In this document: positions 1 through 64,000 of the stretch, in pieces | Layout: each line of letters starts with the position of its first letter | Numbering within the stretch: position 1 is the first letter of the stretch | Source: Zymoseptoria tritici IPO323 | Lineage: Eukaryota; Ascomycota; Dothideomycetes; Mycosphaerellales; Mycosphaerellaceae | NCBI RefSeq assembly: GCF_000219625.1 | Contig: NC_018203.1 | Coordinates: 1 to 64,000, forward strand | Direction: 5' to 3' | DNA: 64,000 bases | Notes under the pieces: generated by a model | The model's input: the letters and a program-made list of their open reading frames with translations, nothing else | Told to the model about the DNA's origin: nothing | Database searches by the model: none | Translations under genes and position numbers: made by a program

Positions 1-140
1 CCCTAACCCTAACCCTAACCCTAACCCTAACCCTAACCCTAACCCTAACCCTAACCCTAACCCTAACCCTAACCCTAACCCTAACCCTAACCCTAACCCT
101 AACCCTAACCCTAACCCTAACCCTAACCCTAACCCTAACC
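1..140. repeat. Telomere, CCCTAA tandem repeat
   Basis: About 23.3 perfect copies of CCCTAA run from the first base, then stop abruptly at GAGGCTATTT. The C-rich strand reads 5' to 3' inward, so this is the left chromosome end with a TTAGGG-type telomere, as in most filamentous ascomycetes. No degenerate repeats are seen at the inner edge. Confidence 0.98.
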
Positions 141-449
141 GAGGCTATTTACGTAGATATCTACTCTTAATTTTTCTAAGCTCTAATCTTTTTTTCTAGC
201 CCTTATTCTATTTTTCTCTTCTTTCTTTAAGTATTCTAATTCTAATAAAAATACTAGCTAAGGATTCTAAATTATAGTAAGCTCTAGAAAATTATATCTA
301 GAATACCGATTATCTTAAAATAATTTTAGCTTCCCGAAGAGAGTACTTTTTCGACGTCTCTTATTTTTTCCTTAATCTATAAGCCTTAAGGGCTTATAGA
401 AAAATCCCCGAAGCCCTCTCGAACGACTCGTCGCTTCGCGAAAAATCGC
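141..449. other. AT-rich subtelomeric spacer, no gene seen
   Basis: This stretch is AT-rich and full of TTTTT and CTAA strings, with no convincing reading frame on either strand. It lies between the telomere and the broken end of the methyltransferase remnant. Confidence 0.6.
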
Positions 450-498
450 CTTATAGCTCCGCTCGGGTCGACTTCGTCGACCCGAGCTACGCTATAAG
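450..498. repeat. Inverted repeat (hairpin)
   Basis: Two 23-base arms, 450-472 and 476-498, are complementary except for about three central mismatches and enclose a 3-base loop. Each arm carries CTTATAGC at its outer end and CTCGGGTCGAC at its inner end, read inward. The methyltransferase homology on the minus strand stops at the right arm, so the hairpin marks a breakpoint. Confidence 0.6.
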
Positions 499-2330
499 TA
501 GGGTAATAGGCTTTGCCAAGTGTAGTGTCCTTTAGCTCGTATAGCTAGAGAACATCGAGCGAAGTACGATCTTCGCGAATGTGCACGTTCTAAACATAGG
601 CATACTATGCGTGCGCTTTGATCCCCTATTTAGTACTGACATCCGGCGCGACGCATACGACATCCCCTGTGTTCACCGTGACTGCTTTGTTCCCCTCTTA
701 AGATTCGCTTCGGCTCATACTCCTAGGCGTTAAGGTTTGCATTGGCGGTGCACTCGGAGATGCTCGTCGCGGCGTTAGTCTAAGCCTTACTTTCAGCTTA
801 TCCGACTTCTTCAGCACATTTTGGTCCGTGATCGTCCGCTCTTCTAGCTGGTTACCGAAGTACATATGTCGAAAGCACTGGTAGACAAAAGGCGTAACGA
901 TCGTTCGCAACTCCTTATTTGGCTGCGCTGGGATAGCTATAAGATTATAGGGATCGACTTCACCCCAGATCGGTTGTTAGCACAACCCAGACTCTTTGTT
1001 ATCGATATCCCAGCATTCTTTCTAAAGGAAGCCAACATTTGCGGCAATGGTCGTGCGGAAGTCTTTAAGTTTGCATTCAGCTAGCTATTGGTTGAAGCTA
1101 GTGTCATCGCCGTAGAGTCTAGTTAGCTATTGGTAAAATCGTCTGCGGAAATGTCTAAGGGTGACCTGCTAGTTGCTAAGGAGGTAGTCGACGAAGTGCT
1201 TCCCGAACCGTGCTAGCTAAAGGAACGGCTTGTAGAATCGACGATATTCCGGTGCAGGCGTTCCTAGCTCGTACTAATGACCAAACAGAGCAGACGCTTT
1301 CGACTGTAGCTTCGATTAAATGCAGATGCTACCGGCAAAATCTATAAAGTCTAGGTCGCCGTACCTACTGATAGCCAAGATCTCGAACCGTACGCCCTAC
1401 ACGTAGCGCTTTTCGTTGCCTGCCGACAGAATGCTATCGAAACAGAACTCTGCATAGTTTGATTGCCGCAGTTTCTCAAGAGTAACGAGGTCCGATGCGC
1501 GTCGTCCGTCCGCCATATATACCGAGAATTAATCGAGTTTGAAAGTAGCACATTCCGGAGTTTTAGTGCCAGCAGACTTCGCAGCTGCGAAGAAGCCTAC
1601 ACTTAAGTCTAGGCTTGCTTCGACCTTGTTTACAGGTTGCAAAGGAGGTTTGTATCCGTGGTAAGCGCTTCTCGGAAATGCTAGTCCTACAATAGAGATG
1701 TAGCTTAAGTAGCGAAGCTGCCGTCGTTTCCCGGAACGAGCTGTGGCCCCAGGCTCTGCTCTAGTAGTAGGCTCGTCCCCTAGTTCTGTTTCGGTCGCTG
1801 GAGGAGTAAGTGCAGTCCTAAGCCTTCGTTGTCTAGGCGTGCGCAGTAGGCCCTGGTCCTTAACTTCCCGATCTCCGACCGTTTGGCTTGTCTGCTCCTC
1901 GCCCGATTCTATCTTATACTAAACCGCTCTCTGCACTCCATCTTCTTCTTGTTGTTTCGACTCGCCTCGGTCCTACTTAGAAGCCGTAGGACTGATTACA
2001 ATCGCATTGCTTAGGGAAGCTCCAGCGCGCAAAATGTCTATTTGCAATTGTCTATTCTGAAGCCGCGGCTTCTTAGAAGGCCTCGAAGTAGGTCCTACCA
2101 CAATGTTGTCCTCGTCATCCTTAATGACAATCGTGTCGCCGCTGATCCGTCTCTTTATAGTTGCCGTGCTACTTAATGCCGTCGTGTGCGAGGTAGTAAT
2201 AGGGTTAAGAATGCCGCTGTCTCGCTACAAAGGCGCTATGTTCTTTTCGTTGCTCGAAGTAGTCCGTCCGCGGTAAGTGTGCCAAATTGCACAATGCGAG
2301 TGCTAGAGCTGCAAGTGAAGTCCAAGAGTG
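499..2330 (-). pseudogene. Truncated DIM-2-like DNA methyltransferase (N-terminal half)
   Basis: Read on minus from about 2,330 to 499, one frame stays coherent apart from TAG/TAA stops that fit RIP of Trp or Gln codons. In order it has a basic, low-complexity N-terminus (about 2,330-1,600), a segment resembling the replication-foci domain of DNMT1/DIM-2 proteins (about 1,550-1,000; key strings PAPEYRRFYKPFL and KHFVDYL), and the first part of a BAH domain (676-499; strings GDVVCVAPD, YAYV, LYELKDTT and GKAYYP). The BAH homology ends at a hairpin and no catalytic domain (PCQ/ENV motifs) follows before the telomere, so only the regulatory half survives. This family makes 5-methylcytosine in fungi. 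The assignment is from remembered family features. It cannot be active: it is truncated and has at least eight in-frame stops. Confidence 0.66.
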
Positions 2331-3270
2331 AATGCACTAACTATTCACCTTGCAAGCCGTGCACGCAGTGTAATAATCTGCCGAAGCAAAGAAGAAATAG
2401 CAGACCAAGATATCTGCAAAACGAATATCCGTAGAGGTAAAAAGGAATGCGCGCAACTTGCCGGTAAAACGTTGCTTCGTAAGGTAGTTAATAAAGTGTG
2501 GTCTAGAAGCTTTAAGGTGCGACTAAGGATGTTCCAGCTATTAACTTTTGACCGCGCCTGCACCTTAATACCCGTAATGGCCGCCATCGCGAATGGCATG
2601 TGTTAGCGCTGTCAAATTCAAACAGTAGAAGTAAGACGGATTATATTCGAGATTACTTACGCACGCCTACTTGAGGGCGGTAGCATGTAACCCGAGTCTT
2701 CGCTTAAGTGTTGTTACGAACGCTTGAGGTCCTCCTCGACTATTCCTTGTCCGGCTACGGCATCGCGCTGGGCCCAGGCCTCTCGTATTCGGGGTTTGGC
2801 GTCCCTCGCTCTTTCGTATGCTCGGAGAGGGCGGCTTAAAAGTCCTTACTCTCGCGGATAGTTCTCTACAGCGGTTCTCGCCGCTAGGGGCATAGCTTTC
2901 GAAGTAGAGGGCTAGACAGCACGGAGGGTTATCCGTGCCTAAGAGAACTAAGGCACCTCCAGGAACCGTGTCCGGTTAGGCTTTGTTACCCTACCCTAGG
3001 CCTAGCTTAGGGTTTCTGCCGAACCCAGCGGAGAGGGATAATCCCTACGAGTTTACGCTGTCGTTGCCTGTGCCGTGCACTCTCTCCTCCTCTTCGTAAT
3101 CTTCCTCCTTAGAGTTCTCTTCTCCGTAACTATTCTGTTTCTAACGAGTTACGAACCGAATCGCAATTCTCCTCCCTATAGCCTTCTTCCTCCTTACCTC
3201 TTCTCTCGCATTGTAGCCGCCTTAATTAACCCGATCCTCCGAAGAGCCTTTGTTATCGCAATCGCAGCGT
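2331..3270. other. Subtelomeric DNA without recognised gene
   Basis: Short overlapping frames occur on both strands, none with family features I recognise. The frame of the methyltransferase remnant may continue a little beyond 2,330, but its start could not be fixed. From about 3,075 the sequence becomes pyrimidine-rich on the plus strand. Confidence 0.5.
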
Positions 3271-3555
3271 AGTCGCATCTAGCGCGATCGCCTCCTCCCT
3301 CCTCGAATCCTCTATAGTCGCATCTGTCGCAATCGTAGCGTAGTCGCATCTAGCGCGATCGCCTCCTTCCTCCTCGAATCCTCCGTAGTCGCATCTGTCG
3401 CAATTGTAGCGCAGTCGCATCCAGCGCAATCGCCTCCTTCCTCCTCGAATCCTCCGCGGTCGCATCTGTTGCAATCGTAGCGCAGTCGCATCTACCGCAA
3501 TCGCCTCCTCCCTAATCGAATTCTCCGTAGTCCTATCTGTCGCAGTCGCCTCCTC
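3271..3555. repeat. 71-bp minisatellite, about four copies
   Basis: The block starting AGTCGCATC recurs at 3,271, 3,342, 3,413 and 3,484, an exact 71-base spacing. Copies differ mainly by transitions. The period is not a multiple of three, so the repeat does not keep one reading frame and is probably non-coding or a leader. It lies just upstream of the repeat-protein remnant. Confidence 0.85.
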
Positions 3556-3587
3556 CTATAACCTTCCTAACCGCCTGCTTGCTAACG

Positions 3588-5075
3588 ATGCTCGACGAAG
3601 TAGATAGAGTAGTGCGAATTCCCTTAGACATCCTGGACGCGCTCTTCTAGGCGACCGAACAGCGAGCCGGCGATGCGAACGACTTCGTTATCGTTCGCGC
3701 TAACGAGGCCCAGGACCGCCGCGAGGTCTGCTGTCTCTCTCGAGGATCCTAACGCCTTCGGGAACCGTTTGCCGTCTCCGAGGCTCAGGCTAAGGAGCAA
3801 CTAAGGCCGCATACGGAGAAAGAGATAGAGACTCGTGTAAACAAGGAGGTCCGCTAGCGCATATCGCGATATTTCGAAGAGAAGGCCTGCCGACAGATCT
3901 CGTCGGCAGTAGGAGCGGAAAGGCGGGGACAACAACGCCTACGCGCGACCTCCTCGCCTCCGCTAGCGTATACGGAGTATCCCTCCTCTACGCAGCCGGC
4001 ACTAGGCAGAGCGGGTAGTAAGGAGACAGCTCCTACGTCGGGAAGAAAGCGAAAGCGGGACGACTGCCGCGCACGGAGCTGCCTAGCGACGTTACCCCTT
4101 CGACGCTCTCTTCGTCGAGAGAAGTACTCCAAACCTACTATGGAAGACGGGGTAGAGGAAGACCAGCCGGCGGAGAGCGATAGGGAAGAAAACGAGCTAG
4201 AAGACGAGCAGCTGTTAAAGAAGCGTCGGAAGCCTATTTCGCCGCGGCAGGTAGTAGAAAGCGACGCCGACGAAGACGCCGTCGACAACGGCAGCGACGA
4301 CGGCAACAGGGAGCCCGAGGAGATCGTGGTCGCCAAGGTAAGGGCCGCCTCCTTATTCTGTCGCCTAAAAAGGTATCTGAAGCAGAGGCCGATGCAGCTT
4401 AAGGTACTAAAGGACCTACTACTACAGAAGCGCAAGTCTGGCAAGGGGACCCTAAGATCGACCATTTCCCGTAAGACTGTAGACGAGATAACAGGTCGAG
4501 AACCGGGAGCAGCAGCGGAAGCGAGAGAGCAGGACCCTGCGGATCCGGAGGGGAATAGCGGACTGGAGAACGCTAGAGGAGGGCCAGACCTACCTAGAAG
4601 CGATAGAGAAGGGTCAGATCCTCCCGAGAACGCTAGAGGAGGGCCAGACCTACCTAGAAGCGACAGAGAAGGATTAGATCCTCCCGAGAACGCTAGAGGA
4701 GGGCTAGACCCACCTGGAAGCGACAGAGCAGGGTTAGACCCTCCTAGAGGCGATAGAGGAGGGCTAGATCCTCCCGGAAGTACTAGAGGGACGTCGGATG
4801 TTCCGGAGAATACTAGGGAAAGACCAGACCCTCCTAGAAGCGATAGAGGAGGACTAGATCCTCCTATAAGCACTGGAGGGACGTCGGATGTTCCGGAGAA
4901 CACTAGGGAAAGACCAGACCCTCCTAGAAGCAATAGAGGAGGACCAGATCCTCCTATAAGCACTAGAGGGACGTCGGATGTTCCGGAGAACACTAGGGAA
5001 AGACCAGACCCTCCTAGAAGCGATGGAGGAGGACTAGATCCTCCTATAAGCACTAGAGGGACGCCGGATTCTTAG
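3588..5075 (+). pseudogene. Repeat-rich hypothetical protein, part 1 (RIP-damaged)
   Basis: Not recognised. From ATG at 3,588 one frame runs 495 codons to the stop at 5,073-5,075, broken by three early TAG/TAA codons near 3,647, 3,749 and 3,856 that fit RIP of Trp, Gln or Arg codons. Residues 1-180 are mixed and charged; about 185-230 are Asp/Glu-rich with a KKRRK nuclear-localisation-like string; about 260-310 are basic. The C-terminal third is a hydrophilic tandem repeat rich in PENARGG, RSDREG and GTSDVPEN. A 400-codon frame on the opposite strand is a by-product of the repeat. A second coherent frame (5,221-6,309) follows in another phase and may be the same gene after a frameshift or intron. 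Function unknown. Confidence 0.45.
4564..5065 (+). repeat. Coding tandem repeat, 60-bp then 90-bp units
   Basis: The first part repeats about every 60 bases (20 residues) and the second every 90 bases (30 residues): the string AGACCAGACC recurs at 4,821, 4,911 and 5,001. Both periods are multiples of three, so copy number can change without breaking the frame, as expected for a repeat expanding in a translated protein. Confidence 0.85.
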
Positions 5076-5220
5076 GAAGATACTCGCTAGCCGCCCTATA
5101 GTATGTTGAAACCCTCCGCCCTATACCGTCCGCTACTAACTATCCGAAGCCGGCGCTAAGGCCTAATGTGCAGAGGGCCTCCTACAGCTCCGCTAGCATC
5201 CTGCGGCGGCGGGCGCCGTG

Positions 5221-6309
5221 TCTAGTGTAGAGGGAGTAGGAGGCATTTCCCCTACCTACCCGGATTACCGCCTCTGGTATGACTTTGTTTAGGACGTCGC
5301 CGACAACGCCGGCAGCGCCGAGGACTATTACGTGAGCGCGCAAAGCCTACGGAAAACACAGGAGGTCGACCTAGGTCTCTAGAAGCACTTCGAGAAATGC
5401 CTCGCTATCGCTCGTAGGACTATAGGAACGACCGTGATCGACGAGTGGCGAGGCTTTTTGCAACAGAGTCGAGACCTATGCCGGCGGGATAGGGACGAGG
5501 GGGAGACAGCGTTCGTCGAGGACGAGAGGCAGGAGGAGAGGCGGGAGGTGGTCGCCGCGGCATATCGGGAGTACTGTACGGCCGTAGATTGCGAGGTGGG
5601 GATCTGGCGGTCGAACTTTGAGTTTCGCCGCGCGACAGTGCGCCTAGCGGACTAGCTGGACCTCTACAAGAAGCTCCCGCCGCGAGGATCGTCGCAGACG
5701 ACGGCGACAGTACTTCCGGACAAAATGCCCTCCGCGAGGGGGGCCCTCTTCCGGGAGATGCGTCCGGACTGGACTAACAGACTCCCTGCTAGCTTTACGA
5801 AAGAGGACGTAGTATAGGAGGGCCTGGGGACGGAATGGAACGCCTTTGAGCGTACGATTAAGGTAGGGAGGCGCTAGAGGAGGTTCGTAAGGGTTCTAAA
5901 CCTTAACGCCCTGCTCCTTATCGACCTCGGGAGGGATCTGTCCTACATCCAGCACACTATCCCGCTTCCCGTTTTTGTCGCCTGGGTCTATCTCATCCGT
6001 TGAGTGCGGCCGGAGATTGCGCCGACGGCCGAGCGACTCTAGAGGTAGAGGTACTACAACCGCGCGCGAACTGCCGCGAAACTATACGTGGCGAACCTGC
6101 GGCTCGAGATGCGTAGGTATCGCGAGCTGTCGCCGACGCAGCAGTTTGAATTCTCGGGCAGCGAGGACGGCGGGCCGCGGACGTGCGATCCGAGTGTCCT
6201 GTCGCAGCCCAGCGATGCGGTGACCGACGTCGACTGGGGTTCGTCGTTTTCGACCTTTCTGAACGACGAGGACGTAGGCGGAAGGGCTACGGAGGGACAG
6301 GATGGTTGA
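5221..6309 (+). pseudogene. Hypothetical protein, part 2 (RIP-damaged)
   Basis: Not recognised. A coherent plus-strand frame runs from about 5,221 to TGA at 6,307-6,309, with several internal TAG codons at positions that read naturally as Trp (for example near 5,296 and 5,653). The inferred protein is charged, with helix-like stretches rich in Arg and Glu and a Ser/Asp-rich tail; no catalytic motif was seen. It sits one phase off the repeat protein just upstream and ends where the LINE 5' repeat units begin. It could be the C-terminal half of that gene, or part of an extended upstream region of the distal LINE copy. I cannot tell which. Confidence 0.4.
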
Positions 6310-6415
6310 GAGGAAGCGCGGAGGAGATGAGGTCCAGCGAGTTATCTAAGTATAGATTTGATCCGGACCGGTCCGGCTCCTCTGATTCGTCGGCCGCAAA
6401 CTCTGAGCCCCACGT

Positions 6416-6433
6416 CTTGGTTAATTAACCAAG
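6416..6433. promoter_or_regulatory. 18-bp palindrome, unit 1
   Basis: Perfect palindrome CTTGGTTAATTAACCAAG inside the first 5' unit. It is a possible protein-binding site in the LINE 5' region; the function is inferred only from repetition and symmetry. Confidence 0.5.
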
Positions 6434-6977
6434 GTGGGTCCGTGCCTGGTCACGTAGGCCCAGAAGCGCACTGCTAAACTGTCCTACCCGGACTCCTCCC
6501 TCCCTTCTACGACCTCCTCCGCGGTAATTGCCTCTATCTCCTGCACGGCGAACTCCTCCGTCTCGTCCGCCTCGACGCGGATTTCGTTAAATCCGAGTCT
6601 GCTCGAGGGTAAAACAAGCTCTTATAGATACGACATGGAAGATTTTTAATAGACAGTTCTTCTTGTAATTGCCCGGTCTCGGAGCCCGTCTTTGTTGCGA
6701 AAGAAACCGTTACAAGGTTCAGAAGTGAGGTTTTCCAAGTATGCGACGAGCGTCGGATTCGTCTTGCTGCCCCGACTTGCCAGCAGACCCTTTACGAAGG
6801 ATTTTCGGGTTTCGACTACAACTAACAACACCCGAGCAAGATATAGTACTGCCGCGGAAGAGGATGGTTAAGAGGAAGCGCGGAGGAGATGAGGTCCAGC
6901 GAGTTATCCAAGTATAGATTCGATCCAGACCTGTCCGGCTCCTCTGATTCGTCGACTGCAAACTCTGAGCCCTACGT

Positions 6978-6995
6978 CTTGGTCAATTGACCAAG
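6978..6995. promoter_or_regulatory. 18-bp palindrome, unit 2
   Basis: CTTGGTCAATTGACCAAG is still a perfect palindrome, with matched changes on both arms relative to unit 1. This is probably the pre-RIP form, since symmetric CpA-to-TpA changes give the other version. Confidence 0.5.
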
Positions 6996-7094
6996 GTGGG
7001 TCCGTATCCGGTCGCGTAGACGAATCGGCCGCGACGGGAGGGCCGCTACGTCCTCCCCTGCCTATTGGCTGGCCGCAAACTCTGAGCCCTACGT

Positions 7095-7112
7095 CTTGGT
7101 TAATTAACCAAG
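7095..7112. promoter_or_regulatory. 18-bp palindrome, unit 3
   Basis: CTTGGTTAATTAACCAAG, identical to the copy at 6,416. Confidence 0.5.
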
Positions 7113-7581
7113 GTAGGTCCGTGCCTGGTCACGTAGACATAGAAGCGCACTGCTGAACTTTCCTACCTGGACTCCTCCCTCTCTGCTACGACCTCGCCGT
7201 CTCCTCCGCTCCGAACTCCTCCATCTCCTAGACTCCGACGTAGATTTCGTGCAATCCAAATCTGCTAGCGGGCGAATGAAGATCTAATATATACGATATC
7301 GAAGATTGAAAACAGACAATTCTTCTTATCATGACCCGCACTCGGAGCTTGTATTAGTTTCGAAAGAACCCGTCGTAAGGTTAAGAAGTTGGGTTCTAAA
7401 AGTATACGACGAGCCTCGAATTCGTCTGTTCGCCCCGACTAGTCGGCAGACCCTTAAGAAGGATTTTCGATGGTTAAGAGGAAGCGCGAAGGAGACGAGG
7501 TCCAGCGAGTTGTCAAAAGAGCCCTGCTCCAGACCCGTCCGGCTCCTCTAATTAGTCGACCGCAAACTCTAAGCCCCACGC

Positions 7582-7599
7582 CTTAGTTAATTAACCAAG
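7582..7599. promoter_or_regulatory. 18-bp palindrome, unit 4 (one arm changed)
   Basis: CTTAGTTAATTAACCAAG has one G-to-A change in the left arm, so symmetry is nearly but not fully kept. Confidence 0.45.
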
Positions 7600-7844
7600 G
7601 AGGGTCTGTGTCCGGTCGCTGGGACCAATTGGCGCACCGCTGAACTTCCCGCTGAGACTCCTCCCTCTCTACTACAACCTTGCCGTCTCCTCCGCTGGGA
7701 TTGCCTCTATGGCCTGCACTGCGAACTGCTCTACCTCCTCCGCCTAAACGCGGATTGTATCGCTTTCCGGAGCCATAGCTGAAGTCTACCCTTCTCACGA
7801 TATAGACGATGCTAGGGCAGGCCGGCTACGGATTACGGGTGTGG

Positions 7845-8385
7845 GCGGATTTCTCGCCTAATGCCGGGATAGGCGGATTTCCAGCCCACCTTGCCGCTGG
7901 GCGGATTTCTCGCCCAATGCTGGGATAGGCGGATTTCCAGCCCACCTTGCCGCTAGGCGGATTTCTCGCCCAATGCTAGGATAGGCGGATTTCCAGCCTA
8001 CCTTGCTGCTGGGCGGATTTCCAGCCCACCTTGCCGCTAGGCGGATTTCTCGCCTAATGCCGGGATGGGCGGATTTCCAGCCTACCTTGCCGCTGGGCGG
8101 ATTTCTCGCCTAATGCCGGGATAGGCGGATTTCCAGCCCACCTTGCCGCTAGGCGGATTTCTCGCCCAATGCTGGGATGGGCGGATTTCCAGCCCACCTT
8201 GCTGCTGGGCGGATTTCCAGCCCACCTTGCCGCTGGGCGGATTTCTCGCCCAATGCCGGGATGGGCGGATTTCCAGCCTACCTTGCCGCTGGGCGGATTT
8301 CTCGCCTAATGCCGGGATAGGTGGATTTCCAGCCTACCTTGCCGCTAGGCGGATTTTCCGCCTAATGCCGGGATGGGCGGCCTCC
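7845..8385 (+). repeat. 28/56-bp minisatellite in LINE copy 1
   Basis: Alternating 28-base half-units each start GGCGGATTT, one continuing CTCGCC and the other CCAGCC. About ten composite 56-base units are present, with mostly C/T and A/G differences. The same array is much shorter in copy 2. A single-copy AT-rich segment then separates it from a second short block. Confidence 0.9.
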
Positions 8386-8627
8386 GCCTAAAAGCAAAAC
8401 AGAAACTTCTAAGAATTATGGCTTTCTGCTTTTACCTCTCGTATCTCGCGTACATAGCTAATTTCAAAGATTCTGAGAACACGGAGAGTAACTCTAGTAT
8501 AAGAAGTTCCTTTCTATATGTCTATATTTAATTTAAGATCGTTATTATAGTGTTAAAAAAGGTCGAGAAACTTGAGGTGTCGCTGCTAGACTATGTGTCG
8601 GAATTTCTGTTTTGGCTTCCACACCTT
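8386..8627 (+). other. Conserved AT-rich spacer between minisatellite blocks
   Basis: A non-repetitive segment of about 240 bases, also found in copy 2 at about 16,906-17,150. No open frame. Its conservation between copies makes it part of the element's 5' untranslated region. Confidence 0.6.
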
Positions 8628-8745
8628 AGGTGGATTTCTAGCCCACCTTGCCGCTAGGCGGATTTCTCGCCTAATGCCGGGATAGGTAGATTTCCAGCCC
8701 ACCTTGCCGCTGGGCGGATTTCTCGCCTAATGCTAGGATAGGCGG
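8628..8745 (+). repeat. Second 28/56-bp minisatellite block, copy 1
   Basis: About two composite units of the GGCGGATTT-type repeat follow the AT-rich spacer. The equivalent block in copy 2 (17,151-17,432) is longer, so block lengths vary independently. Confidence 0.85.
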
Positions 8746-9775
8746 AGAGCTAACCTAGCAGCCGAACACGTAAGCGGCATACACCTCCTGCTCGACGCTT
8801 AAGAACAGCCACTGCAGAAACCTCTACGGACATAGAAGTCCTACGATATAAGAGCCTACGACGCTAGCGCTACTACGTGCAGCTTTGTTACGCTTTCTAC
8901 CAGGTGCCCGATAAGGAGGGGGTAGTGCTAAATATAGGCAGGAATTACTACGACGGGAGAGCACTACACTACGTCGTCGAGCTCCTCGTTAGCAAAAATA
9001 CGCGGATAGCGAGTCTAACGTAGATTTAACGGCCTACAGAGGACGGCTCGGGCATGAGAACGGCACGAGGGAGAACAGATTAACGAGAGTAGGGCGGAGG
9101 AGGAGGAGGGAGAAGACGTAGACACAGGAGATTCGAAAGCGAGACGGTAAGGCAACAGACAAGACCGGAGACGAGCTAGGCGAAGGGAGAGGAAGACGGG
9201 AGGATGAAGAGGATATAGGCTTAGTAGGACGGGATAGCATCGAGATAAGGACGATGTAACGATGCCTAGAGAGGACAATATAACAATGCCGGGGACAGCC
9301 TATTCTTAGACCGGGGAGTAGAGGAAGAGACGACGAGCAGGACGAGTAAGTACGGAGGGGAGGGTAGCCCTTTATACCACCACCTCGTCGAGTGTAACAA
9401 TTCTAATTAAGCCGTAGACCCTGGTAGACAGCGAGATAAGAGGATAGCTATCGACGATAACTATCGACGATCGTAAGGCTAACCCTGCTCGTAATTGTAA
9501 GAAGGACGACTACACCCCGGCCCTATAAGAGCCGGATGTGTTCCCTCCTCTCTAGAGCCTCGCTACTACCTGTTTACGCTCTTAGCCTCGGTTTTCCTCT
9601 GCGGTAGAGACTTCGAACTATCCGTAAGCACTCTCTACCTAGGTTACCCTCTCCTTCGAGTGCCTCCTACTACCGATCCCGACTCGTTACTTTGCCGACC
9701 TCTCCCTCGACGTTCCTCGTGGCTTCCTCCTCCCCTCTACCCTCGGCGTTGCCCTCTCTGCCCTCTAACCCTTAG
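8746..9775 (+). other. LINE copy 1 leader upstream of ORF1
   Basis: This is conserved in copy 2 (about 17,433-18,466). A short plus-strand frame at about 8,810-9,020 reads coherently for about 70 residues (with KEGVVLNIGRNYYDGRALHY) and has one RIP-type stop, so a small upstream peptide is possible. The rest is purine-rich with no recognised product. Confidence 0.45.
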
Positions 9776-11509
9776 ATGTTATCCAAACCGTCGACGAGCG
9801 CGGTACGGCCCTAGGAAGGTCTGACGGCCTTTGTAGACGCCCTCTGGGAGCTCTATAAGGGCGTTATCCCGTGCAGCGGCGAGATCGACTACTTTAGCGT
9901 CCTAAGGAACAAGACCGGACATCCCGACACGGAAGGACGATACTACCGCACCTTCGAGTGCAAGAAGTGTCGTACGAACAAAAGGCGTACCGTCAAGGCG
10001 TAGATTAAGAGCGTCACTGTAGAAATCGGCCGGTCGAGACTTATACTTGTGGCGTAAACGATCCTAGACTAGCTTCGTAACTGTAGTAAGGATACGGCCT
10101 AGCTCGTTGCCTGGATTGAAGATCGACTGGAGGAGCCGGTAACCGCGCCGGCGAAGCGAGCACTCGAGTCCGAGTCTTCGATCGAGATAGCGTCCGCGGA
10201 TTGTTAGTTAAGGAAGACGATCCGGCGTAAGGAGGACGTGTTCCTAGATATTGTCTCCACGGATCTTCCTTCTACGAGCATCCCTTCGACAAAGATTCCG
10301 TCGACGAATCTTCCTTCTACGGACATTCCTTCTACGGACATTCCTTCCACGGACATTCCTTCCACGGACATTCCTTCCACGGACATTCCTTCTACGGACA
10401 TTCCTTCTACGAGGCTCCCTACCGACATCCCTTTAACTAGGCTGCCTTCGATCGACATCCCCTCAACGATCCCTACCGTCCTCGTCCTAGAGACCGACCC
10501 TGCCGCGATTCTAGTCGACCCTATACTGAAGCCTATCGTACAGATACCCTTCTTTTAGAAATACGCCGAGGCCTGCCTGATCCGCGCAGCGAAGGAGACG
10601 AAGCAATTAGTTGACCGCCTCCTATATACCCTAGGCGAAGGTCCTCCTCATCGCTCGGACGAAGGTCCTCCTTATTGCTCGAGTGAAGATCCTCCGGACC
10701 CTCCTGGACCTAAAGACGGTGCGAGCGAGCACCGGAAGGAATCGAGACCTACTACGAACGGAGCCCTACCGCCTAGCCGGAACGACGCGCGAGTAGAGTC
10801 GATCGAGGAGAGACAGCGGAGGAAGAGTCTTCTACACTGTTCCGTCGAGGAGAAGCGTAGAGGGAAGAGTGTTCCTCCCGAGGTACGACCCTACGACCTC
10901 TTTCCTAGTAAGGACTACGACCTTCTCTCACCCTTTTCTACGGCATCCGTCCCTCCTCCCCTTATGCCCTCTCCGGATACGCCCTCTCCCGCAAAGGCGA
11001 AGGAGCTTACTCCCTTTCCGTTCTCTTCGTCGGGACGGTAGAGGCTATAGATCGCGGACCTAGCCGCGCGTACCGAACTAGTAACGCCCTCCCCGAAAGC
11101 GAAGACCTTCCAGATTCTCTCTGCGGAGCCGAAGCCACGAACGAAACTAACCTCTCCTTTAGTAGACTGTAAGCGGAAACCACTCTAACCCCGCTCTGTA
11201 AACCTTCCCGGGAGATCGTCTACGGATTAGGTCCGCGAGTTCGTCGATCGCTATCGAGAAGCTAATAACAAATTCAAAAGGCGAGTAGTGTAGTAGAAGG
11301 CAAAGAGTGCCGGCGTCTTCGACGAGTTTAAAGCCGAGCTGATACAGCAGGGGCTAGAAGAGGAGCCGGCGGGACGGGAGGATAGCCTAGGCTCGAAGAG
11401 AGAGACTTAAGGAGCATCCTCTAAGAGAGAGAGTCGAGAGGCATCCGGGGGAGGCGAGTCCTCTCGCGGGTCGCGAGACCAGGAGGAATGCTAGGATTGG
11501 ATGTATTAA
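9776..11509 (+). pseudogene. LINE ORF1 protein, copy 1
   Basis: The frame starts at ATG 9,776 and ends near 11,494-11,509, just overlapping ORF2 in the +1 phase. Several TAG/TAA codons fit RIP of Trp or Gln. The N-terminal 90 residues hold a CKKC pair (in ECKKCRTNKRR) that could be half of a zinc site. Around residues 160-230 is a Pro-Ser-Thr-Asp-Ile pentapeptide repeat, followed by Pro/Ser-rich linkers and a basic C-terminal region. LINE ORF1 proteins usually bind RNA; that role is inferred from position, since no RRM or CCHC array is visible. The true start may be further upstream. Confidence 0.6.
10260..10460 (+). repeat. 15-bp repeat in ORF1, copy 1
   Basis: Fifteen-base units encode a Pro-Ser-Thr-x-x pentapeptide, mostly PSTDI. 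Copy 1 has several more identical units than copy 2 (18,950-19,110), showing in-frame length change after duplication. Confidence 0.85.
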
Positions 11510-14500
11510 CATCCGGGGCTTAGGGGATAATAGGTGGCCGATCCTAGCGGCGCTAATTAACGACGACGTCCTCGACTACCTCTTTATCGTCGAGACCTAG
11601 TTCGTCGAGCATAAGAAGCGCCGAGCGGATTACTGCGTAATTGCGACCATGGTAAAGCCCGATACAGTGCCGAGAAAGGGTCGCTTGGGCTATAGGATTC
11701 TAGTAATAGGGACGGTACGCGCGCGAAGTTGGCTCACTGGCGAGGCGCAGATTATTAGGACGGATGCCATAACCCTGCCGACGGACTGGGGAACGATTAG
11801 CGGAGTCTACTTTCCCCCAAGCGGAAGCTAGATAAGGTCCGGTCTACGCTCGAGGCGGTTGCCGGCTCTAATGTCGTTCTCGGAGATATTAACGTCCGCT
11901 TTAGTAAGATGTCTCTCTAGAGCGGGAAGGCGTCGCCGCTTCCGAGACGGAAGGTCGTCTCGCGATAGATCGAGGACTCCGCGATAACCCATCTGAAGCC
12001 GATCTAGGAGCCGATCATGATTACGGACGCCGTATACGAGAAACAACTGACGACTAACTACTACTTTGTCCGCCAGACGCTACCGTATGCGACGCTAGCT
12101 CTACCGCGACCGACGGAGAAGATAAATACCGACCATGTCTACTGGCTCTACCTCCAGCTGGACCCGACTACGGGTACTCCGGGTAGATTAGCCGTGCCGT
12201 ATCAACTTCGACGCTATGCGATAAGCCGGCTGAACAACGACGATACGGCGCAGGCGCTCTACTTTGGCTAGGAGAGAAGGGCGCGGCATCGACGGCATCT
12301 ATACTATATGAGCGCCGATGTAGACAAGCAGAATGCGGAAATCGTATCGCTCTGCCAGTAGGTAAGCGAAGCCGTGCTAGGACTCGCCTCTACGCGTCGT
12401 CGAAATCGTCCTCTAGGTAGACGAAAGGCGGAGGATATAAGTGACGGAGGCGGAGAGAAGAAGAATAGAGGCGGAGAGAAGAAGGATCGAGACGGAGAGA
12501 AGAAGGATAGAGGCGGAGAGAAGAAGGATCGAGAGGGAGAGAAGAAGGATCGAGAAGGAGAGAAGAAGGATCGAGAGGGAGAGAAGAAGGATTAAGAGGG
12601 AGAGAAGAAGAATAGAGGTAGAGAGAAGAACGACGGGCCTCGAAAGGCAATAACAGACCCGAAGCGAAAGCAAGCCGAAGATAATGACGACGCCGCTTGC
12701 AAGCCAAAGCCGCTACGCCGCCGTGGTAAGAAGAAGAAGGACTAGCGTCTTAAGGCGATGGCGAAGCCGAATCCGGACGCCGATAGCGGGACGCTCGAGA
12801 CGGTCCGTCTCTATAAGAGAGCGTAGCGCCGCGCGAACGAGAACACACTACTAGTGCCGACCCCGGCGGGGAAGGCGAGAGGGATAACGGCAATCGACGA
12901 GGTAACAGAGGGATTTGCCAATCGATTCGTCTCGACGGCGACCCTCCTGGTACGGGAGATGTTTCCTATCGACGATCGATCCGCCTCGCTCTCCTTCTCG
13001 ATCGACGAGATAATACAGGAGCTTACCTACTAGGATGCTACGAAGGCCTACGGAAACGATAGGGTACATATCTGTCTTATGAAAACCCTCGCGACGACGA
13101 GCTTCCTCCGGATCCTGGCCGCCCTCTACAATTCCTATCTCCGGAATAGTAAGACGCTGCGGAGCTAGAACGAAACTGTCGTCTGTCTGGTCGTTAAGGA
13201 CAAGACCCGACAGGAGGATGGTATAATACCGGCGAAGGACGCCAACAACGTTCGTCCGATCTTACTAGTAACGATGTTTCGAAAGGTCTTCGAGCGCCTA
13301 CTCCTCCGGCGCTTTAATAGTAGGACATAGGCGAGGATGCATCCTAACCAGGCGGGATTTCGAAGTTACCACTCTACTATAACGAACGCTGCGGTCGTCC
13401 ACGCCCTCCTCGAATCGAGCCGGATTACATACGCTGTGTTCCTCGATTTTTAAGCCGCCTTTAACATCATAGATTATGTACTGCTCGCGGACGTTCTACG
13501 CCGGCGGAGATGTCCGGAGAATATGCTAGCTCTAATTGCGAGCCTCTACTTTTTCGACGTCTGGTCCTTTATCGTTTCGGATTATACGGCTTCTCGGTGG
13601 TTTCCGCGGACGAGGGGAGTTCTACAGGGCTTACCCCTCTCGCCCTATCTGTTTAACATCTTTATCGATAGCTTGCTCGAGGACTTAAATCGACCTAGGA
13701 TACTCGCCCTAGCCGGCTCTTCCGACGTGATGCCCGCGGCGCCGCCAATTCCTCGCGCGCTGTTCTTCGCCGATTATAGTGTTCTCCTCGCTAGCGACTT
13801 GGACGAGGTGCGGGTACTAATCCAGATCCTCGAGCGCTGGTCCTCCGCTAACCGCATCGCCCTAAACATTAAAAAATGCGCCTATCTAGCTCTAGCGTCT
13901 TCGTAGGAGGCGATCTACCTCTTTAGTGTAGAGGTACTGAGGAGAGAGGTATATACCTACTTCGGATTTCCCGTAACAGCGCGAGGGATTGACTTAAGGA
14001 GGCACCTTAAGAGCCGGCTCGAATAGGCCGGGAAACGAAGCGACTTCCTGACCCTCGACGCGGATAGTTAGGGCTTTACGCATCGCCTGCAAGTCTATTA
14101 GTAGTATCTCGCACCGATGTTCGAGTATGGCGCGCCTCTCCTCGCGGCGTTTGCCGAGAACTCTCCTAAGTTCTAGGACGAGACGACTAAGGACGTTGCG
14201 AAGCTGACAAAGTGGATCTCGGGTTATGCTTCTAACCCTTACTTTACTCGCAATCTCCTAGGAATCTCCGCCCTACCCTCGCGATTTAAAGCACTAAAAA
14301 CTAGCTTTTAGGTCGTAAAGAAGCACGCTCCGGAAGAAAGTCTACTACGGAAGTTGGGATTACTAATCTGGAAACCTAAAGCGTTCTTCCGGCGCTTGAC
14401 GGAGGACAAGCTCTACGAGAAGTACCGCAAGACACCCGAGTCCTGGCCTCGCGACCGAAGCCTTAGCGAAGACCGCCGTTCTGTCTAGCGGTTCCTGCGC

Positions 14501-14947
14501 TAGGAGAGAGAGGAAGATATGGCCAAAGAGGCTAAGAAGTGGAGCCTAACCCGGATTATACCGGAAGAAAGCCGCCTGAAGCGGGACTTACGAGGAGCCG
14601 ATTACTTTTTAAAGGCGCCGCGGTCCTTCTAGAAGCGCTTCCTCCAGTATCGGCGTAGAACCTTCTATACCTATGGTTTCTGCGTCTGTACTAGCAAATT
14701 CATCCGAGGATACGAGACTTGCTACTAGGAAAACAGGACGAGCTAGCTCTCGAGGAAGGAACGACGGGCGAAGCAGAAGATGCATAAGAAAATGGGCACT
14801 ACGAACACGAAGTTTACCGAGGTAGACTTCCTTCTAAATACAGGATGCTAGGAGCGAGCTAACAAGATCCTCGAGCGAATCTCGACGAAGATTACAAAGG
14901 AGGAAGCTACAAAGGAGGAAGCGGAGGAAGCGGCGGCACAGACCTAG
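11490..14947 (+). pseudogene. LINE ORF2: APE endonuclease and reverse transcriptase, copy 1
   Basis: It opens with INIRGLGD and LFIVET strings typical of APE-type (EEP) endonucleases and has LGDIN near 11,880. One C is missing in the C-run near 11,815 compared with copy 2, shifting the frame. A Glu/Lys repeat linker (about 12,455-12,620) precedes the reverse transcriptase, which shows NNVRPI, HPNQAGFR, FLDF-AAFN, GVLQGLPLSPYLFN and the catalytic box FADY where FADD is expected (near 13,770). The C-terminus has a CxC...C cluster like the knuckle of R1/Tad1-type LINEs; Tyr stands at the expected His, which copy 2 keeps. In-frame stops and the lost catalytic Asp show it is dead. No RNase H domain was seen. 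Family placement near Tad1/R1 is inferred. Confidence 0.85.
12455..12620 (+). repeat. 18-bp GEKKDR-type repeat in ORF2, copy 1
   Basis: Eighteen-base units encode Gly-Glu-Lys-Lys-Asp-Arg variants between endonuclease and reverse transcriptase. About nine to ten copies are present, against about four in copy 2 near 21,085. The linker is charged and probably helical. Confidence 0.85.
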
Positions 14948-14962
14948 TGCACACTGTCCTAA

Positions 14963-15212
14963 GTAGGATGTTAAAAGGCTCCGTCCGATAAGTAGGACGT
15001 TAAAAGGCTCCGTCCGATAAGTAGGACGTTAAAAGGCTCCGTCCGATAAGTAGGACGTAAAGTAGCTCCGTCCGATAAGTAGGACGTTAAAAGGCTCCGT
15101 CCGATGGGTAGGACGTAAAGTGGCTCCGTCCGATGGGTAGGACGTAAAGTGGCTCCGTCCGATGGGTAGGACGTAAAGTGGCTCCGTCCGATAGGTAGGA
15201 CGTAAAGTGGCT
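14963..15212 (+). repeat. 29-bp minisatellite after ORF2, copy 1
   Basis: About nine units of 29 bases, each with GTAGGACGT and GGCTCCGTCCGAT. Unit variants (AAGTAGG and GGGTAGG) alternate in runs. Copy 2 has about seven units at 23,487-23,690. Confidence 0.9.
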
Positions 15213-16135
15213 CCGTCGACCCGGGACGTAAAAGCGGAGATCATCCCTCGAGGATAAATTGGGCGTTTACCCTATCGAAAAGGAGTCTCTTCCCTCGAGA
15301 TAAAAGTAGGCGTCCGATTGGTAGGACGTTAAAAGGCCGCGCTGCGACGTGGGAGACGTAGGCGACTGGCGAGGCCCGGACTGGCTCCGCACCGGACAAT
15401 CAACTCTATCCGGAAGGCCTAGCGGTAGATGTGAGGCGTGTACCCTAGATCTGCGGCTGCTTCCTCTCAAAGCCGGGGAGCGGGAGGAAGAAAACTAGTA
15501 CCTCTGCAGAGCAGTAGGAGGCTTAGAGGAAAGCGAAGGCGACGGCGTAGTAGGGGAGAGGAGTGGACGACGACGATCGCTAGAGGAGGAATTCTAGCCG
15601 AAGGGAAGACGGCACTCCCCAAACCGTTCGGGAAGCACTTGTGGACTAGTGTGCAAGCGGCTCGATTAGAATCGAATGTCTCCGATAGTAGATACGCCAG
15701 ACGGAGGGAGGACAGAGCTCCACCGAACGGTCTTAAAGCAGGATGTTCCCCCTTAACGAGACGGGATTACAGTTTCGGGCGGATGAGGAGACGCACACCT
15801 TGTCCGTCACCTAGGAGGTTTAGAAACCTAAGGTACGATGGACGGTAAGCGATTGCCGGAGCAATATTATGCGTTAGGATGCGGACTAGCCTATCGGTAG
15901 TCTCTCTTTTTGGCGGTTTGGTCAACTCGGGAGATGATAAAAAGGACACCGTAAAACGTAGTTGGGCTTGGAGTAGCTGCGGTACCGTGCATCGCGAGGC
16001 GCTTTACGTGGGAGCGTAGGTCTGTTTCCTCCCCTCTAAAGACGGCCAAAAGAGCCGGGAGCAAGGGCTTGGATAGGGCTTCAGTTCAGATTAGGTGCAA
16101 AGGTAGACTAGCCTATATAAACAAGTACAATGAAC
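15213..16135 (+). other. LINE copy 1 3' region
   Basis: About 0.9 kb conserved in copy 2. A plus-strand frame at 15,438-15,848 is not kept intact in copy 2, so I treat the stretch as 3' untranslated region. It ends GTACAATGAACC directly before the telomeric repeats, the same end as copy 2, which defines the element's 3' end precisely. Confidence 0.7.
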
Positions 16136-16152
16136 CCCTAACCCTAACCCTA
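16136..16152 (+). repeat. Interstitial telomere tract between LINE copies
   Basis: About 2.8 units of CCCTAA lie exactly between the 3' end of copy 1 and the 5' end of copy 2, in the same orientation as the terminal telomere. Confidence 0.95.
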
Positions 16153-16440
16153 CGATATCGAAGATTGAAAACGGACAATTCTTCTTGTCATGACCCGCAC
16201 TCGGAGCTTGTATTAGTTTCGAAAGAACCCGTCGTGAGGTTAAGAAGTTGGGTTCTAAAAGTATACGACGAGCCTCGAATTCGTCTGTTCGCCCCGACTA
16301 GTCGGCAGACCCTCAAGAAGGATTTTCGATGGTTAAGAGGAAGCGCGAAGGAGACGAGGTCCAGCGAGTTGTCGAAAGAGCCCTGCTCCAGACCCGTCCG
16401 GCTCCTCTAATTAGTCGACCGCAAACTCTAAGCCCCACGC

Positions 16441-16458
16441 CTTAGTTAATTAACTAAG
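16441..16458. promoter_or_regulatory. 18-bp palindrome, LINE copy 2
   Basis: CTTAGTTAATTAACTAAG is a perfect palindrome with both arms changed relative to the units of copy 1. It lies at the equivalent position of the 5' unit. Confidence 0.45.
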
Positions 16459-16702
16459 GAGGGTCCGTGTCCGGTCGCTGGGACCAATTGGTGTACTACT
16501 GAACTTCCCGCTAAGACTCCTCCCTCTCTACTACAACCTCGCCGTCCCCTCCGCTAGGATTGCCTCTATAGCCTATACTGCGAACTGCTCTACCTCCTCC
16601 GCCTAAACGCGGATTGTATCGCTTTCCGGAGCTATAGCTAAAGTCTACCCTTCTCACGATATAGACGATGCTAGGGCAGGCCGGCTACGGATTATAGGTG
16701 TA

Positions 16703-16905
16703 GGCGGATTTCTCGCTTAATACCGGGATGGGCGGATTTCCAGCCCACCTTGCCGCTAGGCGGATTTCTCGCCTAATGCTGGGATAGGTGGATTTCTAGC
16801 CTACCTTGCTGCTGGGCGGATTTCTCGCCCAATGCCGGGATAGGCGGATTTCCAGCCCACCTTGCCGCTAGGCGGATTTTCCGCCCAATGCCGGGATAGG
16901 CGGCC
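16703..16905 (+). repeat. 28/56-bp minisatellite block 1, copy 2
   Basis: About three to four composite GGCGGATTT units, far fewer than the ten at the same place in copy 1. Confidence 0.9.
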
Positions 16906-17150
16906 TCCGCCTAAAAGCAAAACGGAAACTTCCAAGAATTATAGCTTTCTGCTTTTACCTCTCGTATCTCGCGCACATAGCTAATTTCAAAGATTCTAAG
17001 AACACGGAGAGTAACTCTAGTATAAGAAGTTCCTTTCTATGTGTCTATATTTAATTTAAGATCGTTGTTGTAGTATCAAAAAAGGTCGAGAAACTTAAGG
17101 TGTCGCTGCTAGACTATGTGTCGGAATTTCCGTTTTGGCTTCCACACCTT

Positions 17151-17432
17151 GGGCGGATTTCCAGCCCACCTTGCCGCTAGGCGGATTTCTCGCCTAATGC
17201 CGGGATAGGTGGATTTCCAGCCCACCTTGCCGCTGGGCGGATTTCTCGCCTAATGCCGGGATGGGTGGATTTCTAGCCCACCTTGCCGCTGGGCGGATTT
17301 CTCGCCTAATGCCGGGATGGGCGGATTTCCAGCCCACCTTGCCGCTGGGCGGATTTCTCGCCTAATGCCGGGATGGGTAGATTTCCAGCCTATCTTGCCG
17401 CTGGGCGGATTTCTCGCCTAATGCTAGGATAG
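17151..17432 (+). repeat. 28/56-bp minisatellite block 2, copy 2
   Basis: About five composite units, against about two in copy 1. Confidence 0.9.
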
Positions 17433-18466
17433 GCGGAGAGCTGACCTAGCAGCCGAACACGTAAGCGGCTTACACCTCCTGCTCGACGCTTAAGAACAGC
17501 CACCGCAGAAACCTCTACGGACATAGAAGTCCCACGATATAAGAGCCTACGACGCTAGCGCTACTACGTGCAGCTTTGTTACGCTTTCCACCGGGTGCCC
17601 GATAAGGAGGGGGTAGTGCTAAATGTAGGCAGGAATTACTACGACAGGAGAGCACTACACTACGTCGTCGAGCTCCTCGTTAGCAAAAATACGCGGATAG
17701 CGAGTCTAACGTAGATTCAACGGCCTACAGAGGACGGCTCGGGCACGAGAACGGCACGAGGGAGAATAGATTAACGAGAGTAGGGCGGAGGAGGAGGAGG
17801 GAGAAGACGTAGACATAGGAGATTCGAAAGCGAGACGGTAAGGCAACAGACGAGACCGGAGACGAGCTAGGCGAAGGGAGAGGAAGACGGGAGGATGAAG
17901 AGGACATAGGCCTAGTAGGACGGGATAGCATCGAGATAAGGACAATGTAATGATGCCTAGAGAGGACGATATAACGATGCCGGGGACAGCCCATTCTCGG
18001 ACTAAGGAGTGGAGGAAGAGACGACGAGCAGGACGAGTAAGTACAGAGGGGAGGGTAGCCCTTTATACTACTACCTCGTCGAGTGTAACGATTCTAATTA
18101 AGCCGTGGACCCTAGTAGACGGCGAGATAAGAGGATAGCTATCGACAATAACTATCGACGATCGTAAGGCTAACCCTACTCGTAATTATAAGAAGGACGA
18201 CCACACCCCGGCCCTATAAGAGCCGGATGTGTTCCCTCCTCTCTAGAGCCTCGCTACTATCCGTTTACGCTCTTAGCCTCGGTTTTCCTCTACAGTAGAG
18301 ACTTCGAACTATCCGTAAGCACTCTCTACCTAGGTTGCCCTCTCCTTCGAGTGCCTCCTACTACCGATCCCGACTCGTTACTTCGCCGACCTCTCCTTCG
18401 ACGTTCCTCGTAGCTTCCTCCTCCCCTCTACCCTCGGCGTCGCCCTCTCTGCCCTCTAACCCTCGG

Positions 18467-20140
18467 ATGTTATCTAAACCGTCGACGAGCGCGGTACGGC
18501 CCTAGGAAGGTCTGACGGCCTTTGCGGACGCCCTCTAGGAGCTCTACAAGGGCATTATCCCGTGCGGCGGCGAGATCGACTACTTTAGCGTCCTAAGGAA
18601 CAAGACCGGACATCCCGACACGGAAGGACAATACTACCGCACCTTCGAGTACAAGAAGTATCGTACGAACAAAAGGCGTACTATCAAGGCGTAGATTAAG
18701 AGCGTCACTGCGGAAATCGGCCGGTCGAGACTTATACTTATAGCGCAAACGATCCTAGACCAGCTTCGTAACTATAGTAAGGATACGGCCTAGCTCGTTG
18801 CCTGGATTGAAGATCGACTAGAGGAGCCGGTAACCGCGCCGGCGAAGCGAGCACTTAAGTCCGAGTCTTCGATCAAGACGGCGTCCGCGGATTGTCGGTT
18901 AAGGAAGACGATCCGGCGTAAGGAGGACGTGTTCCTAGATATTCCCTCTACGGATCTTCCTTCTACGAGCATCCCTTCGACGAAGATTCCGTCGACGAAT
19001 CTTCCTTCCATAGACATTCCGTCTACGGACATTCCTTCTACGAGGCTCCCTACTAATATCCCTTTAACTAGGCTGCCTTCGATCGATATCCCCTTAACGA
19101 TCCCTACCGTCCTCGTCCCGGAGACCGACCCTGCTACGATTCCAGTTAACCCTGTACCGAAGCCTATTGTACGGATACCCTTCTTTTAGAAATACGCCGA
19201 GGCCTGCCTGATCCGCGCGGCGAAGGAGACGAAGCGATTGGTTGACCGCCTCCTATACACCCTAGGCGAAGGTCCTCCTTATCGCTCAGACGAAGGTCCT
19301 CCTTATTGCTCGAGTAAAGATCCTCCGGACCCTCCTAGACCTAAAGACGGCGCGAGCGAGCACTAGAAGGAATCGAGACCCGCTACGAACGGAGCCCCAC
19401 CGCCTGGCCAGAATAACGCGTAAGCGGAGTCGATCGAGGAGAGACGGCGGAGGAAGAGTCTTCCGTACTGTTCCGTCGAGGAGAAGCGCAGAGGGAAGAG
19501 TGTTCCTCCTAAGGTACGACCCTACGACCTCTTTCCTAGTAAGGACTACGACCTTCTCTTGCCCTTTTCTACAGCATCCGTCCCTCCTCCCCTCGTGCCC
19601 TCTCCGGATACGCCCTCTCCCGCAAAGGCGAAGGAGCTTACTCCCTTTCTATTCTCTTCGTCGGGACGGTAGAGGCCGTAGATCGCGGACCTAGCCGCGC
19701 GTGCCGAACTAGTAACGCCCTCCCCGAAAGCGAAGACCTTCCGGATTCTCTCTGCGGAGCCGAAGCTATAAACAAAACCGACCTCTCCTTTAGCGGACCG
19801 TAAGCGGAAACCACTCTAACCCCGCTTTGTAAACCTTCCCGGGAGATCGTCTACGGATTAGGTCCGCGAGTTCGTCGATCGCTATTAAGAAGCCGATAAC
19901 AAATTCAAAAGGCAAGTAGTGCGGCAGAAGGCGAAGAGTACCAGCATCTTCGACGAGTTCAAAGCCGAGCTGATACGGCAGGGGCTAGAAGAGGAGCCGG
20001 CGGGACAGGAGGATGGCCCAGGCTCGAAGAGAGAGACTTAAGGAGCATCCTCTAAGAGAGAGAGTCGAGAGGCATCCGGGAGAGGCAAGTCCTCTCGCGG
20101 GTCGCGAGACTAGGAGGAATGCTAGGATTAGATGTATTAA
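18467..20140 (+). pseudogene. LINE ORF1 protein, copy 2
   Basis: Same architecture as ORF1 of copy 1, with fewer pentapeptide repeats. Both cysteines of the CKKC pair are changed to Tyr (TGC/TGT to TAC/TAT type), a transition expected from RIP. Stops at Trp and Gln positions are present. The frame ends within about 20 bases of the ORF2 start, in a different phase. Confidence 0.6.
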
Positions 20141-23100
20141 CATCCGGGGCTTGGGGGATGATAGGTAGCCGATCCTAGCGGCGCTAATTGACGACGACGT
20201 CCTCGACTACCTCTTTATCGTCGAGACCTAGTTCGTCGAGTATAAGAAGCGCCGAGCGGATTACTACGTAATTGCGACCACAGTGAAGCCCGATATAGTG
20301 CCGAGAAAGGGTTGCTTGGGCTATAGGATTCTAGTAATAGGGACGGTACGCGCACGAAGTTGGCTCACCGGCGAGGCGCAGATCATTAGGACGGATGCTA
20401 TAACCCTGCCGACGGACCGGGGAACAATTAGCGGAGTCTACTTTCCCCCCAAGCGGAAGCCGGATAAGGTCCGGTCTACGCTCGAGGCAGTTGCCGGCTC
20501 CAATGTCGTTCTCGGAGATATTAACATCTACTTTAGTAAGATGTCTCTCTAGAGCGGGAAGGCGTCGCTACTTCCGAGACGGAAGGTCGTCTCGCGATAG
20601 ATCGAGGACTCCGCGATGACCTATCTAAAGCCAATCTAGGAGCTGATTACGATTGCGGACGCTATGTGCGAGAAACAACTGACGACTGACTACTACTTTG
20701 TCCGCCGGACGCTGCCGTATGCGACGCTAGCTCTACCGCGACCGACGGAGAAGATAAATACCGACTATGTCTACTGGCTCTACCTCTAGCTAGACCCGAC
20801 TACGGGTACTCTAGGTGGATTAGCCGTGCCGTATCAACTTCGACACTATGCGATAAGCCGGCTGAACAACGACGATACGGCGCAGGCGCTCTGCTATAGC
20901 TAGGAGAGAAGGGCGCGGCATCGACAGCATCTGTACTATATGAGCGCCGATGTGGACAAGCGGAATGCGGAAATTATGTCGCTCTGCCAGCAGGTAAGCG
21001 AAGCTGTGCTAGGACTCGCCTCTACGCGTCGTCGAAATCGTCCTCTAGGTAGACGAAAGGCGGAGGATATAAGTGACAGAGGCGGAGAGAAGAAGAATAG
21101 AGGCGGAGAGAAGAAGGATCAAGACGGAGAGAAGAAGGATAGAGGTAGAGAGAAGAACGACAGGCCTCGAAAGGCGATAATAGACCTGAAGCGAAAGCGA
21201 GCCGAGGATGATAACAACGCTGCTCGCAAGCCAAAGCCGCTACGCCGCCGTAGTAAGAAGAAGAAGGACTGGCGTCTTAAGGCAATGGCGAAGCCGAATC
21301 CGGACGCCGATGGCGGGACGCTCGAGACGGTCCGTCTCTATAAGAGAGCGTAGCGCCGCGCGAACGAGAATACACTGCTGGTGCCGACCCTAGCGGGGAA
21401 GGCGAGAGGGATAACGGCAATCGACGAGGTAACAGAGGGATTTGCCGGTCGATTCGTCTCGACAGCGACCCTCCTAGTACAGGAGATGTTTCCTATCGAC
21501 GATCGATCTACCTTGCTCTCCTTCTCGATCGACGAGATAATATAGGAGCTTACCTACCAGGATGCTACGAAGGCCTACGGAAACGATAGGGTACATATCC
21601 GTCTAATAAAAACCCTCGCGACGACGAGCTTCCTCCAGATCCTGGCCGCCCTCTATAATTCCTATCTCCGGAATGGTAAGACGCTGCGGAGCTGGAACGA
21701 AACTGTCGTCTATCTGGTCGTTAAGGATAAGACCCGACGGGAGGATGGTACAATGCCGGCGAAGGACGCTAACAACGTTCGTCCGATCTCGCTAGTAACG
21801 ATGTTTCGAAAGGTCTTCGAGCGCCTACTCCTCCAGCGCTTTAATAGTAGGACATAGGCGAGGATGCATCCTAACCAGGCGGGATTTCGAAGTCACTACT
21901 CTACTATAACGAACACCGCGGTCGTCTACGCCCTCCTCGAATCGAGCCGGATTACACACGCCGTGTTCCTCGATTTTTAAGCCGCCTTTAACGTTGTAGA
22001 TTATGTACTACTCGCGGACGTTCTACGCCGGCGGAGATGTCCGGAGAACATGCTAGCTCTGATTGCGAGCCTCTACTTTTTCGACGTCTGGTCCTTTGTC
22101 GTTTCGGATAGTACGGCTTCTTAGTGGTTTCCGCGGACGAGGGGAGTTCTGCAGGGCTCACCCCTCTCGCCCTATCTGTTTAACATCTTTATCGATAGCT
22201 TGCTCGAGGACTTAAATCGACCTAGGACACTCGCCCTAGCCGGCTCTTCCGACGTAATGCCTGCAGCGCCGCCGATTCCTTGCGCGCTGTTCTTCGCCGA
22301 TAATGGTGTTCTCCTCGCTAGCGACTTAGACGAGGTGCGTCTACTAATCCAGATCCTCGAGTGCTGGTCCTCCGCCAACCGCATCGCCCTAAACATTAAA
22401 AAATGCGCCTATCTAGCTCCGGCGTCTTTGTAGGAGGCGATCTACCTCTTTAGTACGGAGGTACTAAGGAGAGAGGTATATACCTACCTCGGATTTCCCG
22501 TAACGGCGCGAGGGATTGACTTAAGGAGGCACCTTAAGAGCCGGCTCGAATAGGCCGGGAAACGAAGCGACTTCCTAACCCTCGACGCGGACGGTTAGGG
22601 CTTTATACATCGCCTACGAGTCTATTAGTAGTATCTCGCACCGATGTTCGAGTATAGCGCGCCTCTCCTCGCGGCGTTTGCCGAGGACTCTCCTAAGTTC
22701 TAGGACGAGACGACTAAGGACGTTGCGAAGCTAACGAAGTGGATCTCGGGTTATGCTTCTAACCCTTACTTTACTCGCAATCTCCTAGGAATCTCCGCCC
22801 TACCCTCGCGATTTAAGGCACTAAAAACTAGCTTTTAGGTCGTAAAGAAGCACGCTCCGGAAGAAAGTCCGCTACAGAAGTTGGGATTACTAATCTGGAA
22901 ACCCAAAGCGTTCTTCCGGCGCTTAACGGAGGATAAGCTCTACGAGAAGTACCGCAAGACACCCGAGTCCTAGCCTCGCGACCGAAGCCTTAGCGAAGAC
23001 CGCCGTTCTGTCTAGCGGTTCCTGCGCTAGGAGAGAGAGGAAGATATAGCCGAAGAGGCTAAGAAGTGGAGCCTAACCTGGATTATACTGGAAGAAAGCT

Positions 23101-23474
23101 GCCTAAAGCGGGACTTACGAGGAGCCGATTACTTTTTAAAGGCGCTGCGGTCCTTCTAGAAGCGCTTCCTCTAGTATCGGCGTAGAACCTTCTATACCTA
23201 TGGTTTCTACGTCTGTATAAGCAAATTCATCCGAGGACACGAGACTTGCTACTAGGAAAACAGGACGAGCTAGCTCTTAAGGAAGGAACGACGGGCGAAG
23301 CAGAAGATGCATAAGAAAATAGGCACTACGAACACGAAGTTTACTAAGGTAGACTTCCTTCTAAATACAGGATGCTAGGAGCGAGCTAACGAGATCCTCG
23401 AGCGAATCTCGACGAAGATTACGACGGAGGAAGCTACGAAGGAGGAAGCGGAGGAAGCGGCGGCACAGACCTAG
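20121..23474 (+). pseudogene. LINE ORF2: APE endonuclease and reverse transcriptase, copy 2
   Basis: One uninterrupted phase of about 1,118 codons, broken only by TAG/TAA codons. Endonuclease strings INIRGLGD and LGDIN, reverse-transcriptase strings HPNQAGFR, FLDF-AAFN and GVLQGSPLSPYLFN, and catalytic box FADN are seen; the second Asp is Asn, a TpG-to-TpA change. The C-terminal knuckle retains its His (RGHETC) and its second Cys, but its first Cys is Tyr in some readings. This copy lacks the frameshift of copy 1 and is the better template for judging the ancestral layout. Confidence 0.85.
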
Positions 23475-23486
23475 TGTACACTGTCC

Positions 23487-23690
23487 TAGGTAGGACGTTA
23501 AAAGGCTCCGTCCGATAAGTAGGACGTTAAAAGGCTCCGTCCGATGAGTAGGACGTTAAAAGGCTCCGTCCGATGAGTAGGATGTAAAAAGGCTCCGTCC
23601 GATGGGTAGGACGTAAAGTAGCTCGGTCCGATGAGTAGGACGTAAAGTGGCTCTGTCCGATAAGTAGGACGTAAAGTGGCTCCGTCGACC
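23487..23690 (+). repeat. 29-bp minisatellite after ORF2, copy 2
   Basis: About seven 29-base units of the GTAGGACGT/GGCTCCGTCCGAT type, two fewer than in copy 1. Confidence 0.9.
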
Positions 23691-24604
23691 TAGGACGTAA
23701 AAGCGGAGATCATCCCTTGAGGATAAATTAGGCGTTTACCCTATCGAAAAGGAGTCTCTTCCCTTAAGATGAAAGTGGGCGTCCGATCGGTAGGACGTTA
23801 AAAGGCTGCGCTGCGACGTGGGAGACGTAGGCGACTGGCGAGGCCCGGACTGGCTCCGCACCGGACGATCAACTCTATCCGGAAGGCCTAGCAGTGGATG
23901 TAAGGCGTGTACCCTAGATCTGCGGCTGCTTCCTCTTAAAGCCGGGGAGCGGGAGGGAGAAAACTAGTACCTCTGCAGAGCAGTAGGAGGCTTGGAGGAA
24001 AGCAAAGGCGACGGCGTAGTAGGGGAGAGGAGTGGACGACGACGATCGCTGGAGGAGGAATTCTAGCTAAAGGGAAGACGGCACTCCCTAAACCGTTCGG
24101 GAAGCACTTGTGGACTAGTGTGCAAGCAGCTCGATCGGAATCGAATGTCTCCGACAGTAGATACGCCGGACGGAGGGAGGACAGAGCTCCACCGAACGGT
24201 CTTAAAGCAGGATGTTCCCCCTTAACGAGACGGGGTTACAGTTTCGGGCGGATGAGGAGACGCACACCTCGTCCGTCACCTGGGAGGTTTGGAAACCTAA
24301 GGTACGATAGACGGTAAGCGATTGCCGGAGCGATATTATGCGTTAGGATGCGGATTAGCCCATCGGTAGTCTCTCTTTTTGGCGGTTTGGTTAACTCGGG
24401 AGATAATAAAAAGGACACTATAAAACGTAGTTAGGCTAGGAGTAGCTGCGGTGCCGTACATCGCGAGGCGCTTTACGTGGGAGCGTGGGTCTGTTTCCTC
24501 CCCTCTAAAGACGGCCAAAAGAGCCGGGAGCAAGGGCTTGGATGGGGCTTTAGTTCAGATCAGGTGCAAAGGTAGACTAGCCTATATAAACAAGTACAAT
24601 GAAC
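23691..24604 (+). other. LINE copy 2 3' region
   Basis: It matches the 3' region of copy 1 nearly base for base, with transitions. No supported coding region. It ends GTACAATGAACC before the inner telomeric tract. Confidence 0.7.
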
Positions 24605-24624
24605 CCCTAACCCTAACCCTAACC
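24605..24624 (+). repeat. Inner interstitial telomere tract
   Basis: About 3.3 CCCTAA units separate LINE copy 2 from the helicase region. The sequence to its right (ACCTTCGGCGACGG) is the old subtelomere, so this is probably the stump of the former chromosome end. Confidence 0.95.
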
Positions 24625-24728
24625 ACCTTCGGCGACGGTGACACCTGACGGGTCCGGGAACCCTCGATCTTTCCTTCTCCTGCCCTAAACCCTTCTGCAC
24701 CTTCGGCGACGGTGACACCTGACGGGTT
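24624..24728. repeat. 31-bp direct repeat beside the inner telomere tract
   Basis: A block starting CACCTTCGGCGACGGTGACA occurs at 24,624 and again at 24,698, a 74-base spacing. It lies between the telomere stump and the helicase C-terminus. Confidence 0.8.
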
Positions 24729-24739
24729 CGGGCCTTCTA

Positions 24740-27700
24740 CCTCTCTTTCCTGTGGTAATATCTACCCTAAGCGTTCTACGAGCTCGATTAAGCGATTCGC
24801 CTCGATTCCGTCGTCTACCCCTCCCTAACCGACCCGCTGCTAAAAATATCTCTCGAGCGCTCGAACTCCCCGCGGATCGTCTTCGGATGCCTCCTCCCGG
24901 AAGCGGATAAACGTCGGGTCGTTGCTGATAAGTTTGGCCATCTCTCCTTCCTCGCCGAGTCGATATAGCAACGCCGCTATGACCTCTACTGCTAAACGGC
25001 TCTATCGGCATCCGGAACCCCTCTCGATGTCCTTCTCGCAGCGGATCTACGGGATCTAGCATCGTGCCTGTTCGCTCGACGGAGCTCGCATACTCGCTAT
25101 GTCCTGTATGCCCTCCCGCAGATGCTCTACCGCCCCGATATCTCGGAAACACCGGTCTAAGCCGTGCCGTTCCTCGTCGATGCTGTACTTTGCCTTATAG
25201 AGCAAGCACTTCCCCTGCTACTCTTTAAGCGTGCGTACCGCCCTCTACCACACCTCGAGCACCTGGTCGCTGCTCCCTACACTCTCTTCGACCCGCCTGC
25301 CCGTAGTAATGTCGCTCTCTTCGTCGCTCTCTTCGTCGCTCTCTTCGTCGCTCTCTTCGTCGCTCTCCTCGACTACTCTCCTCGACCGCTCTACGCGACG
25401 CCGGCGATAACACCGTCTCTGCACCAACACCAGGCTGGAAGATACCTCTAGCAATGCTGGGCTGTCTTCTCGTCGACCGCCTCTATCGAACGAGCCGTAA
25501 ACATCGTCCTCTACCTCTTCCTGTACGCTCGAAACCGCGTTCTACTCTATGTTATACTGCTGCTCTAAGAAGCGGATGAGCACGACTATCGCGTTGCTTA
25601 TTGCTTCGTTCTATACCCGCCCGCGATGTCGACTAGCTAGCTACCGGCCGTAATCCTTCTAGTCGCCCTACTCCCCGTCGTAGCCTAGCTCTCGTAGTAG
25701 TTGTAACCCTCGCTTAACCTCCCCTATACGGTAGACGATGCTACTAAGAACGTTTGGCTACTGATATACTAACGTCGAATCCTATCCGGTCCGGTAGAGT
25801 TTCTAACTAATCCCGTACTTAAAGCAGCTATGTATGCTCTTGTCGACAAATCGAGTGCTTTTACGAAGCTCGTCTACTACCGACTTATCTACGTAAAGCC
25901 TATCTGCATCGCAGATGGTCTCCTCGGCGTCCGTATGCCTGCCTACACGGCCCTTGCCTCCGACGAAGTACCCTAAGCACTTACGTCTGTCGACGAGCCA
26001 GTCTATCGACCGCTCGAATCGAGCTTTTCCTACGGCGTCCTATACGTACGCCCGCTCTATTACTGTTACGCCCTCTCCGCATTAGTTACATCTTGCAAGT
26101 AATCCCTTACACCGTACTTCAGTGCCGTCGAAATACCGACTTATAACTAGCCTACGACAGTCCTTCGTCGTAATAAATTCGCTTATTACGCCCTCGTCGA
26201 AACTACGGCTGTTACTAGCTACCCGCTTAGTAGACCCTTCCGCGACGACGATAACGGAGTCTACGTCCTTACCCGTACGACTACCGCGCCTACTCTCCTA
26301 CGCGAAGTCGATTATCCCGTACAGTAGCTCTATATGCATAACGAAGACGATTCCGGGGAAGTCGACACTAGTACCGAGAGCGGACGTAGCTATAATTACT
26401 CCTCCACGTTCGAGCTACGTTTGTAATTGCTCCTCGTTGTCGGCGGATGCGGCGTAGTAGTAGTTGTATCGTAGGTCTCGCGCCAGATCCTCGTACTGCT
26501 CTCGGCTATAATAGTAGACTATACCCTTCTTCCGTCCGATATGCTTCCGCATACGCTAGCATAGCGCTACGGCTTCGGCGACGGTCTTGCCTGCGGGGAC
26601 AGTGTGTACGATGTATCGTGTCCTAGCTCGTGTAGTCGGTGCTCGGATATACTGTGACAATCGCACTTCTATTGCCTCCTCGAGATCCGCCTCGAGCAGC
26701 ACCGGTAACGTTGTAGTTAACATAATTACGAGACATCCTAGTCTGCGGACCTCTCGAACGTGTGCTAACTTCGGTCGCCAGTTGCTAGATATAAAGACAA
26801 GATAACTCTCGTCGACGAAGATCCGCCGGAGAAGCCTCTTCTACAATAACATCTAAGCATAGCTAATAAACATCCTAGACGACACTACATCCGCGCTTAC
26901 GAACACTAGCGCCGCGGGATTAACCTCTCCGGGACGCTACTCTATGCTATCGATGCCGGCCTTCTTTGCGGTAGCGACTAGATTGTTAATAAGCGCCCGA
27001 TACGGTACGATAACAACTGTTGTACTAGGATCGGACAAACAAGCCGGCACTATAAACAGTAGACTCTTGCTACCGCTAGTCGGTAGTACAACAACTAACA
27101 GTGTTCTGTCCGTACTGTATACGATCTGCCGAAGCGCCTCTTATTGTTAGTCGGACTGATAGTCGACCTTATTACTGCCGAGAACTATAGACATAGCTCT
27201 TCGAATCTCCGCTTCCTGTGCCGTAGTTTGCTTTCTGCTCTCGAACAACACTCGCTCGACGGATCTCCCGGTTCCGGTATAGTATGTCGACGGCGACGAG
27301 AATGCCGGCATATACGGTATCGATGTTTTCGACGGACTCGGTCGCAGTGCGAGCGGCCTTAATGCACTGCCTCCCGACCCTGAACCTATGCCCGAGACAT
27401 TCCTACCCGAAGCACCGCTACTATAACTCCAATAGTTAGACCACCCTTTACCGCTGCGGCCGTCTTTATTCGCACTCTAGCCGGGGAACAGACTGCTAAA
27501 TAGAGCCGGCCTCTTACGCTAAGATACTTCCTCTGTGCTAATACTGTTACTCCGACGTAACCGCTTCCTACTCCCGCTCTGTAACCCTAAGAACCCGTGC
27601 TACTTCGTACTAAGCAGACGAAACATGTTGACCGTCTTGTTACTCAAATGACGGATTACATCGAGCGGGACGCCGTAGCGGTTGGCGCCTATTTCCCCGC

Positions 27701-30170
27701 CTCTTCCGGCCGACATCTCGAGTGCATCCTCGTCCTCGTCCTCCTCGTCCTCTACTCCCTCGTCTATTCCCTCTTAATACCCTCGTACGAACTCGGTACT
27801 AATGACCTCGCGCCTAACCGCAATCGCGACGTGCCGGTAGTTAAGCGTTGTAAGCCTTACGCCCATTCGCTGTTAACTCTCGCGGATTACGATGCGAGTT
27901 AGTCGCTCTGTTTCCTATAGACCCTTCTTGTTCGACTAGACATAATCACTCGCGCCGTTGCCTAGTACCGCGAGTGTTAAGTACTCTAGCGTCGGCTGGA
28001 CATATGCGAGATATATAACTATAAGCTGTCCGACTCGCTATGGTAAGAATCGTAGGATGACCTTTGGTTTGTCGAGCTAAGATTGCAACTTGTGATATCG
28101 AGTAACGATAACGACCTGGCCGTAGATGATGTAGACGTTCCGATCCCCTAACGTTGTATTGCGGAGACGTATAGACGTGATCTCGGTTCCTTAAGCCGGC
28201 TGTCTACTGTAGAGATGAACGCTAAGCAACAATAGCTCTCGAAACTAATCGATCTCCCGTAAATACCGGCGGACGTTCTTAACTACCTAGTTACCTTTTA
28301 ACCATAGCTTTACCTGGGACGGCCGATCTAGCACTCGACGAAGTAGCCACTTGTGATGCGTCTGTAGCCTGTTGTCCGGATAATCTACAAACGAGTGTCC
28401 ACGCTTTGTAAAAGTTATATTATCGCGGAGAGAGTTAAGCGCCACCTCGAACCGCTCGCCCTTCGTTAATAGCATAATCTCCTACAGCTTGTCCTCGGCT
28501 TCCTATACGACGCCCTGCGCGAAGCTGCAGAAGCGACGTAGTTCAATCGGATTGCCCTTGTACGACAGAGTAAGCCGATCTTCCGACTAGAACGTTAACC
28601 CGGCGTTAACATAGTTTATTCCGAGAGACTTGCTATATGCTAACAAGCTAAGTATCTTACTTATCGGACTGAACGAACTGTCCGCGAGATACTCGTCTCG
28701 CACCTTACGGAAACGATCGTCGTCGGCCTTATCTTGCCGATCCCGCTCCCCTAACAGGAGTACGATCTCGACGCCTAACACACGCACGCAATACACTATA
28801 CTAGCGAGCATATACGAGTAGTCGTTCGCTTCCCGGAGCCGCCGGAGCTCCTCGTCGATGCCGAGAACGGCGAGAAAGTGTATAAGAACACTCGTATGCG
28901 GGTCGGCGCGGAGCCTCTGGAAGATAAGCGACTAGTAGAATTGTAACAGTGCTTCTTGCTAAGCACCCTCGCTGTATCTAGACCGAAGTGAGTTACGAAA
29001 TGCTATAGCTAGCTCTCGTTGCCTCTCTCTCTACGGGAACAGAGCTCGTGCATCTCTTATTATATTAGTCGCTGTAACAGTCTCGCCTCTCCCGTAACTG
29101 CTATTTGATTAATTACTCTTACTTAGACCAGTGCGATTGCCCTCGGAATCGTCGTCCGTCTTGTCGCTGCTCTCGTCTCGTCGCCGGCTCTCGTATGCCT
29201 CCTCGCTTTCCATAACCCGAAGAGTGTAACACAGGAGTCGAGTTATATATCCGACATATCGCTGCTGTAAATTATCGTTCTGTAGTCGAGCTATTAGCCG
29301 TTGATCGGGCTTGTTCCGCTTGGCACCACGAAGCTAGCGTCGGACCTCGAGATCTAATGTTCGAAGCCTATTTACGCACCGCTCGATAAGTGCGATGTTT
29401 ACCTCTGCTGCGGCGCGAAGCATGTCTTCCTCTTTCCCGGGCAGCCGACTTGCATAACTAAGATAGCGCAAGTTGCGGCCTTTTAAGTGCTCGGCCTACT
29501 ACGTCCGCTTAAACCAAGCTAAGTTGTCCGTCTTCGAGATTGTCTCGTCCAGGAGCTCCATGTCTCTCGCCTGCGCTTTACGCTTTGTGTCCTAATCCTG
29601 AAAGATACCTACTATCTCCGCCGTTCGCTCTCCGGATTGTGCGGTTGTCTCCTGCGCTTTAATGTCGTTGTCGGATCCTTCCCCTCCGCTATAATCGACG
29701 GTAAAGTACCTCTGCAAGCCCGATGAATTAAAGAATGTCTATACCTACGTCTAATACTAGTGCTCTCGCTCGCTCTTCGATGATCGCCAGCCGTAATCTT
29801 TGTTATAATGCTTGCGGATCTCGTTACGACTAATCGAGATACGGTCGCATTCGGGCTCTTCGTAGATATATGCTCGTAGCGGCGTGCCTAAACATCTAAA
29901 GGGCGCCTCGAGCGGCGGCGGGAGTAATATATCCTTCGGCTCTTTAATGTGACAATCTCCGAACAGCGTAGCGACCTCTCTTCTATTGTCCTTTAATCCT
30001 TCGTGAAACAATCGCAGATAATCTTCGATGTTACGGACGGCGTAGCCGTGTACGCGGCAGACGACGACACTTTACTCCGGTATCTAAACCAAATTGTCGA
30101 ATGCATTATAAGTATCGATCTTCGGCAGTCGAACAACTTTGCGTCTTATTAAGTGTCCTCCTCTTTAACT
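24740..30170 (-). pseudogene. Telomere-linked RecQ-type helicase (TLH), RIP-inactivated
   Basis: A minus-strand remnant of about 5.4 kb reading toward the telomere. The N-terminus (30,100-29,757) resembles the fungal DUF3505 zinc-finger domain: CRVHGYAV, then FRCLGTPL and RKHYNKDYGW, where Tyr replaces the usual Cys and His. The middle region has RLRNTTLGDRNVYI and a FLP-stop-RVGQL string (about 28,200-28,000) known from TLH proteins. Helicase motifs follow: Walker A LPTSGSKSLLF (27,088-27,062), a DESH-type box read as DESY (about 26,820-26,803), and motifs V/VI ATSALGTSVDFPG and ESRRGSRTG (about 26,420-26,290). A CNQCGEG cluster lies near 26,080 and an acidic SDEE repeat near 25,330. Many TAG/TAA stops and Cys/His-to-Tyr changes fit RIP. 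TLH genes typically sit next to telomeres. The exact ends are uncertain. Confidence 0.87.
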
Positions 30171-30227
30171 CGTACTATCGGGTGTTGCGGGAGACATATA
30201 TTTGCGGGTGTCGGTTGGCGTTCGGAT

Positions 30228-30476
30228 CCCAAATTGCAACATGCGGAACTACGGCGAAATATCTTAATAACAACGGCTCTGATCGGTATATAAGTCTGAG
30301 GATAGTATCGACAAAGTGTTTCGTCCTATGCTCCTGATTTTCAGCAAGCATTTCGCAAAGTGCGATAAGTTATGCGAGCATAGGGGGGTAGGTATAGACG
30401 CAAAGCCGCGCTATACCGCCTCCGGACCTGGGGGCTACAGAATTCTATTGCCCCCTCAGGATCCTATCTGTTAGGG
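30228..30476. repeat. Dispersed direct repeat, copy A (about 250 bp)
   Basis: It starts CCCAAATTGC and ends CCTATCTGTTAGGG and matches 34,942-35,199 over its length, best in the last 80 bases (GACCTGGGGGCTACAGAATT). It lacks clear TG...CA ends. It could be a degenerate solo LTR or a small non-autonomous element. Confidence 0.75.
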
Positions 30477-30517
30477 TTAATTAGCCGATATTAACCTACT
30501 CGATCTCTAGAGGAACG

Positions 30518-31363
30518 ATGGACTATACATCCGAGCTCGAGCCTTTACGAGAGGAAATAAATCGAGAACTTTAGCTTAAATCTGGGCTAAAACCTTTCTA
30601 AGAGAAACTGCTAAAACTATTACAAGAGAGACGCTAGGCTAAGAAACTAAGCTTAAATAGAAAGAGACTAAAATGGAAAACTTTTCGGACCACCGATGCC
30701 CTTACAAACTCGCAACCTCGTAACTATACCGTACTTGGACGAACCGAGGACCTCCGAACACCCTCGCAGCGATTTGCCTGTAAACTCGCAAAGCAAGACC
30801 TTGTCGTCCAAAACGCTAAGGCTACCCTTAAACTATAAGCGGCGGTCCTAACGACGAGGAGTCGCCTGCAGGAGCCTGCGCATCTTGTCTCTAGTACCTG
30901 GCTCGTCGAAGTAGCAACCCTTGCTACTATCCGTAAAGGTGGCGGCAAGTGCTTCCTTTTCCTACATTAGAGCCTACGTTGCATGCTACACGAGGAGGGC
31001 CCGGTTGGGGTCTTCGCGGATGTCGGCCTACTTCTTCGTGCTGTTTGCGATAGCTGGAATGCGTTGCTAGACCAATTCGAGCGGAGTAAAGCTGTGCTAC
31101 TGCACGAGCTAATCGAAGCCGGTGAACGCAGGGCCGCGGAAGGTGCGCCACACGCCTACGTTCTCGAGCGCATCGCCTCGCTTGGTAGTCAGGTAGAGGA
31201 AGAGACCGAGGTAATAGTAGCCCGACCGCGGCTCCACCTTAGTAGAGCGACCACATGCAACATCGAAGCCTATAAAGGTCCCGACGAATACGCTATAAGT
31301 ATAGTTAGCCGGCGGTCGCGATCTACGGAAGGAACACGTACAAGTTGCCGTACTACATCTTAG
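30518..31363 (+). pseudogene. Unrecognised ORF remnant
   Basis: Not recognised. A plus-strand frame from ATG 30,518 to 31,363 reads coherently, with RIP-type stops early on. The N-terminal 60 residues are basic and helix-like; the last 126 codons are open and Glu/Ala-rich. A competing minus-strand frame from ATG 31,616 toward 31,200 also reads plausibly (GDPDDVELSDGG, DVGDWGFIAKM) with about eleven TAG codons. One of the two is probably spurious and I cannot decide which. Confidence 0.3.
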
Positions 31364-33068
31364 CAATAAAGCCCCAGTCGCCGACGTCCTTCTTCTACAC
31401 GGTGTTGTACTACTCTTCCAGCGCGCCGCGTGGCGCTCGAATCTTCTACGAGCCGCCGTCACTAAGTTCGACATCGTCCGGATCGCCGCACTAGTCGTAG
31501 ATAGAAGCGCGCGGAATGTAGTAATCGTTAGCGATAGGCTACGCGGCGCGGTTCGGACCCAGCGGCTAGGTTAGCGACTGCAAGGTCGGACCGGGAGGAA
31601 GGGCGTTCTGTGCCATAGCGGTAGCGGCGGTAATAAGGTGTAAGTAGTGTATTAGTTCAAAGGTGGAGATGGAAGAGGAGGTGGAAGTTGGAAGTTCGAA
31701 GATAAGGGAGTAGAGCGAAGGAAGTAGAGGTAGATATTAGTAGAAAGGAAAGGGTTAAAACAAAGGCAATAAGGGTCCTTTATGAGGCTGCGACCGGCGA
31801 CGTACGGACGCATAAGCCAACAACGTAACAGCGTCGTCATGTTTGTGCCGCCTACTTATGCCTTCGCGCAAGTAACAATTCACGTGCTAACACGACAATC
31901 GAATGATCGTCACTCTTCAGATAGCGTACAGGTGCGGCTGGCATCTAACCGATTACCAGCAAGAATGCTAATAAGAAGCGCACGTGCTCGCGCGGAGTTT
32001 CCGGTCGGCCTTAGCGCTAGCGCGGATTGTTAAGTAAATAACATGCCTACATGCAAACCTAGCACACGACGCTTTATGTTATTGCCTGGCTATAAGGCAA
32101 GTGAAGCATCGCTAACTAATTGCTACATTACCTACTAATCTAGGTAACATAACATAGCGATTGCTACACATGCAAGACAGCAATCACAAGCTACCGGCGA
32201 TAACTAAGCTCGCACGGACAGGCACGTGTCGCAGGTTAGTGCCTCTGCACGGTTCCCTCCCTCGGGGCACAAAACAGCCCCTTAGAGCGGGCTCGATCCT
32301 TCTACCTTCTAACTACTACTACACCCTTTACCAACCGCTGCCTTTATCCAACTCCGACACTACTCGACCCAACCCTTTATTACTTATCTTCAGCTCCTCT
32401 ACCCTCTATCTAACACGATGACTCTTCCGGCCGCGTGCTCGTCTCTGCACGGCTACTCCTTGCCTAGTACGAAGCCGTCGCCCGCGCGGAACCGCTTCGT
32501 GCATCTCTACTCGGCGGACAGCATGACGCTCGAGTTTCGCTCGACTAACGACGTACGTCTACTTGTTATGTCTTACACTTCCGAAGAGGTATAAGGCACG
32601 GGTTGGTGCTCGTCAGTTTAAGAAACAAGTGTTCTTGCAATAGATGCGAGTGAAGGCGGGAATTCCAATTAGTAAGATTAAACAATAAGTTGTACACGAT
32701 GTTCAGAAGGAACATCGTTAAGGTCTATATACCTATTGCTGCAAGCGTTGCTCTCTATGCTCTCCGCGCTCTCTCGGGATTAGGGAGAGTAGAGAGATTA
32801 AGCTGCTCTCTTATAATCTCTTGCCAAGCGGGAGATCAGAGGGATCACTAAGGGGAAGGGTCTCTCGTCTAATAAGGCCGAGGGCACCCTGGTTCTCCTG
32901 CTGTTCGTGCATGCCCGTAACACTATCCCCCTTCTAGACTAACTTCGTCCCGAAGCTTTATCTAGTACTACGTTCTTCTTCGTCTGCTTTGTCGTTATTA
33001 GAATAACTTCTTGTCCTCTCCCTAACTGCAATCTGTCCGTCCATCTATCCCTATCGGCACATACCCTC
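31364..33068. other. No firmly recognised gene
   Basis: Short frames only. A small plus frame at 32,419-32,595 (about 58 codons, MTLPAACSS start) is open but unsupported. 31,650-31,760 is a purine-rich stretch with GGAAGT-like repeats. Nothing else could be supported. Confidence 0.4.
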
Positions 33069-33584
33069 CGTCGTCGCAAGAAGGCTGTCTAGATTTTCGA
33101 GGAAGGAGATACTACGATAAAGGTATGCAGCTCGTATAAAGAGAAGGGCCGAGTTTGTCGGGTACACATCTCGTCGGGTCGGTGTGCGGAGTGCTAGCAG
33201 CACAATTTGAAAGGTTGTAACGCGAAGGTTACGGAAAGCGAGTAGAAACGCCTTACTTCTAAGCGAAGCAGGCTTCTTCTTAAGCTGGACGCAGCAAAGG
33301 AGGCGCTAGCTACTGCTTACGCGAAGGAAATGCGTCTTCGCAAGCAACTAGATGCTGTAGATCGAAAGGTCGCCGAAGGTCGTGCTCTAGGGGACTGCGT
33401 GCTCGTAGAGGAGTGTTCCGAGGAGCAGCCGGTTCCTAGCGATCCGTCCTCCGATCCGCCTCTTGCCTTGTCTCCTTAGACCTAGAGCGCTATAGGCGGC
33501 ATAGAGGACGCCTTCTAGGACGGGCCTCTTCCTTCGTTCCTAGATACAAATAAAATTCCTACTAGAGGAAGTAGTAGTTTATAA
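33069..33584 (+). pseudogene. Transposon-associated zinc-binding protein remnant
   Basis: One frame of about 171 codons ending TAA at 33,582-33,584 and broken by RIP-type stops. It has a CSSY...RVCRVH...GRCAEC...GC arrangement (Tyr probably from Cys), then a basic coiled-coil-like helix (EMRLRKQLDAVDRKVAEG) and an acidic Pro/Ser tail. This layout matches small Cys-rich proteins I know from fungal genomes near retroelements; their function is unknown. The start codon was not found; the region upstream is also damaged. Confidence 0.55.
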
Positions 33585-33607
33585 TAGTTCGTAATTCCTC
33601 CTATTCC

Positions 33608-33675
33608 GTTAAGGCAGTTAGTGCAGCTGGTTAACGTGTTTGACCAGCGTCCTAGGTTCGATTCCTAGTCTTAGT
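33608..33675 (+). tRNA. Degenerate tRNA-like sequence (tRNA-derived)
   Basis: It has A-box TAGTGCAGCTGG (33,619-33,630) and B-box GGTTCGATTCC (33,655-33,665). A T-arm CTAGG/CCTAG with loop TTCGATT, a 4-bp D-stem GTTA/TAAC and a wobble-rich 7-bp acceptor stem can be drawn. Only about 15 bases lie between D- and T-arms where about 22 are expected, so there is no full anticodon arm. It is probably a tRNA pseudogene or the head of a SINE. Confidence 0.4.
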
Positions 33676-33699
33676 GTTCGATGTACTTCTACCTACAGC

Positions 33700-34510
33700 G
33701 TAGTTAGAAGTACATTACTTTTTGTAGAATTCTTCGAGGAGTTGTCGACAGTTCGAGAGATTCTCTTTTAGCTCCCAGGTATTCTTAGAATCCGGGTATC
33801 CTTTCTATTTAACGAGGTATCGCTGACCTCTCCGTTGTAGGATATTCTCGACTTCGAATTCGTCTTCTTCTTAGACAGCGAAATAAAATGTTTCCTGCAA
33901 GGGTATGTTTGGATCCGCTAGTTCGAGGAGTAATACGTAGAATACTAGGTAAACTTTGGCGTTAGGTAGCAGTTCCAGTCTGTAATTGTTTGGTCCTCGT
34001 TTCTCAGCAATCAAAAATGGTCCGACTTTGACGTAGTCTAATTTCCTAGTCTTTCTTCTAGTTTTCAGATTTTTCGTCAGAAGGTAAGCCTTATCCCCCT
34101 CCTTAAGCTAAGGTGCCATTTTTCGCTTGCTGTTAATAGCCGGGGATATTCTGCGTTGCATCTTAGCAATGCCCTGCTGCAGGTGCGTATACAGTTTCTT
34201 TAGGTCTTCCACTTTAACTAAGGCTCTGTCGGCCTGTAGGTTGTCGCGTAGTGTATAGAAGAGGTTTGGGTTCTTTCCAAAATTAGCAAAGAACGGTAAG
34301 ACCTTCGTTGTCTCCGACTGGCGGTTGTTTAAAGCTAGTTGTGCTATAGGTAGTAGCGATACCCAGTTGTTTTAAGCATAATTTACGTAGTGTCTAAGGT
34401 ACACTTCTAGTGATTAGTTCATTCTTTCTGTTTGTCCATCCGTCTTAGGGTGGTATAATGTAGACAGTTTGTGCTTAATTCCGATCGCAGCGACCAAGGT
34501 CTTCTAGTAG
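33700..34510 (-). mobile_element. Gypsy-3 fragment: integrase C-terminus plus chromodomain
   Basis: Minus-strand translation gives the end of a Ty3/Gypsy integrase (NNRQSETTKVLPFF, YTHLQQGIAKMQRRIS, KVGPFLIAEKRGPNNYRLEL) followed by a chromodomain (FEVENILQRRGQRYLVK, then stop for Trp, KGYPDSKNTWEL, about 33,890-33,780). Upstream pol and LTRs are missing. Chromodomains in chromovirus integrases direct insertion to heterochromatin. Inactive and truncated at about 34,510. Confidence 0.8.
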
Positions 34511-34941
34511 TTGAACAGGACTATCCCGCACAGCTACTCGCCTCCCTAGGAGAAGCAGTTTTGGTTTCCGTAGCAGAGCTGCACTAACTACCTCGTAGTC
34601 CGCTCTTCCACCCTATGTAGCTATTAGAAGCACTCGCATAAGGTCGTCGACGTTGTAAGTGGCGGCAAGGAGGAGATTGTGCCTCGCGGTAGACGAGGAC
34701 GGCTAGACGACGCCTACCTACACAGTAATGCCATCGTTAGCTACATAGAGGCTCGGGACAAGACGGTGTACTAGGTCCGTTGCTCGCGGAGGAATCGGCT
34801 CGTCTGCATTGCGACATCCGAGCAAGTTTAGTTATGTATCTTCTCTACGAAGGCTTCTTAGGCGGGGGTTTTAGGCTAGAGTTTTAAGCTTTCCGTTAGT
34901 GATCTGATCGTAAGTACGGGGTGCTTGTATGCTAGGGTTAA
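34511..34941. other. Unassigned segment
   Basis: A plus-strand frame starting about 34,512 reads for a few dozen codons but matches nothing I recognise. It probably belongs to the same retroelement debris. Confidence 0.3.
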
Positions 34942-35199
34942 CCCAAATTGCGACGGACGGAACTGCGACCAAATATCTTAACAACTGCGAGTCCGATCAA
35001 TTCACGAGTTTGACGCTGGTATAGATAGGGTACTACGATATATATTCCTAATTTTCAGCGAGTATTTCGCAATGTATAGTGAAATATATAAACATAGGGA
35101 CTGCAGCTTGGGGCCTGCAGCCGCGAAGCCGCGCTATACCGTTTCCGGACCTGGGGGCTACAGAATTCTGTTGCCCCCAAGGGATCCTATCTGTTAGGG
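34942..35199. repeat. Dispersed direct repeat, copy B
   Basis: Partner of the repeat at 30,228-30,476, in the same orientation. Together they bracket the zinc-binding ORF, the tRNA-like sequence and Gypsy-3. Confidence 0.75.
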
Positions 35200-35679
35200 A
35201 GCTTATAAGTATTTAGGTCCCTTCTTACCTAAAAGTACCCTACTAACCCTAATAGGGTAAAGAAGTGCCCGATACCCCCTATAAGCGACTTATTCTAGCC
35301 TAAGGAACTACTAAGGACTGCCTAAGGCGTCGCGTTCGGGCCCTTTCGGCCGCTCTAGATACCGTTTATACCCGTATAGGCGCTAAGAAGGGCTCGAAGG
35401 CCTCCGTTATAGAGGGAGTACTCCGTCTAACCGAGTACGACCTCTCTAGGGACCTTAAGCCTAAGGAATAAGTATATAAGTGCTTTTTCGTATTTCTTTT
35501 ATCTCTTTTAGCCTCTTTTAGGCCTATTTTAGGACTAATAGGCGCGGTAACGCCCGGGTTATTTCTTTTTACTACGACTTAGCGACTTATAGATTAGATA
35601 GAATTAAAATAACTTTACTATGCTCGATTGTCTCTCGTTGTATAATAATATCGTCCTTAGGGGCCTGTTTAGCCCCTAA
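35200..35679. other. Flank of Gypsy-1, possible 3' LTR remnant
   Basis: This lies outside the C-run CCCCCCC (about 35,685), which reads as the polypurine tract of minus-strand Gypsy-1, so a 3' LTR is expected here. No matching copy was found right of Gypsy-1, so LTR identity is unproven. A plus-strand frame (about 35,250-35,470, with DTVYTRIGAKKGSKASVIEG) reads coherently but is not recognised. Confidence 0.35.
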
Positions 35680-35719
35680 TTTCCCCCCCTAGGATTTTAC
35701 CGGATTTATAAAATTCTTC

Positions 35720-36045
35720 TAAGGTAGAGAAATTTTTTAGGTAACTAGGAACCGGACTAAGGAGTCTATATAGTATTAACTAGTGTCTTTTGGGCCTTAA
35801 TAGTAACTAATAACGCGTTTGTATATCTATCGTACTAGTCTACCGTCCTTAGTACCTCCTATACTCCTATTAAATACTCTTATCGTAGTAGGGCTAATAT
35901 AAGTCGTAGGTTCCTAAGTATTTTTAGACGCGGGCTAACCCTTCTACGCGATCCTATATATCTATCTACCGTGTTGTTTCTTACGCTTTAGGATCTTATC
36001 TACTACGTAAACGTCGGGGTTCTCTAATCGGATCTCCTTTAGGCT
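35720..36045 (-). pseudogene. Gypsy-1 chromodomain and C-terminus
   Basis: Minus-strand reading from 36,045 gives PDVYVVDKILKRKKQHG followed by a W/K-G-x-P-A-S-K-N-T-W-E-P-T core, with Trp positions as TAG. This is the chromodomain that completes the Gypsy-1 integrase; the joining point is exactly the ATTCT target site of Gypsy-2. Confidence 0.8.
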
Positions 36046-36050
36046 ATTCT
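36046..36050. repeat. Target-site duplication of Gypsy-2, left
   Basis: ATTCT, matched by ATTCT at 42,389-42,393 just outside the right LTR. Confidence 0.9.
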
Positions 36051-36325
36051 TATAAGGGTCTAAACCGAAGTTGCTCACAAAGGGCCAGATCCGAATGTAT
36101 GAAATTGTAAAGCTACCGAAAAGAAGATCTATCTAGAACAACGGAACGTCGAGTATAAGCTGTGTGTGCGCGTAGCGTCGCTTGGCGCATACGTAGCCTT
36201 CCAGTCGGCCGAAAGGAAGCTTGTTCCCGATTCGGCCTAGTGGATTTCTGAACCGGCGTTCGTCCGTTGGGCGTTGGCCTAGGCATCGGCACAGCCGATG
36301 CAGCCTCAGGCACCAGCCTCTGACA
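36051..36325 (-). repeat. Gypsy-2 3' LTR (left)
   Basis: 275 bp. Outer end TATAAGGGTC, inner end CTCTGACA; pairs with 42,114-42,388. The terminal TG is TA here. Confidence 0.95.
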
Positions 36326-36328
36326 ATA

Positions 36329-36356
36329 CCCCCCCCCCCCCCCCCCCCCCCCCCCC
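36329..36356 (-). repeat. 28-base C homopolymer at the polypurine-tract position
   Basis: An uninterrupted run of about 28 C (G on the coding strand) three bases inside the 3' LTR. It is where the polypurine primer tract should be, and much longer than usual. Its exact length may be affected by sequencing. Confidence 0.85.
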
Positions 36357-37079
36357 TATCCCCACCCCCAATCGCAAAACCGGTGTGACTATTGAATCCG
36401 CCTCAAAATTCCACCCTATTCCTGTCCTGGAAATCCAGCTCCGTCACCTCCTAACCTACTAATCTTATGCTCTACAGCTTATAAAAAGCCGGAGGTAAAG
36501 GGTCTATTCTACTTAGCCATTTGACCTCTAGGAAATTGTTAGGTATATATTTTTTAGGAATCTGCATGTGCTCAGATTTACACGTTCTTAAGACGCCTTA
36601 TGCAACCTACTAGTCGACAACGTCTAGGCCGATAACGAAGCAGCTAATAGACATAGTAGCCTAACAGCTAGCTATTTAGGGCGCGCACAGAAGCAGTTCG
36701 GCTAACCCTATATGCTAGCAGGGTTGTGCTCTATATATCACTATATGCGCTATTGCGACATGTAGGTCCTCTATTCTGTAATGCTCCTCTTGAACTTGTG
36801 GGTTTTACCCGATCGGGAAGTCGCAGACTTCTAAGTGCTTGTACCGCGTCGATATAGTTTACTACAAGTTTAAGAGGGGGAAGACTTAAATCTTTTGCGA
36901 GATTCTTATCTTTTGTCGAAGGAAGAGGGTCGAGTCTAGCACACCGCGAGCGCGGTGTCGTAGTTTTATATCGTACGATAGATAAACAGGTATCTAGTAG
37001 TCGTATCTAGTATCTAGTAGTCGTATCTAGTATCCGGTAAAGGTAAGGGCCCGTAACAAAGAACCGGACTAAGGAGTCT
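36357..37079. other. Gypsy-2 segment between pol and the polypurine tract
   Basis: About 0.7 kb with no supported frame, unusually long for this position. It includes a short tandem TATCTAGTAGTCG motif near 36,990-37,035. Confidence 0.5.
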
Positions 37080-40000
37080 AACGTCGCGCAGTTTAAGGTT
37101 ATATAGGACCGTCTGCCGTATTCGCGTCGCCGTAGAGCGTTTCGAAACGCTCGAGAGCTACTGTATCCTTAAACTCGCGCAAAGGTTCCCAAGTAGGTCG
37201 GTCGTAACCTACCTACTTAACAAGAGCCTCTCGGCGATAGCCGCGGCCGACGCGCCTCGTACGACAGCGCAGAAGAGCCTCTATACTGTATTCTTCGTCT
37301 CCCGCATCGTTAAGAATCGCGGCGGGCTGCGAATCCGTAACGACCTGGGACGGAAGCGCATCGTTATGTACTAATCGTAAGAGCGACGTATGAAACCTCA
37401 GATAAATACCGCGAGGAACATCGAGCTCGACGAAGTAGGGCATACTCTCGAAAGTACGGACAACCGTATACTTCGCGTGAATCTAGTCGAGCTTCTTCGT
37501 AGGCCGGTCCGTCTTAATATTCCGAAGTAAGAGCCAGACCTTGTCCCCGACCTTGTACTTAGTAGCGACGTTCCGGGACCGGTTCGCATAGTACTCCTAC
37601 TGCTACTAGGCTATAGCTATTGCTGAAGCAGCGAACTCGCGAGCCTGTTATAGCTTAGTAACGATATGCGTACCTTCCTCGCGAGGGTTCCGAGGCGACT
37701 CGACAGTGTCGGAAATAGTCTCGATCGTACGTAGGTAGTACCCGTATGTAAGGAAGAAGGGAGAGACCTGCGTCGTAGAGGGTACGCGCGAATCTAAGGC
37801 GATCTGTGCGAGCGAGAGCCACTTGCCCTAATCGCCTTCATTATAGCTAACGAATGCCCGCAAGTAGGTCTCGACTTCCTAGTTTCGTTGTTCGGTAGAA
37901 CCGTCGGTCTTTAGGTAGTACGCGGTAGATAGTCGCCGAACAATACCTAACCGCTCGCATACTTCTTTCTAGAGGGCGTTTATAAATTAAACACCTTAAT
38001 CCGATGTAATACTAGTAGGTAGCTAGTGTGTGCCGACGTAGCGTTCGATAAGGAGCTCCGCAACGCCCTTAGCGTCGAACTGGCCGGGAGGGACTCGTAA
38101 GAGCATAGTGCCTTTCCCGAGGCGATCCGTAATAACAAGGAGGGTAGTAGCGCCGTCCTCCTCGTTAGGCGCTAGGTCTGTAACAAAGTCTATCGATATC
38201 TCCGTCCAAATGCGCTCCGGGATCGGCAAGGGACGTAATAGCCCGCGTCGCTTCTCTCTCCAGATAGTAGTCTGCCCGTACGTAGTATAGTTTCGTACGA
38301 ACTTACGTACTTCGGCGTTTATTCCCGGCTAGAAGAACTGTCGAGATAGAAAGTCGATAGTAGCATCGCGTCCGGCATGTCTACTGAGGACCGAGTTGTG
38401 CGTCGTTTGGATAACTCTTGTCGTTAGCGGTTCGAAGAGAGGTAGCCAGATCCGTTCTCGAAAGCGAAGTAGGCCGTCCCGTATATCGCATTCCCCGATA
38501 GAGAGCTTAAGGTTAAGATCTATAGGGAACGCCTGTTAACCTTGTTCGACAGCCTCGAGTGCGCGTAAGTAACTGTTTCCGTACGGTAGCGAAAAAGCAT
38601 CTGTCTAAAGCTGCGATAACTCGGTATCGTCCGGGAAGGGAGAAGTAGGCGTAGATAGCTCGGCGGGGAAGGCCTTTAGGCTAGAGTCGAGTAAGATTCC
38701 CTCTCGACTACGTAGCCTATCGTCAGATTTGTCTCGCGGCATGTCCTGCTCCCGTCGAGATAACATATCCGGGACGGTAGCTTGTTTTCTAGGGCGATGA
38801 ACTAACAATATACGGAAGGGCGCGAGGAACTCGCTCTATCGGATTTAGCGTTCGTTAAGAGACTTCTTAATAAAGAAAGGCTCGAGGTTCTTGTAATCCG
38901 TAAGGACCTCGAATTCGTGCTTTAGTCCGCGTAGTTCCGAATTCTATTCCTTTAAACACTTAACGATAGCTAAGAGTTCTTTGTCGTAGATGTCGTAGTT
39001 AATCTCGGCAATAGCGTGTCGCTGCGAGAAGAACGCTACCGGTCGCTAAGTCTGTAGTGCCGTATCGAATTAATGTAGTATACCGCCCGTCGCCTAGCCT
39101 AAAGAGTCGGGCTCGACTCGCGTCTTCCTATCCGGGTCGTAGCTCGCTAGGACAGGCCCGTAGATAAAAGCGTCCTTAATATCCTCGAAAGCCTTGTCCT
39201 ATTCGTCTCCCTAACGAAAGCCTATCGTCTTCTTCGTAAGATCGGTAAGAGGGCGAACGAGATCGCTATACTTACGGATAAACATCCTATAGTAATTAGC
39301 GAACCCGAGGAACGAGCGGACTCCGCGAATAGTTAGGGGTCTATCCTAGTCCCGGATAGCCTGTACCTTCGCGGGGTCTATTTGTACGCCGATACCTACT
39401 TCGACGATATATCCTAGGTACTTCGTAGTACGAGTCTCGAACTCGTACTTTAATATATCTAGGACAAGCTCGCTATCCTCGATGCGTTGTAAAACCTTCG
39501 TTACCTTCTCCTAGTAGTCGGCAAGGGTACCGGAAGAGAAGATAAGGATGTCGTCGATATAGGCTGTACAAAAGTTGTCGAGTAAGTCGCGTAGGATCTA
39601 GTTTAGATACCGTTAGAAGGTGGCCGGCGCACTAGTAAGACCAAAGGGGCAAACGTTCTACTCAAACAAGCCGTAGCGGGTACGGAAAGTAGTCTTCTAT
39701 TCCTCGCCTTTAGTAATACGGATCCGATAAAATGCGGTAGAGACGTCGAGCTTCGTAAGCTACTTAGCTTTACTAAGAGATGTAAGCGTCTCTCGGATAA
39801 GCAGGAGGGGAAAACGGTCCTTTAAGGTAATAGCGTTTAGTCCACGGTAGTCGACATAGAAACGAAGGCCGCCGCCGGGTTTCTTAGCGAAAAGAACTAG
39901 CGCAGCGGTAGGGGACTTGCTATACCGAATATAGCCCTTCTCGAGGAGCGAGTATAGTTCCTTCCGGAGGACTAAAAGCTCGTCCCGGGTTATATTGTAG

Positions 40001-42060
40001 AGAGGGCCCTAGGGAGGTTCGCTAGGTTTCCTGTTACTGTCGGTAGTAAGTAGGATCTCGTAGTTAAATCCGGGTCGATACGGAGGTAGCTGCTCTCCTT
40101 CCTAGATAAAGGCACGTATCCGGGGGCGGTAGTATTCGGGAAGCTTCTCGACAATATCCTTACGAGTAAGGGCTTTCTTCGTACGTAACGCCTTCTCGAT
40201 GTCTTTAAGGGAGGCGGCAAAGATAGTAATATCTTGTTTCCGAGATAACCGAGCGAGGTATCTAAAGGCAGCTCTACTAACGGCCTTAGCCTTCGTAGAA
40301 CCTATCGGCCGTATCTCGTAAGGTATCGAAAAACCGTCGAGAAGGAACTTAAGACGGTTCGTCGACTTAATAACTTGTGCACTCTTGTAAAAGAGATAGG
40401 GCCTTCCGAGAATAAGGTCCTCTTATAGGTCGGGTACGGCGTAAGTAAACGCTGTAGACTTGTGCCCGCCGATATTAAGAGAGAACTTAGTAATAAAAGA
40501 GATTCCCTTCTTCTGCGAGGGGGATCCTTGCGCGCTAATGACCTTTCGTCTCGGAATAGGAATCTGCGGGAGCCGGAGTCTCTTAGCCAACCGTTTATTT
40601 ATTAGACAATACGATTAGCTGCCGTTATCGATAAGAGAGAATTAAAGTGCGTCGTCGTTTATAATAGCGGAAGCATAGAAAAGAGATCGTTCCATTTTTG
40701 TATCTCGAAAGATATTCTACTCTGCTTCTACTTATATCTAACTCTGCCTCCGCGGACGACTTGTCGTAGAGGCTACTCGTTTTCCGAAACCGAGTTGTTG
40801 TCTTCTTCTGGAAAGACTTCCTATATCTCGCGCTCGGCCTTACTAACCGTAGCTTGTATAGCATTCGGGTTTCGGGCGGTAAGATAGGTATAGTCGGTAA
40901 TAAGGTGCCCTTTTATCCCGCAACGGAGACAAAGGCCTTGTTCCCTTCGAGCCTGTATTATCTCTCTCGTAACCTACTTTGCTCTCTTCTTATTGCTTAA
41001 CTCGACTTGGTTAGATCGAGTTAGTTCCTAATCTATTTTATCTTTCGATTCTCGCGGCAGGGTCGCCCGTAACCCTGTCGATAGTAGGGTCGCCCGTGAC
41101 CCTATCGATAGTAGGGTCGCCCGTAACCCTGTCAATAGTAGGGTCGCCCAGGGAGCGGAGGGTCTAGACATGTTCGACCGAAAACGAAGGTTTGTAAGCG
41201 ATCCGCCGATAGTAAGAAGGTTTCTCGTAAAGGTCAAGTACTTATCCGGCGGGTTTAAGGCAAACGGGAGCAATGCCTTACGCATCTCTTTGTTAAGAGA
41301 GTTCTCGAGAAGGGTAATCCGAATACCTTCGAGCTTCAGGTCCGATTCTATGTCCGGCGAGAGGGTCTCGGCCATTCCCGCATTAGCGAGAACTACCTCG
41401 AATCGAGGTAGGTAGGTCGCGATAGGTTCGTTGTCGCCCTATTGTATCCTCGAGAGGGTTTGTAGCGCTCGTCGTTGCTAGTTTGTGTCGCTATAGATAC
41501 TGTTTAGGTACTCGAGGAAATCGTTCGCGTTACCTTACCCGAGTCGGAGAGCGTTCTTAATAGTTGTTCTTGCTATTCTCGCCGCACTCTCTTTGAGCCT
41601 ACTTGTTAAGTAGAGGAATTAGTAAAAGTCCCTACTAATAGCTACTTTGTCGACAGCGAGCTTCGATAAGGCAGCGAGGTGCTAGTCTTCCTATTCTGAT
41701 CTTTTGCCGCTAAAGGTCTATAGCGTTGGGAGACGCTCTTTCGGGCGTCTTAGTGCATAGTCGTCGTTTATGTTTGTTATGTTCGTCGTGTTTATATCCG
41801 TCGTTGTTGTTTTGATTGTTTCCGGGGCGAGTCTAGAGCTACTCGCTTCCGGCGTCCGTTGTACCGGTCGTTTTCTAGCTCGTTCAAGATGTGTCTCGAG
41901 TTCGCGTCGTACTACCTCGAGTTCGTGTCGTACTGTCTCGAGTTCGCGTTGTACGAGCTCGTTAGCTCGATGTCGTTCGTTATATATAGCTTTGGTCTCT
42001 ACGATAGCAGCGCGATATTTGTTTCGAATCTGCTCTATCTCTATAGCGAGCTGCGCCTGA
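37080..42060 (-). pseudogene. Gypsy-2 gag-pol
   Basis: Minus strand. Gag (about 41,900-41,000) includes a 27-bp repeat encoding nine-residue units; the CCHC knuckle CLRCGIKGHLITDY (about 40,930-40,885) has Tyr for the last Cys. Reverse transcriptase has [11 protein letters not shown] and CPFGLTSAPATF, with catalytic AYIDDILIF at about 39,570-39,540. RNase H has [13 protein letters not shown] (about 39,000). The integrase core has SIDFVTDL and LLVITDRLGKG (about 38,200-38,100). The C-terminal chromodomain-like end has EEYSIEALL...GRGYRREALVK and PTWEP (about 37,310-37,180). Many TAG/TAA stops lie at Trp and Gln sites. YIDD is intact, so inactivation rests on the stops. Confidence 0.88.
41057..41155 (-). 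repeat. 27-bp repeat in Gypsy-2 gag
   Basis: Three and a half units carrying AGGGTCGCCCGTAACCCT, encoding ATLLSTGLR-like nonamers on minus. The period keeps frame. Confidence 0.8.
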
Positions 42061-42113
42061 AGTTCAGGCAGTATTTCCGTCGAGGGATCTATTCGATAGT
42101 AAGCTTTAGAAAA

Positions 42114-42388
42114 TGTAAGGGTCTAAACCGAAGTTGCTTATAAAGGGCCAGATCCGAATGTATGAAATTCTAAAGCTACCGAAAAGAAGATCTATCTAGA
42201 ACAACGGAACGTCGAGTATAAGCTATGTGTACGCGTAGCGTCGCTTAGCGCATACGTAGCCTTCTAGTCGGCCGAAAGGAAGCTTGTTCCTAATTCGGCC
42301 TAGTGGATTTCTGAACCGGCGTTCGTCCGTTGGGCGTTGGCCCAGGCATCGGCACAGCCGATGCAGCCTCAGGCACCAGCCTCTAACA
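42114..42388 (-). repeat. Gypsy-2 5' LTR (right)
   Basis: 275 bp, starting TGTAAGGGTC and ending CTCTAACA on plus; followed by the ATTCT target duplication. Confidence 0.95.
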
Positions 42389-42393
42389 ATTCT
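42389..42393. repeat. Target-site duplication of Gypsy-2, right
   Basis: ATTCT, the second copy of the target duplication. Confidence 0.9.
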
Positions 42394-45300
42394 AGGCCCG
42401 TTCGGTAATTTTAGTAGGTTTTTCCTCCTCTAGTAGGGAGATATAGAACGTAGGATAGATGTTTATCGTTTCCGGTAGTTCTAGCGTATACGCGACGTCG
42501 TTTACGACTCGCTTAATCCTATACAGGCCGACATACTTATAATCGAGCTTTTCCGACGGCCGGATAGACTTTAAATATCGAGTAGAGAGGTATATACGGT
42601 CGCTAACCTTATATGTTTTCGCGGTTTTGCGAGCATTATAGTATCGTACGTATCTCTCCTATAACGTAGCTAGTCTTTTATATAGCGTTTTCTATAGGCC
42701 GATTACTCTATACGCTATTTCCGCCGTACTAGGAGCTTTACCCTCTAATTAGGGTAGGTCGGGCTATCTAGCGGCAATTAGATCGCGAACGTTATATACT
42801 TAGAATAGTGTTACCCCTATTATCGTATAAACGCTATCATTATAAGAGAATTCGGCTACCGATAGTATCTATACCTAGTCGTCCTATTCGTAGTTATAGT
42901 ATACTCGTAGGTATTGCTCTAGCGTTTAGTTCTAACACTCCGTCTAACCGTCCGTTTAGGGGTAATATACGGTGCTTAGGCCCCTTCGGACCCTAAGGTA
43001 GTAGTAAAGCGTACTCTAGAACTTAGATATAAGGATTAGTCCTCTATCGGACGTAATTAACTTAGGAGTTCCGTAAAGGCGGAAGATTTCTCTTAGGAAG
43101 ACCTCCGCGAGGGTTTCGGTATTAATGTCTTTCCGTACGGGGATATAGTAGGCCATTTTAGACTACCTATCTATAACGATAAGGATTAAGTCGTATATAT
43201 ACCCTATAAACGTACTTAGGGGCAGATCGGTAATAAAATCTAATATTAGGTCCTCCTAGGGCCCGTTTAGTAGAGTTTCCGTATAGAGTTCTCTATATAG
43301 GCTATGTCGCCGTAGCTTCGCCCTATCGTATATCTAGTAGCTATTTACGTAGTCCTTAACGTATTTTCTTATATCTAGCTAGTAGAACGACCATTATAAT
43401 AGCTCTAGGGTCCGTTTAAAACTAAAGTAGCCGGCTAGGGGATCGTTATAGTACTAGCGGAGCGCTACTAGGCGTACTAGGCCCGTAGGCATATATAGTT
43501 TCTGTTCGTAGAAGAGGAATTCGCCCTATATAGCCTACCTTTAGGTCTATTCCGGCGGATCCAGGTTATTTATAGCTAGTTCGACTATCGATACTATAGG
43601 GTTATGTTTTAGGCTTTCGCGTATTATATTAATTAGCGGGGAGTCTAATAATTCTTCTATTAGAGTACTTACTATTATATACGTTTTACTATAGTAGGTC
43701 CTAGCGAGCTATAGATAGTAGGTTATAACTACTATTATAGACCGAACGGGGCTAGATTCGGCCGTTATTCCCTCGGATAGACCTAGTTAGTACCGAAGGG
43801 TATCTAATATAGGAGCACTATCGCTTTCGTTAATCTACCGTCCCGAGTAGTCCCTATCTTCTAGATCTAGGCGTCTACTTACTCCGTCCGCGGCGGCATT
43901 AAGCGACCCCGGGTTATACGTTATACGGAAGTCGACGTTTAATAGCTACTCTACCTATCTTACCTATCTTCGGCTTAGTTGCTTAGTTATTATAAACTAT
44001 TTTAGGTTATAATAGTCTATTAAGACCTTAATTTAGTACGAAGCGCCCTTAACGTAGTGTCTCTAGTACTTAAAGGCCTCGACTATAGCGAGAAGCTCTT
44101 AATCGTATATATTATAGTTCCTTTCGGCCGCGTTTATCTTACTAGAGAAGAAGGCTACTAGGTGCTAGTACATTTTGCCCTCCGTTTTATACGGTTAGGA
44201 TAGTACTACCCTGACGGCGAACCTAGAGGTATCTATTACGACGCGGATAGGTAGTTTTAGGTCGAAATGCCGTAAGATAGGCGCTTTAATAAACCTAGTC
44301 TTTAACTACTAGAATGCTTATACTACGTTAGGTAGGAGTTCGAGGGGAACTAATTCCTCCTTTCTCTATCGGTGTCCGCCTTTAGTACTATTTAGGCCTC
44401 TCTCTATTAAGCGGTTTAGTAGGCTAGCTATACGGGAGAATCCCTTAATAAACTAGCGGTAGTAGTTCGCAAATCCGATAAAGATACGAATGTCCCTAAC
44501 TAAGGCCGGAAGGGGCTAGTTAGCGATAGCTTAGATCCTTTCTACCTCTATTTCGACCCCTTCTAGGGTTACTACGAACCTAAGGTAGCCGACTTGCTGC
44601 TTAAAGAACTCGTATTTCGATAGTTTAGTAAAGAGTCGGTGTCTTCTAAGTCTCTCGAGGACTATCCTAATATGTTCCTTATAGCTTTCGGCGTCTTATA
44701 AGTATATTAAGATATCGTCGAGGTATACTATAATATAGTAGTCTAGTAGGCCCCGGAGGGCGTAGTTTATATATCCTTAGAACACTACTAGGGCGTTAGT
44801 TAGCCTAAACGGGACTATAATATACTTAAAGTAGCTATACCTTATCCGAAAGGTAGTTTTCTACTAGTCGCTCTCCTTAATTTAGATGCGATAGTACGCG
44901 TTTCGTATATCTAGCTTTATAAAGAACTTTACTAACGCTAACTAGTCTAGCGATTCCTAGACGAGGGGTAGGGCGTATCTATTCTTAATAGTAACGGCAT
45001 TAAGGGCCCTATAGTCGACGTATAGACGTAGGCTACCGTCCTTTTTCTTTATAAAGAGGATGCCTACCCCCGCTAAGGAGGTCGAAGGGCGGATCTACCC
45101 CTTCTCTAGGCTATCGGCGAGGTAGTTACGTAGAGTCTCTAGTTCTATTATAGAGAGGTTATATAATAGGCCGTACGGGGCCTCCTTACCTTCTTCGAGG
45201 TCGATACTAAGCTTATTCGGCCCCGTCTCGGGGAGAAGGGACTTATTTCCTTCTACGAAAACGTCCGCGAAATCCGAGAATTCGCTTAGAAGTTCCGGTT

Positions 45301-47050
45301 CTTTTAGCGCGTCGTCTATACGTTAAGTAGTAAGGGCCTAAACGCGCCCCGAAGGGATACTAGAGGCGTCCTTCTAGATCTCTTCGGGTAAGACGAGCCT
45401 AACCGGCCTCTATTGTCTACCTTTCGTCCCCTTCTAGGTAACGCTTTTATGGATAAAGTTTACCCTCGGGTTCTATTATTCTAGCTAGGGTATACCGAGG
45501 ACTAGTTAGAACCCGTAGATTCTTCCGACTACGAAGGTTTCTATACATCCTCTTATATGTCCTTAAGTGTCCGTTACTTTAAACGGGACGCGGCATTCTC
45601 CCTAAATAGCTATCCTCTAGCCGTTTAGTACTACGTATTAGGCTATTTACCCTAACTCGGGGCTTAGGCCTAGCTCTTTAGCTACTATATTGTCTATAAA
45701 GTTGCTTTACGCTCCGTAATCGAGTAGTACTCGGAGTATCTTAGTCCTATTAGGACCCTATATCTCTACTTTAAGGCGTATTAGCCCTTCCCCTATAGTT
45801 CGGGTAATTCCTCCTAGCTCGGTAGCCTTTCTTTAGGCCTCTAAGTACTAGACTTAACCCGTAGCGGTTAGAGGAGATCTACTACGGGCTCTCCCTTTTC
45901 CCGACTAGTCCTTATTAGGGCATTCCTAGCGCCGGTAGCCCTCTTTACTATATATCTAGTAGGCGGTAGCCGACTTCTCCTTATTAGCTACCTTCGGGGG
46001 GGTTTTAGGCCTTCTTAGCCTACTCGGGGGCTTATTGTTTTTGTTTAGGCGCCTTCCGTTAGTTTCGTCGACGGAAGTCTTCGCTAAGCGCTTTTTATTA
46101 AATTCCTATATCTGTTGGTATAATATATTAGCTCGTTCCTCCGTATCTACGAGGGTCGTAAGGGTAACTTAGCCCTATTCGAGCCTATTTCTAACCGCCG
46201 GGGTAAGAGCTCCCTTAAATTTATAGATTATCCTAGGAATGTCGGTATAACTGATCTTATCCTACTATTCTTTTAGGTAGTTTATTAGCCTAGTTAGGGT
46301 CCTATCGCCCTATTTAGCCTCTTTAATATTGTCTATAGCTCTTTAGGTACGTTCGTCTTTTATACCTATAGAATCTAGTATTACGAGCTATATATCGCTC
46401 TATATTAGCCGAATAGGTACCTTGTCGAGAAGGTAGCGCTTCTAGTACTACTTTTAGGGTCTTGCTATCTATTCTTTAGCGAATTCTATCTTTTCTTCGT
46501 CGGTAGCTATACTAGCCCGGTTAATTGCTCGGTTAATATCTTCCTACTACTATTCCTAGTCGGCGCGGTTCTTTCCCTCGAAGATATAGGGATTCCGGGC
46601 CTTTAGGAGCGCGTTCTTAGGGATAGATAGCCGAACTAGGGCATCGGGTAGGATAGTAGGGATAGATCCGTTCTATACCTAGGCGATGCGGTCCCTTATA
46701 GCCTTATTACGTACCTAAAGAAGGCTAAGCTAGAGGAGGCGCTCCTATCTAGCGGTAGCGGCCTCTTCCTTACGGATTTGTTTATTAATGTTGTCTTCTT
46801 CTTCCTTAGGTAGAGTGTCTTCTTCCTATAGAGGGTTCTCCGGTTCTTCTTTGCCCTCGTTAGCGGTATCCTAGTACCCGATAGGTTCTTCCGGGTTTTT
46901 AGGCCCGCCTTCGGCGTCTTCGTCGTCGCTAACGGTAGTCTAAGTAGAGGTTTCTATAGTCTCCGGGTCGTTAGCGGGTTCGTTCGTACGGCGACGGGTA
47001 CTCTTACTCCCTAATAGGCTGGGACAAGACGAAGCTATCTCGGAAGTAAT
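42394..47050 (-). pseudogene. Gypsy-1 gag-pol (main part)
   Basis: Minus strand. Near 45,975-45,930 is a damaged CCHC knuckle (spacing C-x2-C-x4-H-x4-C kept, with Tyr at the first two Cys and the His). The aspartic protease appears as VLLDYGA-stop-SNFIDNIVAKEL (about 45,740-45,680; Tyr probably from Cys). Reverse transcriptase has the catalytic VYLDDILIY (about 44,730-44,700), then FANYYR and RNase H NYNIYD (about 44,110). Integrase has LDFITDLPLSTFIGYI and VVDRWSKMAYYIP (about 43,260-43,150) and ITSDRGLILISKFW (about 43,050). Acidic Glu-rich gag N-terminus near 46,900. Many RIP stops. It ends at the Gypsy-2 insertion point and continues at 36,045. Confidence 0.87.
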
Positions 47051-47316
47051 TCGTCGTACTATAGGGAGGATCAAATCGTATATAAAAGGTATAGTTAAGA
47101 ATAGAGTAGTAGTATAAATTACTTTAGAATAGACTCGATTCGATACTCTCTCGGAAGGAGGAGATTCTACGTATCCTTATAATACAGGCGTAATCTAGCT
47201 TAAACGAGCTTAAAAGGCCTTAGTAGGGGTATATATGCCGCTAAGGTAGGGGATTAGATACCGATTGTCGGTATTCGGCGGAGGTAGATATAATACTTAC
47301 CTTTCAAAGAGGGGGG

Positions 47317-47485
47317 TAGTATTACGGCTAGTTACCTACCTCCGATATAGATACCTAAGGCCGCGACTATTTCTATATATCTTTAAGTCCTTCTTAGACT
47401 CTCTTCTATAGTATCATATATAAAGTTATCTATTTACTAAGTTATTAGAATTACGTCTCTTCCTTCTATTTAAGCCGTAATACTA
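47317..47485. repeat. 169-bp element with inverted ends (solo LTR or MITE)
   Basis: It begins TAGTATTACGGCT and ends AGCCGTAATACTA, inverted over 13 bases, and is preceded by AGAGGGGGG. Ancestral ends TGG...CCA turned by RIP would make it an LTR; flanking TA could instead mark a Tc1-type miniature element. No second copy was found in the window. Confidence 0.55.
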
Positions 47486-47940
47486 CTTAGATTAATAAAG
47501 TATAATTATATATATATATAAATAAGTCTATATTTTTTCTATAGGAGTCTAAAATTAAAGCTATAGAGCTCTAGCGAGCCTACTAAAAAACTTATAGTAT
47601 TTATAAGATATTAGTAGTATTATTTTTAGTATTACTATTATTATCGAGATCGCTATTAGAACGTTATTAGAGTTGTCCGCGCCCTGTCCTATACCCTCGT
47701 ATAGGATTCCGACATTAATCGTATTAATAAGATATAAGCTGTTTTAGCTAGTCCGTATTATAAACCTTTAGGTCCCGGTATAGCCGGTATTACTAATTAA
47801 CATTATAGGATAATGCGCTCCTAGCTAGCGGTGTCCTACGAGAGAGAGCTTAAGACGTCTAATGTAGAGAAAGAGGAATAATATCGGCGAAGGTGCGGCG
47901 TTCCCGGATGTAAGAGGATAAGATTAGATTTAGCCGCGAG
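47486..47940. other. AT-rich transition zone
   Basis: Contains a TATATATATA tract near 47,511-47,520 and no gene. CpA depletion fades to the right, marking the edge of RIP-affected DNA. Confidence 0.6.
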
Positions 47941-48354
47941 ATCGTCTTCGTCGGAGCAGATCGCTGCTCTCAATGTCGCGCAGGTGGGCCTGCTATCGTG
48001 CTTGCCATCGGTGGGTTGGTAGCAACTAAGGGTACGGTGAGGCGTGAGCAGATGTAGGTATGCCGAACGAGTCGATGGACGCTACTAATCGCACACCGGA
48101 GTAACTCCGTTACTGTCTGGCCGTGGCACAAGAGTATCGGACCGGAGTTTGAGGTCCTCGAGAAGCCGCTCAACGAGATGATCCCGATTGGAGCCTGGGT
48201 CTATGCCTCGGCGGAAGGGACGAGAGGTCATGGAGTAGTGGAGGAACTGGCGAAGCAATCTCGTATGGAGACAGAGCGGAAGAAAAAGTGTTTCGCGACG
48301 GTTTGCTTTTCGAAGCTGGATGAGAATGCGCTGGACGCGAACCGCTTCCTTTGA
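47941..48354 (+). pseudogene. 3' end of an unrecognised gene
   Basis: A plus-strand frame ends at TGA 48,352-48,354 and is open back to about 48,055, where a TAG lies in frame. It reads naturally: VWPWHKSIGPEFEVLEKPL, IPIGAWVYASAEGTRG, then a Lys/Arg-rich segment and a short tail. I do not recognise the family. Its 5' part is missing, apparently replaced by the RIP-affected zone, so it is either the last exon of a broken gene or a small hypothetical gene. Confidence 0.4.
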
Positions 48355-48553
48355 TGTTGAATCCTCACAGGCTACTACCCGAACCTGTCGCTACGCTGAC
48401 GCCAGCCTGACCTCACAACGCTTCTTTAACCCATGCAACAGACTTCTTTCATCTCCCTCGCTTCTCTCCTTCCTGCGCCTACCCTTGCACGCCCGCACCC
48501 TTATTCCTCATTCGAGCTGATTGTAGCCGAAAGCCGTGCCTCAATGTAGCTGA

Positions 48554-48978
48554 CTAGTGGGCAACGCATTGCCATTGGCCGTTGTTTTCCGGTGGATTGG
48601 TGTTGGTGTCGAAATGGCATGGCCCTCCCCTGAGGGGATGCTTTACTGGGTCCCCGGTACCTCTGTTGTAGTCGTTGTGGCAATTCAAGCTGCTCAGGTC
48701 AGGTCCGTAGGCCTGTAAGAATCCGTTAGATCTCGTTGGGTAAGCCGAGGTGCAGGGAAACAAGGTCCACGTACGCAACGCCAATATAAGTAGTAGGGAT
48801 GGTTCCCTGGGTGCGAGTACCCCATCGCGCAACGACTGCCGGGAAGGCCGGTTGGCGGGTTCGATGTCAGCCGTTTTGCTGGGTCCGGGTTGTTGAGTGA
48901 AGCATCATCCGGCAGAATGCACGTCGCAGAGACGCTGCTGAGAAGGGAGGTGATGGCGATGATCAAGAATCCACGCAT
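48554..48978 (-). CDS. Small cysteine-rich secreted protein, candidate effector
   Basis: Minus strand, two exons: 48,978-48,775 and 48,712-48,554, with a 62-bp intron (GTACGT donor, TCTAAC branch-like site, TTACAG acceptor). Splicing keeps phase and gives 120 residues. Residues 1-18 are a typical signal peptide (basic start, hydrophobic core, Ala at the cut site). Mature protein of about 100 residues with six Cys (20, 50, 68, 79, 100, 117), enough for three disulfides. No known domain was recognised. No RIP-type stops. Without splicing, exon 1 runs on to a short unrelated tail, which argues for the intron. Small, secreted and Cys-rich next to transposons fits the effector pattern of plant-associated fungi; function and secretion are inference. 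Confidence 0.65.
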
Positions 48979-51723
48979 CGTGCCGGTCGGAGTCGGAGGC
49001 TGCCTGGACTAAAGAGATGCTGGCCAAGTTACGGTCGGCACTTGAAGGCTGTTTGGGAGGAAGGGATGCTGACGCTGTCGAGGATAATGAAGGGAAGATG
49101 TGAGTGTTCCTCTTTCGTGGGCAGTCGGACGAGTTTAAATATTTCTGTATTTCCTGAAAAGGACGGTCTCTGCTAGAAGCTGACTGGTCATCGATTATCG
49201 AACTAACCACTCTTGGTGAGGGTTTAAAGGGCTTGTATTGGCAGTTTGGGCAACAATGGCGTGTAGCCAAGGGGGTGATGTCGCGGTAGCATCAGACCAT
49301 GACATCCCACCCTTGACATTGGACGGTGACCAGTTTCATGGCGCGATCAAAGTTTACAGGTTTTTATGGCTGGAGGTGCTCTTGCTCCCTTCCTATCCAC
49401 TCCTCACTACCATCGTTGTTGTATTGCTGCCGCCTCGTCCTCGCCATGGATTCAATTCTGATGACATTGCATACACAGTAACCACACTGCCCACGGTGCA
49501 AGGAACCATGTCGATGGACGGTCACGACGAAGCAGACTAACAGCGCGCTAGTTTGAGTTCATCCAGGTGTTCGGTTCAATCCACGTGTTTGTTCCATCAT
49601 GGTGCGGCATTTATCCAGATGAATCTAAATTGATCCACGGGGGCGTCTAAGGATATCCTTGTACAGACTCTCATCGATACGAACTTCGTAATCGTGCCAA
49701 CATTGTCCTTTGACGTATCGAGCTTTTGTCCAAACTCAAGCAACTGCAAGCGAGGACGACCAGGGTATCCACTGTGAATGAATGAGTGTTGCGATTCGAA
49801 AGCATTGAGCGGCGTCTCGCCCTCGAACCTTTTACATATGCCTATGATCCTAGCCCGCGAACCCCGCACGCATGCGCCTAGCTAACATCAACCCCGGTAC
49901 GCAGGCTCGATATCCTGCTCGTGCTCTCGAGTCATACAGCACGTGGGCGCATCGGACGTATCACTGCAGGGTTGGAGTCTGTCCTGGCACAGGGGTCGTT
50001 TCTAGGGTCGGATTGGCCCACTTCTCAGGTACCAGGCCAGTCATCAGGCCACTGACCTTGATGAAGGCTTTGGTCGGTCATCCGTCCTCCGATGCGTCCA
50101 CGTGCTGGAAAACAACTCAGCCAACACCCTGTTCGCTCTGTCCAACGGATTTTCGAGTCGAGAAGCAGCCGACACCGATACCAAATCCAGGGTCGATTGG
50201 TGATAGCATTCAATAGTGTACTTCCTCGGCTATTGAACTTTGTTGCAACCTTGGCCGACTGTCCGCAAGCATGCTCGTCTATCCGACGCCTGTCTTGATT
50301 CCCTCGTTCAACTTCTTACAGTGTTTCGACTCGTGAGTGCAGCAGTACTTGCGTGGTCGCGACATCCAGGTTACGGTCTGAAACGCTACGCAGCAACGAT
50401 GTTGACGGTGACTGGTCCAAAATGCGGCTTTCCCATCTCCCACACCACTGTCTCGAAAGGTTTGCCCAACGACAGACATCATGCGACGATTAGAAATCAC
50501 CTCCCCACTCGCCGGAAGTTGCACAGAACTCAAGGCAAAACTCAATGCCAAACTCAACGCTCCAATATTTGCTCAAAACTCACTGCTTCGATGCCTCGTA
50601 TCTGCTCGTAGCACCGTAGCACCGTGTCTGCCATGACCTGCCATTCTTTGACTACAAGCCCTGAAACCGTTCACTCCACCGTGCTTTCATGCCTGTCCCG
50701 GCGACGATTTGTCTGCCTGTTTTATATTCCACCCCTGCTTCTTCTCGGCATTCTAGGAATGAACCTCGCTCGAGCTATGCCGTCACTGGACAGACAAGGG
50801 TGGGTTGTGCCGCCGTGGTCGGTCACAGAGAGTTCGCCGACCAATTTGGCATTTCCAGGACCCGTGCAAGCCGTTTGCGCGAGTCTCGGGACTGCGCCGC
50901 CCCGTGCTTGGATGTGCGAAAGAAGGGTGTGAGATGAAGGTCCAGTTACGGTGAATTGAAGGTGGGTGAGTTGAAGATGCAAATGCGAACTTGCTGCTAG
51001 TGTCCAAGGCGACGGAGTCTCAGCAGGATGCTGGAAGATCAAGACTGGTCGAGCCCATGCCTCCGGCTTAGAAGACCGAGCAGTCTACGAATGCACCTCG
51101 TACGTCATGTCGCAAGGACTCCTTGAGTAGTCACGGTCACATGCTTGATCGACTTTCAATCCCTCAGCCGATAGTGTGTCAAGCGGGTCCCAAAACGGAT
51201 GCTGCATCGAACAGTCTCGTACTCCACTTGATCACATTGCGCTTCTCTACTGGTCTGCAGATTCCTATTATGCACGACTTCCTCACACCTTCGCACGATG
51301 CGAACCAGCATGAAAGCGCCAGTTCCGTGAGGGACCAAATGACAACGGCCAGGCCTCCCAAGCGTATAACGATGTGAATAACGGCAACCTGGACGGCACG
51401 AAGCGACGCAAACACAACTCCACCCATCGATCCAAAAAATGGCTCCGTCACTTGTCGTCGGCAAGGGAAGAAGTGTAACGGGACGAAGCCCAACTGCAGG
51501 AATCGTCGCCGATCATAAATGCGAGGGCCATCAACCCGGACCACCTGCAGAGCAGAGTGTTTGACAGGTCGCCCGCAAAGAGGCTTTTGATTCATGTTGG
51601 TTGCCCAGGACGTAGCGGTTGTGGTACCGTCAGCGTGCGATTGAATCTCATCACACTCATGGGTGCTACCATTCCCAATGTCCACACCCGCACAACACCG
51701 GCTGGCCACCGTCATGCAGTCTC
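48979..51723. other. Single-copy island without a firm gene
   Basis: Base composition is normal and RIP signs are absent. Several frames of 80-180 codons exist on both strands (for example minus 51,179-51,715, with a hydrophobic stretch), but they overlap each other, lack recognisable features and are not supported as genes. Unspliced small genes here could be missed. Confidence 0.5.
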
Positions 51724-52293
51724 CTACAATTTGCCGATCAACTGATCTCTGAGCTTCGACGCGTTTTCTTTGTTCGCCTCTTGCTTTGTATCGATGTCGA
51801 TAGACGCTAGCACACGATGAGAATCCTTTTGTGCCATCTCCCGGATGGTGTTGTTCTTCGCGTTCGAATTTGCCTGCAAATTCAATCGTATGAATCCTGG
51901 TTTGCCCTGGACCGGTTCTCCCTTGTCCAAGCGAAGGCCAAACTTCTCGTCGTTCTTCGAAGTCCTTGGTGGAAAGACACGTTGGCCCGCGCCACTCTCG
52001 GACATGGTCAACACCCGTTTCAAGTTTGACTTGGTCTTCGAGATCTCCTCGAAGATCTCCTTGACAGCCTTCTTCAGGGTGCTTGACATGATGACTACAT
52101 CGACCAGATCAGCGATGCTGTCGTGATGCTCTTTGATCATGCATACTCTTTGGAGTTGATGTTTCTGGGTCTCGGCTTTGTCGTTCTTGCTGGAGAGCTC
52201 ACAGATGCCTCGTGCCCAACAAGGGACTGAGTCGATTGGTAAACGGGACAAGTTTGAGACCAGGGGAGCTGAATGACCGTGGTATATTGTCAA
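51724..52293 (-). CDS. Hypothetical protein, Lys/Glu-rich
   Basis: A minus-strand frame of 189 codons from ATG 52,293; an internal ATG at 52,089 would give 121 residues. From about residue 52 on it reads like a real protein: an amphipathic helix (IMSSTLKKAVKEIFEEISK), then a basic middle, then a helical Lys/Glu-rich end. No signal peptide, membrane segment or known domain. No RIP stops. The first 50 residues look less protein-like, so the shorter form or an upstream intron is possible. Family not recognised. Confidence 0.45.
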   Translation of the reverse strand: MTIYHGHSAPLVSNLSRLPIDSVPCWARGICELSSKNDKAETQKHQLQRVCMIKEHHDSIADLVDVVIMSSTLKKAVKEIFEEISKTKSNLKRVLTMSESGAGQRVFPPRTSKNDEKFGLRLDKGEPVQGKPGFIRLNLQANSNAKNNTIREMAQKDSHRVLASIDIDTKQEANKENASKLRDQLIGKL

Positions 52294-52631
52294 AGATTAC
52301 CGAGGTAGGTCTGGAGGCGGATGGCTCTGGTAGAACGAATCTGCGCTTTGGGAGTCGAAAGAAACCGAAGACCTCCCTCGTCATTTATAGCCGTACACTG
52401 TCGAGGTATGGACACCATTATGTATGAGTTACCGCCAGCCAGCTGTCTACGGAGCCCATCATTCGACTGGCAGGTGTTCGGGCGGCTGCTCAGCCTGCTC
52501 ATGCATCCAAGTTGGTTGGTTACCATATCTCGTCAGCGACATTGGCTCCTTTGGCGCTCCTCCGACCAGTGGATGATGGAGCTGGTGTCCATCATGGTCG
52601 CTCTTCATGGTTTCTCGTGATGAGATGGCCT
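52294..52631. other. Intergenic, up to the Gypsy-4 insertion
   Basis: No supported gene. It ends in GCCT, the 4-base target duplicated at the other end of Gypsy-4. Confidence 0.5.
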
Positions 52632-52805
52632 TGTTCAAAAACACCAAAAACCTCGCTCAGGTTTACTTGAACCCTTGAAGCCTTAGGCACCGTTTCACTT
52701 GAAGGCTCGTTATTATCACATAACTCGCTCGTTTCAGTTAGTCTATATAGCTTAAGGGCCTTCGCCCTTATAAATTAGTATTATTCTTTTTCCGCTTTTT
52801 GATCA
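52632..52805 (+). repeat. Gypsy-4 5' LTR
   Basis: 174 bp, starting TGTTCAAAAACACC and ending TTTTTGATCA; near-identical to 61,945-62,118. Confidence 0.95.
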
Positions 52806-53322
52806 TCTAGTAGCTAAGAGCACTTAAGGCGGCTCCTTAGCCGTCTTACCGGCTGGCTCTGCCACTTAAGGGTTAGAGCTAGCTAGATGCTCGATTTATT
52901 GCCTATTTAATTAAACCAGCTTAAAACGACTCTAGTTTAAGACCTCCTTAGACTTATGGACTATACCGGACTTTCCACTTAGACTGTACACCTAACTAGA
53001 AGCACCGGGTTTTCTATAGCTAGGGGTCCTATATATGGCGATTTACTCGGCGGTGCTATGTGTGCTAGATTACTAACTTCTACTTAAACGTTAACGCAAA
53101 ACTCGTTTTGCCTTAAGTTTGAGACTTAAAGCATAGAATTACCGCACTTAAAACTGGTTACCTAAACACTTAAAGCGCGCTATGTTTGAATACGACAATA
53201 GCTAGAGCTGCCTAGCCGCTTAAGGAACTACAAGGAGGAAGTTATAACCCTTTAAGTTACCGGAAGCAACAACAATAGCAACTTAATTTAGTTCGATTAA
53301 CAACCTATCCTACTAAGACAAG
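52806..53322 (+). other. Gypsy-4 leader
   Basis: Untranslated leader between LTR and gag. The primer-binding site should lie at its start (TCTAGTAGCTAAGAG), but I could not match it to a tRNA. Confidence 0.5.
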
Positions 53323-54801
53323 ATGTCTGTTACTAGCTAAGCCGAAGGAACTATAGAGCTTCCTTCCTCCTACGACTTAAACCTAATAGTCGCTAAAAGA
53401 GAAAGGCTTAAGGAAGATAGGCAAGGCTATCTAAGCCTAATTAGCGAACTTAATCGCATTAAGGAACGAGGTAGCGATGTAGGGGCGGCACTATCTACTA
53501 CTGCTCGTCTCTTCCCTAAAGGAGATCCTTAGACGGATCCCCTAGCTCTACTTAGAGCTAATATTACCTTCCGAACTCCTACTTAACTAAGCCGACCTAC
53601 TACTACGAATATAGGCTTAGGCCCTACTCGTTTTAGCGAGCATGTAGCCGCCTTAAGGGAGATAGAGGAACATATTAATCAACTTAAAGCGGACGCTGTC
53701 CGACTTTAGGCCGAGAACGCCCGCTTGTCCTAGGAGCCTGTTTAAGCAGGATCTGCTAACGGGCTAATCCGGGGACTAAGCGAGCTAGGGGCCGTACGGT
53801 TTAAGCTATCCCTATATCGAGGAGATAACCCTGGACACGGCTTAAGTGACGATAAGGGACTAAGTCGTCCCTATCGCTATACGTCTAGAACACTAGGCAG
53901 GGATACAACTCCCCTTAATTCCTTAGATACTTTTATTAAGGCTTCCGTCCGGGCACTAGAACTATACTAGGGAGACACTCGAAACAACGCTGCTAATATC
54001 TAGGTTAGGTCTATAGAGCGTTACTTAAGGTCTTAGATTGCCCTAAGATAGAGGGGTATCCGCCTATCCGAAGCTAACCTTATCGAATTAGTAGGTGGCT
54101 AGATGCAGCGTAACGCCCTTGCTTAGTAGGAGGAATAGGAAGAGACTTGTAGGCTTAAAATCATCGAGGGAACCTATACCCTTAACTTAATGCTCGGCAA
54201 CCTCGTCTCCTATTTCTAAGATTATTATTACTAAGAGAAGCTCTAGAGACAATACCGAGCTCTTAAGCAAATAGGAGGTGTTATTACCTTCTATTACAAA
54301 ATCCTCTCCGTAGCTCGTATGCTTAAGCTAAGGCCTAATAACTTCTCTAATGCTACTATCTTCTTTAATAGGCTTAAGCTGTCGATTCGAGCAGAGCTTA
54401 TTCGACACAAGCTTACCCCTTAAAAGGCTGGACTACAGGAGATTATAGACTAGGCTTAAGCTATTAACGCAGCTAACTAGGAGGTCGTGGATTCTTAAAG
54501 GGGCCTAAGAATAGATGCCCCTACCTTTAAGGAAAACCGCAATGCTCTTACTAGGAAGGCTTTTAAACTAAGAAAGGTAAACAAGACTACCGTAGAGTAT
54601 GTTGCTACTGCCCTTAAACACATAGCTAACGATAACAGCTCTAAGCTACTAGCTTAGGAGTATTCCTTAAAGTGCTATAACTGCGGAGTCGCCGGACACA
54701 CCTAGTATCGCTATTAGAAGAAGCTTAAGCCAGACTTGCAGAAGAAGTAGGACGACTACAACAGACGCAAGGGGGGCTTAAGCAAGCCGACAAAAAAATA
54801 G
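53323..54801 (+). pseudogene. Gypsy-4 gag
   Basis: One phase from ATG 53,323 to TAG 54,799-54,801 (492 codons), with about 25 RIP stops. The capsid-like middle holds SLYRGDNPGHG and long helices; the C-terminal zinc knuckle CYNCGVAGHT (54,673 on) has Tyr in place of the last Cys. It ends right after a run of seven A, a possible -1 frameshift site into pol. Confidence 0.85.
54792..54798 (+). promoter_or_regulatory. Candidate -1 frameshift slippery site, A7
   Basis: In gag phase the codons read ACA AAA AAA TAG, so the heptamer A-AAA-AAA is correctly phased and touches the gag stop. Pol is open in exactly the -1 phase from here. A downstream stem or pseudoknot was not verified. Confidence 0.6.
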
Positions 54802-57800
54802 ACAACGACTTAGATGCTAAGGATTCTAAGTCGTCTGTTACGTCGCCCTTATTGCTTAGGATCTCTCCTAATGCTTAACTTAACTACCTTAACGCTATAG
54901 GACCAAACCTTTTAGTTACCTCTAGACGCTTAGGTTTAAGTAAGCATTCTGTTAAGGCCAAGTTCCTATTCGATACTAGGGCCACGCGTATATACGTCTT
55001 ACGAACGATCGCGGACTAGTTTCCGGAGGCTTAAGTAGCCATAGATTCCTAGACTGTAGTTCTGCCTGACGGCACAGCAATAGAGACAACCCTTAGGGTT
55101 AAGCTACCTTACTAGCTACGTAACTTTAAGGGGGAAATTACTGCCCGAGTGCTTAATCTCGCTAATTACGAGGTAATCCTTGGCCTTAAATAGTTTAGGC
55201 AGTACTGCCCGACTATTAATTTCTTTACGAACAAGGTGTACTTATACGACAACGGTGTCAAGTATGCTATACTATGCTCTAGATACGCTCCTAACTTAAG
55301 GAGCGTTCCGGTAGATAAGGACCTCTGTTCCCTTAAGGAACTAGAGGATTTACTTAACGTTAATCCCGACATGCCCTTATATCTCTTAAACATAGATAAA
55401 TACCAGGATCGGCAACAGGAGAGGGAACGCGATCCTAAGGACGACCCTATGTCCCTTAAGGAAGACGACGTTCCTCCTCCCTTAAGTAAGGAACCTAGCT
55501 TAAGCCGTATTATCCTAGATAACAGGGATCTGTTTAGATCTTCCTTACCTAACAAGCTACCGAAGGACCGGTTTATTATGCATTTAATCGACACTAGGGA
55601 CTACAAGCCGATTAATTAACAGCCTTACTAGCTGTCTTATGCCTAATCGCTTAAACAGGAGTCTTAAATCGAGGAACTCTAGAAGCGTAGGTTAATTAAC
55701 AAATCCTAATCGGCTTAGGGAAGCCCTGTGTTACTTATACCTAAGCTAGGAGGGAAATAGCGAATGTACGTTAATTTCAGGGCTCTAAACAACGCTACTG
55801 TTAAGGATCGATTCCCCCTACCTCGGATTTCCGACTACTTAGATGCATTTTATAGTTTAAGCTACTTTACTAAGATTAACTTAACCTCCGGGTTCTAGCA
55901 ATTAAAGGTAAAGGAAGAGGACTAGCACAAGACAGCGTTTAACACTCGCTAGGGCAAATACTACTTTAAGGTAATGCCCTTCGGCCTATGCAATACACCG
56001 GCAAGCTTCTAGAACTTAATAAACGAAGCTCTAAGAAAGCACCTTTACAAGACATATGTAGTTTACTTAGACGATATCGTGATTTTCTCTAAGACCCTAG
56101 AGGAACACGAAGTCTACTTAAAGGAAGTCCTAGATGTCCTACGGTCTTAAGAGCTGTATTGCTCCCCTAAGAAATGTTACATTAGGGTTAAGGAATTCGA
56201 CTTCTATAGACATCGAGTAAGCTACAATTAAGTTAGGCCTATAGAAGACAAGATCTCTATTATTAGAGATTAGCCACAGCCGACTAACGCTTAAGAAGTA
56301 CGGCAGTTTATTAGGCTAGCTTCCTTCTACCGCAAGTACGTTAGAGACTTTACTAGGCACGCTACTCCGCTGTTAGACCTCCTTAAGGAAGATGACTTGC
56401 TACTACGTGCTAAGAAGAAGCGCCCTATTAAGTAGACTGCCTAGTGCACTATCGCTTTTGCGAAGCTTAAGGAAGCCCTATGTAGCGAGCTAGTGCTAAT
56501 TATGCTAAATACTAAGAAGCCCTTTATTGTTAAAACGGATGCAAGTAAGTAGGCGCTTAGTGCAGTCCTGCATTAAGCTAACTCTAATAGGAAATTGCAT
56601 CCGGTTACTTTCGAGGGCCGCAAGCTGCAAGGGGCAGAACTGAACTATCTAGTGCACGAGAAGGAGCTCCTTACTATTAAGGAAGCCCTTCGAAAATGGA
56701 ACTACTACATCGATAATAGGACTAAGACTTAAGTAATTACAGATTACTACAGCCTATAGTACCTAAAAACCTCGAAGACTCTAACTAAGCGACTTGCACG
56801 CTAGATTAAGGAGTTTCAAGCTTACAACATCGACATCCGCTACCGCAAGGGGAGTAAGGCTATAGTTCCTAATACCCTCTCCCGCCGGCCGGACTTAATA
56901 GAAGGTACCCTAGCCAACATAGCCGGGGAGGGTTCTACATAGCCTAGGGATTAATTACTTAAACCCGCGGACTTCTTGACCGCTTTGCCTCGCTCCTTTA
57001 AGGAGAACGCTACAAGGGGGACGATTATACGAGGATTTTCCGAGCGTAAGGTAGTTAATAGAGTAATCTATTTCAAAACTATAGGGGAGATGCCCGAGAA
57101 CAAGAAGCTAAGCCGCTTAATTAAAAAGAAGGTGTTAGATCTTGTCCTTAAGGACGACCTCCTATATTATCGCGAGGCTAATAGAAGCCTTGTACCCTAC
57201 GTAGACCCGGAATTCCGGTAGGACTTCCTTAAACGCTACTATAATAACTACAGGCACTTCGCACTGCCTAGCGTCTACAGCATTCTTCGAGCGAGGGGCT
57301 AGTAGTAGTTACTTAAACAGGATGTTTATAACTACGCTTCCACTTGCCCTTAGTATTAAGCTACGAAGAAGAAGTCCCGGAGTCCCCTATAGGAGCCGCG
57401 ATTCCACTAAGCTAATTCTAAGCTCAAGCTATTCGAGCGCTAGGCTATTAATGTTGTCGGCCTAATGCCTATTACACTTAATAGTAACAAGTACATTATC
57501 ACAGCCGTAGATTATACTACTAGTTGGCCGGTCGTAAGGGCCACCTCGAATTAAGAAACCGAGACGGTCGCTCGCTTTGTTTAAGAAGAGATCTATACGA
57601 ACTTTGGACCCCTAAGGGAAGTCCTTAGTAACAATAGATCGAACTTTATAAGCAAGGCGTTTAATATCCTTATAGATACCCTTTAAGCTAACCACAGGCT
57701 GACGACGCCCTACTACCCCCGTACGAACAGGAAGGTTAAAGCCTTAAACGGTGTTCTCGGCCGGATCCTTTCTAAAATATACTATGGTAAAAGCGTACAC

Positions 57801-58991
57801 GCTTAGGACTTATACCTTCCTAAGGCGCTGTATTCAAGTCGAATCCGGGCCTAGTCCGGTTGTAGATACAGCCCGTTTTTCCTCTTGTTCGGCTAGCAAC
57901 CCCGAATACTTAAGGATTATCCGTACCTACGTCCGATGTAGCTTAAGCCCGAGGATCCTAAATCTAGGCATTAAGTAATGCAGAACGCCAGGACGATTGC
58001 CGCAGAAAAGCCGCTTACGAAAGTAGTAAGAGCCGGCGCTATTAGTAGACACACCTTTAAGGAGACTAATAGCAAGTTTATCGAGGGAGACTTTGTTCTT
58101 GTCTTAAATAAGACTAAGACGAAGCTCCAACCGACCTTCGTAGGTCCCTTTAAGGTAATTAAGCGGAGCTAGCTTGGTATATATACCTTAGAGTCTTACG
58201 ACGGTTCTGTAGTTAAGTATTAAGTTTATAGTAATCGCCTAATCCGCGCTAACTGCACTAGTTTTAGGGACTAGCAGAAGCGCTGTAGACAGGAGATTTC
58301 ACTTAAGGCCGCTGGCCAGGAGTTTAAGGACTCCTTGCGTAATAATCTTGCACTTAATCTACGCTTAAGTTTCTCTACTCTAGCAACTATTCCTAAACAG
58401 AAGTAGGACAAGTTGTCTTTATAGCAGCTTAAACGGTTAGGAGCCCTTCGATTCCTTTTAGGGGAGGGCAAACCTTTGGATTCTTTAAAAACTAACGATT
58501 AGCTAAAGTTTTAACACAAGCTTAAACTCGCTGCTAATAAGATCCGAAGGAAGCATAGAGATGTTTTACGCGCGAATCGAAACAATACTAAGGAGGTAGA
58601 GAAACTTAAGGCTACTCTCGAAAAGAAACGTCTTAGGGAGCTGAAGAAGTTAGCACCCTTAAGTTAGCCGGTTATGCATCCGGTAAATACAGCCGCAACA
58701 TTAAGGGAGGACGCTTAAGTTAACCCTATTGCAGCAACTGTTCCTGTCCCTACGGAGCCTGTTGTAGAAGAAACAGAAGAGGAACTACTTATAATCCCTT
58801 CCGAGCTCTAGGAGACTCTACTTAAACCCTAAGGGGAGTCGGGTAATAATAAGGACACTATTGTAGTTGTGCCCCGTCGACGACCACCCTAGAATATAAG
58901 GGAAGCTCCTCGTAATCCTGCGGTATAGCTACAAAGGAAGCTAACCTTTAAGTCTAAACGAAAGGTTAATGCGAGGGCCTAAGTTTGATAG
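54798..58991 (+). pseudogene. Gypsy-4 pol
   Basis: In the -1 phase to gag, about 1,390 codons. Protease active-site region FLFDTRAT near 54,970 (Gly of DTGA is Arg). Reverse transcriptase has NFRALNNAT, MPFGLCNTPASF and catalytic YLDDIVIF (56,064 on). RNase H has TDASK and ELNYLVHEKELL (56,540-56,680). The integrase zinc region has YRHFALPS...STCP; its core has ITAVDYTTSWPV, VLSNNRSNF (second Asp now Asn) and a late K where Glu is expected (57,733). A Lys/Glu-rich tail follows, without a recognisable chromodomain. Many TAG/TAA stops. The lost D and E fit RIP transitions. Confidence 0.88.
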
Positions 58992-59126
58992 ATCCCCCGG
59001 AGGGTTTTTATTTTATGTTTTTATACTTAAGGCCAGTCCTTAAGTGCTATTATACATTTATTTCGCGCTAGCTTTCTAGTGTCGTATCGCATTGCATCGC
59101 ATGTACAGCCTAGCAGATAAGGGGGC

Positions 59127-61556
59127 TTAGAAAAAAGAAAAACAAGAAAAACAACGCTTTTGGTGCTCCTGCTTAAGCCTACGAATTCTCTACCGATCCT
59201 ACTTAGACCCGAATTAACCCTTCTTAGCCTGCTCCCTCTTAGCATCTTCTTCCTTCTTAGTAATAAGCTGCGTCTTAAGGGCTAACATTACCGCCTACAA
59301 GTGCAGCATCTAAGGAGTAATGCCTTAATTAGCCCTAAGACGCACTTAAGCCCGCGAAAGAGCTATCTAGACGACTTAATACACGGAGTAGCGCTTGTTA
59401 AAGCGGTTGCGGTAGAGCTGCTCGATGTGCTCCGTATATACGCGCGTGCGTTAGCTTCCTAGAGGAACTGTTAGGCCCTCTGCGCCGTATGCTTAACGCC
59501 TATTGTTAGCCCGAGGAGCCGTACTAAAAAACAGGTTCCCCTAGGTAGCGAAACCGCTTAAAGGGAGTACTAGCTCGTGTACAAGGCGGCCGGAGAAGGT
59601 TAGAATTAGGTCGTAATTATTAGTTAAGCCGGTCCGTACTAGTATTAAGGTCTGATCGATAGCGTATAAGAGCCTCTCTCCTTCGTGCATTAGATCTACG
59701 AAATCCTCCGCCGCATTATAGAACGGTAGGCTTAGAGATTAACGAGCTAGAGCTAGTGCGTTTCGAACCGGAGCTTGAACGGGAGCGGGCATAGTGCTCG
59801 GCCGAGGAGGCGGGCCCCGACGAGTACTTAAACTAGAGGGCACTAGCGCTAGAGTGCCTTAACGATCGCCTGTCGGGAAGAGGGTAGGGCCAGGCCTAAA
59901 GGAGCCTTATTGCCCTGTGCGGAAGAGTAGAGGTACGTTAGCCGGACGGGTCGTACGCCTAGCTTAAAGGTTGTCGCGGCGGATCCTGTCGTCTATAGTT
60001 AAGGGCATTCCTTAAGCATAGTTCTTAGGAAGATAGAAGGACAAAGGCCTAGCACCTAGGGATCTACCGAATCCCCTTAAAGGATCTAAGTAAGGACGCT
60101 CTAGCCGTAAAGGAGTGGTGTCTATTTCCTTACGAGCAGACAAGGGACCCCTTAAGTTAGGAGAACGAGCTGCAACTACTATTAAGTTAATATCCTCTAT
60201 GTTAGCGATATTCGTCTAACTAGTAAGGAATAGGTTAAGCAGCTGCGTAACTCTACTAGATCTAGAATCGAAAGGTCTAGGGCTAGAAGGCGGCGGGCTT
60301 AAGGGCACTTAGATAGGCTCTTCTAGGAGCGGAATTAAGACTTCCTCCTTAAAGTCCACCTACTCGTCCTCCGCATTGTTATTACCTTCCTTAGCCTTCG
60401 GGTTCCTCTTCTTAGTCCTAGTCTTTCCCTAGAGTTTAGAATCTCTAACCGAACAGCGATCGTAGTAGTTAGTGTAGCTATAGTTAGCATAGTAGCCAAA
60501 GCAGCCTCTACTACTGCGGCATAACTTAAAGGGACTAGCCTTACGCTTGCCGGACTCGTAGCTACAGTTGCCTTCTTAAGGGCTGCTACCGAGAGCTTAA
60601 GTAAAAAGAGAGACTAGACGCTATTGCTTGTAGGCCCTAATAAGGTAACCGTCCGATTTACGCTAGTCTAAGCTGCGTAGATCGCCTAGCTCGAACGCTT
60701 AAAGTCCATCGATTAAGGCATTAAGTTAGGAAATCGTAAAGATAGCTAGGAATTGCCGAAGGTACTTAATAGGCGCATTCGACACTATAATCAGACAATA
60801 TATTACTTCCCTTATCTATGCGTCCGTAACCGCGATGCGATTGGAGGCTAGGCTAGGAGTAAGGAGAGCTTTAAGTCGAGCGCCGACAGAGGCGTATATA
60901 GTAGTGCTATTAATGTTTCCTTAAGGGTCGAAGCGATCTAGCTTAGGGTATAAGCTACGAAGATCCGGAGAGCGGTTAAGGACGTTGCGAGGCATCGTAG
61001 GGTCCTAACCTTGTGCGGTAGTGCGACTCCTTAAGCTACGGCCCTAGTTCGCTAGTTAAGGGTTGCGCTAAGGGATTTCGTAATTATTGCTTGTAGGGGC
61101 GCGTATGCCTAGTAGCTTAGATCTAAGGCTTAAGGCAGACATGTTAAGCCTATCTCGATAAGCATCGTATGCCGACTTATAACCGGTAGCTTGCTTATAC
61201 CCGAATTTGGTATACTCCATGCGGTTACGCCGAGATATAACATTAGGCTAGACGTAGAGTTTCCTTAAAGCGAACTTGTCTATTAATTCTTAGGTGGCAG
61301 CAGCTCGTAACGGCTGCTTCTTACTACTTAAGACCGAGCCGAATGCTTAAGTTAACATCCTTATATCTAAGTATCCGCGCTTAACTGTCTTAATAGTACT
61401 TTAAATAGCCTTCGTAGGAGGGAACTTAGGGGCTAGTTTACGAGGAGATCGGCGGAGCTACTTGTCGACCTTGTCGTCCTTGCTCTTATCGTCTTTCTTA
61501 CGCTTATCTTCGTCACCCTTCGCTATAGCGACTATTGCTTAAGGTGTGTTGTAATG
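59127..61556 (-). pseudogene. Long antisense accessory ORF of Gypsy-4
   Basis: On minus, a single phase can be followed from about 61,556 down to 59,127 (about 800 codons), broken only by TAG/TAA codons of RIP type; I checked phase at 61,526, 61,220, 60,599 and down to 59,130. It starts with a Lys/Asp-rich segment (GDEDKRKKDDKSKDDK). A middle part reads RNRMEYTKFGYKQATGYKSA. A Cys/Tyr-rich cluster at about 60,560-60,440 (KLCRSSRGCFGY, YDRCSVRD) suggests a lost zinc-binding site, followed by Pro/Arg-rich linkers and a basic Lys-rich end. Family not recognised. It converges tail-to-tail with pol, leaving about 135 bases. The start codon is not identified. Confidence 0.6.
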
Positions 61557-61932
61557 TTATAAGGTGTAGTAATCGTAGACTATGTAAAGGTCTAAGGAAA
61601 AGGGAAGGAAAGGATTGCGGAAGTTAATAAAAGAGAGAGGGTTTAAAAAGAATAACGTAGTCGCTTTTGTGCCCTTAGAGGGGCGACCTACTAGTGAATT
61701 CGACTACGTGCTAGCAGTTACCAGCTTAAGGCTTGTAATAGTACGTAAATTAGATTATTTACCTACTAGAATTAGCTAGACGATTGTACTTAAGCCCTTA
61801 CCTTCCGAGCAATTACGGACCTCCTAGATTACGCTCGTTTATTCGAGATTACGTATACCTACTTAAGAGCATTAGCATATGACCTAAGCCTTTAATTAAG
61901 GTTGTTACAAACGCTTAAGGTTACGCATTTAC
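61557..61932. other. Gypsy-4 region upstream of the polypurine tract
   Basis: AT-rich and non-coding. It would be the promoter/leader side of the antisense ORF. Confidence 0.4.
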
Positions 61933-61944
61933 CAAAAGGGAGGA
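61933..61944 (+). promoter_or_regulatory. Gypsy-4 polypurine tract
   Basis: CAAAAGGGAGGA immediately before the 3' LTR; primes plus-strand DNA synthesis in LTR elements. Confidence 0.8.
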
Positions 61945-62118
61945 TGTTCAAAAACACTAAAAACCTCGCTTAGGTTTACTTGAACCCTTAAAGCCTTAGG
62001 CACCGTTTCACTTGAAGGCTCGTTATTATTACATAACTCGCTCGTTTCAGTTAGTCTATATAGCTTAAGGGCCTTCGCCCTCATAAATCAGTATTATTCT
62101 TTTTCCGCTTTTTGATCA
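61945..62118 (+). repeat. Gypsy-4 3' LTR
   Basis: 174 bp, TGTTCAAAAACACT...TTGATCA; partner of 52,632-52,805. Confidence 0.95.
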
Positions 62119-62512
62119 GCCTTAGACGCCCGGGTCTGATTGAAGTCGTCTATTTCGTGAGCAAGGATGTGTCGGATGAAGGTGCACGCTGTTCATAAGT
62201 CCGTGTTTTTCAGGTCCAATTCTGTGCCCATACGAGTCGCCACACAGTGATGGACTGAATCGACTGCCCGATGAATTATTGTCGATAGTGGATGCGAATT
62301 GAAGCCCATCGCTCGTCGCTTAGCAGGTCGCTGAAGTCTTTCAGCCAATCGGATGCTTCCGCCGAGCTGTGCGCAATTGAAAGTCGCAGGCACTCGCGAA
62401 CTTCGACTGCGTTCTTCTCACTCACATCACGACATCACCATCATGTTCTCCCGCAATCACAACTATACAGGCATCATCTGACACCTATGCAAGGGTGCGA
62501 TCGGCCTGTACC
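62119..62512. other. Upstream region of the phosphotransferase gene
   Basis: RIP-free, single-copy. It starts with the GCCT target duplication of Gypsy-4. The promoter of the downstream gene should be here; no specific site was recognised. Gypsy-4 lies only about 395 bp from the start codon. Confidence 0.5.
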
Positions 62513-64000
62513 ATGTTCTCACGAATCAAAAATGTGTTCAAGCGCTCCGTCGCCTCACGAGTGTCTGGGCGCTGCCTTTCGATCGATCATGACCCGGAAT
62601 CGCTTTACAGGTACTCTTCTGGACGCTGGCTCTGGAGAGAGGAGCTACAAATGGCATGTCGATGGCGGAAGTTCAACACCACGGAACTCGCACAGGCTGC
62701 GGCGCCGGCTGCAGGGTCACGATCCTGTGTAAAACTGGCCAAGCTATCCGAGGGTAGCTTCAACAAAGCATTCCTGCTCACCATGGACGATGGCAAGGAG
62801 ATCATCGCCAAAATACCCAACCCCAATGCAGGCTATGAGCATTTCACCACCGCGAGCGAAGTGGCAACCATGGATTACGCGCGGAACATCCTTGGTGTTC
62901 CTGTACCTCAAGTCTACGCTTGGAATTCGTCTGCAGACAATCCTGTTGGCGCGGAGTACATTTTGATGGAAAAGTGCCCGGGGATCGAACTGCACAAGGT
63001 CTGGGACACGATTACTGATCGCCAAAAAGCTGCCATCATCCACAGACTGGTGAGCTATGAAGCTGCGTTTGTGTCATTGGAACTTCCCATGTACGGGAGC
63101 CTGTACTATGCGAAGGACCTCGATTCCACGAACCGTGATCACTGTATCCTTCCACCGTCGGCCAAAGACACGAGACTCTCGGCATTTGCTATCGGCCCAA
63201 CTACGGACAGAAATTTCTTTGATCACGGCAGGGCTGGCGCTACGGCAAATCAAGGACCTTGGGCCACGGTCGAAGAATACAACGTCGCGATTGCCGAGCG
63301 TGAAAAAGCCTGTCTGCAGAGGTCATCACAATTTCCAGACCCGCAGGGATTCTACAACGGCCCGGGACAATACCAGCAGATCTCCAGAACGAAGCTGCAG
63401 ACCCTGCAAGATTTTGAGAAAGTGGCTCAGTATCTGAAGCCAACGGATCCAATCCTCTCCAAGCCAGTCTTCTGGCATACTGATCTACACTGGGACAACA
63501 TATTCGTCGACGAGAACGACCCGACAGTAATCACAGCCATCATCGACTGGCAGGCAGTACACGTCGCTCCACTCTTCGCACAAGCCCGACATCCGACTTT
63601 TCTCGAATTCGATGGCGAAATCCCAGACACTTTTGATGCGGACGCCATCAAGCTGCCCGACAACTTCGAAGATCTCAGCGAAGAAGAGCAGCACGCTGCG
63701 AAAAAACTGCGCGGTGCGCAAATATTGTGGAAGCTGTACGAAGTTGAGCTCATCTGCCAATGTGACGACATCAACCGGGCTATTCGCTTCGGCAAAGGCC
63801 TGCTCGGTCGATTGCCCAGTCTTGCAGGCAACATTTTCAGCGATGGCGAGCTACTCGTCCAGGACCTCCTGATGAGTCTACAGCAGGAATGGAGTCAGGT
63901 TGTGGACGATCCCGTCGCCAACCCCTGCCCGCTGTCATTCGCAGATGCGGACAAAACAGCCCATGATGAACAATTTGTGCTCTGGACGCAAAGCATTGAG
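62513..64000 (+). CDS. APH/AIM9-like phosphotransferase family protein (3' end outside window)
   Basis: Open from ATG 62,513 through the window edge: 496 codons, no stop, no obvious intron. The start is chosen because it precedes a basic N-terminus that could be a mitochondrial targeting peptide, followed by YRYSSGRW, a string typical of this fungal family. Kinase-like motifs: glycine-loop-like SEGSFNKAFLLTM (residue about 79), AKIP with the presumed ATP-binding Lys, catalytic HTDLHWDN at about 322 (HxDxxxxN type), and IIDWQ at about 345, the metal-binding IDW of APH enzymes. Family members are protein-kinase-like phosphotransferases; AIM9 is linked to mitochondria in yeast. Substrate unknown. 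All key residues are present and there is no RIP, so it is probably functional. Confidence 0.9.
   Translation, partial: MFSRIKNVFKRSVASRVSGRCLSIDHDPESLYRYSSGRWLWREELQMACRWRKFNTTELAQAAAPAAGSRSCVKLAKLSEGSFNKAFLLTMDDGKEIIAKIPNPNAGYEHFTTASEVATMDYARNILGVPVPQVYAWNSSADNPVGAEYILMEKCPGIELHKVWDTITDRQKAAIIHRLVSYEAAFVSLELPMYGSLYYAKDLDSTNRDHCILPPSAKDTRLSAFAIGPTTDRNFFDHGRAGATANQGPWATVEEYNVAIAEREKACLQRSSQFPDPQGFYNGPGQYQQISRTKLQTLQDFEKVAQYLKPTDPILSKPVFWHTDLHWDNIFVDENDPTVITAIIDWQAVHVAPLFAQARHPTFLEFDGEIPDTFDADAIKLPDNFEDLSEEEQHAAKKLRGAQILWKLYEVELICQCDDINRAIRFGKGLLGRLPSLAGNIFSDGELLVQDLLMSLQQEWSQVVDDPVANPCPLSFADADKTAHDEQFVLWTQSIE

Follow-up and report, generated by a model that had tools for sequence, protein, structure and literature searches.

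The window analysed here comprises the first 64,000 nucleotides of contig C16 (its left end; 607,044 bp in all) of the Zymoseptoria tritici IPO323 genome (39,686,251 bp in 21 contigs). It contains two copies of a long LINE on the + strand, separated by a 17-nt telomeric tract (Table 1). An earlier sequence-only reading had described a common 3' end followed by CCCTAA, and we found GTACAATGAACC at both ends (16125-16136 in copy 1 and 24594-24605 in copy 2), directly followed by CCTAACCCTAACCCTA and CCTAACCCTAACCCTAACC, respectively. The start of copy 2 does lie within two bases of the telomeric tract, as had been noted, the TA at 16151-16152 being common to both. In a BLASTN comparison, copy 2 is collinear with copy 1 from position 7293, with main blocks at 92.1-94.6%. 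The sequence CCCTAACCCTAACCCTAA has 22 matches within the window (mean 0.00 in 100 shuffles), 21 of them in the terminal tract and one starting at 24605. The description of both copies as embedded in telomeric repeats holds in part: a tract follows each copy, but with only ~2.8 and 3.3 repeats, and the 5' side of copy 1 (6299), which falls inside the 5' tandem-repeat array, is non-telomeric and adjoins other subtelomeric sequence.

Table 1. Features of the two LINE copies and adjoining telomeric tracts (window positions)
Feature	Position	Strand	Remark
Terminal telomere, (CCCTAA)23	1..140	+	True chromosome end of the window
LINE copy 1, RIP-degraded	6299..16136	+	5' end within 5' tandem array
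5' tandem units of copy 1	6299..7841	+	Spaced roughly 560-680 bp
Empty site of ~1 kb DNA transposon in copy 1 array	near 6766-6776		By eye
56-bp minisatellite, 5' region of copy 1	7842..8380	+	Copy 2 counterpart between 16701 and 17424
Broken ORF2 of copy 1	11325..14968	+	Frame break near 11816-11819
Telomeric tract behind copy 1, CCCTAACCCTAACCCTA	16136..16152	+	17 nt; outer flank of copy 2
LINE copy 2, 5'-truncated	16152..24605	+	8.45 kb
ORF1 of copy 2, approximate	18230..20122	+	Placed from better preserved C9 copy
ORF2 of copy 2	19956..23474	+	Read through ~30 stops
APE-type endonuclease domain, copy 2	20106..20798	+	Modelled from C17 copy L055
21-bp minisatellite	21058..21157	+	Codes for endonuclease-RT linker; ~3.45 kb from 3' end
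Reverse transcriptase (RT) domain, RVT_1	21762..22499	+	E 1.6e-24
29-bp minisatellite, 3' UTR of copy 2	23483..23701	+	Copy 1: 14960-15217
Telomeric tract behind copy 2, CCCTAACCCTAACCCTAACC	24605..24624	+	20 nt

Outside the two copies, the sequence at 137-515 also borders the terminal telomere at the C7 right tip (L013). A minus-strand frame at 301-3298 matches DUF7893 (PF25423, 6.9e-26) and adjoins the terminal telomere; it may belong to a known subtelomeric gene repeat. The stretch at 3857-6298 is repeat-rich subtelomeric sequence with both strands open over 405 codons; on C14 and C7, pieces of it stand behind the telomeric tracts of LINE copies, with different cut points as judged by eye. 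The CpA-to-TpA bias of RIP runs across most of the window and is absent from the gene-like stretches at 48-52 and 62-64 kb. Its strongest signal lies at 42001-48000 (GC 0.41-0.44, very low CpA/TpG ratio of 0.12-0.24).

Architecture, coding capacity and decay

The expectation of a very large LINE was borne out by the 8.45 kb of copy 2 despite its 5' truncation, the 9.8 kb of copy 1, and a stretch of LINE homology at C17:59650-70851, ~1 kb of which is an inserted DNA transposon. Because the 5' tandem array extends past every readable stretch, the 5' end of the element was not reached and its full length, which exceeds 9.8 kb, is bounded only from below. The ~1 kb DNA transposon, with ends that appear inverted by eye (seen on C17 at L055:1-365 and L059:478-1201), occupies one site of the array in 25 places (C9 and C21 twice each), and window copy 1 has the same site without it. 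Relatives of this transposon without the array occur at C10:1541075 (95%) and C13:61654 (74%).

In the C9 copy, ORF1 (L048:1972-3867) has 632 codons with two stops, and the ORF2 frame overlaps it by 149 nt. We found no Pfam family above cut-off and no PDB match for ORF1, and none of 7,994 scored candidates was a homolog at E <= 0.001. The ORF2 frame is broken in both window copies by about 30 stops each, with an additional frame break in copy 1. A Pfam search of nine Z. tritici copies returned RVT_1 in all nine (best 1.8e-28) and an endonuclease in none. Since Pfam alone misses this domain, fold and motif tests were required, and the same blindness may be the reason that it was missed earlier. 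Fold and motifs both show an N-terminal APE-like endonuclease, in line with the sequence-only reading and as in APE-type LINEs, whose 5' truncation with a constant 3' end the copies also display. The FADD box of LINE-type RTs is present in 86/86 relatives, and the active site of the endonuclease does not vary among the relatives that cover it.

We considered and rejected a loss of the final DH motif of the endonuclease, for which the LRR in most of the nine copies had spoken, given that alignment to intact relatives puts the motif ~25 residues earlier. At that place the C9 copy has TDH and most others have TDY, and with DH changed to DY by a C-to-T change in most of the nine aligned copies, most of these could hardly cut. 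As far as copies were scored, we found no intact one in this genome. We also rejected membership in the MoTeR/FoTeR elements (CRE group), which carry a C-terminal REL nuclease: none of 95 rows matched a pattern of CCHC then RHD/N modelled on the published one, and five of the 95 have an isolated RHD or RHN within their final 250 residues.

Comparing ORF2 of 11 copies (~3.5 kb each) with that of the C9 copy, we counted 70-334 transitions and only 3-12 transversions. Changes of RIP type (CpA or TpG toward TpA) number 25-197 per copy and make up more than half of the transitions in 10/11 copies, the C17 copy having 25/70; the C9 reference is itself damaged, so that changes of its own are counted here as 'other' transitions. 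The copies are thus young but mutated.

Genome-wide distribution and telomeric junctions

A search of the whole genome with the 3' 16-mer ACAAGTACAATGAACC, which is free of telomeric repeat, gave 63 exact matches and 5 with one mismatch. All 68 ends are subtelomeric and joined to telomeric repeat, as cross-checked against a separate TACAATGAACCCCTAACCC search, with none outside a subtelomere and none running into non-telomeric sequence, which upholds the proposal of a telomere-specific LINE. Looser matching brings in interior chance matches (with three mismatches allowed, 117 and 109 in the backward control), and 3 of the 18 two-mismatch matches listed are element copies. The TACAATGAACCCCTAACCC search identified 84 places (control 3 and 2), of which we omitted four with three mismatches: C3:2850068 and C10:206106, which are interior chance matches, and C14:35792 and C14:36336, which are subtelomeric and damaged, one of them without a clean CCCTAA. 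All 80 remaining places, including C13:1185637 with only ~nine element letters before the tract, lie at most 85.4 kb from a chromosome end, on 35/42 arms, with the 5' end facing the terminus. The end-distance counts use assumed lengths for C11 and C18. A 601-bp RT query had at least 40 matches and an ORF2 protein query at least 59; all 40 and all 59 of those listed share the same orientation and lie no more than 68.3 and 66.2 kb, respectively, from an end.

For the 3' junctions, we took all matches with up to three mismatches in readable stretches and dropped none (n = 52, 50 distinct). The element end (G/A)AAC is followed by CCCTAA with four C in 49/52 and five in 3/52, which bears out the fixed junction phase read from the window. 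None of the 52 has a poly(A) 3' end: all read (G/A)AACC and then CCCTAA units, with no A run. The perfect proximal tract measures 11-24 nt (~2-4 repeats), with peaks at 12, 17-18 and 23-24 and none longer than 24 nt. Many tracts go on as degenerate units (CCCTATAA, CCCTAAA), reaching up to 59 nt with these, and the units beyond the first two are variable and degenerate. The seven readable chromosome termini have 119-145 nt (20-24 repeats).

At the 5' side, a truncated piece adjoins the terminal telomere at C4L, C5L (via degenerate units), C7L and C10L, and at C7R a ~16-nt element piece lies between two telomeric tracts. The inner elements of stacks have many different truncation points with a short tract before each, and microhomology at the 5' junctions spans 0 to ~6 nt by eye.

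One junction belongs to a chimera. At C9:18889-19629 (L048, to 19644), the final ~740 bp of a dispersed repeat lead into (ACAA)n, then GTACAATGAACC and (CCCTAA)4, so that 12-16 nt from the 3' end of the telomeric LINE are retained. Copies of the dispersed repeat lie in the interior in both orientations, and in three that we examined unrelated DNA comes after the (ACAA)n tail; the repeat is also present (97%) behind the element's tract at C7:435. The chimera is probably a template switch, in which, on the simplest reading, reverse transcription would have started at a telomere on the LINE 3' end and jumped within ACAA to the other RNA.

Proposed insertion at telomeres and alternative explanations

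We put the probability at roughly 0.8 that this is a telomere-specific APE-type LINE with two ORFs, reverse-transcribed at telomeres, whatever the primer. The basis is its position, orientation, junction phase, short proximal tracts, endonuclease fold and motifs, and RT. Reverse transcription would begin at the 3' end of the element RNA (...GTACAAUGAAC), with the 3'-OH of a telomeric G-strand ending in ...TTAGGG as primer, and such priming accounts for a 3' end that points inward and a 5' end toward the terminus. The cDNA would usually be incomplete, giving 5' truncation; telomere repeats, presumably added by telomerase, would cap the new outer end; and later insertions into the cap would then build the tandem stacks.

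As for the primer, we lean slightly toward a nick by the element's own endonuclease, since its active site is strictly conserved among relatives. The nick would be made in the G-strand after GGG, in the innermost repeats, and would require, as for SART1, about two repeats proximal to it. In a target made of simple repeats, a target-site duplication would leave no recognisable trace. The sequence-only reading took the fixed phase to suggest site-specific cleavage within the repeat, and end priming would give an equal phase. A random nick in a telomere of 20-24 repeats should leave long proximal tracts, which counts against a simple nick model: if insertions were spread evenly over 20 repeats, the chance of finding all 50 junctions at 2-4 repeats would be ~1e-41, a figure that ignores later shrinkage or decay. 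With no perfect tract above 24 nt among 52, either only the innermost repeats are used, or tracts have shrunk or degenerated, or the primer was a short end.

The last of these possibilities would do without a nick. The LINE RT would extend the natural G-strand 3' end of a short or healed telomere with 2-4 repeats, and telomerase would carry on from the cDNA end, as an alternative nested in the remainder of our main reading. Terminal addition of this kind is known from Drosophila telomere elements. The available text of PMC7265360 touches on these elements, and that of PMC4522978 proposes end extension for endonuclease-lacking telomeric Penelope-like elements. The ceiling of 2-4 repeats in all 52 junctions, set against 20-24 at the seven termini, is the strongest point in favor of end priming, which would also explain the orientation and the telomere-capped truncated ends without a second cut. 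However, an active site that is invariant in the relatives covering it is hard to explain if unused, and the floor of about two repeats also fits a recognition need of the endonuclease (12 bp upstream in SART1; PMC7265360, available text), so that we regard priming without a nick as possible but the less likely course. For either primer, the non-telomeric 5' flank of window copy 1 is a point against, and exchange between subtelomeres, not insertion, may have spread some of the copies.

It is improbable that the telomeric repeats are instead encoded at the RNA 3' end, with insertion elsewhere and a secondary confinement to chromosome ends. Simple-repeat tails exist in some LINEs, and none of the 52 junctions has fewer than 11 nt of repeat, as though two repeats were element-borne, but the units past these two vary and degenerate, no copy among the 68 lies outside subtelomeres, orientation is strict in 80/80 places, and 5' ends are telomere-capped at four chromosome tips. 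Somewhat less probable still is a LINE that has no target preference, survives in subtelomeres alone and spreads between ends through recombination. This could account for the common flank at C1:26904 and C1:62514 and for one transposon insertion common to 25 places, but the downstream 60-mers are distinct in 50/52 junctions, all telomeric and in one phase, the orientation is single, and very short pieces have intact 3' ends. Least credible is an endonuclease-lacking Penelope-like element of 3.4-3.5 kb, which would match the position, orientation and 3' repeats in the available text of Dhillon et al. 2014 (PMC4522978) but is contradicted by the long copies.

Relatives and known telomere-associated elements

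We identified 86 of 105 protein matches (P0002-P0087) as relatives at 32-56% identity, mostly from metagenomes and mostly ~1,000 aa, with the same EN-RT architecture as the element. One of them is named as Cladosporium sp. NU13, and another is assigned to the plant Escallonia rubra but may come from a fungus living with it. We built an RT tree of 43 rows, in which 19 sampled relatives fall into one clade with the element (100/100 support); the tree holds no named R1, TRAS, SART, Tad1 or MoTeR references, has flagged long branches and leaves the deeper order unsupported. A dispersed LINE of this genome (P0126), which we assumed to be Tad1-like after the available text of PMC4522978, is placed apart from these 20 rows, although its branch is long. 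When the protein database was searched with a profile, no member named R1, TRAS, SART or MoTeR came up.

The suggestion of an undescribed family does not stand, as the available text of PMC4522978 already describes a subtelomere-only non-LTR element, Family 4, in Mycosphaerella graminicola (Zymoseptoria tritici) IPO323. It reports 34 full-length and 49 truncated copies of 3.4-3.5 kb, 13 tandem cases, and one to three TTAGGG at a 3' end pointing away from the telomere, and interprets the family as an endonuclease-lacking Penelope-like element. We take our element to be Family 4, matched by description and not letter by letter, because position, orientation, tandem truncated copies, 3' TTAGGG repeats and copy number agree in the same genome, and because 3.45 kb is the distance from the ORF2 21-bp minisatellite to the 3' end. 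Whereas Family 4 was given as 3.4-3.5 kb without endonuclease, the element here reaches at least 8.45-9.8 kb with ORF1, an APE-type endonuclease and RT. We therefore rejected the Penelope-like assignment, ORF2 carrying that endonuclease domain. The family was known before, its published class is very probably wrong, we found no account of it as an APE-type LINE in the available text, and all copies scored are broken. This corrects the published class of one of two subtelomere-only repeats in a much-used reference genome.

We found no earlier fungal APE-type telomere LINE in the literature searched, which comprised available text of PMC8381367, PMC5576322, PMC6710886, PMC9970103, PMC7014611, PMC8445621, PMC12857005, PMC7265360 and PMC4522978. 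Tentatively, the element may represent an APE-type lineage of Dothideomycetes and relatives that targets telomeres with its own endonuclease, a further independent origin and the first of APE type in fungi; using only nascent or innermost telomeres of 2-4 repeats, it might act as an agent of end repair alongside telomerase. If so, LINEs of both nuclease types would have come to target telomeres within one kingdom. Whether nicked telomeres or short ends are used can be tested through the 2-4-repeat rule and the template-switch chimera.

Among known systems, silkworm TRAS1 and SART1 resemble the element in the APE-type endonuclease fold, insertion in telomere repeats and fixed phase. SART1 needs three repeats, with 12 bp upstream (PMC7265360, available text), a requirement that parallels the floor of about two repeats here. 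Unlike TRAS1 and SART1, the element has no poly(A) tail, resides in a fungal host with TTAGGG, and never exceeds four repeats in its perfect proximal tracts in 52 junctions. MoTeR1 of Magnaporthe and FoTeR of Fusarium oxysporum are likewise fungal telomere LINEs with the 5' end toward the terminus, and FoTeR also shares many VNTRs, short 3' telomere tracts (3-7 repeats) and RIP. Both belong to the CRE/SLACS group and use a C-terminal REL nuclease (PMC12857005, available text), whereas our element has an N-terminal APE-type endonuclease and lacks the published REL pattern, and it is this contrast that gives an APE-type telomere element in fungi its weight.
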